NCBI GenBank assembly: GCA_948470475.1 | Contig: OX419338.1 | Location: 822,501-886,500, forward strand | Source of the DNA: Galaxea fascicularis | Taxonomy: Eukaryota; Cnidaria; Anthozoa; Scleractinia; Euphylliidae | Reading direction: 5' to 3' | DNA length: 64,000 nt | Part shown: piece by piece, positions 1 to 64,000 of the stretch | Numbering within the stretch: the first letter of the stretch is position 1 | Layout: the number at the start of each line of letters is the position of its first letter | Notes under the pieces: model-generated | What the model was told of the DNA's origin: nothing | What the model saw: only the letters and a program-made list of their open reading frames with translations | Databases searched by the model: none | Made by a program: the position numbers and the translations under genes

Positions 1-570
1 CTCTCGTAAGCGACCACCCTTGGTGCACGACAAAGTGGTCGCTTACGGGAGGTGGTCGCTTACGGGAAAGATCAACAAAATCAAGTCTAACACTGGATTG
101 ATCAATTAATTACATAAACATATTACCTAATCAGCTAAAATTAGGCAAATAGAAACTAATTTATTTGATTTTTTTCACATGCAACAAGTTTCGGGAAAAG
201 TAGAGTGGAGTGTACAGTACTTGTCAATGTGTCTCATGTTAATGAAAATCACCTGAAATTTAAACCGAACAAAACCTAGGAAAACAACGGGGTAGCGTCA
301 TTAAAAATTGAACTTTTGTCACTTCTGTAGTGATTTACTAACGATCATACATGATTATGTTGGGTGGTCGCTTACCAGAAACAGAAAACAAAAGAATATG
401 TCAAATTTCTGGCCTAAAAATTGGTCGTGGTCGCTTTAGAAATTTGAGTGGTGGTCGCTTACGAGAGAGCTCTGGGAACAGTATTTAACTGCGAGACAAA
501 ACGGTTGTTTACGAAGTGGTCGCTTACGGGAGGTAGTCGCTTACGAGAAGTGGTCGCTATGAGAGAGTTG
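1..570. repeat. Element built from repeated GTGGTCGCTTACG motifs
   Basis: The motif GTGGTCGCTTACG(G/A)GAG or close variants occur at about 36, 51, 362, 425, 452, 514, 533 and 549, with the inverse CTCTCGTAAGCGACCACC at position 1. The opposing ends suggest terminal inverted repeats of a nonautonomous DNA element with duplicated subterminal motifs. It may extend left of the window. Confidence 0.6.
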
Positions 571-647
571 ACTGTAATTTCATATTAAACGAAATTGGAA
601 ATATCGCAGACTTCAAAGCTGTTCAAACCTAGAGGTAATAGCCCAAA

Positions 648-948
648 GGGGGGGGGGGGAGGGGTACTCGGGATTTCAAGTGACGGAGATGATCAAATGG
701 AGCCAAAAGTCAAGACCCAAAAAAATCCCTGGACCAAACACGTTTGTTTGTACTTTATTCGCAGAACTACGCCAGGCACTACTGATTCTTTTTAATACCC
801 CCAAAAAATCCCTACTCAAATCAAGCTACCCAAAAAAATACTTCCCAAATTTTCGTACCTAAAAAAATCCCGGAATCGAAAATTTCAAACCCAAAAAAAT
901 CCTTCGATCATCCCCGTCACTTGAAATCCCGAGTACCCCCCCTGGGGG
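648..948. mobile_element. MITE with ~37-bp terminal inverted repeats
   Basis: The left end GGGGTACTCGGGATTTCAAG (661 on) is matched in reverse by CTTGAAATCCCGAGTACCCC ending near 940; the similarity runs through GTGACGG(A/G)GATGATC. The interior carries several CCCAAAAAAATCC-like repeats. Confidence 0.8.
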
Positions 949-2160
949 TATTAGTAAGCGTGTCAACATAATCATCTTCAAACAATAGAATATCTAAAAG
1001 TTGTCGATGAATTGCCGCCTTAAATTTATGTTTTGATATATTACATCGAATATTAAGAGGAATACAATTCCATGCCTTAGCACCGGAGCAAGAAAACGAC
1101 TTAATCCTCTACTTTGTTCTCAGTGCCAGCCTGAGAAAATCTAGTGTTATACTGATGTGCGGCAGAGGCGAGAGTTAATAAACTGGATATATTACGGGGT
1201 GCTTTGTTGTTGAAAACGTCATGTATTATAATACAAATGGATTTAATGTACAAAAAATTCAGGGGAAGAACATTATAGGAGTCAAATAAAGGGTCCCCCA
1301 TGAGATTTGAACGGTGCAAAATTGATTAGGCGAAGCGCACGCTTTTGTAGTATCAAGATCTTATTGAGATTAGATTGAGCAGCTTGGCGCCAAACTGCTA
1401 GGCCATAGTTTATATAAGGTTGAATCAAAGATCTGTAAATGTTTAGCAGAGTGCCAGAAGGAACAAAGTGCCTTAACCTCGCCAAGTTACCAAGTGATTT
1501 GCTGATTTTTGTTGCGACGTACGCAATATGATATTTCCAAGACAGATCAAGCAAGACACCGCGGTACTTTACATGGTCTCTATATTCAAGGGAAACAAAC
1601 GAATTAAGGCTGAAATCATAAATCTTTAGATCAACATTGTAATCAATTTTTTCTGATAAGGACGAAATATAACTTACGTTTAAAGATAGTTAAAGATAGT
1701 TTATTAGCCATTAGCCATTTACTGACATTACTAAGTTCAGCATTGACAGAGTATTCTTGAGAGATCTTGAGCTCTTATCAGCATAGAGTAGATTAGTATC
1801 GTCAGGAAAAAGATAGAAGCTAAATTTCTCTGATGAATTAGAAATGTCATTTATGTACAATAAAAAGTAAAAAAAGTAAAGTGGGCCTAAGACTGATCCT
1901 TAAGGCACACCGCAAAGAGTTTTTGGCTCTTTAGAAATTCTATCAACAATATCAATCAAAGCATGTTCAGTGGAGAAACGTTCACGAAATAAAAATTGAG
2001 AATGATATAACACATCATGCTTATCAAGAAAAATTTCAGGCGACTGTACATAAGTTTCTCAAATATGCGGTTGAAGGAAGAAAGGAGTGACACCGGTCCA
2101 TAGTTGTTCGGATCTAACTCATCACCGGATTTAAGGACTGGTATAATCTTCGCATGTTTT
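935..2160 (-). pseudogene. Decayed LINE reverse transcriptase fragment
   Basis: The minus strand carries non-LTR RT pieces in different frames: KIIPVLKSGDELDPNNY and SLLSSFNRIFEKLMYSRL near 2150-2010, a glycine-cysteine-like turn near 1915, and SGTLLNIYRSLIQPYINYG with KILILQKRALRLI near 1480-1330. Stops and frameshifts are frequent. The left end abuts the MITE at 648-948. Confidence 0.8.
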
Positions 2161-2519
2161 TCGTCTCCAATATATAAGCAGAAAATAAATCGAAGAATCT
2201 TTAACTGTGTTAAGTTTCCTCGAAAAGCCACCACAACAACAGAGACAGTGGGAAATGAAAACAGTTGGAAGATAAACACACGAGTGACACACACAAACGA
2301 TATACCAGAAGACTCCCAACCCCTCTCCATTCCACACTCTGTGACCAGAACAGCACACAAGCAAGCACTTAAATCTTTCATTTAATAACACACCTGAGGA
2401 TCGTGTAGTCTACAATTTTTAAGCAAAGAAACAACTGTCCTCTATACCTGACAAGCTTTTTTTCTTTGAGAATTACAGCTCTTAACAAATTGACAGTTAA
2501 AGCTACTGATATTCAGCCT

Positions 2520-2628
2520 CTGTGATGGATCCAGGGGTTGGGCCCCACTTATTATTGGACCTATGGCAAAGCCCACAGGGCCAAGGTGGCAAAAACAATG
2601 AAAGGTCCTAGGTCTGGATCCATCACAG
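2520..2628. mobile_element. Short MITE with 15-bp terminal inverted repeats
   Basis: CTGTGATGGATCCAG at 2520 is repeated in reverse as CTGGATCCATCACAG at 2614-2628. The element is 109 bp, with no coding capacity. Confidence 0.8.
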
Positions 2629-4027
2629 ATATCTTAAGTGTCAAAAATCAATACATGATATTATTAAATGCTACAAACATTTTGGTTATGTGTCTATTTG
2701 GTTGAGATTAGTCATTCAATGTAGCCATGTTACCGACTAGACTGTATAATGTTATAATTTCTATGGATTTCTGTGAAGAAATCTAGCTACCAAAATTGGC
2801 CTTAACAGGATTATAATATTTGCTTGAACTACTATTACAGTTGCTCTAATATGCACATGGGTATTAAATACCACACACAGTTTTTTTTTGCATCTTTGAA
2901 TAGAAAGAATTACCAAACAGGACCAAACAGTTGCCCATTTTTAAACTGATGAAGCTTCACTTGTTTCCTTTTTGCCCTTCTAAAGGCATCAACAGACTGT
3001 AAATCAGTCCTTATTCTGAGTTCAATTTTCCTTCAAAGAGCTGGCCCAGTACAAGCTCAGTATATCTTAAAGAAAGGCTTCCCGAAGGTTATAGTTTCAA
3101 ATCTTGGGAACAAACAGGTCTTTGATGTACATTGCACCAAGGACATGAGTCATTCTTTACCATTAGGCAAGCAATGTCCTGTGGTTTAATCGTGAAAGTA
3201 ACTTAGCATAAATCAGCAGTTGACCATTCAGTGAGACAAAGTTCTTTTACAGAATATGGCATGAAGACCACTTTTCTGAACCCCTTCTGATTTTCTTGCA
3301 TATTGCTTGCTTGGCAGAAATGCCGTGTTGTGTAACAGTAAGACAGGTACATGTACATGCATGGGAGGGTATTTAGAAATTGTAGATATTGCTAACAACA
3401 AACAACCTTGTTAGAAGAAAAAAAATGGCCAAACTAAAGATATCTGATTTGTTGTTTGAGTTTTTTTCACAAAATTAATGGCTTAGGACACATTATTTTC
3501 TTAGTCTGTTAATTGCCAGGATAGGATTAGAATGTATCTTGAAAAGCTGGCCACTCCTTTTCAAGAGCTTCCTTTAGTAACTGATTACTTTCTTGGCAAT
3601 ACTCAGAGAGAAATGATTACTATACCACCAGTGGCCTAAAAGCATACACACCTGGACAGGGGATATAATTAGAAATACATCAAATATGGCTTTAGGAACA
3701 AAGACAGGAAAATCCCCCTGAAATACAGCAATAATACATGTGCAATGTATATACATGGAGATGCACAATAAGTAGCCATCCCATCACTCACAAAATGAAA
3801 CACTCAAATAGAAACAAATAAACAAAAACTAACTTAATGAGAGTGAAAAAGCTGCTGTTCACTATCACAACTAGACTGTAAAGAAAGCTTGTTGCATAAA
3901 CCATTATTTTCTCAACCAATTTGAATACATGTAAGTTCCAGTTAATTAACCTGGATTTTTTAAGGAAGCATCATTATGTCAGAATGGCCACTTATTGCAT
4001 AACAGAGTTAAAAAACTGAACCAGAGA
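2629..4027. other. Region downstream of the Patched-like gene, no gene recognised
   Basis: The sequence is AT-rich without a convincing ORF. The part nearest 4027 is probably the 3' untranslated region of the minus-strand Patched-like gene. I did not find a clear polyadenylation signal. Confidence 0.5.
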
Positions 4028-4737
4028 TTAAAGGTTTGTATAATATGTAGTTATGCTCAAATCACTGGGTGACACTTGTGTGCTTACAGGTAATTCCTCT
4101 CCTGCTGAGCTGTGGGCAGGGTCTTGCTCTTTGTCGTTATTGATTGCTGTAGCCGCTGGGGTTGGACCAATGTCATTTTCTTCCTGGTTTGTGGAGTTTT
4201 CTTGCAGAGAAACTGATTCTTCATTTTTCTTCACACTCTCATTGTTCTCATGTTTGGCATTTTCAGCACTTGAAGTCACACCCACCTCTTCATCATTTTT
4301 CATCCCCTTGTTCTCAACTCCTATCGCTATCTCAGTGACAGTGTGTACTTCAATTTTAGTGGTTGCTGCAGTTTCATTCTCTTTTTTACGAGCCTTTCCA
4401 CAATCAGATGACAGAGTTCCTTTCTTGGATTCAAAAGACTCAAAGGATGGATTGCTCACACCTATGCCAGCCATGTTTTCAGTTCCAGCACTTGCCAAAT
4501 GAAAGTCCTTACTGCTTCCACGTTTTTTATCATTAGTCTTTCTTTCCACACTCACCCTTGCAGAGTGAGGTCTATGAACAGCAGGTTGCCAACACAGGAA
4601 GGAAAGCTCAACAGGTAATATGCACAAGCCATGAAGAAGACCGAGCACAACAATACCCAGGAACATTCGGAAAAATATGCGGAATATCTCCGAGGCAGCA
4701 AAGGCAAGTACAATCATTCCAAGGAAAGTACTGAATC
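4028..4737 (-). CDS. Last exon of Patched-like gene: TM11-12 and acidic C-terminal tail
   Basis: The exon is 710 nt, acceptor CTTATCAG|GA, ending at TAA (4030-4028). The split Gly codon restores the family motif GGFSTFLG. TM12 (FFRMFLGIVVLGLLHGLCI) is followed by a hydrophilic tail of about 175 residues with many Glu, Asn, Lys, Ser and Thr and no domain I recognise; it is probably disordered and cytosolic. Confidence 0.9.
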
Positions 4738-7700
4738 CTGATAAGGAAAGAAAAAGACATGTCAGTTAAATAACAAGAGTTTCTTGGTAACAGCAGTAGT
4801 ACATGTACTGTGGAAAAGTGGTAATTTAACCCTTTAACCCCTGAGGGGTCTCCCTTTGACGAGTAAATCGTCTGGCGTTAGAGTAAAATCTATAAAGTCA
4901 CTCTTAGGGAGGAAAGGGTTAAAGCCACGATCTCCAACACTGAAAATACGCTTTAAGGACATTCAAACCAGATCTAGAGGGCGGTAATTAAAAATGAAAA
5001 ATTAACAAGGACATAATTTGAAACTTAAGAGCAGTGCTTTTAATATCATGAATACTTTAAAGATGATTACGCAAAAAATTCCCCAGACATTGGGGAATAA
5101 AGTGCACAAGGATTTCATTTTACTAAATGGATCGCACTTTGTGCAAGGGCACCCAACAAGAAACTTTGATGAAATATCTGTTCGGGAGAGTCTACCCGTT
5201 CTAAGACTTTCAGATAATGCATTGCCAAAAAGTTACTGATTTCTTAACTAAAACATCACCTAAAAGATTTGCAACCAGGGAAATCCAGGGGAAAATAGTC
5301 CCTTAGATTTTCGGAAGGGATATTTTTGCAATTTTTGACTCTTGAAAAGGTCGCCTAGCATTTTTGGGTAAGCACGTAGTTCGCAGAGAAGTTCTTTGAA
5401 GGTGACATTCACCTAACAATTTCTGAAATGAAGATTTCATTCCCTAAAATTTTTGGGCACTTCAATTTTCAGCTAAGAAATCCGAACAGATCAAATTTTT
5501 CTAGCTGATTAAAACAACTCTTTAAACTGTCTTTAAACATTACAAGGAGCCTATCTAAATATCCCTCAAAGTTTTTTTTGCTCGTTGGGTGCCCCTGTTT
5601 GTGGCAATGCTGTAAGAGACTAGACAGTTATTTTTGTAAAATGTAGTTTTGCGTCCATGTTTTTCCTTGAACGGAACACAAAGAAAGTTGATTTGGCCAC
5701 TCAGTGATCAGTCAAAAACTCTTTTGTGCCATATCTGACTCCCATTCTTTGATTTCAAGTTTCATTCAAAGTTATTTTTAATGTTTGAAGGTGCAAAATT
5801 TAGCATTCTAGAATAATGAAGCCTTCAATCTTCTGTTCTAAAGCTTATTTAAAATTTTGGTGTCAGATATGACAGTCTACAAAACATCCAGTTTACCTCC
5901 TTGTTGTGTAAACTCATAAAATTCTGTATCCGCGCAGAATTTTTGGACACAAAATTGCTTGTTTTTATACTTTCAAAGACTAAATTCCCAAGCAAACAAA
6001 AGTGAACTGATTAATGCTAGAACTATAATGGGCTATTGTTGGCAGTGCATGCTGAAAGAACATTGCATTGCTGTTTTAATGGCTTTGATTAAATACTTGA
6101 AATGCACAAGAAAGTTGTGGAACAGGATTTGAATCGCATGTGATTATTGAGGCAGAAACCAAATATTTTAAGGCACCTTTTGATAAATATTATAATTATG
6201 TATTGATGGTATTAGTCATTGCACTTTGTGCATATTCTTATGCATATTCTTTATCTCTCCTGTTTCCTGTGACCTAATGTTTCAGTGTACAATACCTTTC
6301 TGGCTTCAATCTCTCAAAGTTCACAGGAGAGAAAACTGCTAGGAGAGTAAGCTCGATCTTTGAATATCTCATTTTTGTATAATTTAAGCTGAACAACATT
6401 TTAGTTTATTTGATTTACAGTCTCCCCAATTAGTAGAGCACTCTTGTTCAGCTAGAACAATTTGAGACTTAAATAAAGTTATTATTATTATTATAATTGT
6501 TATTATTAATTATATTCACCATGCTAGGCGGTGAATATAAAGCAAAAGAAAATGGAGGGGTCCCCGCAGGTGCATGTGATCTTTAAAAAGCCTAACCCCA
6601 TACCCCTATGATAAAATTTATTTTTAAAGGGGCACTGTCATGGGGGTTTTGCTGTTTTCTGACCCAAACTTCACAGAAATTGATTCTTTTATGACTTATA
6701 TTCGCCGACCGGTTGGCTCAGTTGGTTGAGCATCGGATTACCGTGCGGGAGGTCGTGGGTTCAATCCCCGGCCGGACCAACACTCAGGGTCTTTAAATAA
6801 CTGAGGAGAAAGTGCTGCCTTGTAATGACATCTGCAAATTGTTAGACTTTCTAGTCTTCTCGGATAAGGACGATAAACCGGGGGTCCCGTCTCACAACAC
6901 TTCAATGTTCAGAACCTTGTGGGACGTTAAAGAACCCACACACTAATCGGAAAGAGTAGGGCACGGAGTTCCCGGTGTGTTGGTCTGGTCTTTGTGCTAT
7001 TTCATGCTTCCATGGGTTGGGTGGGTTGGATAATGTAAACTGCATTTGAATATATATATATAACATAGAAAATTAGGTATATAAATCCCATTATCATATA
7101 AATCCCATTACCATTATATTCCTTGAAATGTAGGAGAAAGAAATTGATCAATTTTTTGCAGGATAAGCCATCCATAGTACAATTTTGGTTATGCCTTCAA
7201 GATGATGTGCAAGAATTTGAAAAAAAAATAGGCTAATTGTTTTCAAAATGCAATCCGTTTCCATCCTTGCCATCCGAAACAGAAGACAGTATAAGTCACA
7301 GAAAAGTAACAAAGTCCTGAGTAAATAAACGGCTTGATTAGTTTTGGGTTTTCACTGATTTGAAGACATTTTTGTAGCATCTTACAGCAGACCAAAATAG
7401 TATGACACTGCCCCTTTAAATTTTGTCACGCACGGAGGCTATTTTTTGGTTCAGCCCCGTGACCTTGAGGTTCATACTTTAATTTTTTTCAGTGGCTGCC
7501 AAACACAACTTGTCATGGAGTTTTTGTGAACATCTAGTGTTCTATACTGAAAAGGCATCACATGTAGCCTTGATTGGTGCACCATGAGCATCTGCAAAAA
7601 CTACCTGAATTTGGGCTAAACTACAGAATACAATGGCCACTTACTTAAATACCATTGAATAACAATAGTGTCCATAGTTATATGTTTCATTCTACAAAAG

Positions 7701-10700
7701 CCTCGACACCTGTAAATGAGGTGGAACAAAGAGGCCCTGTATTCTGTAGTTGCTCCTGAATTTCTAAAACGAAAAAGCACACGTGGTGGTTCTGGAGGTG
7801 ACTGTGAAGATTCTTCTAGTGGTGAAATTCTGAGTAAACAGAGGAGATAAGTCCACACAGACGGATGTGAAGATGATGAACAATAACTTCCTGCTTTCTA
7901 AGACGTTTTTGTGCATTAGAGACTTAAGAATTTGAAATTTGGGCTCTGTATAAAATCCTGATTTGTCTTAGTTTACAGAGAGCCCTGTATCCAGCAAGAT
8001 GGAAGACATGAAAGTAAGCAACAGTCATTGAATGAAGCTATCAAAGGACTTGAGTGCCGTTAATAATGTTGATGTCGAGCTTTTAATGTGATATCCATTA
8101 CACTCTGAGAAACTCATTCTTTCTGCTGATGGTAGTAACGAAATCCGTATCAACATTGTAATGTAATAGTACAATCATGTAAATAGTTTCTTATATCTCA
8201 TTCTTTTTATCTTGTGATTGTGTTTATGCTTATACCGTACATGTAAATACACTGTAGTTAGCAGGTCCACATCAGCATTTGCTACCTTTTGACTTCAACC
8301 TGCTTCATCAAGTAAAACATGTATGTATTTACACTGTATGTGTGCGTGTGTGTATGTATGTATCGAGTGGAGACGGGAAAACATGAATGAGTAATTCCCA
8401 TCCAAATTACGATTCCAGGTTGAAATCTGTGTCACTATTGTCAGACAAGTTTGATTTATCATTTGCTTGCCACGACCATCAGTGACTGTTACCTTTTTCA
8501 GATTTCTCCACACTGAAATTCCTCTCTGCATCAACAAAAGTTATGGAAACTGTGAACTATAACTTGCCGATAATTTTGACAAACATCAAAACAAACAACT
8601 CTGTGAAGCATGACATCATTCAAGATTGACCAGTTGGCGCAGGGAACTGGGGCAAGTTTCAAATTTTAGGTAATTGATAAATTGACACCATCACATGAAA
8701 GAAGGTTCACTTGGTAGTTTGACAAAGTTATGAACCTTGAAACATGGTTCAACAAGCCCTAGGATTTAAAATCCCATGGAAAACAACTTTTTGGTTCCAT
8801 GCCTAGAGACCATGGGAACCCATCTGTAACTATTTTTCAGTGCCATTAAAATTCATGGGAACCCATTTTTAATATCGTTCATTTCAATAAACATCTTGTA
8901 AATACTTTTGAAATGGAGCTTCAGTGTATACTTTTCTTGTAAGTGTCTATTAAGGTAAGATGAATCAGAAAGATAATGCTGAAAGACAAAAAGAACATTT
9001 TAATTAAAAACAGAGAATGAAATGGACAAATGCTTGAAAAAGTCCTGTAACAGATTGGGTAATATGATCATAGATAGAACTAAGAAGCATACTCACATGA
9101 AATATTCGCTGCAAATCTTGCATTTCAACAAAGAGATTTGGCCCTCATCATCAGTTTCATGGTGAAATCATCACTGAAAGACCACCTCTTAAATATTTTT
9201 AAACTTATAGTCATATTTCACTGGAAGCCATATTGATCATACAGAGAAAGGAACATGTGGGCCACCAGTACCGTGCAATGCACTCTAGGGACGGTACAAG
9301 ATGGCGGTCAGGATGAGAGAGGCTAAACAACGTTTTTGTGTCATATATAAGCAGAGTCAACCAAAGAATTGCTCTATTAGTTGAGAATCAGAGTGGGAAA
9401 AACTCATATTAAGTGAATTTTGATCGGTAAGGCTGACCATTTACATGGGAAACTATTTCGCTTCCATCATTTTAAGAGCACAGTAATGACAAGCTACCAG
9501 AAACGATCATTACCGTGAAATCCTAGGGCTTGGTTCAAAATCCATACAAATGTCTCTAATTTTGTGATAGTGTCCCCTCTCTCCTCTGCAGAGGCTCCCT
9601 CGGGGAGGTGGAGGGAGAGGTGAAAATGGGAATGGGGGCAGTGCTTGGGGGACAATGGGAAGATTGAAAGGGTCCCGGCATTTCCCTTGCACAGAGGCCC
9701 AGAAAAGCCTTCCAAAGAGGTCTCTGCAGGGGAGAGAGACAGCATCCCCCAAAACCACCAAACTCTGTTTTTTTTACGATTAATTTCTGTGATATTCTTA
9801 AAAATGAGCAAACATATTGATTTTCACCTCAGTTACTTCCAAATAGTAGGTACACGGAGCTTTACACTTGTCAGAAAAGTTAATATTTTTGAGAGTTTAT
9901 AATTATGGTTAATTTATGAGATGCACCCTCAAAATAACAGATGTTTGTATGGATTTTGAACCATGTTTCAAGGCCCATAACTTGGTCTCTGTTCAAAACA
10001 ATTCAAAATTGGTCAAATGACCAACCTCAACATTATCTTTCATGTGGTGTCAATTTACTGATTGCTTAAAATTTGAAATTTGAGGGTTGGCGCAGTGGTG
10101 AGAGTGCTCGCCTTCCACCAATGTGTCCCAGGTTTGATTTCCGGACTCAGCGTCATTTGTGGGTTGTGTTTGTTGGTTCTCTACTCTGCTCCGAGAGGTT
10201 TTTCTCTGGGTACTCCGGTTTTCCCCTCTCATCAAAAACCAGTATTTGATTTGATTTGTAATAGATTTCAGGGCCACAAGTCTATTAGCCCATGGCTATT
10301 ATATGTGCTACCCTGACTAAATAAAGTTATTATTATTATTATTATTATTATTATACCCCAACTCCCTGCACAACTCCTAAATGGCCAATAGGGATCTGTT
10401 CTTTAAATAACTAGCCATATTACAATTAGATTTTAAAAAACTATCATTGGAAGAGGCCCATTATGGGGGATGGGCTCTCCTACCCGAATCTTCGTCTCTT
10501 GGTCATGATCATGAATTACATGTACTAGAAAATCTGTATGGGTTTGTTGAACAAAAATCACAAGTCTGTGACCAATCACAACAAGTGGCCTTTCCTTTGC
10601 TAAATTAATACAAGGAAATCTGTTTCTTTTTTTATTTTAAATTTGGAAAGACACTACCTAAAGCTGACTTGACTTACCTCCCATGAAAACACTTGCACCC

Positions 10701-13700
10701 AGTGTAGTCAGAGCATCCACTACTCGCTCATTGGCTGTTGCCTTGCTTGATGTCATGTAAGCATGTGCAATGTGCGCACTATAGTCGACTGCAAACCCAA
10801 CAGCCATGACGAGATTGATCATGGACACAGAGTTCAAGGACACATTCCAGATTACCATCAGGCCAAAAAGCTCGCATATCAGAGAAACAAAATTGACCAC
10901 CACCAATGCAGTTAGTGTGCAGTCAATTAAAAATGGGCTTGTGATGACTAAGACTGTAATGGCTGCTATCACAAGGTTTCTCAAGGTCTCACTGGATGTT
11001 ATAGCATACTGCTCAAAGAAGATGAATGGCCGCGCGGCAGGAAAGGAGTTGAGCTTGGACTTTTCTGCAATGTCCCTTCGGAGTGTTTGCATTGCATTTT
11101 TTTGGAATGTGGAACTACCAGAACTTTTCATAAAGCCAAGGATACGTGAAGCTTCTAACTTTTTCCCATCCTCTGAAAACATCAAGTCTTGAGAGAAATA
11201 CGAAAAAGTGGGAACACGTAGGAATTGTTTCACTTGTGGCAAAAATGCAGAACCAAGGATGCTCGTGTTTCTTGCCTCTGCAAATTGTGCAAAGGAATCA
11301 ATCCACGAGAGTGACCGGTTTCTATAATATTTGTTGTCTACAACAATGTTGGTTAGCTTTCTGAGTTCTTTCTGGGTAGAGTCTGCTCCATAATCAATGT
11401 CCCCTGTCTCAACGATGCTTACTGGAATGGACAATTCAAAGTGTTTTTCTTCAGCAGACAAAAATTGTTTCAGGTAAGAATCATCCTTTGCCAGGATTCT
11501 CCTATCAAATGCTTCATCAACTTGGGTGACACCATAAATTCCAGCACCAAGTAATGCTATTGATAGAATCATAACCACAGCTTTAGTGACAGGATAAGTC
11601 AGAAACATGCCCCATGCCCTCATGACACGATTTGCTGTCTGTGGAAGAGGCTCATCCCAGGCTGGTGCACCTTCTTTTGGTGGAGGGGCTCGGCAGCATG
11701 GTAAGAAGTCTCGGCGGCCTGCCCTGATTCTCTTAATATCATAAGACATGATCGCCACAAAGTATGTAACTATCATCAAAAAGGCCAGAGTGACAGTCAG
11801 TGCAGCATAGATACAGAAATACCTGTAAAAAATAATGAACACAGATTGAGTGAGTTGCATTTCCTTGACAGTGCTCAAGACTAACTTTTCAGTGTACTAG
11901 CCCAGTGGTTATAGTGCACATGTTTGATTCACTAGCCAAAACTAATGTTTCATTAGCCAAACTTGTTTCTTAGCAATTTTATTTCAGTTTCAGAACCATT
12001 TTTCCAACCACAATACTGAAATGAAAGATCTGAACTTATTGTCAGCTTTTTGGAAATAAGTTTCTTTCACATTTGAAAGTGTTATAATGAGTTCATTTCA
12101 TAACACAGCAGCTGAATATAAAAATCTTCATTTTAAGGGGTTTGAACAAGGATGCCAAATAAATACTAGCCTGCGTTTAGCTGACAGTAAACTTGAACAA
12201 TGCAAAAGCAGAAACTTGGTTTCTCTTAGACGGTTTCCACAAACTAAGAGAAAGGAAAGTTTTAGGGGCACTCTTGAAAAATCTGTTACACAACTGTTAT
12301 CAAAACTTTTGCAACTTGCCACCAAAAAACATTCCTTTCTCTCAAAATGCTGATTTATGATCTCTGATGAATGACATAATTTGTTCCATCTTAATTTTCC
12401 TTGGAAGTTGTAAACATTGATATTAAAATAATATGCATTATTCAAATTTGTGAATTACACTGTACGTGCACTCTTTTTTTCTCTCTTCTTATTAATTTTT
12501 TTGAAGTAATTGAAAGAAAAGCATACACGACTTTTTTTTAGTATAAAAATAATCCTAGTCCTATCTAGACTTCTGTGAATTCTAATTTGCATCACGCAGA
12601 TTGTTGCAGACTGAGATCCATTGTTTGTCTTTGTTTTTTATTTATGCTGAATTTCAGAGGACTTTTCAGGTAACTGGACACAATGTGATTTTTGTTAACA
12701 CTCAGACGTGACCACATGGTTGTGTTTTTCTTGGTTTTGGTCAATGTTTGGGTCATTTCGATTAGCCTTTGGTTGAATAAATGTTCATAAATTTGGTCTG
12801 TGGTTTTTCCTGAACACAGTTTGTCATTTGTCGTTTTAGTAAGGAAAAACAGAACTGAAAAAAGTCAATAATAATAATTATTGTGCTTTTGTTTTTTGGT
12901 AATTTAAAGTTATTGCTCCAGGCAGTAAATTACGTGATATTTGCTACAGTTGATGGTTAAAATTCTGCACGCTTTGACTCAATTCTCTTAAACGATTTCC
13001 TCTGGTCTTCCAGTGCTCACTAGCCAAAGTGGCCTACTGGAAGTTTTACTAGTGGATTGTTGACTACCATTAGTCTTGAGCCCTGCTTGAATTATCTCTT
13101 GAGTGTAGGAAACCTGATTTTATATACAGTGTTAAGACGTGATGAAGGCACACATTAACTCTCCTCTCCCCTCAGTGGAAGGTGATGGCATACCAATATT
13201 GGTTTGCCACCACCTTCTATTCCACCACCATGTTTTTAAAACCATGATAACAAATTTTCCATGTTAACTTTCATTCCTCATGGACACCATGACAGGGTCA
13301 TGGATTACCAATACTTCTCAACTTGACAAATTTGGGTAAAGATTTCCAGACAGCCCGGACAGCCCCATACATTAATATTATAAATGTATCACTGTCATGT
13401 ACTAATGGAGTTTGAGTTACTAAATGTATGTCCCCTGTGCTCACTGGTTTGTTACCAAAGATGCAACTGAGATGAAGTCAGATCAAAGGAGCAAGAAGTG
13501 TTTGCTTTTTTTTGGATTTGATGTTATTTTATATTGTTGAATGTGGGTTTGAACAGATGCAGGGTTTGATTCCTGAGTGACTGTGTTTTTTTTTTTCAAC
13601 AAAAGGACTTTTAGTCCAAGAACAACAAAATGTCCCAGGCTGTCTAACAAGAAAGGTAATAGCTCTTGAAATGCTTGTTTGAGTAAGTCAGATTTTGCAT

Positions 13701-15674
13701 TTTATTTTTCTTCTTTGGTTTTCTTTCTTCTCTTTTGTACTTTTGCTTTTTTGTTCTTTAGTCCTAAAAAGATTCTAGAATTGAGAATATATAAGTGAGC
13801 TGTCATGTGTTCATTCATACAGTATATGTCAAGCTCAGAAGACCCTTGCTTTCCTCCTGTTTGATTTCTTTGAATCAGAAGTGTTGATTGTGACAAGCTG
13901 TCTAAAAATTAAAATGACTTGATTTGAGCAACAGTGGCTTCAACTTTTGAATGAAGAGTTCATAATTTGTATTAGCTAGCCTAGTTAGGTTTTTTCTTAG
14001 CTAAATCAACATGCACAAAGAGCACAAACTCAAATCTTCCCAAGGCATTTAGCAGTATAAAAAAATAGTTGGAACATGGGAGTCAATTGAGCTAGGCCTG
14101 AGAATTCTTCTTCCACCTAGCCAGGAAAGTGGAAGGATGCCAATCTCATTCTGATGTTTCATAATGTGAATCAATGTCACTCATGTTTGGTCTCCAAGTA
14201 TTGTGGTATATATTTGCTTCTAAATTCTTGGTGCGCTGTCCAAATCAGTTCAAAGGCAAGTTTTACATTATTTTAACAATGAAATGGATGATGTCAAAAT
14301 ATGCGACAATTATTTTAGTGTGTGAGCCTCACAGTTCCCATTCACCAGTGGGTCACTACCTGCAGGTCTCTTCAATGACTAAAAACAAATTAAATATGAA
14401 AATATTAATGATTGACTGGGTGGACCAATAATAATTATGCTTTTCAATACCTGATTGCTGGAAATGAAGTGGATGTGCTAACTGCAAAGGCAACCAAGTC
14501 TGTCATAGTTGTCATGGTCACTGTGGCTCCTGAACGTGCCATCACTGCTTTGATTACATCACTTTTTGACATGTCCCGTGGCTGGCGATCAAGTTCATCC
14601 ACCAGGATAAACATGTCATCAATGCCAATTCCAAGAACCAAGAAAGGTAGCACACCTACCAAACTGACAAAGGGAACACGACACCACATAGCCAAGCCAA
14701 ACCCAGCTAGTATCCCGAGAGCCACAGCAAAAATTCCTGCATTTGCAAGCAAAGAGTGACCGGTCAGTGGATTCAGAAACTTGCCAAGCATGAAGCAAGC
14801 GAAGCTGATCATGATGGTGAAGGTGATTGAGACGAGGGTGATGTCAGAGCCACTGCTTTCAGCTATGGCATCATCCAGACTTCTTTCACTTGTGTAGTGG
14901 ACCTCAAAGCAAGGTAGATTATCTACAAATTTGGATACTTTGTCAATAAAGTTCTTCTCCCAATTGAGAACTTTCTTGTTACTGTTGTCATCATCAGGAT
15001 CACGGATGAGATACACCATTTGCAGGGCTTTTGCATCAGTGATGCTACTGTTCTGTTGGGTGACAGTGCCAAATATTCGGTTGAAGTTGTACTGGAAAGG
15101 TCGGCCATTGCGCATGAGAATTGTTGTGTTATTGTATGCCCGATTCAGCTCCACTTGAACCTGTGCCAAGGTCTTGTTGTTCAGATTACTTTCATTGTAC
15201 TGCAAAAATTCCAGCGGATTGATCATCATACAGTCATCTACTGACTTAGCTTTGTCTCCTGAAAGTGTGACACAAAAGTCCATATAAGAGTCCAACCCAA
15301 TAACTGCATGATAAGCTTTGAAGGCCTGCTGCAGACATTCAGGAGCAAGAACATTGGGGTGATCAGAAGATGCCACTAGAAGGATGACTTCTTGTCGGTT
15401 ATTTACTCGGAAGTACCTCTGGGCTCTGTTGAGGTCATCTATGGCCTGGCTGTTTTGTGGGATGAACAGTTTTACTGTTCTGTTCTCTGACTGGAACCAG
15501 ACAAACCCCACTGAGCAGACACTTACAAATGCAAGGCATACTGAAATGGTCAGCAATGGACGTTTCGCAATTCTTTCACCAAACCAACCAAAGAAACACT
15601 CCAAAAGACGCACATACCAACTACAGAGTGAGGACCACCAAAAACATGGATTGAACTGACCTGGACAGCGACCA
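4028..15674 (-). CDS. Patched-domain-containing (PTCHD3/RND-like) 12-TM protein, 5' exon not found
   Basis: I predict complement join(15674..14451, 11822..10678, 4737..4028), about 1025 residues plus a missing start. Exon phases agree at both GT-AG introns. The order is TM1 after FGWFGERIAKRPLL, a large loop with Cys residues, sterol-sensing-type TM2-6 with GIGIDD in TM4, a cytosolic loop (YDIKRIRAGRRDFLPCC), TM7, a second large loop, TM8-12 with GFAVDY in TM10, and a hydrophilic C-terminal tail of about 175 residues rich in Glu, Asn and Lys. The conserved Asp residues of TM4 and TM10 are present, so a proton- or ion-driven lipid/sterol transporter role is plausible for the family; the substrate is unknown. 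It is a paralogue of the RND half of the fusion gene at 50825. The true N-terminus must be on an upstream exon ending in phase 2. Confidence 0.9.
4826..4922. mobile_element. Short MITE ending in TTAACCCTTT
   Basis: TTAACCCTTTAACCCCT at the left end is matched in reverse by GGAAAGGGTTAA at the right. The interior GACGAGTAAATCGTCTGGCG is a short hairpin. I recall this pattern as abundant in coral genomes, which I cannot check here. Confidence 0.65.
5147..5595. mobile_element. MITE with ~35-bp imperfect terminal inverted repeats
   Basis: GGGCACCCAACAAGAAACTT at 5147 is matched in reverse at 5560-5595 (GTTGGGTGCCCC and AAATATCCCTCAAAGTTT). The element is about 450 bp with no ORF of its own. Confidence 0.75.
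6511..6539. repeat. 10-bp perfect hairpin
   Basis: TATATTCACC, a 9-base loop, then GGTGAATATA. It follows a TTA-rich simple repeat and is probably a MITE remnant. Confidence 0.8.
6623..7420. mobile_element. MITE with TTTAAAGGGGCA(C/G)TGTCAT ends, interrupted by a SINE
   Basis: TTTAAAGGGGCACTGTCAT at 6623 is matched in reverse by ATGACACTGCCCCTTTAAA at 7402-7420. The tRNA-derived SINE at 6703-7046 lies between them, so it inserted into an existing MITE copy. Confidence 0.8.
6703..7046 (+). mobile_element. tRNA-derived SINE
   Basis: The 5' 75 bp is tRNA-like, with A-box TGGCTCAGTTGG and B-box GGGTTCAATCCCC, ending GGCCGGACCA. A tRNA-unrelated body follows (CACTCAGGGTCTTTAAATAA and so on) and ends in a short TA-rich tail. 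Terminal pairing is imperfect, so I do not call a functional tRNA gene. Confidence 0.85.
8652..10083. mobile_element. Nonautonomous element with ~110-bp terminal inverted repeats
   Basis: The segment 8652-8757 (AAGTTTCAAATTTTAGGTAA, AAATTGACACCA, ACATGAAAGA, CTTGAAACATGGTTCA) recurs in reverse at 9953-10083. A further inverted copy of the subterminal part (GGTTCAAAATCCATACAAATG) lies at 9531. The interior has no transposase. A related partial copy lies at 43130-43200. Confidence 0.75.
10083..10353 (+). mobile_element. tRNA-derived SINE with TTA tail
   Basis: It begins GGTTGGCGCAGTGGTGAGAG (A-box-like), with B-box-like AGGTTTGATTTCC. A body with GCTCCGAGAGG and TACTCCGGTTTTCCCC follows, ending in a (TTA)n tail at 10327-10353. 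I recall this family from stony corals. It sits directly at the edge of the element 8652-10083. Confidence 0.8.
10678..11822 (-). CDS. Exon of Patched-like gene: cytosolic loop, TM7, second loop, TM8-11
   Basis: The exon is 1145 nt, acceptor TTTTACAG|GT, donor GGGAG|GTAAGTC. It completes the split Arg codon after FPAI and continues YFCIYAALTVTLAFLM (TM6), then the YDIKRIRAGRRD loop. The second half has INLVMAVGFAVDYSAHIAHAY in TM10 (20-residue core) and ends in VFMG, where TM12 begins in the next exon. Confidence 0.92.
11823..14450 (-). other. Intron of Patched-like gene
   Basis: This is a 2.6-kb GT-AG intron in phase 2. The only structure I see is a 40-bp near-perfect palindrome at 13178-13217. 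The rest is AT-rich unique-looking sequence. Confidence 0.8.
13178..13217. repeat. 40-bp near-perfect palindrome
   Basis: GAAGGTGATGGCATACCAAT is followed at once by ATTGGTTTGCCACCACCTTC; 18 of 20 positions pair. It lies in an intron of the Patched-like gene. Confidence 0.85.
14451..15674 (-). CDS. Exon of Patched-like gene: TM1, first luminal loop, TM2-6
   Basis: The exon is 1224 nt. On the minus strand the acceptor reads TTTGCAG|T and the donor CAG|GTATTG. It encodes the first membrane segment, the loop with DDCMMINPLEF, and the sterol-sensing-like bundle with LPFLVLGIGIDDMFILVDEL. The exon starts in phase 2, so at least one more 5' exon exists. The open frame continues past the acceptor into the intron, so a start inside that stretch (near 15802) cannot be excluded but is unlikely. 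Confidence 0.9.
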
Positions 15675-15942
15675 CTGCAAATATTAAAAAGCCAATTCAA
15701 TAATAATTTTATTAGGCATAAATAGCCAGAGTTTGAGTTCAAATATTTACTAAAATTCCATTGCACTCCTTTCCACTGGTTATCTTGTGATCTATATGTC
15801 AATGTTAACTGATTTGATCAGATTTGATTTGACCAGAAAATACTGAAAGCAGTACTCTATGGGTAAGGTGAATACAAACCTTCCAAATTTTCAAATTTCC
15901 AGCACCTGTGTTGGTCAGAAGACAATTTCAAGCACACTAGAC

Positions 15943-15987
<45 letters not shown>
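15943..15987. repeat. (TAA)n microsatellite
   Basis: About 15 TAA units in a row. Confidence 0.95.
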
Positions 15988-15990
<3 letters not shown>

Positions 15991-17408
15991 CAGTATATCT
16001 CTCAGCATAACAAAACAGCAGCGTATAACATTCATTGGAGAATCTGCAGGGGTTATGAAATTGAGAAAACTGAGAAGTGGTATGAACACCAGGCAACAAC
16101 AGTAACTTCGAATAGCAAGGTCACAATACTCTGGGACATGCCTGTGCATGCTCATAGGGAAATAAAAGCTAACAGACCTGACATTAGTGTCAAGGACAAG
16201 AAAGAGAGGATACATGCTTATCGCAAAAAACGCTCTGTGGCCCAGACGTTTTTATTTTTGTTTTCGTGTGCAGCAAACAGAGAGGCAATATTTAAACTAC
16301 ATGTAAAACCAAATCAGCAACGGCGAGTGTTCGACATCTGGCACGGTTCCTCTACCACCTAATATTTATATATTTAACACATACATCCGGTTTATAGTAG
16401 CTGTGAAACATGATTAAATTTTTCATATGCTGCACCAGAAAAAGCTGAATTCTTTTTAATGAAGTCTACAAGATTGAGGTTTACTGGCCACTGTTTCAGA
16501 AGCTGAAAATTTCACACAATCGTTTGCTTCTAAAAATATTCTTGAGCAGTTTGGTACATATGACTATACTTGATTGCACTTGAAAATCAACATCGAAAAC
16601 AGCTTTTCCTCAGTCAAAAACAGACAATGCTTTCTGTAGTAATCATGGTCGTTTGCTTAAAGAGAATACCCTTTCTTTGTCATCTTTGTTGCTAGCTGCT
16701 GCAAAATAAAATGTTTACACGTTCGATGATTATCAAAAATTTACATAAATGCTATCATCGATAAGGTCACGTTTTCTACACTCAGTCTTTGTCAAATGTC
16801 TTGGATTGGAATTGTGTCGTCTTCTCAGAGATGGTTGGATGATACTTGTTTGCTAACCCAGTTTGAAAAATGAAGGGAACAAAATAATTAAAATCCACAA
16901 CATTTTTGGTAGCAATCCACAAGGAATCGAGAAAACTTCAATGTGGCTGTTCGCTTAAAAGAAACTCTTTCTTCAAGCAGATTTTTTGCAGCTGCTGTGA
17001 ATGTTGGCATCACAATTTTGTGCAAAAGTCAGTGCAAAAGCCTGTGTTGTGATACCCTGGGTCCTGGGTGGTGGGTGCCTGAGGTTTCTATGATCTGGTG
17101 AATGGAGAAGTGAAAAATGTGTTATTTATTAATTTTATTAAATTAGCAAAGTGTTACTGTACTTCTGTTGACATGTTCTTTCTTCTCATTGGTCATCTCT
17201 GTGACAAGCACGGAACTGATGTGTGCTCAAGCATGAATGTGTGAAGAGGGCGTTCTGGAGAATCGTGGGGTTTGTGGGCAAGTGTTTCCTTCGTGCCTCC
17301 TCCCCCCTCCCATCTCTGTTTAGCTCTCGCCCCATAATTTACCAGCAGAAACGCTTGCTATCCAGGCTGGGCTACAATGGATGGAAAGCAGGAAAAATTG
17401 GCGAGAAC

Positions 17409-17431
17409 ATAATAATAATAATAATAATAAT
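17409..17431. repeat. (AAT)n microsatellite
   Basis: About seven AAT units. Confidence 0.9.
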
Positions 17432-20400
17432 ATTTATCCAGGAAACCCACTTGCCCATGTGGTTTTCAGTGGGGTTCTGCAAATAATAAATGGCAAAATA
17501 AATAAAAATAAATGCTGATCACTCAACTAAAAGCTCAGGAATTATCGACTATATCACACACAAATTCTACCACAAACTAAATATGTTAGAGATGTTCTAT
17601 TACTTTTCAAAATTTCTCTGATTTTGACGAGACAAATTCACTACTTGCTATATGGCTTGTATCAGGTTTACCCAACGAAAAAGCAAGGTTTACCTTTACC
17701 TTAGCCCTGAAACAACTAGCTCAACAAATTACACTTGTGTCCAAAATTCCAGCTGGACACTGAAGAATTGGAAATAATTATGTGTTTTGAGGGTTTTTTC
17801 GATGACAATGAAACAGTTGGTGACCACTTTTGTGTGATTATCAATTGGTCATTGATTGGCCATGTCAACTGATACCAATGACTAACAGGTTTTTTTTTAT
17901 CAATGATACTGTTATGGATTGATGGATTGGTTGATCTCATTGATTGTCATGCCCTGTTCACTGGAACTTTCCCCAACATGGATTTTAATTTAAGTGCACA
18001 TGAGGTAAAAATTATGTTTGCTTATTTGAAAGGGCTTTGAAATTGAATAAGATGGCAGTTTCGTTTTTGAAAGATCTTCCTTTATTCCTGAGATGACATC
18101 ACAAATAGTATCTGGAAATATTTGAGTGATGAAATTCAAACTTATCAGCACCAGTAATGTACATCAGGTAACACACAAAATGGTACGGTCCACTGTGCTG
18201 TTACCATGGCAACAGTTCTGTTTCCTGGTCTAATTCATGCAGGATTCACTTTCCTAGCTTTTGTTTTAATCAAGCCTTTTTCACCTATGATTGATTGACA
18301 TAAAAATGAGAGCCCACGGTGATGCTTTTTGTCAACCCCAAATGAAGTCCACACAAAAGCCTTTAACTCAAGAAAAGTCACTGCAAAATTCCTAATGCAA
18401 AAAAGTTCTTGAATCACAAATTTCAACCCCAAAATTGGCCTGAGTCACACGGCCTTGTCACTACTACAGAATGCCCAAGTACATCCTCTAGGGTTTTATT
18501 TTACCAGTAAAAAAAAAAAAAATTGAAAAGAAGATCATCCAATCAATGAAATGATTACAATTATCTGTAACTGTTATTAACATACCATACAACTTAAGTG
18601 ATGGAAAATATATATCAAAGAACATTGAGGCCTGGCTTCTTGTTCTCGTCTTCAACTCGATAAGCAGCAAGTCACACTTCACTCTTTGAGTAGCAATTTC
18701 ATAATTTGCGCCTCTCAAATTCAACTTTACAGAAACCTGAGTATTGTGTTAGGTTTTTGTACTTGATTTTCATCATTTACAAAGTATGCTTTTATTGCGA
18801 AAAACTGCTAATCTTACAATGAACTAACCACTGTCACAGTGATATGACCGTATACCCCACACACATATATACAAAACACTACATGCTATGTATCCAAGCC
18901 TTCAAATTGTAAACAAAACCCATTTTACTTAAAAGGTCCCTGTAAAACTTCTTTTGTCTTATTTTGAAAAAAACACAAATGGAATCATCTCACTGAATTG
19001 TCTTGCAAAATACTTCTATCATTGATTCCTGGGACACAAAATATCAGTGCGTGCACATGCATTGACAGAGGTTACAACTGACCAGGGGCAACACAGGCAG
19101 GGGAACACACATCACTGAGTGATAATATTTCCTCTCAACTTAGTGATATGTTCCCCTTGATGCGTTTTCTGTGTCCTTTGTCTAGTGCTTTCTATTCTAT
19201 TCTATTGTCTGGTTATTCCAGTTCTTTTTGCTGGTGGAAAATAGTCATGAAACTGGATACGCAAATTTCTTTTAAGGCATTGACCTTTGTGAGAGAACTT
19301 TCTACCAACTTATATGTTCCTATTTATCTGAATGGTAGGATAATTTATTATACGCCACGAGAATCTTCAGGGATTATTTACAGAGTGCAGTAGGAAAGGC
19401 TGCATGAACATCGCTGTGTAATTAAATTTAGATAACAAACAGAAAACTTTATTGATACGTGTTTTGATTGTGGAAGAAAACAGCAATGCATTCGCCATAA
19501 TTTTCTTCTTGTGCAATTCAGAAATTCAGACCAAGTACATCAGGAGTTTTGGTTTTCATATTTGGGTTTGCTGTTTAATAATGCCAAAAGCATAATTTGT
19601 GCATATAAAAGGAAACTGCAAGGGAGGGCCAGTTGGGGGGCACACATATTACTAGCCGCCATTTTGAAGGGGAAAACGCATATCTCTAGGGATATCACAG
19701 GGGGCCCACAAGAGTTGAAAAAAACAAAACAAAACAAAACAAATTAATAATAAAAAATTGAATTATTGGCATAAGGTGATTGTTTCTTGTGGTTTTTACT
19801 CGTGGATATGCTTTTAGCATCCATGAGTGATAGGTCTTCTGTATGGAAATGAATTACCCACTCTGGAGTAACCGGAAGTGAGATAATTAGCCAATCCCAC
19901 ATCACTAGCAAGGGAGACTTCTGACTGCCCAGGAGTGTAAATTTTGTTTGTTTACAATCACATAATTTTGTGTGCTGCGAAATTGGCAACCAAAGGGTTA
20001 GCGATAAAGCTTTCATAAACAGGTCATCAGCAAGCCAAATCAAAAATACTACTCCGAAAAGCAACTCAAGGTGAAGACAACAATCTTGTGTGACATTGAT
20101 TATCATAGTTTTGCGGTCGGTAGAAGTCTTTTTGTGTTGTCCAAGGGTCTGCTTCAGACCGTAGTTAATGCCAAGCTAAATAAATATCACTGTTTTAGTA
20201 AGAGCAACTCATCTTTGATTTGTTGACTTTGTATTTTAGGTTTTTGTTTGCTTCATTTTTTTAAAGAATAAATTGTGTTGTTATCATTCTCTATTCCATG
20301 GTGTTGTTCAACAAGAATGTCTCACCTTTTTCGTTTGCATCATTTCTTCGTTTAACTCAAGTACAACACTGTAATTAATTAATTCTTCCATTTGATGGGT

Positions 20401-20669
20401 ACAGTCGTTGTTTCAAACCTATGATTTTTGTTGTCAGGCGAGATGAATGGTTTGATTAAAAAATTTAGTTTTTGTTTCACCTCAAATGGAAATTTGTCAT
20501 TATACCCCCAAGACTTTTGTCTCCTTTCGTTATATGGGAAATACCTCTGCTAATAAACTACTTGTAGGCAAAATCTGGTAAAGTTTCATGGTGCACTCCT
20601 AATTCACCCTAGCCAGACAAAGCTCCATTGATCAGATTTCCAGTTTCATTTTGAAAATATTAGTATTAA

Positions 20670-20746
20670 GTGGGTAGCCTGTGAACACAGATGTATTTCT
20701 GGTAGTCAGCCCACAGGAAATACATCTGCGTTCGCAGGCTACCCAC
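20670..20746. mobile_element. Hairpin MITE with ~31-bp terminal inverted repeats
   Basis: GTGGGTAGCCTGTGAACACA is matched in reverse by GCGTTCGCAGGCTACCCAC; the arms pair over about 31 bp around a 14-base loop. The whole element is 77 bp. Confidence 0.85.
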
Positions 20747-21890
20747 AAGGCGCTCACAATTAATGGATCATAAGCAAGAGTTAACTAACAATTTTGATTT
20801 CTAGTCTCATTCCATTTGTGCTTGAGGATGCAACCCTAACCACTAAGTTATGTGATTGAAGTCTGTTCAATTTCTATCAGTGAGTCTGAATAAGTCTGCA
20901 ATATAGAGCATTTTCACATGATGTCATCAAATTCTAAAATCGAAAACTAAGGCCTTACGTCACCTATTGTTATTAATGTGCCAACCAGAGGTTTATTGGC
21001 TGTTGAAACAATACATGCTATTGTTTGGTGGCTGGCAAATTTGAATATCAAAAGAAATTTGACGTCAATGTTTGTAAACAAGAAACATCGCTATACCTGA
21101 TAGTTTATCATGTCGGCATGAAAAATACTACGGCCTGGTATGAACAGAAACGGCCCGGAACTGGAACAAGTTGAGATGATTCACTTTAAAGATCGACGTG
21201 TTGTGCAGCTTCGCTCCGTTACAAAAATCGCCCTAAAATAAGCGTTTTATGTGTGAACAAAAGCCCTATCCGATATGGTTTTCGTGCTGGCCCAAGAGCT
21301 ATCCGCTATAGTGTAGACATAGCCTAAAGAGCCACCTGAGTTTTTATCCACATAAGACATAGGTGTTAATTTTATATCTGTTCACAACCTTCCAGCTCAA
21401 TGGCGTCCTTCGTTTGGAAACCAGCATGCTTTGAATTCCACAGTTATGGCACTGTTACGATAATGTTTGTCCAAAAATACATACTTACATGTATCTCATG
21501 ATTTTTAGCCATTTGAGAACTTAATGTAATAGGAAAAGTGTTTATGTAAGTGATTGTTTGTTCATTACACATAACGAGTCGCCTAGATAGCCAAAGTAAG
21601 TTCCAGATGTTTACACTCTTTCCGGCCGCCATATTGGTGTCCCACAGTGGTACACCAAAATATGGCGGATCGATACTGAGCTCTGTACATTTGTGCTGAA
21701 CATTTCGACGAATATCTGAAGTTTAGGATAACGCATAAAGCTAAAACTCGGTCAGCTGACTTCTTTATTCATTTCCTATTTCATCCTAGTTTCTTGACTT
21801 CATTCAATGAACGTTTCTTGACTTTAGTTTTTTATTCCGTGACTGTGAAAACACTCTTTATAATCAGTATATGATGTAACTTTCTGTACT
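20747..21890. other. Unassigned stretch
   Basis: No gene is recognised. Sequence at 21250-21310 (TATCCGATATGG, TATCCGCTATAGTGTAGACA) has short repeated motifs that could be the end of a DNA element. Confidence 0.4.
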
Positions 21891-21892
21891 GC

Positions 21893-22851
21893 AGCGTGAT
21901 GGACAAAACACTGACCCCCAGTCCATTAACTACCCCCAGAAAATACTGTCTCGAATGAGTACTATTCAAATAACTGCCACCTATGTACTTACATTCTACG
22001 TACCTTGTTTGGTTTTCGCACGCACGGCCTCCATCTTGATTATACTCAATGAACAACCGCTTAACGCAAAAAACGCAGTCTCAAATCTAATCCCCCTTGA
22101 GGCTTGAGGACATTTTATGTCTTATTAATTAACCATGAGTAAGGTGGTTTTATAACCGCAGCTGATCCGCACATTTTCTTACACCCGAGCTATTGATCAG
22201 AGCAGAAAGGAGATCGTAGTTCCTCCACTGATTTCAGATAAAATGTAAGACCTAATTTTCGCCTTCCGCGAGTCAAGATGGCGGCTGAATCGGACCACAG
22301 GTAACCCAGGCTCTGTACCTGCCAAAATAGAGGTTTTATATGGGAAAATACAGGGCACATATGGGGCAAAGTTCAAGTCTGGAAATTTGTGAGAAATAGG
22401 AAATTAAAATCGATGTCACTTACCATATGTGTAGTTTTGGTTGTGCTTAATACTCGCAAGGAGTTTTGGAAAATAACGTCCACTTCACCCTCCACACTGA
22501 GAAAAATAGTAAGGTCGGAAGCTGGTCGCCATTTTAGCTCCAATCGCTTGCACTCCAGCCGACTTTTTTTTACGAAAATCGAACCTAGCTGGTAAATAAA
22601 CACGCCAGGCTAGTGGAATAGGAAATGTGCCCTGTATTTTCCCATATAAAACCTCTATTCTAGCAGATACAGAGCCTGGGTTACCTGTGATTAGACAAAA
22701 CATAAACAAGGTGCGTGCAATGTGATTGTATAAATGGCGGTTCCTCGAATAGCACTCATTCGAAATAAAATTTTCTAGGGGTAATCCATTTGAGTAGTCC
22801 AACGGGGTAGTCCATGGACTGGGGGTCAGTGTTTTGTCCATCACCGTATCA
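21893..22851. mobile_element. Outer inverted-repeat element enclosing a second MITE
   Basis: GTGATGGACAAAACACTGAC at 21896 (continuing CCCCAGTCCAT) is repeated in reverse at 22803-22848. The inner element 22296-22689 lies between the arms. Confidence 0.75.
22296..22689. mobile_element. MITE with ~65-bp terminal inverted repeats
   Basis: CACAGGTAACCCAGGCTCTG at the left (continuing to GGGAAAATACAGGGCACAT) is matched in reverse at 22625-22689 with only a few differences. It has no coding capacity, and the arms are well preserved, so it is fairly young. Confidence 0.88.
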
Positions 22852-23119
22852 GTTAGCTCGTGTATCCGAGGGAAGATTTCTTGCCTCTGCACTGATCTCG
22901 AACAGATTTTTGGAGATAAACTTTTGAAGAGGTTCTGGTCTCCGACCTTTTCCCGGTATTTTTCGCAGAAGACAAAGCGAAAACTACATAACATAGTAAC
23001 ACTTATTCAACTTAATTCATGTTTTTGCTCAAAAAATGATGACGTCACAAATGGTTTAAGGAAGAATATACATCACAAAATCAAGAATATCTATTGAAAT
23101 ATTTGAGTGATGCCATTCA

Positions 23120-24780
23120 AACTTGGCACCGTCTGTGAAAGAATTAAAACTAAACGAGAACTCAGTAACCAGTTCCCACAAGCTTTCCAATGCATTTAAT
23201 GTTCACTTTACAACAACTGGAACCAAACATTGCTAATAAAGTACCCCATGTTACTGATGGTTCAAGTTATACTGATTACATTGTTGGCAGCAACACCAGG
23301 TTCTCTTTCAGTCCAATTAGTAGTAGCAATGTTTTCTCTCTCTCATGATCAAATAAATTATCTAAATCCAAAGCAACGGGTCTGGATAATATTTCTGCCA
23401 AACTAATTCGGGAATGTGCGGATCTTATTTCGATTCCTTTATGTAACATTTTCAGTAGGTCTTTAAGTTTTGGTTTATTTCCAGATGACTGGAAACTTGC
23501 TATGGTGACACCATTATTTAACAAAGGTGAGCGAACTGATGTGAATAGTTATCGGCTAATCTCTGTTATCTCAGTGGTAGCTAAAGTGTTCGAGAGAATA
23601 GTGTATGATCAATTATATAGTTTTTTGACTAATGAAGAGATTATCACTAACAATCAGGTTTCCGCTCCTTGCACTTCTAGAAGCGACTGACAGTTGGGCT
23701 TTCAATATAGATCGAGGTAATGTAAATGCAGTGGTTTTCCTGGACTTGAAAAAGGCATTTGATACTGTTGTTCTCGATGCTCTCTTAGCTAAACTTAGTC
23801 TTTATGGAATACAGGAGTCTGCTTATGATTGGTTTAAGTTATATCTAAATAACTGTACCCAGAAATGTCTGTTCTCTGGGATGTGGGGTCCATCAGGGAA
23901 CTATCCTAGGCCCTCTTCTATTTTTGATCTATATAAACGATTTGCCAAATTGTTTATCGATCTGCCAGCCTATTATGTATACAGACGACACCCACATAAC
24001 ATATGCTAACACAGACTTACACTCAATACAATCTAGTCTTACTTGTGATTTAAATAACATCCACAAATGGCTTCTCTGCAACAAACTTACTCTGAATACG
24101 ACTAAAACTGAGTTTATGTTAATTGGTTCTAGACAAAAACTGAGTACTTTATCTGCATCAGTTGAACTTTTGATCGATAATGTTCATGTAAAACAAGTAT
24201 CCACTACTAAATCACTGGGGATTCTTATTGATAATAACATGGCGTCGCGTAGTGATATCGACAATCTATCCAAAAAGATTGCCTCCGGCATTGGCACCAT
24301 AAAGCAAATTAGACCTTTAGTTGCACCAAATATACTACATCACATCTATAATGTCTTGGTGCAACCCCACTTCGATTACTGTAGTATTCTCTGGGGGAAT
24401 TGCGGCAAAACGCTCTCCGAAAAATTACAAAAAGTTTCAGAATCGAAGTGCTCGCATTTTGACTTCTGCCTCCTATGATGCTGACGCTGGGTACTTGTTA
24501 CAACGACTTGGATGGAAAGACCTGAATGCCCAGCGTCAAATTCAAGTAGTTTTAATGGTGTTCAAAGGGGTCTTCAAAGCCCTTAATGATCTGGCTCGTG
24601 ACTACTTATCCTCTAACGATGTTCACTGAGCGGAGTACGTCAGGGTATGTCTTAATGGACTCTACACACATACTGAATGTCCCTTTATCCAGAACCAACT
24701 ACCTTAAAAGGAGCTTTAGCCATAGAGGTGTAACTCTAAGGCACAATCTACCCTGCTATCTAAGACAAGTGAGATAATAA
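23120..24780 (+). pseudogene. LINE reverse transcriptase, frameshifted
   Basis: RT blocks run in order through several frames: ATGLDNIS-like, LISVISVVAKVFERIVYDQL, VVFLDLKKAFDTV, a YTDD box in place of YADD (23980 area), NKLTLNTTKTEFMLIGSRQK, and a C-terminal part (VLVQPHFDYC, SARILT). Stops and shifts break the frame at about 23690, 24000 and 24450. It belongs to the same family as the minus-strand copy at 32160-33410. Confidence 0.88.
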
Positions 24781-24869
24781 CGCTTAAAAATAACTAAGAC
24801 CAATCATACCTACAAAACAAAGAACAAATATTTACAAAATCCGTAAAAAGATAAGTCTTTGGGGCCCTC

Positions 24870-25285
24870 TTAAAAACTTTCAATCGAGTTCAATCTGTGC
24901 AAAGCTAAGGGAAAATTATTCCAAAGTCTCTGGCTAAATGCAGAGAACGCTCTATGTTCGTGAGTCTTAGTAAATGAGCTGGGCTGATATACAAGCACAT
25001 TATTAACAGAGCGCATTGATCTTACGTGAGTACGATAATGTAGTAAAAAAATTAGATAAATAGGCTGGAACAAGGAGGTTGTAGGTTCGATTCCTGCCTG
25101 GGACTCTGATTTCTTTTCAGTTGTCCTTTCGCCCGTTGCCAAGCAACTAGCATATCAGGCTGGAACAAGATTTTTTTAACTATGCGATAGTGAAGTGGGA
25201 GCCGATGAAGGCCAAACAACACCGAGGTGATATGCTGAAACTTATTTAGAGACCTGGGATACAATTCAGTCGAGCAGCTGTGTTA
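24870..25285 (-). pseudogene. 3' end of a CR1/L2-like LINE
   Basis: On the minus strand the last RT-domain motifs are visible: LHRLPLHYRIVKKILF, HYRTHVRSMRSVNN, EHRAFSAFSQRLWNN. The element is 5' truncated. It is followed by the AAAT tail region that belongs to the next copy. Confidence 0.75.
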
Positions 25286-25320
25286 AATAAATAAATAAAT
25301 AAACAAATAAATAAATAAAT
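25286..25320. repeat. (AAAT)n run, probable LINE tail
   Basis: Eight or so AAAT units, one of them AAAC, at the 3' end of the minus-strand LINE. Confidence 0.85.
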
Positions 25321-26369
25321 AGTTTATTCGTTCCACTCTCTAGCAGATGACTGAATTAACAATCGGTTAAAACTAACAATAGTTCTATATTGAAGCAATG
25401 TATTAGTTATACTACTTAAACGGATGGATACTTAAATGACTAATCTTTAAAAGTAAAAGGATTCTCTGATGTCTTGGTTCTCATGAAGTTATTGAATGTT
25501 CGAGAAGAAGTAGGTCCAAGATTATACGGATTAGTTTTTTGTACAGCAGTGGACACCAAGCATGATAATGAGTGGTCACGGGTGTCCGTCATCTCAGATT
25601 GCAAATTCCTTAGCTGATACTTACTTCCTTAGCTGGGCTTATCTATACAACTGATATTAGTAACAGAACGCATTGATCTTACGTGAGTATGATAATGTAG
25701 CAAATTAGATAAATAGGCTGGAGGCATATCATTTGTACACTTAAACACTAATAAGAAGATTTTAAAAACTATCCGATAATGAACTGCGAGCCAATGAAGG
25801 TTAAACAACACCGAGGTGATGTGCTGGGATACAATTCGAGCAACTGTGTTCTGGACATATTGCAGTCTCCTTAGCTGATACTTTGGAGAACCAAAGAGTA
25901 AGGAATTGAAATAGTCAAGATGCATTGACTGTAATTGCTGATGACTCCTTTGTAATTTATTTCCTTATCCTCGCCAAATTCCGCAGATGGTAGAACAACT
26001 ATTTACATATCGCAAAGACGTGAACGTCAATTAACATGTGTTCATCGAAGACAACTCCTATTTTTCTAGCTAGAGTAGTAGCAGAAAGTGTCTCATTTCC
26101 TATTTTAAGGCACTCAAAGGGCGGGCAAATCCGATGTCTAGAGGAAATCAACAAAATTTCAGTTTTATCATGGTTAAGTTTAGCTTCGTTGAAGTCCACC
26201 CAACAGCTAGCACATCGCCACCATACAGCTCTCGACCCGCAACTTTGACTTAAAAGAAAAATAAAGCTGAGTGTTTCATCAGCATAAAGATAATAGTCAA
26301 GATCGTAACTTCTTATAATCTCAGCAAGTTCTAAATAGCTGCCGAATCACTGTTCCTTTGCCTTGTATA

Positions 26370-26613
26370 AGGAGCAAGGGTGGCACAGTCGGTTAGTGCG
26401 CGGCCTTGGTGCATAAGGTCCCGAGTTCGATCCTCGGATCTCACATCCTTGTTTCGACTTCTTTCCTTTCAGTGTAGCTTAAGTAGCTTTAAATACCCTT
26501 AAAAAAACGGAGCACTGATGGAAAGAGGGGGGTAAAATGAGCGCACCGTCGGCTTCCTGGGAGAATACTCTCTAGAGAGTAAAGGAACTTCCGACGTTAA
26601 ATAAGATGTACCT
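26370..26613 (+). mobile_element. tRNA-derived SINE inserted in a LINE
   Basis: The tRNA-like head is GGGTGGCACAGTCGGTTAGT with B-box GAGTTCGATCCTC. The body includes GCTTTAAATACCC, CACCGTCGGCTTCCTGGGAG and TTCCGACGTTAAATAAG, and it ends in ACCTTTACC. This is a third SINE family in the window. Confidence 0.82.
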
Positions 26614-27490
26614 TTACCTATAACATTGCATTAACAAAATTACATTGATCCAAATAATGTAATGTATCATATTCTAGTCGAGTGGATCACCATTTCCGTT
26701 CTAATCTACGCCTCTTCCTCTTTTCAACAGCTATGTCTTCAGTGTATCAAGGGGCTTTAGGACGAATGACGATAGTCCGAGACTTTAAAGGTGCCAATTT
26801 GTCCAACATTTCACGCAGGATTTTATCATATTTTCCGACCACAGACTCAAGACTATCCGCAGGTATGTTATCATCTAATAAAGCCGACTGACGAAGTAAC
26901 CGCATTCTATTGAAGGCCTCAAAGTCGAAGTTCTTTAGTCAGCGGCCAATAACTGTTCTCCGTTCATCGTTTCAAATTAAGATAAACAGCTTTGTAATCA
27001 GATGAAAATTGTTCCAAAACAGCGACATTATCAATTACATCAAGGCCATCTGAGTCAGTCCATGAAATAAGAAAATCAAATTTGTGACCGCCTCTTTGAG
27101 TGGGAACGGTGACATGCTGCTTCAAATGAAACAAATCCAAAAGGCTGATAAATCGTTTTGCAAAGGTATGGTTTGTATCATCTACATGAAAATTAAAATC
27201 ACCTCTAACCAGGTCTTTCTCAGGACATATACAATAACCTCTTCAGAGAAATCGGAAAACTCTTTGAAGAAAAGACCGATTCAGACACTGGCGGACGATG
27301 AACAACAATCACTCTGGTGGACTTGCGATTAATACAGCACACTCAAATGATCGAAAAGAGTGCTCAACTATTCTTGACCTGGTGCAAATGCTTTGTTTAT
27401 ATAGGAAAGCCACACCAAGTTTAGTTGATCAAGTTTGGTTCTAACCTGTAAATAACCTGAACTTTGTTGTCTCCATGCGACTACACTCAT

Positions 27491-30400
27491 TTATGAACAG
27501 CACGCTCCGACTCTCGGAACTCTACTTTAGTCTAACCAGAATGCAGAAGTCTCCTAGTTTTATTTTCCGTTTGCCTCACACGAAAGCAAGTATGTTCTGG
27601 AGACGTTGTTGCGCAAACTATTCTGAGCCAAGAGCTGCAAAGATTAATGCAAGTTTATTCTGTACTCAGTTTCCAGCACGTGGAACTCATCATGGCCACA
27701 ATCGCAGAAAACAAGGTAGACTGTCTTTTGACCATGGAACGTTCCATATGTAACCATATATAGGCTTTGAAACCGAAAGCACAAGGTTATGGCGTAATAC
27801 GTATTCATAGATGTAAGTTGACCACACTAACGGAGTCGATTTGCATACTTATAAAAGTGTCGAATTTTGAGGAAATTTAAGTACGGTTTACCTCGACAGG
27901 AGCTGTTGATGTATTGTAGAGAAATAATGGTTAGTGGGATCGATTGGGCTGCATTTGAACTAACGCATTGAGTTTAGGCCCAAAGCTGTGGCTTCGCTGT
28001 ATGCTGTCTCACAGGGTTGTTTTCTTAGAATTTCCATGATCCCACATCGCCTTCGCACGTACTCAACTGTACCCGCCAAACCAAAAGGGCCGAATAGAGA
28101 TAAAAATAATGAATTTACCACGACTCATCGAGTCAAGACATCGTATACCTCTGTACGACGATTTACCTGTAAAGAATATCCTTATTCCAAGACACCACAC
28201 AGATATAGACGCACAGTCTCAGTTTTTCAACCAAATAAAATGGCTGTAAAAGCAAACTGTTGTGTTAGTAAAACTAGAGAAAGCAGGTTTACTTTTTGTG
28301 CTAAAAGGTTACACAGCCAGAAATGTAAAAATTGCACGTACCCCTGGTGGTCGTCATTAGTTGTTTTCAACTCTACTGTAGGATGGGACGAAATGACATT
28401 TCCCTCTCTTGTCGCCATATTAGAGACGGATTGGAGGGAAATTTAACCAAGTAGATCTTCTAGTCGTATAAAACGGCAACGTAGTGTATGGTAAATAATG
28501 AATGACACTCGGAGCTTCGTCTTTGGTTCTTTCGAGACGAATATTTAGCACTTTCAGAAGGTCTTCTCGCCGCGAAGGCGGAAATTAAAATGAATTTGAT
28601 GCTATGTAGTCAAAACAAAACTCTTTAAGAACACTGGCCCGTTTCTTATTCGCTCCTTCGCTTGCTGATAAACGTTTGTGACTCCGCTGCCCAATGCATA
28701 ACGCTTGGCATATAACAGATTTGCATGAATTACGTGTGGGAAGCCTCGAGCGCTTTCCTTTTTCATGGAAAAACCAGTTGTTCCGGTGGGACAACAAATG
28801 GAACATTCTTTCCCAGTGGATGTTTGTCATAAAAAAGGAGTACCGTCAGGGGTATTCCTTCTTTCTCGTTTTTACCAAAATGATCGGAATATCATGGAAC
28901 CATTTGCTTCATCACACTAAAATCATGCGAATTCCCAGAAATGTACGGTTTGTTGCTCCCACAATCTGCACTGTTCCATTTATCGGATAGTTCTCACCGG
29001 TTTTTCCATTCAAATAGAAAGCGATCAAGTGATTGTACTGTTCCATTTAGCGGAAAATTCTCACAGGTTTTCTCATAGAAATGGATAGGGCTCCTCCTTA
29101 TTGCTTCGCTGATATTTGTCGCTGTAAGATGTTATCTCAAAGAATAAATGGCCACCATAAAAGAAGACACGGAGGTCCTTTTCTCATACAAATACCTATT
29201 ATTTTCGTTATCACTCTGGTTACGCTATGCGAGCTTGGGCTACTTTTTGCAAAGTAAACGGTTTTGGAGAGGACTGAAAACCTGCTGTACATTTAACTAT
29301 GCTAGCCCAATAATCGTACGTAAACGAAAACCGAAGCTATGTTGTTCTTCACTAAAGTTCTGGTCAAATACACCGACGCTGTTCTTCGTTCATGACTTAA
29401 ATAATTTTATTTGTCGAGGATCTGAGTGACCCTGAAAAGCTCTTGTAAAACCACTGTATTAGCGTTGCGTGTATCCACATCATATGGCACACGGCTTCGC
29501 AGAAACGCCCTTCTTCCTCGACGAAGTCGAAATTGTAATACGTAAAAAATTGTAACATCTGTTCTTTCGTGACATAGGCTTGTCGACCGTAGTGGTAACC
29601 CGATAATCTGATATTTGAAAATAGCCTAGAAGGACAACAAGAAACCACGTGTGGCCACCATGATGCATCGCCGTGTGCATGAAGAACACGTTCGTTTAAA
29701 AAAAGGATGTCCTAAGTATGATTGTTTGCAAGTCTTAAGGAAATTCTTTAAGTCTTAACATAATTCTTTTTGTTTGAGTTGGTGCCTTTGCTAAAGGGCA
29801 CTAGAACTATCGCAAAAATTACATTTAATGTTGTATTCACAGATACAAAAACTGCAGTAAATTTGAAATCTAAAAAAACGGTTATTTCTAATGTTGGATG
29901 GTCTTTATGGCATATTGGTTGTCTGAGTGATTTCATAGACGGGCCGTTGTCAACAGACGGCGTTTCGTCATAGCGAGATAACCTGATAAGCTGCAATCTT
30001 GGACAAAATTGTTGAGAAAATTGAGCTCCAAAGCCGCTTTATGTGAAAACACTAACAACCGAGTTTCACCACCTGCCTTCCCCTAATTCAATGTTGTTTG
30101 TGGCTCCTAAACGTTTTCCTAAGAATGGCCTCCTAAATATAAATTCAACATTGAATAGGTTGAGGGGGAGGGGAAGTTACTGTGGTAATATTGTTCAGCC
30201 AGAGGTTTTCCTGAACGATTTTTGGACGCGAAGAGGCCAGTAAATAAGCATTTTAAAATACTCTCGTAGCGAGAAGGGCCAATAAATGTAAATTTCGCTG
30301 AAGTGGAAACCTAAACAATTGGAGTTATATATTTTTCTACAGGCAAATAGAATTCCTTGGGCCCGTTATTTATGATGTGGTTTAGGGTAACCCCACTTGT

Positions 30401-31490
30401 TTCTTTGAGAAAATCTATCAACCGTTCTCACAAAACTGATCTGATTCAACGCCTTCTCCATACTACATACTTGCCAATGGAAAACATTTTATTCAAAGTA
30501 TATGTCTTCAAAAATAATAAATAAATAAATAAATAAATAAATAAAATGCTAGTGATAGATACAGAAGAACTCAACAGGGTTTAATCCACTCGACGCAAGC
30601 ACGCCATATAATTACACGACCAACAATTCTGGGCGAACCGTCGCCTTCATATAATGGTCACGAAATGTCTCTTGAGGCTAAGAGACTACAAAAAGAATCA
30701 CCCCAGGAGACAGACCGCAAATAAAAATATCTGAATATCCTGATTTTCTGGGAAAAACGGGAAGTCCATGATGTCATAACGCAGGGACTTTCCCGAGGAA
30801 TTTAGTCAGCAGGACCCAGCAGTTTGGTCATTGTTTTAATGTCATATGATAGTCGTGTGATTTTTAACAACCAATCAAAAACTTTACTTTTGTGAAATGC
30901 CTCCACTTTCTTTGAGACAAGGAATTTGCGACGAATTCGAAAGCGGCCTTTATGGACAATAGCTCCTTGTTAATGCTAAAAGGGAGTTCAACTGTATCGT
31001 TTGAAGTCGGTAGCAACAATTCATATGGAAACAATGGCAAATACAATTTCAATCAAAACAGGACGTTTTGGCAAAATGCTTCATGTCTGAAAGGTAGCCT
31101 CCCACGCAGTCGTTTTTAGAGGAGTCGTGTTTTACCTTCTTTCCAACAAAGAAGAAGTGAAATCCCACTCCCCTTAAAATAACTGCTTTGGTAGGCTCGA
31201 GTTCTCTATCATAAGAGAACGGTTGCTATGCAACCGCTATTATATTAGCACACTCTTGTGATTAATTATTTCCCTGAGCATTGAATTTGAGGAATATTAT
31301 TAGGAGTGGCCCGGAATCGCTGTCCGTATGTCCTTGCGTTTCCATCTTTACCGGCTAAATTTCTGCAACCGGGCTCACGAATGCAATATAATTTGCGTGG
31401 TATCAATAGGCCTTATGATGGTTTTCGACGTCATCTTCTACGGGTAGACAAACGTGTCGGAAATAACAGTGTTTGTATGGGATTCCGATG
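27491..31490. other. 4 kb without recognised genes
   Basis: Several open frames of 60-150 codons occur here (the longest, plus strand 27988-28446, 152 codons), but none resembles a known family and base composition is not coding-like. An (AAAT)n run lies at 30516-30545. The stretch 30737-30900 is a copy of a dispersed repeat also found at 35048 and 45533. Confidence 0.5.
30737..30900 (+). repeat. Copy of dispersed repeat (also at 35048-35365 and 45533-45875)
   Basis: Shared blocks include GGAAAAAC(G/A)GGA(A/C)GTC, TTTGGTCATTGTTTTAA, GTCATATGA and CCAATCAA. This copy is shorter and diverged. Confidence 0.65.
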
Positions 31491-31495
31491 TAAAA

Positions 31496-31793
31496 TAAAT
31501 TCTTGAATGAAGAAAAATTTATAAATTTTAGATTTTAGTCGGTAAACCAAAGCATTACTGACAAAATTGGAGGGTTCTACCTGCAGTAGAAATTTGAAAT
31601 TTCGCAGAAATTTGACCGTAATTTCGTACGCAGCGTACGTAAATGAAGCGTACGAAAATTATATAATGACAATTGTATGGGAACTTTAAAGCCCCACCGT
31701 GCAAAGTCTACTGCAGGTAGAACCCTCAAATTTTGTCAGTAAAAGAAACTCAAGTTTACAATTTACAAATGTTTCTTCATTCAAGAATTTCTT
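31496..31793. mobile_element. MITE with ~100-bp terminal inverted repeats
   Basis: AAATTCTTGAATGAAGAAA at the left is matched in reverse by TTTCTTCATTCAAGAATTT at the right. The inner arms TTACTGACAAAATTGGAGGG (continuing TTCTACCTGCAGTAGA) and its reverse at 31705-31742 pair almost perfectly. The centre holds a CGTACG-rich hairpin. Confidence 0.85.
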
Positions 31794-31799
31794 AAATCT

Positions 31800-32040
31800 C
31801 TAAATCTCTGGGTCTCACCATCGATGCTCAACTCTCTTGGTCTAAACACGTCGACGAGATCTAGATATGCAATAAGGTCTGTTCAGCCATTGGTGCATTA
31901 AAACGCATGCATCCTTTTATTTCGATGGATGCTGCAATTCAGATTTATGATGCTTTAATAATACCACATTTTGATCACTGCATCCTGGTCTGGGATTGTG
32001 TGAGTGGCTATTTGAGTGATAAGTTATTTCCGACACGCCT
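31800..32040 (+). pseudogene. Short LINE RT fragment
   Basis: The frames give SIGALKRMHP-like and IQIYDALIIPHFDHCILVWD, a typical C-terminal RT stretch (YxALIxPHxDYC). Only about 240 bp is left. Confidence 0.75.
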
Positions 32041-32159
32041 TCCTACCCGAACAAGATGGCGTCGAAACCGTCATAAGGCCCATTTAAGGAACAGCGATGA
32101 GGGGTAAGTGTAGGTAGGTAACTTTATTTATACACGGTAGTTCCATCAGCTTAATTAAT

Positions 32160-33413
32160 TGTTACTACTAACTCACTATCTACTTTATTACAATCACCAG
32201 AGAATAAAAAATAAAAATAGTAAAAAAAAAAAAATAATAATATAGGCTGCTTTTCTTGGACTACAACATTAAAAGGGATTTGATGTTGTATGCGCTTTAT
32301 TGCGCCAATGGCAGAAGCAATCTTTTTGCTGATGTTTTCTATGTGACTTTCCCAATTTAAAGTTTGATCAATGCAGACCCCAAGGGATTTTGTTGATGAC
32401 ACCTGCTCCACGGTCATGTCATTTATAGTTAAAGTAGGACAATCTGAAAGGTTCGATAATTTCTGTCTGGATGCAATTAGCATAAACTCGGTTTTTGTCA
32501 GGTTTAAGGTAAGCTTATTAGCTGATAACCAAGTGTACACTTTGCTTAGATCATAATTAAGACAATCATTTACATCCTGAACGTCGGCACTAGCAAACGT
32601 CAAGCTGGTGTCATCAGCGTACATCCTTGGTAGTGAAAATTGTAAGCAATTTGGTGAGTCATTGATATACAACAGAAAAAGTAGCGGTCCTAGGATTGTT
32701 CCTTGGGGAACGCCACATTTCAAAGATTTCGGGGTTGCCTTTACGACAATTAATTTGACAAATTTGAGTGCGGTTATCTAAGTAAGAGGCAAACCATTTA
32801 TAACTGGACTGACGCAGCCCATAATATTGCAATTTACGTAACAAAATTTCGTGGTCAACTGTATCAAAGGCCTTTTTAAAGTCTAAAAAAACGACAGCGT
32901 TGATGAGACCACGATCAATATTCATAGCCCAACTATCAGTTGCCTCAAGAAGTGCCGTAACCGTAGAATGTAGAGAACGGAAGCCGGATTGATGGCATGT
33001 CAGAATACTATTCTTAATTAGATAGTGGTATACCTGTTCATATATTATTCGCTCAAAAACTTTGGCTACGACTGGGATTACAGATATTGGTCGATAATTT
33101 GTCGGCTCATTCCGTTTCCCAGAGTTTTTGTACAATGAAGTGACTCTAGCAGATTTCCATTCATCAGGGAAGATGCCAATTATCAAGGATTGATTGAATA
33201 TTACGGTAAGAGATTCGGCGAGTAAGTCAGGGCATTGCCTCAATAATTTCGCCGAAATGTTATCTAATCCGGTTGCCTTTGACTGGGAAAGTTTTGATAG
33301 GAGTGAAAAAACTTGTGCAGTTGTTGTTTTTTCAAAAATGAAATTCTTCCACTGTTTCACTAAGAAAATCTTCGAAGGAATTCTCAACCTTCGTTACATG
33401 ACTGCTAAGGTTA
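32160..33413 (-). pseudogene. LINE reverse transcriptase, nearly intact core with one frame break
   Basis: The minus strand encodes KATGLDNISAKLLRQCPDLL, NYRPISVIPVVAKVFERIIY, HQSGFRSLHST, VVFLDFKKAFDTVDHEILL, then after a shift near 32720 CGVPQGTILGPLLFLLYIND, MYADDTSL with an intact YADD box, and LNLTKTEFMLIASRQKL. The C-terminus is cut near 32160. It is the best preserved RT in the window. Confidence 0.9.
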
Positions 33414-33419
33414 TATAAT

Positions 33420-34730
33420 TATAATAATAATTAATAATAATTTATGCACTTCTAGTGCGCATCTTTACATAAGAATGATCAGATGCGTATTCTTAAGATA
33501 AGTACAAAAACTAATAGATGTAAAACTAAAAATATGGCCAGGACTACAAGTTAAAAACATATATAACTAAAAAAATAAAATTCATTAATGGTAAAACTAA
33601 TGGTAAAATGGTAAAACTAATTGTTAAATAATTAGCGCTATCAAGTATAAGCATGTCTAAAAAGGAAGGTCTTAAGATGCGCTTTAAAACTAGTTAAACA
33701 TGTGATTGAGCGAAGCTCACTAGGAAAAGAATTTTATAATGACGGCGCTGCTATGGCGAATGCCCGATCTCCTAGCGTAGCCTTAGATTTCACTGATGGC
33801 ATAGTTAGGAGTAAAGTATTAGAACCCCTAAGATTATAGCGTGATGTCTTGGTACTTAATAAGGACTGTAGATACTGAGGCGCAAGGCCGTGTAACGCCT
33901 TAAACGTGAGAAGAAGTACCTTGAAGTTGATGCGTGCCCTGATAGGCAACCAATGCAAATCGCGCATTATAGGTGTAATATGGCAAAACCTTGGCGCATT
34001 ACATACTAGCCTGGCAGAAGCATTCAGAACTCTCTGAATTTTCGCAAGCTGGTTGCTTGGTAGCCCGTACAATAGGCTATTGCAATAATCGATGCGGGAC
34101 GTTATGAAAGCATAGACTAGCGTCCCCGCAGTTTCTTGAGATAATTACTTGCGTATGCGTCGAATATTACCCAGGTGGTAAAATGCAACAGAACAAAGCT
34201 TACTAATATGACTAGACATAGTGAGCTGTGAATCGAACCATGATCCAAGGTTTCTAACTGCCGAAACAGGACTCACTTTAGCAGAGCCCACCTTAATATT
34301 ATCAATATTAACTTTGGCTAGCTGCTGCCTTGTACCTAGTATCAGAAACTCTGTTTTGTCATCATTTAACATTAGATTGTCTGATATCATCCAGCTCCTG
34401 ACATCACTGATCCAGTCAGTCATAGACTGTAGAGCAGCGTCCGCATCCGCAGATTGGTTTGGGCGGAAGGAAACGTACAGCTGCGTATCATCAGCATAGC
34501 AATGAACTTCTGGCAGATGACGCTCCACGATGTCAAATAGCTTGCGCGTATATATGATGAAGAGCAGCGGGCCTAAGCAAGATCCCTGAGGGACGCCTTG
34601 ACACAGGGGGAACTTCTTGGAAAGACCACCATTCACAGACACTCGCTGGAACCGGTCAGATAAATACGACTTGACATCATGGACTTCCCGTTTTTCCCAG
34701 AAAATCAGGAACACTAGATTTTTTATCATG
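33420..34730 (-). pseudogene. Second LINE type (CR1-like), 5' truncated
   Basis: On the minus strand: CQGVPQGSCLGPLLFIIYT, CYADDTQLYVSF with intact YADD, MLNDDKTEFLILGTRQQL, VRNLGSWFDSQLTM, then after a break near 34140 LQRVLNASARLV-like and DLHWLPIRARINFKVLLLTF. It differs in family from the RT at 32160-33413. The 5' end joins a piece of the dispersed repeat near 34690. Confidence 0.88.
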
Positions 34731-34843
34731 ACAAAAAAAAATGTATCCTTCTAAAGCTATTTGACGTAACAACAACGCATTTTTATTGAAAATGGAAACC
34801 AGTGCAAGAACACCGTTCTTGAGTGCGATTCAGAGGTGGAGAT

Positions 34844-35030
34844 CAGGCGCGGATCCAGGATTTTGAAATGGGGGCGGGGGGGGGGGGATTTTTGTAAAAA
34901 TGTAATTGAACCAAAGCCTGGTTGAGGTGTTTGAGGTCTGTGCATCAGCATGATTGACAGATTGTCAGAAAAAAAGGAGGGGGGGGGGGGTGAAAATTTA
35001 CCCATTTCACCTCAACTGGATCCGCGCCTG
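34844..35030. mobile_element. MITE with CAGGCGCGGATCCAG ends and G-tracts
   Basis: CAGGCGCGGATCCAG at 34844 is matched in reverse by CTGGATCCGCGCCTG at 35016-35030. The flanking GAGAT on both sides may be a target duplication. Two poly-G runs lie inside. Confidence 0.85.
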
Positions 35031-35047
35031 GAGATTGGGAAGTATAT

Positions 35048-35365
35048 ACTACATACCTGTTAATGGAAATTATTCAATAGAAACTCCGTGTTTTGAAGCG
35101 CGTTGGGATATTCACACAATCAAAACAGGAAAGAATTACTATAGCGTGGCATTCTCGGAAAAACAGGACGTCTATGTCATACCACAGGGGGCTTGGCAAT
35201 TTGGTCATTGTTTTAAAGTCATATGACAGTCATGTGATTTTAATAACCAATCAACAAGTTTACTACTTAACTTGATAATTGTGAATTTTTCAGTGAAACT
35301 CTCATTCACTTGTGAAGGTTGTTGTGTAGAGATCCCTTTACCACTTAAACAGCTTGATCAACGTT
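35048..35365 (+). repeat. Dispersed repeat, plus orientation
   Basis: It shares ACTACATACCTG, TTCACACAATCAAAACAGGA, TTCTCGGAAAAACAG, CATATGA, GTGAAACTC and ACTTAAACAGCTTGATCAAC with the inverted copy at 45533-45875. The family is unknown. Confidence 0.8.
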
Positions 35366-35608
35366 ATGAACCGAGGGATTTATACCTTGGAATGGACTGA
35401 TATCAGTGGAACAGAAAATCAGGTAAATGGTTTCATTGTTGTTTAACAGTTGCAAAAATTGCGTTTCGGAGGAACAGCGTAGTTGTTAATCTTTCTGTCG
35501 GTAATTTCGTTACCGTAACAATAACATTTGATCATTAAGAAATGAACTGGATCGAATCCCATTTTTTCAATTTGTTCAGGCTTAAATTTTGGGCTCTTTC
35601 CCATACCC

Positions 35609-37264
35609 CTTTTAGCTTACTTTAAATATTTGGTGTTTTCACATACCAAAACTGAGACAATTTTTCAGAGGATTGGTTTGGAGCTTTTTCACTGAATTGA
35701 AATATTTAAGTTATAAAAATTAACGTAAATCTATCTCTATACATTTACTACCATTTACTATCTTTTGTCATTTTCTAACAGAGAGTAACCAGTTTTTCGT
35801 CAATTATAGACTTTGCTGTCTATTAGTTCATGGTATAACATCTATACGTTGGGTATAACATCCATACCTTTGGTATAACACCCATACATCAGATCTCTAA
35901 AGTATAACATCCATACCGCTCTAATATGAAATAGGTTTTTCCTATTTTGCCTGCGTCTTTTGTACTGTTTTGAGTGCATCCTCGAGTGTTTAGGAAATTG
36001 AATGAAATCCACATATTTGATGAAACACACACATCAATTTCGTAACTTTTGCATTGACTCTATTTGGAGGACAAATTTCGCAGTATGCGAAATCCAGTTG
36101 ACTTTAGCATAGAAAAAGTCAGCTCGAGAAGTTCAGATTAAAGGTATAAGTAAAGCAAGAAAAAAAGGTTACCAACTCATGCCAATTCACCCACTTTTTA
36201 TAAATGCTATTAAAACAAGTGAAATCTCTGAAGTATGGGAAACATCAAGAAAATAAGAAGACGATTTTGACAAAGTATTTGAATTACGGTGAAAAAGAAA
36301 CACTGATCGAGGATAACGCCCTGTGTGTGAATACGGGAAAACTAGCAAATTTGTACTAAAGTGTATGTGAAATCATGTGGAAATAAGTCCATTTTTGGAT
36401 AAAAATCGAAGTTTTCATTTTCGACGATCAAGTGTTCTTTTAGCTTACTTTAAATATTTGGTGTTTTCACATACCAAAACTGAGACAATTTTTCAGAGGA
36501 TTGGTTTGGAGCTTTTTCACTGAATTGAAATATTTAAGTTATAAAAATTAACGTAAATCTATCTCTATACATTTACTACCATTTACTATCTTTTGTCATT
36601 TTCTAACAGAGAGTAACCAGTTTTTCGTCAATTATAGACTTTGCTGTCTATTAGTTCATGGTATAACATCTATACGTTGGGTATAACATCCATACCTTTG
36701 GTATAACACCCATACATCAGATCTCTAAAGTATAACATCCATACCGCTCTAATATGAAATAGGTTTTTCCTATTTTGCCTGCGTCTTTTGTACTGTTTTG
36801 AGTGCATCCTCGAGTGTTTAGGAAATTGAATGAAATCCACATATTTGATGAAACACACACATCAATTTCGTAACTTTTGCATTGACTCTATTTGGAGGAC
36901 AAATTTCGCAGTATGCGAAATCCAGTTGACTTTAGCATAGAAAAAGTCAGCTCGAGAAGTTCAGATTAAAGGTATAAGTAAAGCAAGAAAAAAAGGTTAC
37001 CAACTCATGCCAATTCACCCACTTTTTATAAATGCTATTAAAACAAGTGAAATCTCTGAAGTATGGGAAACATCAAGAAAATAAGAAGACGATTTTGACA
37101 AAGTATTTGAATTACGGTGAAAAAGAAACACTGATCGAGGATAACGCCCTGTGTGTGAATACGGGAAAACTAGCAAATTTGTACTAAAGTGTATGTGAAA
37201 TCATGTGGAAATAAGTCCATTTTTGGATAAAAATCGAAGTTTTCATTTTCGACGATCAAGTGTT
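35609..37264. repeat. Tandem duplication, two copies of 828 bp
   Basis: Copy 1 (35609-36436) and copy 2 (36437-37264) appear identical wherever I compared them, including all short frames. Each has four imperfect GGTATAACATCCATACC units. No gene is recognised inside; a 62-codon minus-strand frame is present in both copies. Confidence 0.95.
35842..35920. repeat. Four short hairpin units (GGTAT...ATACC), copy 1
   Basis: GGTATAACATCTATACG, GGTATAACATCCATACC, GGTATAACACCCATACA and AGTATAACATCCATACC follow each other. GGTAT and ATACC are complementary, so each can form a 5-bp stem. The same units occur in copy 2 at 36659-36748. Confidence 0.85.
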
Positions 37265-37303
37265 CAATGTATTTAAAAAACAACTTCTACACTATTAGTA
37301 TAA

Positions 37304-37447
37304 ATGAATTGTAATAAAGATATTCATGATGAAATCAGGATAACAGAGATCGTATGTCCATTTTGTGATAAACAACTTGCAAAAAGGTGTAAGAAGGATG
37401 AACCTTGTTGTGAAAATAAAGAATTAGAAAATGACAAAGGTATTTAG
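37304..37447 (+). pseudogene. Small Cys-rich ORF, possible zinc ribbon of a virus-like element
   Basis: The ORF has 47 codons from ATG to TAG. It shows CPFC, a later single Cys and a CC pair, with many Lys and Glu, suggesting a metal-binding ribbon. Coding-like AT-rich sequence goes on past the stop in other frames to about 37870, so the gene appears interrupted. I think it may be a late-transcription-factor-like protein of a Polinton or large DNA virus relative, but this is weak. Confidence 0.4.
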
Positions 37448-38030
37448 TATGCAAGTCATTTAGACAAGTTGAAAGATGTGAAACAGTCATTGATTATATT
37501 AATTTTTATGAGAAAAAAAATAAGATATGAAGAAAAAGTAGGTATTACAGGCGATGTCACATAGCAAATATATTAATGGACATGTATATTGTAAGTATAT
37601 ATTCTATATATATATTGTAAGTATAAATTAAATATAACACCAAATGATAAATATAAAATATTGAAGATTTTTTGAAGATATGAAACTGATTTTACCTGAA
37701 ATAAATGGCAACTGCAAACGATTGATTGACATAAAGTTTATCATTAGAGAATTATTTAAATTGTTGAATTTAAAATATGAAAATATCCCAGTTTCAAAGT
37801 TAAAAAACATTAGAGTTTTATTAAAATTATTGGAATAGAATCCAACCTTTGATAGGCGATAAAATACAATCAATTATACACGGATGAATTTCTCATCATA
37901 TTTGATCAAAAAATTGTTGGCAATAGGTGTAATATCAATTATATGGTTATCAATGTTGCTCATGTCACATAAAAGAGATGAACGACTGATCGCATGAATT
38001 CAACTGATTTCATACATTCTTTTACAGAAT

Positions 38031-38303
38031 TCAATAAATGTTGGTATGATTGGTAAACATGGTATTTTGTGTATACAAATCAAGATTTTTGTGTTTTATC
38101 CAGCCCTGAGTGACGACAGATACAGTTGTAACAGCGATAATGGCTACACCATGAGTTGAAATTGCTCCCGCCATACCCGCAGTGGCAAAAAAGACTGACG
38201 CAGAACTGTTCAGTATTTTCCATTTCTTGTACCGTTTGGTTGCTTGTTTGTAAGCCCAGCATTTGCATTGATATGTGCTGTAGTAAGATTTCAATTCTTT
38301 CAT
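38031..38303 (-). CDS. Small protein with hydrophobic segment, virus-like element
   Basis: The ORF has 90 codons. A basic, Lys/Tyr-rich N-terminal half is followed by a glycine/alanine-rich hydrophobic stretch (SASVFFATAGMAGAIS, VAIIAVTTVSVVTQG) that could span a membrane. It lies among other remnants of the Polinton-like region. Function unknown. Confidence 0.4.
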   Translation of the reverse strand: MKELKSYYSTYQCKCWAYKQATKRYKKWKILNSSASVFFATAGMAGAISTHGVAIIAVTTVSVVTQGWIKHKNLDLYTQNTMFTNHTNIY

Positions 38304-38764
38304 TTCATCCTTGGAAGGTTTGTCAGATATATAGTTCCATTTAGATGTTTCTCATCTGAGTGGTTTTCATACATGTATATAATTTACATAATAATTTTAA
38401 TAATAATCACGCAGTATATTATGCCTGTCAATTGCCCTGATAATGAATTTTTTTATTTGTCTTGTCGTCAGGTAACTCGGTAAGGCATAACAATAACCAC
38501 AACCAAGATGAAAATTACTGTAAAATCCAAGTGAGATAACCATTACCTGGTCCTATCAAACCAATTCTGCCATCATTTAACTCAAGTATTTTGACAGACA
38601 TATGTGTTTTGAAATGTTCGCATTTGAGGTAAAGAAATTGATATACCAATGCTGATTTTAATATGTTATCGTCAATTTTTTCATGCTTTGCTTTAATCGC
38701 AAAGAATTGAAGATCAATACAATGGGTTATACCTTTTATCATATTTCATTATATCAGATAAATG

Positions 38765-39348
38765 TCAGTCACCGAATTGTGACTTCAAAAACCAAAACAT
38801 TTGTTTAATTTGTGTATCTGTAAATGCTGAAGAGTAAAAGACAAATGCATATAAATCCATCTCAGAGTGATAAATAATATCACAAAGGTTTACAAAGGTT
38901 TTTGACTGCCCAGATGGTAGAACAGTGGATATCGATGATGATCCAATTGGTGTTATATTTGTTCCTCTGAATAATTCTGATGTGGATCTATTGATTCTTA
39001 TTGTCCATAATTCTAAATTTCCAGTCACGTTTGTTTGTTCAGAAACAGAATTTCTTCCACTTACGACACTTGCAAAATCTCTATATATATATTGTTCCAT
39101 CACCCCAGAGTACATGCACACCAAACCTTGTGATTCCTTGGAATTGGGATTGTTCTTTAACATTTTATGTCTTTACCCGACAAGAATGATGTATTTCTCT
39201 GGCTTCCAGATCCACCAATGTTTGATTCATCAAAGTTATCTAATGATAGAAAATCGTCATTGCCGTCAAAAGAAACATAAAACTTTTTAAGCGTGGAGGT
39301 AAAACTTAATGTGGAATCATCATTTTGAGAAAATACCTTGTTATTCAC
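38765..39348 (-). pseudogene. LamG/concanavalin-like protein, frameshifted
   Basis: Two minus-strand frames overlap by a few bases: 39348-39157 carries FYVSFDGNDDFLSLD, and 39163-38765 carries LWTIRINRS, LFRGTNI and the ending DLYAFVFYSSAFTDTQI followed by FWFLKSQFGD. The latter is the usual last strand and helix of LamG/ConA-like jelly rolls, which occur as surface or fibre proteins in virus-like elements. The shift lies near 39160. I leave the broken frames unjoined. Confidence 0.55.
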
Positions 39349-39445
39349 AGGATCTCTTATGCCAGAAACTCTGTTGAGATGTGTAAATATTTAATAGAGT
39401 TAATTCTGGCAACAGGCCAATGGCCAAATTGGTAAGAGTCGGTAT

Positions 39446-39715
39446 TCAAGGGAAACCTCTGGCTATGATATACTGACTGATGTCAAGCTTTAAATTGAGA
39501 CAATTATCTACATTTGTTGGATTAGATATATCTAAATTCCCAGACTTAGAATCTCCACTCATTGATTGGATCTGCAAGATTGGGGATAGAGTTATACCTG
39601 TTTTCCATATGATCGCTACGATCGCCGCGATCGTTGCAGTCGCTGCGATCGCAGAATAACGAGAGACCAGTGATCGCTGCAAAACCCAAAATTCAACGAT
39701 CGAAATAATTTGCAT
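39446..39715 (-). pseudogene. Broken ORF over the GCGATCG cluster
   Basis: The ORF has 89 codons and contains a hydrophobic Ala/Ile run (SAIAATATIAAIVAIIW) that is simply the translation of the repeated CGATCGC motif, followed by a polar part (SKSGNLDISNPTNVDNCLN). It may once have been part of a structural gene of the same element, but the evidence is thin. Confidence 0.25.
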
Positions 39716-39835
39716 GTCGAAATATAGGCCATTTGGGAAACTTTGATCGTTGCGATCGCCACGATCGCTGGGATAGAAATTTTTCTATCTCAGCGGTTGC
39801 AGCGATCGCAGTCGCAGTCTAGATTTTACGAGTCC
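39602..39835. repeat. Cluster of GCGATCGC-like palindromes with an 18-bp perfect palindrome
   Basis: About ten copies of GATCG, many extended to CGATCGC or GCGATCG, lie within 230 bp of otherwise AT-rich DNA. A perfect palindrome GATAGAAATTTTTCTATC lies at 39772-39789, flanked by imperfect inverted GCGATCG arms, so the whole may be a long hairpin. Confidence 0.85.
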
Positions 39836-40235
39836 AGAAAGGATCTTTATACAGGACGGTAAATCGTGTTTTTGAATTTCGATTTTCTTATTGACATGTT
39901 TGACTGACCATTTGAACACAGAAGAATGTATATAAAGAAAAAGAACCACGATACATGGAAAAGATTGAAGGCGAATCGCGGACTTGAAATGGATTTTACG
40001 AGATGTTGATGGCATTGAGTCTATGCAGCTTTTCAATGTCTGTGCTCAGCATCATATAGTTTCACTCTTGAACCAAGACGAATAACATGTAAACCTGTGA
40101 ACAAGAACAATATCAGCAGTAGAAGAATATACATAACCGATGGTAAACGCCGAATTCGATTCAGTAAATGGTGCAAGTACTGCATTTTCACTCATTCTGA
40201 AACAAATGTACTAATTTTATAACCATATAACATAA

Positions 40236-40436
40236 ATGAAACCGTATAAACTTATGAGAGTATATCACCATAAAATCGGTCAATTTGGATCTGGTTTAAT
40301 TGTTAACAATACTTTCAAACCAGTGAAAAGTATGGTATCTTCCGTTTTCAAAAAAAATGCTAAACCTTTTGCAAAAAAAAAGTCAGTGGAACGAAACACG
40401 CAGGAAAAAATATTGGTGAGAAAAGCGGTGAATTGA
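40236..40436 (+). pseudogene. Small Lys-rich ORF of virus-like region
   Basis: The ORF has 66 codons, strongly basic (KKNAKPFAKKK), with one glycine-containing motif KIGQFGSGLIV. The frame is broken after about 40436 while similar AT-rich coding-like sequence continues. Small basic proteins like this are common in Polinton-type elements, but I cannot assign a function. Confidence 0.35.
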
Positions 40437-40700
40437 TTATGAAAAACTAGCAAGGAGATTTCGAAGTAAACCTAAATCAATAACACAAATGAAACCAACA
40501 GTAAAAGAAGAGGAATCAGCAGATATGATACTAAACCGTTTAACATCTGGATGACGACTAAAACGAAAAATAAAAATTATGTAACATAATAATAGAAATG
40601 GGTTCCAGATCAACTGAATATTTGCAAAGAAATGAACTGGTGAGATTTCAACTGGACGACGTAATCCGAGCTCCAGCAGATAATCAACATCAAACAAAGA

Positions 40701-41397
40701 ATGGTTATAAATTCACTATTAATGATAGATCAACATTTTATAATTAGCATAATGTATATTTTGAGGTTCAGTTTTAACTTCAAAAAATTGCTGACGGAAC
40801 AGGTTTATGCAGCAGCAGATTGTATAACAGTTATTGATGGTTCACATAGTTTGATAAGACATATGATGCTTAAATCATCAGGTAAAATTATGTATGATAC
40901 TGGGAGCCTTCATAAAGTTACAAATCTTAAAAATTGATTGCAATATTCTGATGATTTCTCGGGAAGTGTAGCAAAAAATAGTTTTTGGTACTTAGATACA
41001 GATCATACAACAGCTAATACAAATCTCAGCTTTGAATCACGTCGACTTTTGACTCAGGCACTTAGTAACGATAGTACAGGCAGAGCTAAAAATATTAATT
41101 TTATTACGCCATTGAATCGATACAGTTTTTTCGAGGAACTTGAACTTCAAAATGACGATGAATTAATTTATAAAGCAAATGCACCAAAATGATGGAAGAG
41201 TTGTTATTAACAGATTTGTGTTATGGGTACCAAGGTTGACTCCAAACGATTCCCTTTATGATAAATTTGTTGACCTGTTTTTGAAAGAAACAGAAACGAA
41301 ATACATGAGAGAAATACATGAAACATCAGCATCTACAAATACATCAGCGTTCTTCCAAATTTCAGTTAGTATTAGACAATGTAAAACATACCGATGA
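40701..41397 (+). pseudogene. Capsid-like protein of a Polinton-like element, several frame breaks
   Basis: Three consecutive frames (40701-40937, 40938-41192, 41179-41397) carry related pieces: TVIDGSHSLIRHMM, FESRRLLTQALSND, FITPLNRYSFFEELE, LQNDDELIYKA and RVVINRFVLWVPRLTP. From memory these resemble the double-jelly-roll capsid-like proteins found in virus-derived elements of many animals. A stop at 40937 and a shift near 41180 break it. I cannot confirm the family without a profile search and leave the pieces unjoined. Confidence 0.5.
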
Positions 41398-41430
41398 GTA
41401 ATCATTTATTAGTAAGATTGGTATAAATTC

Positions 41431-41560
41431 TTGAAAATTCCAATCAACAATGTGTTGTCAAGAGATCAAACAGTTCCGCGCAATGATACAGAGGCTTTAT
41501 TCATTTACAATCTTGAACCAAGTTATGTGCATGGTTCGCATTGGGTGGCTATACATAAAT
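41431..41560 (+). pseudogene. Adenain-like cysteine protease fragment
   Basis: The visible motif YVHGSHWVAIHK has the His-Trp pair of adenovirus/Ulp1-type (C48-like) proteases, which mature capsids in Polintons. Only about 40 codons are left before low-complexity T-rich sequence; the Asp/Asn, Gln and Cys parts of the active site are absent. Its place right after the capsid-like frames fits a Polinton gene block. Confidence 0.5.
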
Positions 41561-41716
41561 ATTGCATTAATATTGCATTAACCTACTTTTTGTTATTTTA
41601 TTTTTATTATTTCTTAATTATATTCTCTACTTGTAGTTATAGTTATTATTGTAGTTCTATGTCTAGTACGTTTTCATGCACCGTCTGCAAATTTAATGTC
41701 CATAATACATTACTTG

Positions 41717-41800
41717 CAGAACATTTCGGACGATTTTAATTTCGGACAGAAAAAGAGTCCGAAAATAAGACCGTCCGAAATATTTACGCGTCCGAAATTT
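41717..41800. repeat. Opposed TTTCGGAC / GTCCGAAA repeats
   Basis: TTTCGGACGA and TTTCGGACAG are followed by GAGTCCGAAA, CCGTCCGAAA and GCGTCCGAAA within 84 bp. The two groups are inverted, so a stem-loop can form. Confidence 0.85.
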
Positions 41801-41898
41801 TTACAGTACAGTATAAAACTTTTAAGTACTTTCTTGGGCGACGCCATCACGTGTATTCAACACAATATAAATGATATAGCTAGAACTCGGATTAGCCA

Positions 41899-42022
41899 AT
41901 GCAACTCTGGGCCGAAGTATGGTTAGCGCTAACCGTTGGCTAAGTTGTATTAAAACCTATAGGTTGTCGTGGTATGTAACGTGGGTTAGCGCTAACGATG
42001 CTTCGAGCAACTCGGCCCTGAT
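41899..42022. mobile_element. MITE with GGTTAGCGCTAACC palindromes at both ends
   Basis: The left end has CTCTGGGCCGAAG and the 14-bp palindrome GGTTAGCGCTAACC; the right end has GGTTAGCGCTAACG and CGAGCAACTCGGCCCTG. The arms match in reverse apart from a gap of about 9 bp. It is inserted next to the LINE at 42023. Confidence 0.8.
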
Positions 42023-43125
42023 TGATAATATTTTCACAAACAATCTTGAACACAGTGTGGACAGTGGCATTCTCTACAATGATTTATTTGATCATCTCCC
42101 AACTTTCCAAGTCAATCATCTAAAATTAGATGCTGAACCACTATGCCAAAACGATTGGCACTTTTCATGAACTCTACAATGGAAGCCACTGATTGGTCTC
42201 TAATCTATAACTCTGACTCCACTAATGATTCCTACGACACATGATTTTCTAGCCTTCTTATTTCAGCATACCATAAGTCCGTTCCACTTAAACCTTTATA
42301 CCCTGAATGCTGACGTTCTTCAAAACCCTGGTTTTCAAAAGGTCTCTTTGTATCCTGTAACAGGAAGAATTTCCTCTATAAACAATTCTAAACAAACCCT
42401 ACTGAATCCAAAAATCTAGATTTAACAAATATCGAAATAAGTACAATTTTCTCATAAAAGTTGCCAGGAAAAAATATTTTCATGATAAACTGGTCTCTGT
42501 CAGCTCAGACCTGAGGAGGCTTAATCAGTTATTAAGCAGATTATCCCTAAAATGAAATCTGAACAACATTTCAGTCACATGAAAGACAGTTCAGGTATCT
42601 GTTCAGACCCTTCACATATAGCAACTAAATTTAATAATTTCTTTGCTAACATAGGACCATCTTTGCGGGCCAGTAAAGCTCCCTCTACTCAGTTTCCCAT
42701 AAAGATTTCCTTGTTGGTCACTATGCCAATTGTTTCTTTCTCAATCCTACTACTCCTGCTTAGGTTTCTGAGGGTGTTAATGGTCTTTTTATGTCTCCCA
42801 TCAAAGAAATAATTGATTTTCTAGCTGCCACTTTTTCTCATATCTGTAATCTGTCATTTGAGCATGGTGTCTTTCCTGATAAACTCAAAATTGCAAAGAT
42901 TCTTCCAGTTTTTAAAGTGATGACCCTTATCTGTTCTCAAACTATCGGCCTATTTCCATTCTCCCCTGTCTTTCTAAGGTCTTTAAGAAACTTTTTTTAC
43001 CTCAGACTATCGGGATTTCTCACAAAGTTCAATATCCTTAATCATCATCAGTGCGGCTTTAGACTTCATCACTCTACTGCTATGGCTATCTTAGAGCTTG
43101 TCAATTGGCCTTTCCGAAATTCAAA
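42023..43125 (+). pseudogene. LINE fragment: end of endonuclease and start of RT
   Basis: SALIDNIFTNNLEHSV and LFDHLPTF are the C-terminal AP-endonuclease motifs of non-LTR elements. SHIATKFNNFFANIGPSL, ICNLSFEHGVFPDKLKIAKI and HHQCGFRLHHSTAMAILELV are the linker and first RT blocks. Frames shift several times. It ends where a repeat related to 8652-8750 begins. Confidence 0.8.
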
Positions 43126-43620
43126 AGGGAACTGGGGCGAGTTTCAAATTTTGAAGTAATCGATAAATTCACAAATCGATAAATTGCGTCCCCCAAAACC
43201 ATGGTTTTTGGGGACGCTGTCACAAAATTATTTTATTTTATTTTTATTTTATTTTATCGTGTGTGTTTGTAAAGTAAGTAGTCATAATTAGTTGTTTAAG
43301 TATTCTTAATCAGTTGATAAGTATTGTATTTTAGTTGTTATTTCTCTAGCAGTGTTTTTGTTCTTTTGATTAGTATTGTAATTATTTTAGTAAAAGCATT
43401 CTTTTATTCATGTCAATTCTTCACATTGTGATTGCATCTCATATGACAGTGTTACTTTTCGCACACGTAATGTTCTTCTGTTCATCTTGCATGAATATTT
43501 CTGCACTGTTTTTGATGATGTCATTCAGTCATCTTCTCAATTTGATCCTGCAGCAAGCGTCAGGAATTTTCGTTTTTGGATTGATGGCTACTCGACATTG
43601 ATGACAAAGATAATTAATTA
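43126..43620. other. Repeat fragment and unassigned AT-rich sequence
   Basis: Positions 43130-43175 (GGAACTGGGGCGAGTTTCAA) match the left arm of the element at 8652. A TTTTA-rich run follows near 43213-43256. No gene is recognised. Confidence 0.55.
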
Positions 43621-45363
43621 TAGAAGACAAAGATAATTATAGGCCAATATCAGTGCTATCTGTCTTCAGCAAAATATACGAAAAAGCTATGTATAAGCAC
43701 CTCTATAGTTATCTTGAATGTCATAATATTCTCTACTCACCTCAGTTTGGGTTTAGACAGAAGTGCTCAAGTAATCATGCACTCATAAGTATCACTGAAT
43801 CTATTCGCTACTCAACTGACAACAATGAGTTTGGCTGTGGTATTTTCATTGATTTAAAAAAAAAGCTTTTGATACAGTAAATCATTCTATTCTTTTGTTG
43901 AAATTGCATTATTATGGAGTAAGAGGTAAAGTCTACGATTGGTTTCAATCATATCTATCCAACAGAGAACAATTTGTGTGTGTCAATGGTCATGACTCTG
44001 ATTCCCTATCTGTCACTTGTGGAGTCCCTCAAGAATCTGTTCTTGGACCGTTGCTGTTTCTGTTATATATTAATGACTTACCTAACTCCTCTAAGTTGCT
44101 CACCTTTCACTTATTTCCTATTGGCACTAACATATATTGCTCTCGTAAGAACCTTAACGATCTTGAACTAAGTTAAATTGTGAGCTAAAAGCAGTTGCAG
44201 AGTGAATAAAATCTATTCTAACAGATTAGCGCTTATTATTCCTAAAACTAATTTTATTCTCTTTCATTTTAAAAAATTGAAACAACACAAGTCATTTAGT
44301 ATAAAGATTGATGTTGTGAATATTTAACAAGTTTCCACGGTTAAATATCTAGGTGTTACCTTTGACTCAAATCGATCTGATATCAGTGGAGGAGTAATAT
44401 TGATGAGATCTGCCTAAAACTGTAAAAAACTGTAGGAAACCTCTCAAAATTGAGATACTGTGTTGGCATTGATGTACTTCGCATGCTTTATTTTTCACTT
44501 ATCTACCCCTTTCTCACGTATGGTATCCTACTCTGGGGTTTGACATATCCAACTTATTTAAAGGCAGTGATTACTTTGCAAAAGCGTATAATCAGAATTA
44601 TGACATTTTCTGAACCTGCATCACATTCAGAACCACTGCTGAAATCTCTTAACCTCTTAAAATTTTCTGATATAATTCCCTTGAGATTCTTTCTTTAGTC
44701 TATCAGCGGTCTCACAAATTAACTCGTACTTGTTTTACCGATTACTTTAAGCCAATATCTTCTGTTCATTCATACGTTACACGTCAATCACTGAATGAGA
44801 ATCTGTTTGTAAACCCAGCTCATACAACTCAATATGGTATTCGTTCTCTTCGTTACACTGGGACCGCACTCTGGAATTCATTGCCAATTGATGTTAAACA
44901 AATCACTCCCTTTTTCAGATTTCGTCAAAATATAAAGAATTCCATTGTAAACGGTTATAATAGTGTTATTAATTCTTAAATAGTTTGTGTAAATATATTT
45001 AGTTTTTAGTAGTTAGTATGAAAGTAATACTTTTTATCCAAATTGTTATTTATCCCTGTATTCCTTTTGTTTAAATTATTTGTTTTGGTACACCTCCTTG
45101 ATTAGTTCTCAGAACTATTTGGGTGTCCTAAACTCCACACAACTTACATAGTATTTAAATATTTTTTTTCCTCCTTTCCCTTTTTATTTCTTAGATATCC
45201 TATTATCAATGAATTGTAAATTATTTTGGTTTCTTTCACTTCGTTTTCTTATTGTACTGTATTTTTCATATTGATGTTTGAAACACCACTACAATAACTG
45301 TAATACACTGTATTCGTGTGAGTTTAAATAAAATTGAATTGAATTGAATTGAATTGAATTGAG
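43620..45363 (+). pseudogene. LINE RT with 3' tail, frameshifted
   Basis: YRPISVLSVFSKIYEKAMY-like and FGFRQKCSSNHALISIT lead into the IDLKKAF-like box, broken by an A-run near 43860. MLKLHYYGVRGKVYDWFQSY, CGVPQESVLGPLLFLLYIND and FSLIYPFLTYGILLWG follow. The (GAATT)n run at about 45338-45360 after AAATAAAATTG is the probable 3' tail. Confidence 0.85.
45338..45362. repeat. (TTGAA)n tail of LINE
   Basis: About five pentanucleotide units directly after the LINE 3' end. Confidence 0.9.
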
Positions 45364-45532
45364 TTAATGAATGGTTTCCTAGATCACATTGAAATTTGCT
45401 TTATGTTCCTCAAGGTTCATCGATCGTTGCAAGATCATTGTAAAACGCTTGAAGATCCCTTTTATTATTAGTCTTCAAATGCTGAAATGTGTATTTTTTA
45501 ACGTCTTTCAGGTTATTACAAACATTTTTATA

Positions 45533-45875
45533 GCGTTGATCAAGCTGTTTAAGTAATAAAGGCATCTCTACTCAACAAAGTTCACAAATGAATAAGAGTT
45601 TCACTAAAAAAAAAAATACAATTATGAAGTTAAAAAATGAACTTTTTGATTGGATGTTAAAATCACACGATTATCATATGACAATAACCAAACTGCTGAC
45701 TGAGCTTTCCTCTGGAAAGACACTGTGATTTGACATTATAGACTTGCTGTTTTTCCGAGAATGTCACACCATGGTAATTCGATTCAGACTTTCCTGTTTT
45801 GATTGTGTGAATATTCAAACGCACTTCAATTTTGAAAAACATAGTTTGCATAAAATATTTTCATTTAGCAGGTAT
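45533..45875 (-). repeat. Dispersed repeat, inverted relative to 35048-35365
   Basis: In reverse orientation it shares CTACATACCTG, TTCACACAATCAAAACAGGA, TTCTCGGAAAAACAG and ACTTAAACAGCTTGATCAAC with the plus-strand copy; the two end at the same base-pair landmark (GATCAACG). Confidence 0.8.
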
Positions 45876-46668
45876 GTAGTATAGAGATGGCTTTGTATCA
45901 CTAGATTGGTCCAACCCAACAATTAATTTGTGAAAAATAGGGTTTAAAGGGTTATTCTCTTTTGGCCCTTCTAACTTTACATGTTTTTGTCTTATTTCGC
46001 AGAATTTACAGAGCCTTGAAAACGGCAAATGCTACACAGAACCTTCTGATATTGAATGCGATTGAAAGACCAGAGAGTGGGAAAAGATCTTAGGTGAAGG
46101 TGTGTAACTATTCCCTTGTGCTTTGAGCCTTTAATTTTTAGTGTATGGATAGAATTGCCAACCTTGTGTTTTGTAGAGCCTCGCCAAAGTGGAGACTTAT
46201 TTGAAGAAATAATCATGATAATGCCTTGCAACTTGTCCAAACTTGTGCTAAACCACTCGTTATTATGAATGATTATGATATAATGATTAAATTATACTTA
46301 CAGAAGAAGCCAGTTCTTAGAAAAAGTAGGAAATCACTGTTTGGTGTCGTAAGCGCTGTGGTGACTCCCCTTCGCCAGCCCCCCTGTCCGTTCTGAGTGA
46401 TTGGCTTAGAAAAAACGTGGTTTCCCAGCCGATATCTGATACACTAAACATCACGGTCCAAATGAGGTTCAATATCCGTGCCACCAGAAGTTTTCCCTCT
46501 CGGCGCTTCGTCGCGTAATTTTCCTCCTCCAAAGGAAAAAATGACCTCTAGCACACAGGGTATTGCCGAGTATATTTGTTCAAACCAAGAATTAAGATAG
46601 ACCTTCAATCATTTAGAAAGCTAATGGTCCCTTTATATAACAATCTTGAAGACATTTAACAATTATTT
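45876..46668. other. Unassigned stretch
   Basis: No gene or clear repeat is recognised. Confidence 0.5.
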
Positions 46669-47541
46669 AGGATGGTAAAGGAAGGGTCACAATCACAAAC
46701 CACGAGCCTATTTTCCCTCAAATCACGATTCACGGGTGTATTTTGTGGCATTTCGCGAATCGCGTATTTTAAGTCGACAACACAGTAAACGGTCTTTGCA
46801 AATTGGCATTATTAGTCCTAAATTTCTTAAAAGTAAGACACGTTTCTTTCAGGCAAGTGCATAGTGGGACAGGGTCTGTCTCGTTTTAAAACAACGAAGG
46901 GAAACCTTGTGACAAATTTTCAACTAAGTGCTTTTCAATTGCAACTTGCTATCGCCCTAACTTATGTCATAACGATGACAAGGGTCTATTTGATATTGTG
47001 ATCGTGTACGAATGGTTTTCGTTAAAATTACTGCAACAACATTAACTTTACTGGGATGTCCTCCTGCAGCTTGATCGTATCTCTTATCCCGTTGCAAGAA
47101 AAAACGAAACCAAAACTCGAACCGTTTTAACAGTCTTCGCTGTTCGCTGCAACTGCAAGTAACACTCACATCGATATGGTCGAACCATGCTAGCTTTTAT
47201 GAGATACGCGCAGAGTTAATTGTCAATTGTGACATTTTTTATTGTAAAATACTGTAAATGATTGACTCTGTTGACAAGTAACACAGGCGCCCGTTATCTG
47301 ATAGTAACTTTTGCGGTAAGTTAAGATTGGTATATAAGATACTATTAGATTCTAGATCATTTTCACGAAAATTTGCTTATGAATTCCGGCGCGAATCACG
47401 GTCCACAAAACAAGAAGATTACGGATCACGCTAGGCTATCCATTCACGGTTTGCGACTATGATTGAGCTATGATCACGCGTTAGGAGCTTTTTTTTTCTC
47501 TCAAATCACGCGTCAATCATAACCCCTTCACCACCCTGATT
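46669..47541. mobile_element. Probable nonautonomous element rich in TCACG motifs
   Basis: The left end AGGATGGTAAAGGAAGGGTC is loosely matched in reverse by AACCCCTTCACCACCCTGAT at the right end. The subterminal regions contain several AATCACG/CACGCGT motifs in both orientations. The interior is unassigned. Confidence 0.5.
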
Positions 47542-50461
47542 ATTGGATAAGGTTGACCTTAATAGAGGAATTATCTTGGCTGGGGTTTGCTTTATCCGCC
47601 TCATCGATCGCACTTTTTAACTTTGCAACCTGAAAATTGCAGTCTAAAAGTTTACCTTCTGTGATAGAATGGATGCGGACTGATTAGTTTAGAAAGTGTG
47701 ACTTGCTCAAATGAGCCTTCTTAAATTTTGGGTAGCATCGACAATACTGTGAAATGCGGGCTCAGCTGTGATTCAGATAAAATCTCGACTATCTCTTCTT
47801 TATATGAATGTGCCAAACCTTTCAAACAACGAATTAGATGATATGCTGCGATACGGACGTCACAGAAATTGGTCACAAGATCCCATTCCTTGACATAAGA
47901 TTATAAGCAAACCAACGGGAATAACTCAATATTGAGGCAAATAAAGGAAAAGAACATTTCATTTGAGGCGGGTAATGACAAAGGGGAATATCAATAAGTT
48001 GCGCAGCGAAATAGATGAAAATCTTAAACTGAGAGAACCCCAAGAATAATAGCGATAGTGAAATTGCATATACTCTTACTTCTGAGTAACATGTTTGAAC
48101 TTCCATAACACCTATATTCCCGAAAAGCATATCTCAAGCAAAGAATTTAAAGCTAGCCTAAAGAAACCTTGAATTATTAACGGATTCATTGAATGCTACC
48201 CTTGAAAATTGTATGGGTGTTTGTGGGGATCCCTTGGTTTTAGAACCGGAAAGACTTGATCTGTCAAAACGTGGTAAACATGATAACAATATGCTACAAT
48301 ACATTCAGTGCACTTGCTGATCTGTTAAGAGGATCGAACGCGTTTGTTAGATATCAACGAATTTGCAATTAGAGCCAGATTTTCTGTCCTTGACTAAGGA
48401 TGTTGATGATGTCGACCATGACTTGCTGCGGTTTTATCATCGACGGTTCAGATAAAGAAGGGCGTGTAACCATCATAAATGACAGTGAATATGGAGGTAA
48501 AGTTAAACGATTACCATGAGTGGAAATATCGTCTGGGTGGTTGAAACCATTTTGACTACACAGGGGTGGCTAATTGATATCGTACTTTTAATAACCATCC
48601 CTGCTGACTTCTGGTATCCGAGAACTAGATTTAATTCCTCAAATTCTTGTGAATGTCGATGATTGAAGCAACGATTGAACTAAGTTTTAGGAAAGGATTG
48701 ACCATTAACAACAGTTCAGAACAAATAAATACAGCACTTCCTCCGAAACTGAAGCTTCTGTGTTCTTCTTGGACAGTTTCGTTAAATTCATTCAACTTTG
48801 CGTAGAAACGTTGCAACGCATTTAAAGGTTTTCGCGTCCTTTTCATTTAGTCATGTGATCGACAAATGTCTCCTTTTTTCGGTTTTCTCTTTGTCTGCAT
48901 TTCTTCCTTCCTTTTTTTCTTTGTTCAGGTTCTCAATTATTGGTCGCAGTGTTTTTGATAAAACAACTATTCTACTGGGGCTTGCTGGATATGAAATGAT
49001 CATAACCTCAACTCCTTTATTTAATTATCATTTGATATCCGGTGCACCCATGTAAAATAATTGCTAAAGGACACCAAGAATCGTCTCTTTAAGGGCTCAT
49101 GTTTCTGAAAGATTCTCGTAAAATATGATGTTTGTGCATCTTGTGTATCTTTGAAGTGACTTGAAATAATTTCTACTGCCTTTGTCTTGAGACAATAGTT
49201 GTTGCTGTTTGAGAAGTGACCCCCGGCAAGGTATATGGGCACTCCTGTTGAATGCTATTTTCCTGAGTAAAGGTTGACTGATTTTTTTGTGCAGCATTTG
49301 CTCAGCAGCATCCTGCTTCTCTCTAGCATGAAAAGTCTCAACGAAGACAAAATCCATCCACGTGACTAACAATTGCGGAAAACATTGCAGAATTTTGATT
49401 AACGGAAAACATTACAGAACGTAGAATAACAAGACAAAAGATAAAAAGAAATGGCGAGGAGACCTAAATGAAACTACCAGGCTTATCAGCTTTCTCTGAT
49501 ATCTCAGTTACAAGAACTTACTGTGTAGTTACCTTCTTCTCCTTCCTGTTCACCTTCTTTATGCTTCGTGTTCTTGGACTGGATACAGTCTTTCTCTGAC
49601 ATTTTCGCTTTGGGCTGATGTCACAAGAGCTTGCAGTGCCTTATTTAATGTCCGTTTGTGCCATTCTGTTGCTGAATGATGTTTGAAGAGGAAAGGAAAA
49701 ACATGCTGTTTTTGGCATCTCATGGAGGCAATCTTTTGTTTTCTTCTCTTTGCTTCCTCTCAAAATCTTTGACTCTTTCATATGTTTTACTAGCGCATTT
49801 TCTTTGTTTTAATATGACCGATTGACTGTGAAGGTTTGACCCTTTTTAACTCTGAAAATGACTAACTCACTCGATCGATTCCTCAAACGTAAATATTTTG
49901 TGAATCCGCTGACTAGTGATTCCGCGTATTAGAATAAAATATTCCAACTCTACAGCAGATTGCTCCCTGGCTAATTGTACAATCAAAATTATCATCATGA
50001 AAACAGCCAAAGGCAAGAAAAAAGTATACTCCCCGTGGTATGTTTCCCTGTTGTTTTTACGCTCTCTCTCCCAAAGAGGAGAGGGCTGCGACGGAGACTA
50101 AATATCAGTCATAGAGGAGTAAAATTCTTGCCTATTATTGAAGTGGTGGTCACTTTGAATAAACATTCTGAATGAGCTCGGAACTTAGCTCTGAACCGCT
50201 TTCAGATACGCGATCAGCGCGCGACCGCATGTTCAAACACTTGAACTAGTATAGACTTTTTGTTCAGTTTTGACCCACAGTTTTACCGCCGACTCTAAAC
50301 TCATTAATCACGGACCGGAACACATATGGACACGCAAAGGTTTCTAGTGGTTTCCCGAAAGACTTCCGATTTGGAGATATTTTCCCCATTCAATTTCTTT
50401 GAGATACTGGGACGGGATGGGAAGGTTATTATAGAATTTCTCTGCATACTGTTGTAATAAC
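47542..50461. other. Unassigned DNA upstream of the RND-PKS gene
   Basis: Short open frames only, none recognised. The stretch may hold regulatory sequence of the RND-PKS gene, but I cannot point to a site. Confidence 0.45.
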
Positions 50462-50560
50462 CCCCGACCAGTTAGCTTGGTTGATAAGGCAAAACTACCG
50501 TACGGGAGGTCACAGGTTGAAACCCCAGTAGAACCAATACTCGGGGTCCTTAAATAACAA
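50462..50560 (+). mobile_element. Old SINE fragment
   Basis: CCGACCAGTTAGCTTGGTTG, GTACGGGAGGTCACAGGTTGA and ACCAATACTCGGGGTCCTTA match the tRNA-derived SINE at 6703 with many substitutions. It lies about 265 bp upstream of the RND-PKS start codon. Confidence 0.75.
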
Positions 50561-50824
50561 TTACTTTAGCAATTCCCATTTTCGTGCCATGAAAACATTC
50601 TTAAGAAAATCACTGACTGCACAAGGGACCGAAGCTACAACTCCCGTGTGTAGTTAAATGGTAAAATTATAAATATGCTAAGATATGCAATTTGTTTCTT
50701 GCAGTTAATGGCTTAATTCTACAATAATTTAAACAGTAGGAAATAAATTTAGTGCCGGTGTTTTTATGCTTAGGCCTTTCCAGTTGCACGCTTCTCGTAA
50801 AATCATCACCTTCGTTGTTCGACT

Positions 50825-53800
50825 ATGGCACCAGGACGACAAGCGATTTCTTACAGCATCCTCACTGCCTACGAGAAAGCATTTGAAAAACTTGGTTTCT
50901 CATTAGCTCGCAAGTCAGGTGTTGTGTTGTTGTCATGGGTATTATTGCTGTTTGCCTGCTGTCTGGGGTTTATTCGCCTTAATGTTAAGCAACCCTCGTC
51001 TAACGATTTCACTGTGGCGGCTAGTCAGTCGAGGCTTGATTTTCACGACGCAGCGCAGTTCTTCTCAATATTCGAGGCACGTCAGGAGCAGATTGTCATG
51101 ACCCCAAAACATAGTAAGGACATCCTAAGTGAAGATTGTTTAAAGGATGTGCGTTTTGTACACCAGACCATCGTGAACATAAGTGGTTACGAGAAATTGT
51201 GTTTCAAACAACCATCTAGAAGAAACAACGTTGAAAGCCCGGCCATAGAGGACTGTGTCATCATGAGTCCTTTGGAATTAGCTGGTACTAACTTTGAACA
51301 TTTGAGTAACTTAACTTCCATTCTGGCTCGTGAATGGACAAATTCTACGAGGGTACTCTCTACTGGTCAATCATTCCATTCGTCTTTTAAGCAGATGCTG
51401 AGTGGTTTCAAAGTAGAAAATGGAACACACTCACATGCAAGAGCTGATGCTATAGGAGTCATTTACTTTATGAGAAAAGCAAGCAGTGAAGAAGATCAGG
51501 AAATTCTTGACTTTGAAAGATCTTTCGAGAGTTCAGCCTTATCAATACAACACCATTTGAAATGTGCATCGCTTGCCTTTAAAACCGGGAAAGCGTCTGA
51601 TGATATTTTAAAAAGCATCCTGCAACCACAAATGAGACCACTTTATTTGTCAGCACTGATCATCGTATTTCTTGCGTTTATTTCCGTCTACCTTTCTTCC
51701 CCTAATGTCAGCCTCTTTGCAACATTCCTTCTGATTCTCTTCTCAGTCCTTTTGCCATTAATATGTACTGTAAGTATTGTTTCCATGGTAAACATATCTT
51801 TCTTTCCAACTATCCTGTTCATTCCCTTCCTGCTAATTGGAAAGGTGACTTCAGATGTAGTCATTTATTTACAAAAGTGGGAACAACACAACGAGGTACC
51901 ATCTCTTGAACATCGAGTCAGTACCTGTGTTGTAAGGGCAGGAATTCCCCTAACACTGACGGCAATTTGTGGAGGGGCAGTTGCAGGGATGGCGATCAGA
52001 TCATCATTTACAGTCATTTCTCAGTTTTTTTTGGGAGCCCTTGTTACATATGTTATTGTTTCAGTTGTATCTTTCACAACGGCTGAGACCTTGTTATTGC
52101 ATTTTGAGAGGCAGGCCATAAGAACAAGGAACACGGTTTGGACAAAACTCTTTATCACACGGTCGTCATTCTACAACCTTGGAGATATGACAGGATTCTG
52201 TGGAAGGATAACGAGGATGCTACTGTCAGTTGTTGGTAAAGTGTTATCATTCTTCCTGGTGGCCTGCATTATCACCGCGTCTGTGTTGTTCATTTTAGAA
52301 CCTGGTGAGAGAATGAGTACCACTGTAAGCCTTTATCACCAAAACGACAATTTTAACCGGTTCATTGAAGCACAGAAAAAGTTCTTTGGAAGCGAAACTG
52401 ATGTCAGTATTGTTTTCTCGCATGGGGCTGACTACTCAAAACCGGCCGTTCAAAATCGAATGATCAATATTTGTAAATCACTGCAAAAGGCAGCACGTAA
52501 TCAAAGAGTATCAGATTGTTGGATGGTAGAGCTGTTAAAGTGGGCAAAACACCAAAACATACGCTGCTCCAATTTGGAATTCTACCAATGTTTGAACACT
52601 TTTCTCAACCAAATTAAAAGTTCCCATTTTCGGCAAGACTTACGGTTCAAAGATTATCATCCTCCATATCAAATTCTGGCTTCTCGTATTCACGTCAAGA
52701 TGCCACGACAACACCGCCTCAAAGAAGATAGAAGATCACTTGAGATACTAAGAGATGCGTTGCCCAACCAGTCTCTGCTAAAAGCTGTACTAGTTTCTGA
52801 AACCTTTTTTGAGCTAGATGACCTCTTCGTGTTGAAAAATGAAACATTTTTTGTTCTACTGATTACTACTGTTGTAGTCTTTGTACTGACTTTGTTTTCA
52901 TGCACAAGTGTCTGGTTCAGTACTTGCATAACAGGGTCATTCATCTTACTTTTGTTGGAGGCCGCAGCAATTCTAAAGGCATCGGGGGTTCTCGTAAATC
53001 ATATCACTTTCATAACCCTGCTTTTCACAATTATCATGGCCCTCAATTTTAGTCTTCAAGTCGTCTACTTAGATATATTTTCAAGAACGCCAAGCACAGA
53101 ACAACGCATGGTAGAAGGTCTTTACTCTGCTGGGTGGTCTGTGTTTACTTCAGCATTACTGGAGGCATCTGGATCCGTATCATTGGGTTTTATTTTTCCT
53201 AGGCTACAAGATATTTTCTTTCGACTCATCCCTACGGTTTTTGCCCTGGGGTGTATCCACGCTCTAGTGATTCTCCCTCCAATAATCACATTGTTTGTCA
53301 AAAGTCTGAAGAGTTTGAGGAATGAATTGAATGCACCCGACACTGAAACGGAGAGTATACTGCTGGAGGTACAACATGGCGAAAGACAACAGGGCACACC
53401 TAAGCACCCTGGTATATCCATTATTGGCATTAGTTGTAGGTTCCCTGGAGCAAGCAGTAAGGACATGTTTTGGGATTTACTTGAGCAAGGGAAGAGTTCA
53501 TTCAGCGCTTTCCCTCAAAACAGAGCAGACCAGAATAAGATGTTCTTTCAGCTCTATCATCCTAAGCGCTTCGTTAGTGGTCGTCATTGCGCCATCACCG
53601 GCTCTTACATGGAAGACATTAAACATTTTGACAACAAGTTCTTTGGTATTTCAAATCAAGAGGCTCGTGAAATGGACCCTCAACAACGAATTCTTTTAGA
53701 AGTTGTGTATGAGGCCATTGAAGATGCCGGAATGCGGCTCGAAGACCTGCAGGAGTGCAAAACTGGGGTTTTCGTTGGTGTCATGAATTTGGAGTTTGGT

Positions 53801-56443
53801 GCACTGTTGACAGAATCTTCGAATTACAGGAACATCGACCAGTTTTGCTCTACTGGGGTGACAGCGTCTATTCTCGCCAACAGATTATCCTTCTGCTTTA
53901 ACCTAACAGGCCCAAGCATTTCTGTTGATACCGCGTGCTCTTCATCCTTGACTGCGCTGAAAATTGCATGCGACAGTCTACACAACGACGATTGTGACAT
54001 AGCCATTGTTTGTGCACCTAACATTATTCTTGACCATGCCATGCAGATGGTAACCAGTATGGCTGGTCTTCTTGCACCGGATGGACGCTGCAAGAGCTTT
54101 GATGCTTCTGGGGATGGCTATGGAAGAGGAGAGGGCTTTGCAGCCATTTTACTAAAACTCTCGCACGCAGCTTTGAGTGACAAAGATGACGTATATTGCG
54201 AGATAATTGCCTGTGGTATGAACAACGATGGGCAAAATGCCATACCCATAACAGCACCGTGTGCAAAAACACAAGCCAAACTCTCTAGAAGCGTTCTGGA
54301 GCAATCAGGAGTAACTGCAGGGGATGTAGATTACTTTGAAGCGCATGGCACTGGTACGGCCATTGGAGACGTTGTGGAAGTTACGTCAATTGCAGACACC
54401 TACACAAAAGCAGCTACAAACTCCACCCGAAAGCTAAGGATTGGCTCTGTGAAGTCAAACCTCAATCACACTGAATCTACTTCGGGCCTCGCTGGTATTA
54501 TTAAGGTTGCTCTCATGATTAAAAAGAAGAGATTTGTCCCAACGGTTAACGTGAATGTGATAAACCCCAAACTGAAGTTGGAGGAGAGGGGAATGGTTTT
54601 GCAGCAAACGTCCGAGCCTTGGATCCAGGAAAATGGAAAACTCCGAACTGGAGCAGTAAATTCGTTTGGTTATGGTGGGTCTAATGTACATGTTATACTT
54701 CGGGAAGTTGCACCATCAAAACAAAGTTTGGAGCAAGAAAGAGCACAGCATCTTAATAGTGTTCTGACTATTTCCGCTCGCTCTCAAGATGCTCTTAAGC
54801 GGATGGCTAGAAATTATTCCAAATGGCTGAAAGATAACATACGGGATATGGATGCAACTCGTGTGGAAGACTTATGCTATTCTTTGAACCAACGTCGTAG
54901 TCAATTCCCACATCGTCTCGCCGTTTCTTTCAGTTCCATTTCTAAGGCATCCAGCTCCCTGGGAGACTACGCAGATGACTCCATGGGTTGGGAAAAGGAA
55001 GCTTGCTATGGAGAGGCGACGTCTTCTGACCCAAAGATAGTGTTCATGTTTGGTGGACAGGGCTCACAGTGGTATGCCATGGGAAGACAACTCATCACAT
55101 ATGAGCCTGTTTTTAAAGAAGCCATTTTGACCGTCAGCAATATAGTGCAAGATTTAGGAGAATCCTGGTCAGTTATAGATGAGCTTATGGCCTCAGAGGA
55201 AAAGTCAAAGATATCAGAAAACTCCATCGCTCAACCAGCCACGTTTGCTGTACAGTATGCAACTGCACAATTACTGATGTCTTGGAAAATACACCCGTCT
55301 GCTGTTATTGGTCATAGTCTGGGTGAGTTTGCAGCTGCCTGTGTTGCTGGGATCATAACCCTCAAGGAAGCGGTTCAGCTGGTGTTGATTCGCTCTACTC
55401 TACAGAATCATTGTCCGAGTAATGGTGGAATGGCCGCCCTGGGCATGTCAGTAGAACAGACCAAGACGTTGCTGTTGGATCTTAAATTGACTCCAACACT
55501 TGATATTGCTGCAGTTAATGATGCAAATAGTGTAACAGTTTCTGGTAATTCCCAGTCAGTTGAAGCCCTAGGTCAACATTTAGCCATTCACTCAAGAAAT
55601 ACTTTCTGGCGTGTTCTTGGAACAAAACGCGCATTTCACAGCTCACACATGGAGATAATTAAGAAGCCTTTTCAAGAAGCGATGAAGAAAGTCAGTTTGA
55701 AACCTCAGCTGTCCAAGATTCCAATGTACTCTACCGTCAAAGGTGAAGTCGTTCCTGGTCAGCAGTTCAACTGCAGTTATTGGTGGCAGAACATTCGCTG
55801 CCCGGTCCAGTTCCAGACAGCGCTGAAAAATCTGTTGCAAGACGGATACAAACAAATCATTGAGATCAGCAGTCAACCGATCTTAGGTAATTATGTCAAG
55901 CAGATTGCCACGCAAGAAAAACTTCAAGACCAAGCAATGCCAGTTATTTTGCCAACTCTTCCGCGAAAGAAAGTGCCTGTCAGTGAACAGCACAAGTCTT
56001 TTCTCTTGACCACAATATGCAAGTTGTACACTCTCGGATTTCCCATAGACTGGGTCTGTGTGCAGAGAAGTCCATCCGCCAAGTTTGTCCGCTCACTTAA
56101 CTACCCTTGGTTGAAAAAAAGTTTTTGGTTTAGGGAGCATCTGCCTGAAAAAATCATCTCTCCTCTCAATGCTGAGAAGAGCGCGAAGATGAAACATCCA
56201 TTTTTGGGAAAAGTAAAGATGACTGACCTATATTCAGGTTTGCACTGCTGGGAGACTGAGATTGACCTCTATCGCTTTCCATATCTGAAGGATCATGCTC
56301 TTATACAAGGAGGAAGTGTGTTGCCAGGAGCTGTCTATCTGGAAATGGCCTTTGCCATGGCGAAGGATCAATTTACAAAGGTTTCTGGGTTGGAACTAAC
56401 TGATGTGAAGCTCTTGAGTCTTCTGACTCTACCGGACACACAG
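50825..56443 (+). CDS. Exon 1 of RND-PKS fusion: whole RND module, KS, AT, N-terminal DH
   Basis: This exon has 1873 codons without a stop and ends at CAG|GTATGT. The first ~830 residues show about 12 hydrophobic segments (near 32-51, 273-291, 294-317, 321-341, 373-391, 399-421, 472-490, 673-693, 696-715, 725-747, 769-790, 800-825), with large extracellular/luminal loops after TM1 and TM7, as in Patched-domain proteins. KS begins at IIGISCRFPG (866) and has DTACSSS with Cys1038, EAHGTGT with His1174 and KSNLNH with His1215, at canonical spacing. AT has FGGQGSQ (1409-1415), GHSLGEF with Ser1498 and RAFHSSH with His1605; the AFH form of that motif is usual for malonyl-selective ATs. DH starts near 1791 and has YLKDHALIQGG with His1824. 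The exon is unusually long and has no intron in the transporter part. Confidence 0.93.
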
Positions 56444-57708
56444 GTATGTAAAGACCAAAGATTGAAATTACAGTGACATTTCAGTTGTTATTTATACCTA
56501 TGCGGTACCAGACAGTACTGATGCTGTCATGACCATTTGAGATCTGGAAAGTGTTTTTAAAGCCACACGGAAAACAGTCTCCTTGTTATTGCTGTTGTCA
56601 GTATTATATTCAATATTATAATATTATATTAGAATAAATAACTTAATTTTTGCTGAGTTCCTTTTCAAAACCTTTTTGCCTTTAGTCCAGATCATTTTGG
56701 CGGATGTTTATTCAATTGTATTTTCCTGATTAATCTTATGCTTTGGTTGACAAGGTTCGATCATTGCGGCTTCGCCTGTTGAGGACTGACAGTGTTAACA
56801 AAGCCCATTTTTACGTTACAAGTGTACTGGATGACCTGTCAGAGGTGAAACTCGCCATTGGAATTGTCTTGGTAGATCTGTCAACACAAGGAGTAAATCA
56901 GTTTAAGAAACAAGGTATCTGTTTTAAATTTTAAAGGAAAGTATTGCTCTTTCGTAAAGTGCTTGTTACCATCTGTAATTTATGTGACTGGAATGTTAGT
57001 TGGAACAGAAATCTTCGTTGGCTCTTAACCTGTGAGCTAAAATTGTCTGCAAAAGATTCGTTCTTTCCATATTTAATTTTTAATGATTTTGAACTGTATT
57101 ATCTAAGGTCACTTAGATTTACTGGGATCCTGCTACTGCCATAAATAAAGGATTTGATGTACGGTGGAAATTTTCTTATCTATATGAAGGATAACTCGTA
57201 AATGCCGAGACAGCGCTAAAATCAACGAGAAGATGTTTGCTTAGAAATCGTGAATACTGCTGTAGAAGGTCAAAACACTATATCCGGATCCCAGCCTAAA
57301 GAACTAAAAGAAAAAGAGCAAATTTGACTCATAACAAGATGGAATTCTAGCAGTCACGATTTCTACTAATTTTGACTCCTCTTGACTTGCAAGTTGGTTT
57401 CACAAGTTAGCTGGAATGTTAAAAATATTATTTCGTTCCTCTCATGATTGCAACATGGAATTCTTTCCATTTTTCTGCACTAAATTAAATGCTTTCAACA
57501 ACAACAACAACAACAACAACAATCTTTTATCTGTACAATGATATAAACTCCGTTTCTTGTCTTGTGGTACCTCATAATACATCATGGTTAAAGAACGGTT
57601 GCAGAATGCTGATCAGCTTCGTCTATTTGATATTTTTACAGAAATGACGTGACTCAGAACAAATTTCGCAGAATTCAAATGTATCTTACAGAATAAGACC
57701 GGTCAGTG

Positions 57709-57763
<55 letters not shown>

Positions 57764-57780
57764 GTCAGTCAGTCAGTCAG

Positions 57781-57812
<32 letters not shown>

Positions 57813-60800
57813 CCAATCCAATGACAATATTTGTCACTTGATTGATTGATTGGCTGATTTTTACCTATTTCGTTGCACCTTTAGTTTCCAATGAGGTTGG
57901 CCCAGCAGTTAATGAACTACTGACAAACATGACGAAGGTATCACTAGAAAGGTTCAAGGAAACAACAGAGAAGTGTGGGTTCAACTATGGACCTATGTTC
58001 TCCATAATCAGGGAGATCTGGACATCTGACCATGAGGGACTTTGCTTAGTGGACATCAGTGAGTCACCAACCATTGTTGAAGAAGCTGGGTATTACGTGA
58101 TCCATCCCTCCGTATTGGATGCATGCCTTCAATCCTGCTGCATCCTTCTGGAAAAGTCTTTAACGGACGACAAGTCCTATGTGCCGGTTGGTTTCAAAAG
58201 CATCACCTTGAATGGTGAGCCATCAACCAACCGTTTGTACTGCCACGTCGTTGCAGATGTGACTGAGTTTGGAAGATATGACATCACCCTCATGAGTCCA
58301 TCCGGCAAAGTTTTGCTCACAATGAATGACTTCCGTGTTGTAGAATTAACAAGTTCACCTCGTCAACTTACTTTCAATGAACTTGCCTATGAAGTCCAAT
58401 GGATCGAAGAAGAGTTGCAGGAGCAAAATACAAACACCCCTAATTTCACTTGCATAGTGCTCAAAGAATCGTCCTATTTCTCCGACGACTTAGTCATGAA
58501 ACTTGAAGCCGCTGATTGCAACATCATCTTCATTGATCCACCAAGTGCAGGATGTCTCGGCACCCAAACAGAAGAAGCAATACGGTCATTGTTTGCAGGA
58601 ATACAACTACCCAATTCATCCAACCTGAGGATTGTAAACTTGTGGCCAACTGAAACATCGCTATTCGCAGACAACGTTGCGGGAATTGAACAAGCACAGC
58701 ACCTTGCATTCCGTAGTTCGGTCGTCTTGCTAAAGTTGCTCATAGAGAAAGAGTTGAATGATGCTTGTTTGTTCCTCATCACCGAACGTACGCAGCTACT
58801 GAAAGCATGCAGGAAGTCTCCTGGGAATAGATCTATTCCATGGGGTTCGACAGTCTGGGGACTTCGACGAACAGCAGACCTTGAGGGTACTGCTTGCATG
58901 ATTACAGCTGTTGACCTGTCCAATAAAGAAGATCAATGTGAAGTCGAGTTCTTGGTTGCCGAGGTTCTTAGTGATAGCCATGGAGAAGAGGTGGCCTTTC
59001 GAGATGGTAAACGCTTCGTTAATCGCCTTATCAGATCAGGAAGCAGACAAGAGAAAGTAACAGTAATTACCGACAGAAATGACATGAAAAAGAAGAGACC
59101 CCTGTACGTGTCAACTCTACCTTCATCGCAAATGCTGTGTCTGCGCGAGCTAAGCTTTTCAAAGCCATTACACTCTGAAATCACAATTGACGTGTTCTCG
59201 TTCTGGACACCCTTAACCTCGTTATCTTCCTTAACTCAACCAAACGCATGTGTTTTCATCACTGGCAGAGTGACTGATCCACCAGAAACGCTCGAGCACA
59301 TTTTAAAGATGGGGGATGAAGTGTGTGGTTTTATTTCATCTGGGCGTGTTGGAAGTTCTGTTACCATGGAAGTCAGTAACGCTTTTGCAAAACCAGTTGG
59401 TCTCACATGGAAACAGGCCACACACATACCCGCTTGCCTCTCCCTAGCTTGTTATGCGCTTCAAAGAGCTTCATCAGGTGAAGAAAATCAGACGTATCTG
59501 ATCCATGAAGCCAACCGTGGCCCTGGTCCTGCGGCAGTTCTGCTTGCAAAGACATTGGGCCATCAAGTATTTTGCACAATTTCCAACACCTGCAAAATGT
59601 CTACAAAACAAATGCTACTAGAAATGGGAGCAGAATGGGTGATACAGCATACTTCGTCTGGTTTAAAACATTACCAGAACGAGCAGTTTGATGCTGTCAT
59701 ATTTTTCTCTCCTCCTTCTCCAAATGCTTTCCAGAAGAGTCGCCGAAGCCTCAGAAAAGGAGGGAGAGTTATCATATTGAGTTCTGAGTTTAATGGTGAC
59801 ATAGTAGTTCCTGCAAACTGGGATGTCAAATATGAGAGAGAGAACATATCAGAATTACTTCGGCGTCCCCACCTATATGAGAAGCTAAGTTTACAAGGTT
59901 TGGAATTGTTAGAGAGCAAAGGGGTGCTTAAACAGCTTCTAGGAATGCAAATGGAGTGTGAGGAATTGGCAAAGTCAATCAAAGAGACAAATGAGTCTGT
60001 TGAAAACGTGTCATCTCCAAATCATGAGTTGGAAAAATACTCAGACATTTCATGTCTTGTACAGTCACTTGCAACAGTTACAGATGAAAGCCACCTTGAG
60101 GGTATCCCACTGCTGCCTGTTGGTTTAGACGAATGTGGCCTGAAGGAAAACAGAACCTATTTGGTAGTCGGTGGTTTCGGAGGACTTGGGTTTGAAGTGG
60201 TTTGCTGGATGGCAGAGAATGGGGCAAAGACCATCGGAATTCTAAGCCGCTCAAAACCGTCAGATGACAAAAGTCAAGAGATACGGCGGATTGAGAGGAG
60301 GACTGGCGCTAAACTGTATACATTTCAGGTAGTCCACTTATGTTCCTAACGCAACCATGCTGTTACACCTTTTTTTTTCCTCTGTTGCCTGGTGGATAAG
60401 AGTTCAGTGAGACCAATAACATTCCAGTCGTTTAAGTCATTGCAGTTCAGGGGTGAAACATTAACATTTCCATGTTTGAAGACCTCAAAACTTTCTTAGC
60501 TACATTTCAATGCCGTTACTGAACTTTTGTCGGTTCACAGGATCCCAGGATTTAAATCTGATCGACTAAACCTCAAGACTCTTAAGACTCATACTTAAAA
60601 CATTTTATTCTTTTAAGGTTGACATATCCAGCCAGGACCAAATGTTGAACTTCAGAGATCAGCTTCAATCTCTTCCCAGTGTGGCTGGAATTGTACACTC
60701 TGCCATGGTTCTTAGAGACGAATTGCTCAAAGATCTGACATTTGAAAGCTTTAATGTGGTCATGGGGCCAAAGATCAAAGGTGCGATCGACTGTTATAAT

Positions 60801-63800
60801 GATTTCTGAATCTGCGTTCACAAACCAGTCACAATGTCATTCATGACATATTTCATCCGCCCTCATTGATTACCTTCGTGGAAGTAGAATAACAGAATTT
60901 GGCAAAACAACTTATTCGTTAAAGAAAACGTCCAGAGGCCTGATTCACGAAACCCGCCTAAGTTAAGATACATCCTAATTATTGTTTTCAAAAGGCTATT
61001 GATATCAAAACAATAGGCTATTGTGAGAAAACAATACTTAGGATACACCTTATCTTAGTAGAGCTTCGTGAATCTGGCGCCAACACTGGAATACATTTTG
61101 TAACTTTGATTGTCTTGGTGTTTAAATCAAGAACGATCGTAACTTTCGTAGCACTGTAGCTTCATCACGGAGTTATCATTCATACTTCAGCAAACCTATG
61201 CGAACATTTTCCTGTTTCTTCTTAGGTTCTTTTATGCTACACCAACTGAGTCTGGAAATGGATCTGGATTTTTTTGTGATGTTTTCCTCTGTGGCATCGA
61301 TCTTGGGTAACATGGGACAATCGTCATACTCCGCGTGCAACGCTTTCCAGGATTCTCTTGCAGAATACCGCAGAAACGTGCTGGGTCTGCCTGCTCTCGC
61401 AATAAACTGGGGACCCATTAGTGGAGCTGGTGTGATGGAGAGGAAACAAGTAGTCGCTAAATTTCTGGAGAAGGCAGGATTTGGGTTCGTGACTGCCAAG
61501 GATGGTAAGTTGGGCCATCTGTGGGAGTAAAGGAAAATCAAGAATGTGAAATTTCCAATATGAGAACATTTGTTGGGATTATTTAATTGTCAGCTGCGTA
61601 CACGATCATTTACTTCTGGTAACTTTCACGTTAAAAGCTCAAAGCTGAAAATACACAAAAACTCCTTGTCTCGTTTTGGCGTAAGACTTTGAAATGAGAT
61701 GCCTTGTCATATTAGAGATCTTCCTAAAAGGTAATTCATCATAGTACTTCACGGATTGCTTTCCGATATTTTCAACAGAGAAAATGACTGTATTCAGACG
61801 CCATTCATAATTAAAAAAGTTGGTTGAACAGTTAAATAATTTCATATTGTATAAATTGTATGCTTTCCACTCTCCGTAAATTTCCTTTTCGTTTTTCTTT
61901 AATTCTTTCTTTCGCTGGGCCGCCTAGATTGGCAATTGCTATTTTGCGGGCAGTTCTGTTGTAAGAATGATGTATATGCAATAAATCATATATGATGTAA
62001 GATCATTTTTACTGAAATAAAGTTGGAGTTGAAGTTGAAGTTGAACTCAAAGTTTGACAATTGCTGAATTGGGACGGCCGGTGAGCGGGACTCCTCTTCT
62101 GCTAAGTGACAAACTCTCTCAAGGGTTGGCTTCTTTCGAATAATTGCTACCCTGGATTAAAAAACTTCTACCTTACCTATTCATAAATCTGACGATGGGG
62201 GCGCTCTTCATGGTGCTGTGATAAACATTTGATGCTCACTTGTTTTATGTAAGGCATTTGCAAAGAAATAGAATTTCAGTTCTGATGCATCGTTTTCAGG
62301 GTTGGCAGAACATATATTACAAAATTTGGATTTCAGTTGCTATTAAAATCATTTTTAATTGCTGCTACAGGAGTCAAACACATGGCCAAAGTACTGACTG
62401 AAGAGCCAAGTCGTTGTCAGGTTTCTCTATTTAGCGTTGACTGGCCTCAATTTCTAAAAAGAAGCCCGGAATTGAAGAAATCTGCCAGACTTTCCGTCAT
62501 CAGAGCTACAGTGGACATCACTGATCAAGAGACCAGCTCAACAGAGTCTCTGGCACAAAGAATCATTCTGGAGAAGGACCACGAAAAGAGATCGGAGCTT
62601 ATCAGCGAATATGTTGCCTTGACAGCAGCAGAATGGACAGGAATTGCATCTCCCTCTGAGACAGACCTTAAGAAGAGCTTGTACAGCTATGGAGTGGACT
62701 CCACCTTGTCTCTTACTTTAAAAATGCATCTCGAAGCTAATCTGGGTATTTCATTTGAGGTGTGTTGCTCACTATGAAAACATACATACAATATCCAGGA
62801 AGGGACGGGGGACCCGGGGTGGCGGGCAGCCACCTTTGAGGCGGTCGCTCCCCATGGTTTCCCCAATTAACAAATCTCACGGTCATTTTAGTACCATGGC
62901 AAACATATGCGAAATCAGCTTAAGACGATTTCAACGCCTGACACTAATTAAATTGAGAGTATTGCGGAGTCGAACTGAATTTCTTTCTGTAGCGAGCACT
63001 GTCGTTACCTTGCCACCGATAGGTGTTTCGTTATAAAAGTAAATTAGCGACAGCATCGAGTAAATTGAAAAGCCCATTCTTTATCATGAATGTCGGGAAA
63101 AATCGTGAAGTCTCGTTCAAACTGAGGCAGCACTTTTTTTCTCAAATACAAAGAGCTTTCGTCGGGTAAAGGAGTAACTCACATTGAACCAGTCCATATA
63201 TTGACAAAAATTATGAAAAAGGTATTTTCGGACTTGTTTTAGTGAAGCCTCGAACTTCAGTTCGATCACAATTCAGTGCGTATGCTTTCATAATGTCGTT
63301 GTCAAAGTACTCTATAAACGCTGGGGATAAACTTGCATTAAAACGTTGCTTCTATACATTCATTTGGTTTTCATACGTCATTTGGAATAACCGTTTCTCC
63401 TTGTAGACATCGAGCAATTCAAATCTTGTGCAAGTGGCCTAACGATTCTGATAAACTACTGAACAACAGACGCATTTGTTTGCCTAAGCACGTTAACAAC
63501 AATCATGACTTTTAGTAGACCGACAGTATATCAGTATTCCCCAGATCAGTTTAGTATTGGCAGTGCAGTGAGATAGAGTGGGTTATGGACAGTTGTAGAT
63601 ATTTGTATCCTGCTGTGACCAACCTTTAGACTTCAGTATTTGTCTCACAATGTGCTGTTTACTTCCATTGACTGGGCAATCTATATAGCCAAAGTCCAAA
63701 AGAAAGGAGCATTTAAACGTTTGATACTTTCCACTTTCAGGTTCACTATTTCATGCAGCCTGACACCACCCTTGCTAAACTAGCAAAAGATATTGAGACT

Positions 63801-64000
63801 AAGCTAACAAGCCAGCATGCAGTTTCTCAGTCGTCCACAGGACAGACTGATGGTGATAGTGACAGTCAAGAATCTGAATCTGATCAGACACAAGTCTCTT
63901 CATCAGATGGTACGCAAGGAAGCAAGATTCAAGTAGTACCGTTGTACAGTCCCAAAGGCGCAGCTATAAAGTTTTTCTGCGTGCATCCATCACATCGTTA
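50825..64000 (+). CDS. Patched/RND-type 12-TM protein fused to type I polyketide synthase (KS-AT-DH-ER-KR-ACP...), 3' end outside window
   Basis: I predict join(50825..56443, 56755..56914, 57885..60328, 60618..60780, 61226..61504, 62371..62759, 63741..>64000), at least 3104 residues. Every intron is GT-AG and the phases (0,1,0,1,1,0) agree. The order is RND/Patched-like module (1 to ~830), a linker of about 30 residues, KS (~864-1290), AT (~1400-1710), DH (~1791-2060), structural linker (~2060-2340), ER-like (~2350-2640), KR (~2680-2870), ACP (~2955-3045), then a possible thioesterase start. The start ATG has A at -3 and G at +4. KS, AT, DH, KR and ACP keep their key residues, so the PKS probably makes a reduced polyketide or fatty-acid-like product from malonyl units. 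The RND C-terminus is cytosolic in this family, so the synthase would sit on the cytosolic face of a membrane. No methyltransferase domain is seen. The fusion is read directly from one open frame; its product and transport role are inference. Confidence 0.9.
56444..56754 (+). other. Intron 1 of RND-PKS gene
   Basis: This is a 311-bp GT-AG intron in phase 0, rich in A and T. Stops in the exon 1 frame follow directly after the donor. I see no other feature in it. Confidence 0.75.
56755..56914 (+). CDS. Exon 2 of RND-PKS fusion (middle of DH)
   Basis: The exon is 160 nt. The acceptor is GACAAG| at 56754 and the donor AAG|GTATCT at 56914/56915. It enters in phase 0 and leaves in phase 1. It encodes a beta-rich stretch (AHFYVTSVLDD) that fits the strands between the two hotdog halves of a PKS dehydratase. 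No enzyme motif lies inside it; it is placed by phase and by its position in the DH fold. Confidence 0.75.
57496..57522. repeat. (AAC)n microsatellite
   Basis: About nine uninterrupted AAC units lie in intron 2 of the RND-PKS gene. Confidence 0.9.
57710..57815. repeat. (CAAT)n / (CAGT)n microsatellite
   Basis: A tetranucleotide array of about 25 CAAT units has a central block of CAGT units. Just downstream, GATTGATTGATTGG at about 57840-57853 is complementary to the array, so a local hairpin is possible beside the exon 3 acceptor. Confidence 0.95.
57885..60328 (+). CDS. Exon 3 of RND-PKS fusion (C-terminal DH, linker, ER-like, start of KR)
   Basis: This 2444-nt exon follows acceptor TTTAG| at 57884 and ends at CAG|GTAGTC. 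The split Val1927 codon is completed across the intron. It begins with the second DH hotdog: FNYGPMF and HPSVLDACLQ with catalytic-type Asp2005. A region of low recognisability follows (the structural non-catalytic KR/linker of FAS-like synthases), then a medium-chain-reductase-like ER domain (GDEVCGF, YLIHEANRGPGPAAVLLAK near 2464-2482). KR begins at GGFGGLG (2689-2695), the NADPH-binding loop. The ER loop differs from the usual GGVG form and may be inactive. Confidence 0.88.
60329..60617 (+). other. Intron 3 of RND-PKS gene
   Basis: This is a 289-bp GT-AG intron in phase 0. I see nothing else in it. Confidence 0.75.
60618..60780 (+). CDS. Exon 4 of RND-PKS fusion (KR core)
   Basis: The exon is 163 nt, from TTTTAAG|GTT to AAAG|GTGCG, entering in phase 0 and leaving in phase 1. 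It encodes VDISSQDQ, the conserved D-V/I-S step after the second Rossmann strand of ketoreductases, then AGIVHSAMVLRDELL and VVMGPKIK with the likely catalytic Lys2793. Its borders are fixed by the match to the KR family on both sides and by the phases. Confidence 0.87.
60937..61081. mobile_element. Hairpin MITE inside intron 4 of RND-PKS gene
   Basis: The two halves are near-complementary over about 65 bp. The left half has GATTCACGAA, TAAGATACATCCTAA and TATTGTTTTC; the right half has GAAAACAATACTTAGGATA and TTCGTGAATC in reverse. It lies wholly inside the 445-bp intron 60781-61225. The family is not identified. Confidence 0.7.
61226..61504 (+). CDS. Exon 5 of RND-PKS fusion (KR active site)
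   Basis: The exon is 279 nt, from CTTAG| at 61225 to GATG|GTAAGT at 61504. It encodes FFVMFSSVASILGNMGQ and SSYSACNAF. Ser2817 and Tyr2830 are 13 residues apart, as in known KRs, and Asn2834 gives the YxxxN pattern. LAINWGPISGAGVM follows, the usual C-terminal KR signature. The ketoreductase therefore looks intact. Confidence 0.9.
61505..62370 (+). other. Intron 5 of RND-PKS gene
   Basis: This is an 866-bp GT-AG intron in phase 1. It includes a short GTTGAA-type simple repeat near 62022-62045. No coding signal is recognised. Confidence 0.7.
62371..62759 (+). CDS. Exon 6 of RND-PKS fusion (KR-ACP linker and most of ACP)
   Basis: The exon is 389 nt, from GCTACAG|GA to TTTGAG|GTGTGT, entering in phase 1 and leaving in phase 0. 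After a linker (LFSVDWPQF), a helical acyl carrier domain starts. SYGVDSTLSLTLK carries the GxDS motif, with Ser2999 as the predicted phosphopantetheine attachment site. Confidence 0.87.
62760..63740 (+). other. Intron 6 of RND-PKS gene
   Basis: This is a 981-bp GT-AG intron in phase 0 that splits the ACP domain. I see no mobile element or other gene in it. Confidence 0.7.
63741..64000 (+). CDS. Exon 7 of RND-PKS fusion (end of ACP, Ser/Gln/Asp-rich linker, possible thioesterase start); runs off the window
   Basis: The acceptor CTTTCAG| lies at 63740. The exon opens in phase 0 with VHYFMQPDTTLAKLAKDIE, which is helix 3 and 4 of the ACP (Q/P-T-I/L-xx-LA-xx-I). A low-complexity linker of about 45 residues rich in Ser, Gln, Asp and Glu follows. 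The last visible residues, IKFFCVHPSHR, resemble the first strand of thioesterase/alpha-beta hydrolase domains (LFCxHP). The frame is open at the window edge, so the terminal domain is not determined. Confidence 0.78.

Follow-up and report, generated by a model that had tools for sequence, protein, structure and literature searches.

A Patched-like RND module fused in frame to a polyketide synthase in Galaxea fascicularis and other corals

Organization of the fused gene

The window, a 64,000-nucleotide stretch of Galaxea fascicularis contig OX419338.1, contains a stand-alone Patched-like gene and, at its far end, a larger gene that codes for an RND module of the NPC1/Patched kind joined to a type I polyketide synthase (PKS). 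Followed along the same chromosome, the model of this fused gene has 12 exons and 3,527 residues, with its 3' end at window coordinate 70052 and GT-AG borders at all 11 introns. The predicted domain order is RND-KS-AT-DH-(ER remnant)-KR-ACP-TE, followed by a conserved C-terminal tail. Both halves are encoded in exon 1 with no intron between them; the open reading frame (ORF) runs without interruption from 50825 to 56476, is trimmed to 1,873 codons at the GT donor, and is preceded by an in-frame stop (TAA at 50798) 5' of the ATG. The ORF and the donor thus bear out the first-pass annotation, which had proposed a single exon leading from RND into KS, AT, and DH. It had also added six exons coding for ER-like, KR, and ACP domains; their positions and phases are correct, but the gene extends 6 kb beyond the window, the ER-like region is a degenerate remnant, and the model gains a TE and the tail. 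Coordinates of all features are listed in Table 1.

Table 1. Features of the fused RND-PKS gene and of the stand-alone Patched-like gene, in window coordinates
Feature	Position	Strand	Details
Stand-alone multi-exon Patched-like gene, outside the fusion	10661..15817	-	Pfam Patched 1.5e-23, NPC1_MLD 1.6e-8
Exon 1	50825..56443	+	1,873 codons: RND module, linker, KS, AT, and first DH half in a single frame; GT donor 56444
RND module, aa 1-835	50825..53329	+	NPC1/Patched fold, two large loops, sterol-sensing region TM2-6
TM4 codons K340 to D344	51842..51856	+	Lys in 93/93 rows, Asp in 89/93
TM10 codon N741	53045..53047	+	Asn in 83/92 rows with a letter; S 5, H 2, I 1, D 1
RND-to-KS linker (short), aa 836-862	53330..53410	+	
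Ketosynthase (KS), aa 863-1300	53411..54724	+	Cys1038, His1174, His1215, each in 93/93 rows
Acyltransferase (AT)	55040..55969	+	Ser1498, His1605 in 93/93 rows; AFHS motif
Dehydratase (DH), first half	56195..56443	+	His1824 in 92/92 rows with a letter
Exon 2 (DH)	56755..56914	+	
Exon 3	57885..60328	+	Second DH half, ER remnant, KR start
ER remnant	59252..59809	+	NFxD block gone; GGVG replaced by RGPG
Exon 4 (KR)	60618..60780	+	
Exon 5 (KR)	61226..61504	+	
Exon 6	62371..62759	+	KR end and ACP
Exon 7	63741..64000	+	TE start; continues beyond the window to 64043
Exons 8-12, beyond the window	65700-66017, 66312-66542, 68187-68508, 68913-69047, 69832-70052		

The PKS half has the active residues of a type I enzyme throughout, including the KS Cys-His-His and AT Ser-His sets, and the canonical catalytic residues that had been proposed for KS, AT, and DH are present in essentially every aligned row (Table 1). 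Pfam identifies ketoacyl-synt (1e-73), AT (9e-55), and PKS_DH_N (2e-13) domains in exon 1, PS-DH and the beginning of the KR in exon 3, and a thioesterase (TE; 9e-16) in exon 8. Counting rows with a letter at the site, the DH Asp is present in 6 of 7, KR Ser2817 and Tyr2830 (exon 5) in 7 of 7, and the ACP phosphopantetheine Ser2999 (62700-62702) in 5 of 5; the TE Ser and His are found in 5/5 and 6/6 of the rows that reach them. The ACP scores 20.9 bits in Stylophora (Pfam cut-off 20.8) and 16.3 in Oculina P0022. The exception is the enoyl reductase (ER), and the working domain of a fully reducing PKS is lacking: Pfam ADH_zinc_N reaches 28.8 bits, below its cut-off of 31.8, and in an alignment of 10 coral fused-family rows with 16 rows of other PKSs, the N/G-F-x-D block is absent from all 10 and present in all 16, and RGPG replaces GGVG in 9 of the 10. 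The sequence pattern of the C-terminal tail led to its being considered as a PLC-type PH domain, a reading that finds no support (hhalign probability 0.4%, with a PH-domain reference sequence that matched 1mai); searches with two tails returned no Pfam family at E<=5 and no meaningful match in the PDB.

Conservation of the fusion among corals

When the RND half alone is used as a database query it retrieves 91 proteins, including those of Oculina, Desmophyllum, and Stylophora, and KS and AT domains are listed in all 91, so that the same domain order, suggested earlier as something to look for in other anthozoan genomes, is indeed found in corals. In each of the 92 rows compared (the window gene plus these proteins), the alignment covers 500 or more residues to either side of the join, and a chance or assembly join is therefore excluded. 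Of six shorter matches to the RND half, five have a KS and one is a 575-aa fragment from a 7.7-kb contig, and the search with the RND half found no unfused member of the fused-type RND clade. Three coral PKS rows appear to be unfused, P0092 and P0093 (Desmophyllum) and P0094 (Porites harrisoni), but they begin inside the KS, AT, or linker, and are thus probably cut gene models and no evidence of an unfused state.

An artefact, either an assembly join or read-through across two adjacent genes, is exceedingly improbable, with the identical join present in 91 proteins of other assemblies, occurring twice in the Galaxea genome, and lying within one exon. Two Desmophyllum entries that each lack one half, OS493_013734 and OS493_013735, are consecutively numbered and look like one split gene. 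Symbiont or bacterial contamination is likewise rejected, as the gene has 11 introns and lies within a 36.8-Mb contig; when prokaryote genomes were scanned with two peptide patterns, none of the 593 stretches that matched proved to be a relative.

Pairwise identities of the RND and KS-AT parts are correlated (r 0.90, with none of 2,000 permutations as high), and from these alignments the two halves appear to have evolved together. The RND half evolves faster, with 42-56% identity to the window gene versus 68-79% for KS-AT.

The RND half and its ion-coupling site

An AlphaFold2 model of aa 1-855 shows the NPC1/Patched fold across residues 5-830 at moderate confidence (mean pLDDT 66), with large loops between TM1-2 and TM7-8 as is characteristic of the NPC1/Patched branch of the RND superfamily. 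Pfam reports a sterol-sensing domain at aa 302-424 (22.5 bits, cut-off 22.3), which scores 35.0 bits in the Stylophora relative and is called in some but not all of the 91 relatives. The agreement of Pfam and the predicted fold upholds the initial view that a full RND module lies upstream of the PKS in one frame. NPC1/Patched/PTCHD-type RND proteins share this fold and loop plan but are separate proteins with intact TM4 and TM10 acids. The same is true of the stand-alone Patched-like genes of this chromosome, which are distant homologues of the fused RND; the example in the window aligns over ∼400 aa with 20% identity (BLASTP, E 9e-25).

With the TM4/TM10 register set by an NPC1 alignment and coral paralogues, TM4 of the fused clade reads GKxTSD, in place of the GIGIDD of stand-alone coral relatives, and lacks the first Asp. 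The position of N741 in TM10 is Glu in NPC1 and Asp in stand-alone coral relatives; a relay acid is absent here from 91 of the 92 rows with a letter, P0049 having the sole Asp. The fused family thus lacks the acidic TM4 and TM10 pair of proton-driven RND transporters, and because the TM10 acid and the first TM4 Asp are both gone, canonical proton-driven pumping by the RND half is unlikely, as judged from these residues. The three functions put forward in the first-pass annotation, membrane anchoring, export or flipping of the product, and control of the synthase by sterols, are all candidate roles.

One suggested role for the RND half is that of a regulatory anchor that senses sterols or lipids and does not transport, retaining the protein in the endoplasmic reticulum and making its abundance or activity depend on sterol in the membrane. 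HMG-CoA reductase is the precedent, with a sterol-sensing membrane half that holds the enzyme in the endoplasmic reticulum and links its level or activity to sterol. The coral protein resembles it in the fusion of a sterol-sensing membrane half to a cytosolic lipid-making enzyme, but the reductase has an eight-helix membrane half, a different enzyme, and no full RND fold. The sterol-sensing domain is the one that Pfam scores, and the loss of relay acids with gain of an invariant Lys is as expected if pumping has been given up; an analogue from Chromera velia (see below) is also predicted, in the published description, to reside in the endoplasmic reticulum. However, the coral RND half retains the complete 12-helix fold and both luminal domains with conserved cysteines and loop residues, and MmpL7 of Mycobacterium tuberculosis, likewise without the relay, is reported to export nonetheless. 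HMG-CoA reductase and SCAP retain one sterol-sensing bundle. A purely sensing role is rather unlikely.

A second copy in the Galaxea genome

The RND-PKS fusion occurs twice in this genome, and dN/dS between the copies is 0.15 for KS, 0.28 for AT, 0.14 for DH, and 0.42 for RND, values that suggest purifying selection acting between both. The second copy has an intact KS-AT exon, but its RND loops are shortened by about 60 and 34 residues and it keeps 73 of 99 strongly conserved RND columns, versus 93 of 99, loops included, in the window copy. A search of the 14 kb that follow did not recover its exons 8-12 (TE and tail), and the second copy may therefore be in decay. The damaged loops beside an intact KS-AT indicate that the synthase can persist without a whole RND module.

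This pairing of a constrained KS-AT exon with damaged loops is what might be expected if the RND half did no more than hold the synthase in the membrane at one face of the cell, the product leaving by another route, and the medaka PKS, for which the published text considered here mentions no RND half, works at the apical membrane. An anchor, however, needs neither the conserved columns nor the loops that the window copy keeps, and would not require a Lys invariant in every row; simple anchoring is quite improbable.

Relationships of the synthase

KS trees place the fused coral rows beside fish PKSs (bootstrap/SH-aLRT 97/91, 48 rows), and also do so when the fused rows are joined by an unfused coral PKS (96/91, 37 rows), the fish being represented by two rows only, chosen via a KR-TE search. 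A quick tree of 114 rows supports the coral-fish fork at only 89, with one stray long fungal row inside. FAS rows, including a scallop FAS-like row, form a separate 100/100 branch, and identity as an animal fatty acid synthase is thus rejected. Among the best 120 of 173 matches (7,989 scored), the best from outside corals has 246 bits, whereas the first coral row reaches 2,364, and no close bacterial donor for the PKS is among them.

Medaka OlPKS, sea urchin PKS-2, and the Acropora PKSs share the KS-AT-DH-KR-ACP(-TE) order with the coral fusion but, unlike it, have no membrane module in the published descriptions considered. Three Acropora digitifera PKSs are tabulated as 'other-KS-AT-DH-KR-(ACP)-TE', with 'other' left undefined (Hojo et al. 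2015). These entries are probably members of the fused family, and 'other' fits the RND half; because the same label is given to a turtle PKS (Hojo et al. 2015), we infer this correspondence and do not take it as established. The fused proteins are filed in databases under mycobacterial names (for example, 'mycocerosic acid synthase-like' in Oculina), and no description of an RND-PKS fusion in an animal was found in the literature, supplementary files and subscription papers being outside the scope of the search. The first-pass statement that no described animal enzyme of this order was known is tempered by the database entries, the Acropora table, and the RND-coupled proteins of Chromera velia.

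The latter are 'ACR-B coupled' PKS-like proteins, Cvel_8275.t1 (4,523) and Cvel_22311.t1 (4,384), with an N-terminal AcrB-like/sterol-sensing structure fused to a single PKS-like module. C. velia was isolated from stony corals but is a protist, and its proteins are likened to those of corals on the basis of their published description. In mycobacteria, MmpL7 is reported to bind the PKS PpsE and, without a canonical proton relay, nevertheless to export its lipid; solved RND-ACP complexes on record include MmpL5-AcpM. MmpL7-PpsE thus resembles the coral protein in the physical coupling of an RND lipid transporter lacking the canonical relay to a type I PKS. They differ in that MmpL7 and PpsE are two separate bacterial proteins, whereas in corals the reading frame couples the halves covalently, providing the association that MmpL-type transporters achieve by binding; the coral RND is also of the Patched/NPC1 kind and, unlike MmpL7, keeps one TM4 Asp.

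Animal PKSs have been linked with biomineralization: the medaka enzyme is apical and its lipophilic secreted product nucleates otoliths, a PKS is required for the urchin skeleton, cnidarian PKS has been linked with calcification, and PKSs are reported from Acropora, with none in Nematostella or Hydra (Hojo et al. 2015). The coral product could serve calcification in the same way, with the RND half bringing it into the calcifying space, and the nature and distribution of the PKSs in that account, together with the grouping of coral and fish KS domains in the 48- and 37-row trees, are consistent with such a role. The fusion is also present in Desmophyllum, which has no algal symbionts, and photosymbiosis is therefore not its reason. 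On the other hand, the main text of the Stylophora cell atlas mentions neither polyketide, PKS, nor Patched, two PKS genes are mentioned for Palythoa, which does not calcify (the source leaves the data unshown), the coral-fish fork is less well supported in the 114-row tree, and defence or pigment roles are equally compatible; a calcification role is unlikely. A broader proposal, distinctly unlikely as a whole, is a self-exporting coral PKS: an animal PKS would have taken over a transporter of the Patched-like RND kind, whose ion-coupling site was then rewired (the invariant TM4 Lys and lost TM10 acid), and the lipid, both built and delivered into the calcifying space by a single molecule, would seed aragonite there much as PKS products seed fish otoliths and urchin spicules, with the Chromera proteins transferred or convergent.

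Proposed mechanism and significance

Our main reading, to which we assign a probability of about one-half, is of a membrane-tethered synthase whose lipid product passes to the RND module of the same chain, to be flipped or exported. The faster evolution of the RND half, the altered relay, the shortened RND loops of the second copy, and the moderate confidence of the structure model count against it. The RND core would have both of its termini in the cytosol, as in NPC1 and Patched, which would give the PKS half access to the malonyl-CoA and NADPH found there. To judge from its motif, the AT would use malonyl extender units, and because there is no working ER, the chain would keep double bonds, giving an incompletely reduced lipid. 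The TE would free the product as an acid beside the bilayer, and direct hand-over to the RND module would be the point of the fusion, as with MmpL7-PpsE.

A single animal protein thus combines a transporter fold with a complete reducing PKS, and corals have retained it with its catalytic residues intact; the coupling of synthesis to export, a two-protein contact in mycobacteria, becomes testable in a single chain. The fusion indicates what the unexplained N-terminal part of the Acropora PKSs is likely to be, and hence offers a concrete molecule for the proposal that polyketides start coral calcification. It also represents a host-encoded route to polyketide lipids in reefs, which are otherwise credited to microbes. 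One protein would likely build a fatty compound at the membrane and move it straight across, and its product might perhaps help to seed the coral skeleton.

Gene structure and domain content

The fused gene lies on contig C4 (36.8 Mb; window at C4:822501-886500); the genome totals 416.6 Mb and comprises 170 contigs. The complete model, with 12 exons and 11/11 GT-AG introns with phases in order, codes for 3,527 aa and ends beyond the window. The first-pass annotation described a single uninterrupted 1,873-codon exon running from the RND module into KS, AT, and DH, and this is borne out by an open frame of 1,883 codons, a splice donor closing exon 1 at 1,873 codons, and Pfam matches to a sterol-sensing domain, KS, AT, and the first half of DH. 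Exon 3 contains the remainder of DH and the beginning of KR, and exon 8 is a thioesterase (TE) by score. A (CAAT)n array of 27 copies sits in intron 2, immediately upstream of exon 3. The closest PDB likeness of the RND half by sequence is NPC1 (E 5e-7), with Patched weaker; the NCBIfam NPC1 model matches at 3e-14, far below its full-length cut-off. The ~130-residue tail following TE is kept in five relatives (63-72% identity) and has no match among Pfam or PDB entries; a PH-like pattern was checked and not supported.

Coordinates of features in the window and elsewhere in the genome
Feature	Location	Strand
Fused gene, start to end	window coordinates 50825-70052	+
Open reading frame	window 50825-56476	+
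Exon 1	window 50825-56443	+
TM4 Lys codon	window 51842-51844	+
(CAAT)n array	window 57710-57818	
Post-TE tail	window coordinates about 68870-70052	+
Second RND-PKS fusion	C4:1000515-1002788	opposite to fused gene
Second RND-PKS copy, wider span	C4:990051-1002788	
Stand-alone Patched-like gene	window 10661-15817	-
Stand-alone Patched-like gene	C4:1163793-1166544	
Stand-alone Patched-like gene	C7:19064086-19068854	
Transmembrane-exon-like ORF	window 4031-4765	-
Retroelement-like fragments	window about 22500-34750	
Unfused coral PKS	C9:14203153 on	

A conserved coral family

The RND-PKS fusion is genuine and defines a protein family conserved in corals. When only the RND half served as query and candidates were restricted to PKS-fusion length, 91 proteins were found among 5,995 scored, and KS and AT are listed for 91/91. 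Among the named relatives, Oculina patagonica has four, all on one 38.5-Mb contig, Desmophyllum pertusum has two, Stylophora pistillata is also represented, and one more relative is annotated with a PpsD-like name. Several further relatives share a contig size, six of them coming from contigs of 1,995,220 bases, which hints at tandem arrays. A word-prefiltered search for shorter RND proteins gave six matches among 7,995 scored, and since five carry KS and the sixth is a 575-aa piece, no free-standing member of the fused RND clade was found there.

The active residues of KS and AT show no variation across the 93-row family alignment, and those of DH, KR, ACP, and TE are kept in the rows reaching them, although few extend past exon 1. 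Pairwise identities of RND and KS-AT are correlated (r 0.90, 92 rows; 0/2,000 permutations as high). Between the two copies in this genome, dN/dS is 0.14-0.28 for the PKS parts and 0.42 for the RND half, with 33 RND changes assigned to the window copy, 58 to the second copy, and 133 sites unresolved. The second copy has open exons corresponding to exons 2-7, but its RND loops are shortened by about 60 and 34 residues and exons 8-12 (TE and tail) are unmatched in the following 14 kb, and it may thus be decaying.

Origin of the RND module

Three stand-alone Patched-like loci share 19-25% identity with the fused RND. Introns are absent from the fused RND but interrupt the stand-alone gene in the window, and the 5' end of an animal PKS therefore likely gained a Patched-like copy that lacked introns. 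Because this neighbor has only 20% identity over about 400 aa, we count it as a relative; the comparison does not establish it as the donor. Elsewhere in the window are an ORF resembling another transmembrane exon, with no Pfam family match, and ORF fragments resembling, by eye, non-LTR retroelement reverse transcriptase.

The synthase

The downstream exons add KR and ACP, as first annotated, but in the accompanying ER-like stretch the NFxD block is missing from 10/10 rows of the coral fused family and RGPG replaces GGVG in 9/10, and the product is thus predicted to keep double bonds. ER motifs are intact, and ER domains reach Pfam level, in an unfused coral PKS whose single open frame, 2,335 codons long, encodes KS-AT-DH-methyltransferase-ER-KR. 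A 48-row KS tree groups the fused coral KS with two fish PKSs, apart from animal fatty acid synthases (support 97/91), a 37-row tree adds the unfused coral PKS (96/91), and a quick 114-row tree gives the same clade at 89 with one stray fungal row inside. These trees contradict an animal FAS affinity; the placement with only two fish PKSs is good but not final, as branches are long and sampling was via a KR-TE search.

Ion coupling and proposed function

The TM4 proton-relay site reads GIGIDD in stand-alone coral relatives and GKxTSD in the fused clade, with a Lys four residues N-terminal to the retained Asp in 93/93 fused rows and absent from stand-alone paralogues. TM10 has VDYS in the stand-alone relatives and Asn at that Asp in 83/92 fused rows, with Asp in P0049 alone. 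Relative to those paralogues, the change is derived in the fused clade. MmpL7, an RND protein reported to bind PpsE (Jain and Cox 2005), is likewise described as without a canonical relay, so relay loss leaves transport possible. The RND half could instead exert sterol control like that of HMG-CoA reductase, or be a plain membrane anchor. We consider coupled synthesis and transport most likely, in which the synthase would sit at the cytosolic face, TE would free the product next to the bilayer, and the RND module would take it up.

Hojo et al. (2015) list three Acropora PKSs, and a turtle PKS, with an unnamed "other" N-terminus, and report that the medaka PKS is located near the apical membrane, that its lipophilic product is required for otolith nucleation, and that within Cnidaria PKS accompanies calcification. 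A strict tie of this kind is weakened by the zoantharian Palythoa, said to have two PKS genes (data not shown there). The passages considered from the AFPK paper do not mention coral, transmembrane, or Patched, and the main text of the Stylophora cell atlas does not mention polyketide, PKS, or Patched. Two Chromera velia proteins are reported with an AcrB-like or sterol-sensing N-terminus on a PKS-like module. The RND-PKS architecture is rare and, in animals, undescribed within the literature searched; it is a variant on known themes, with precedents for both its parts and its coupling principle.
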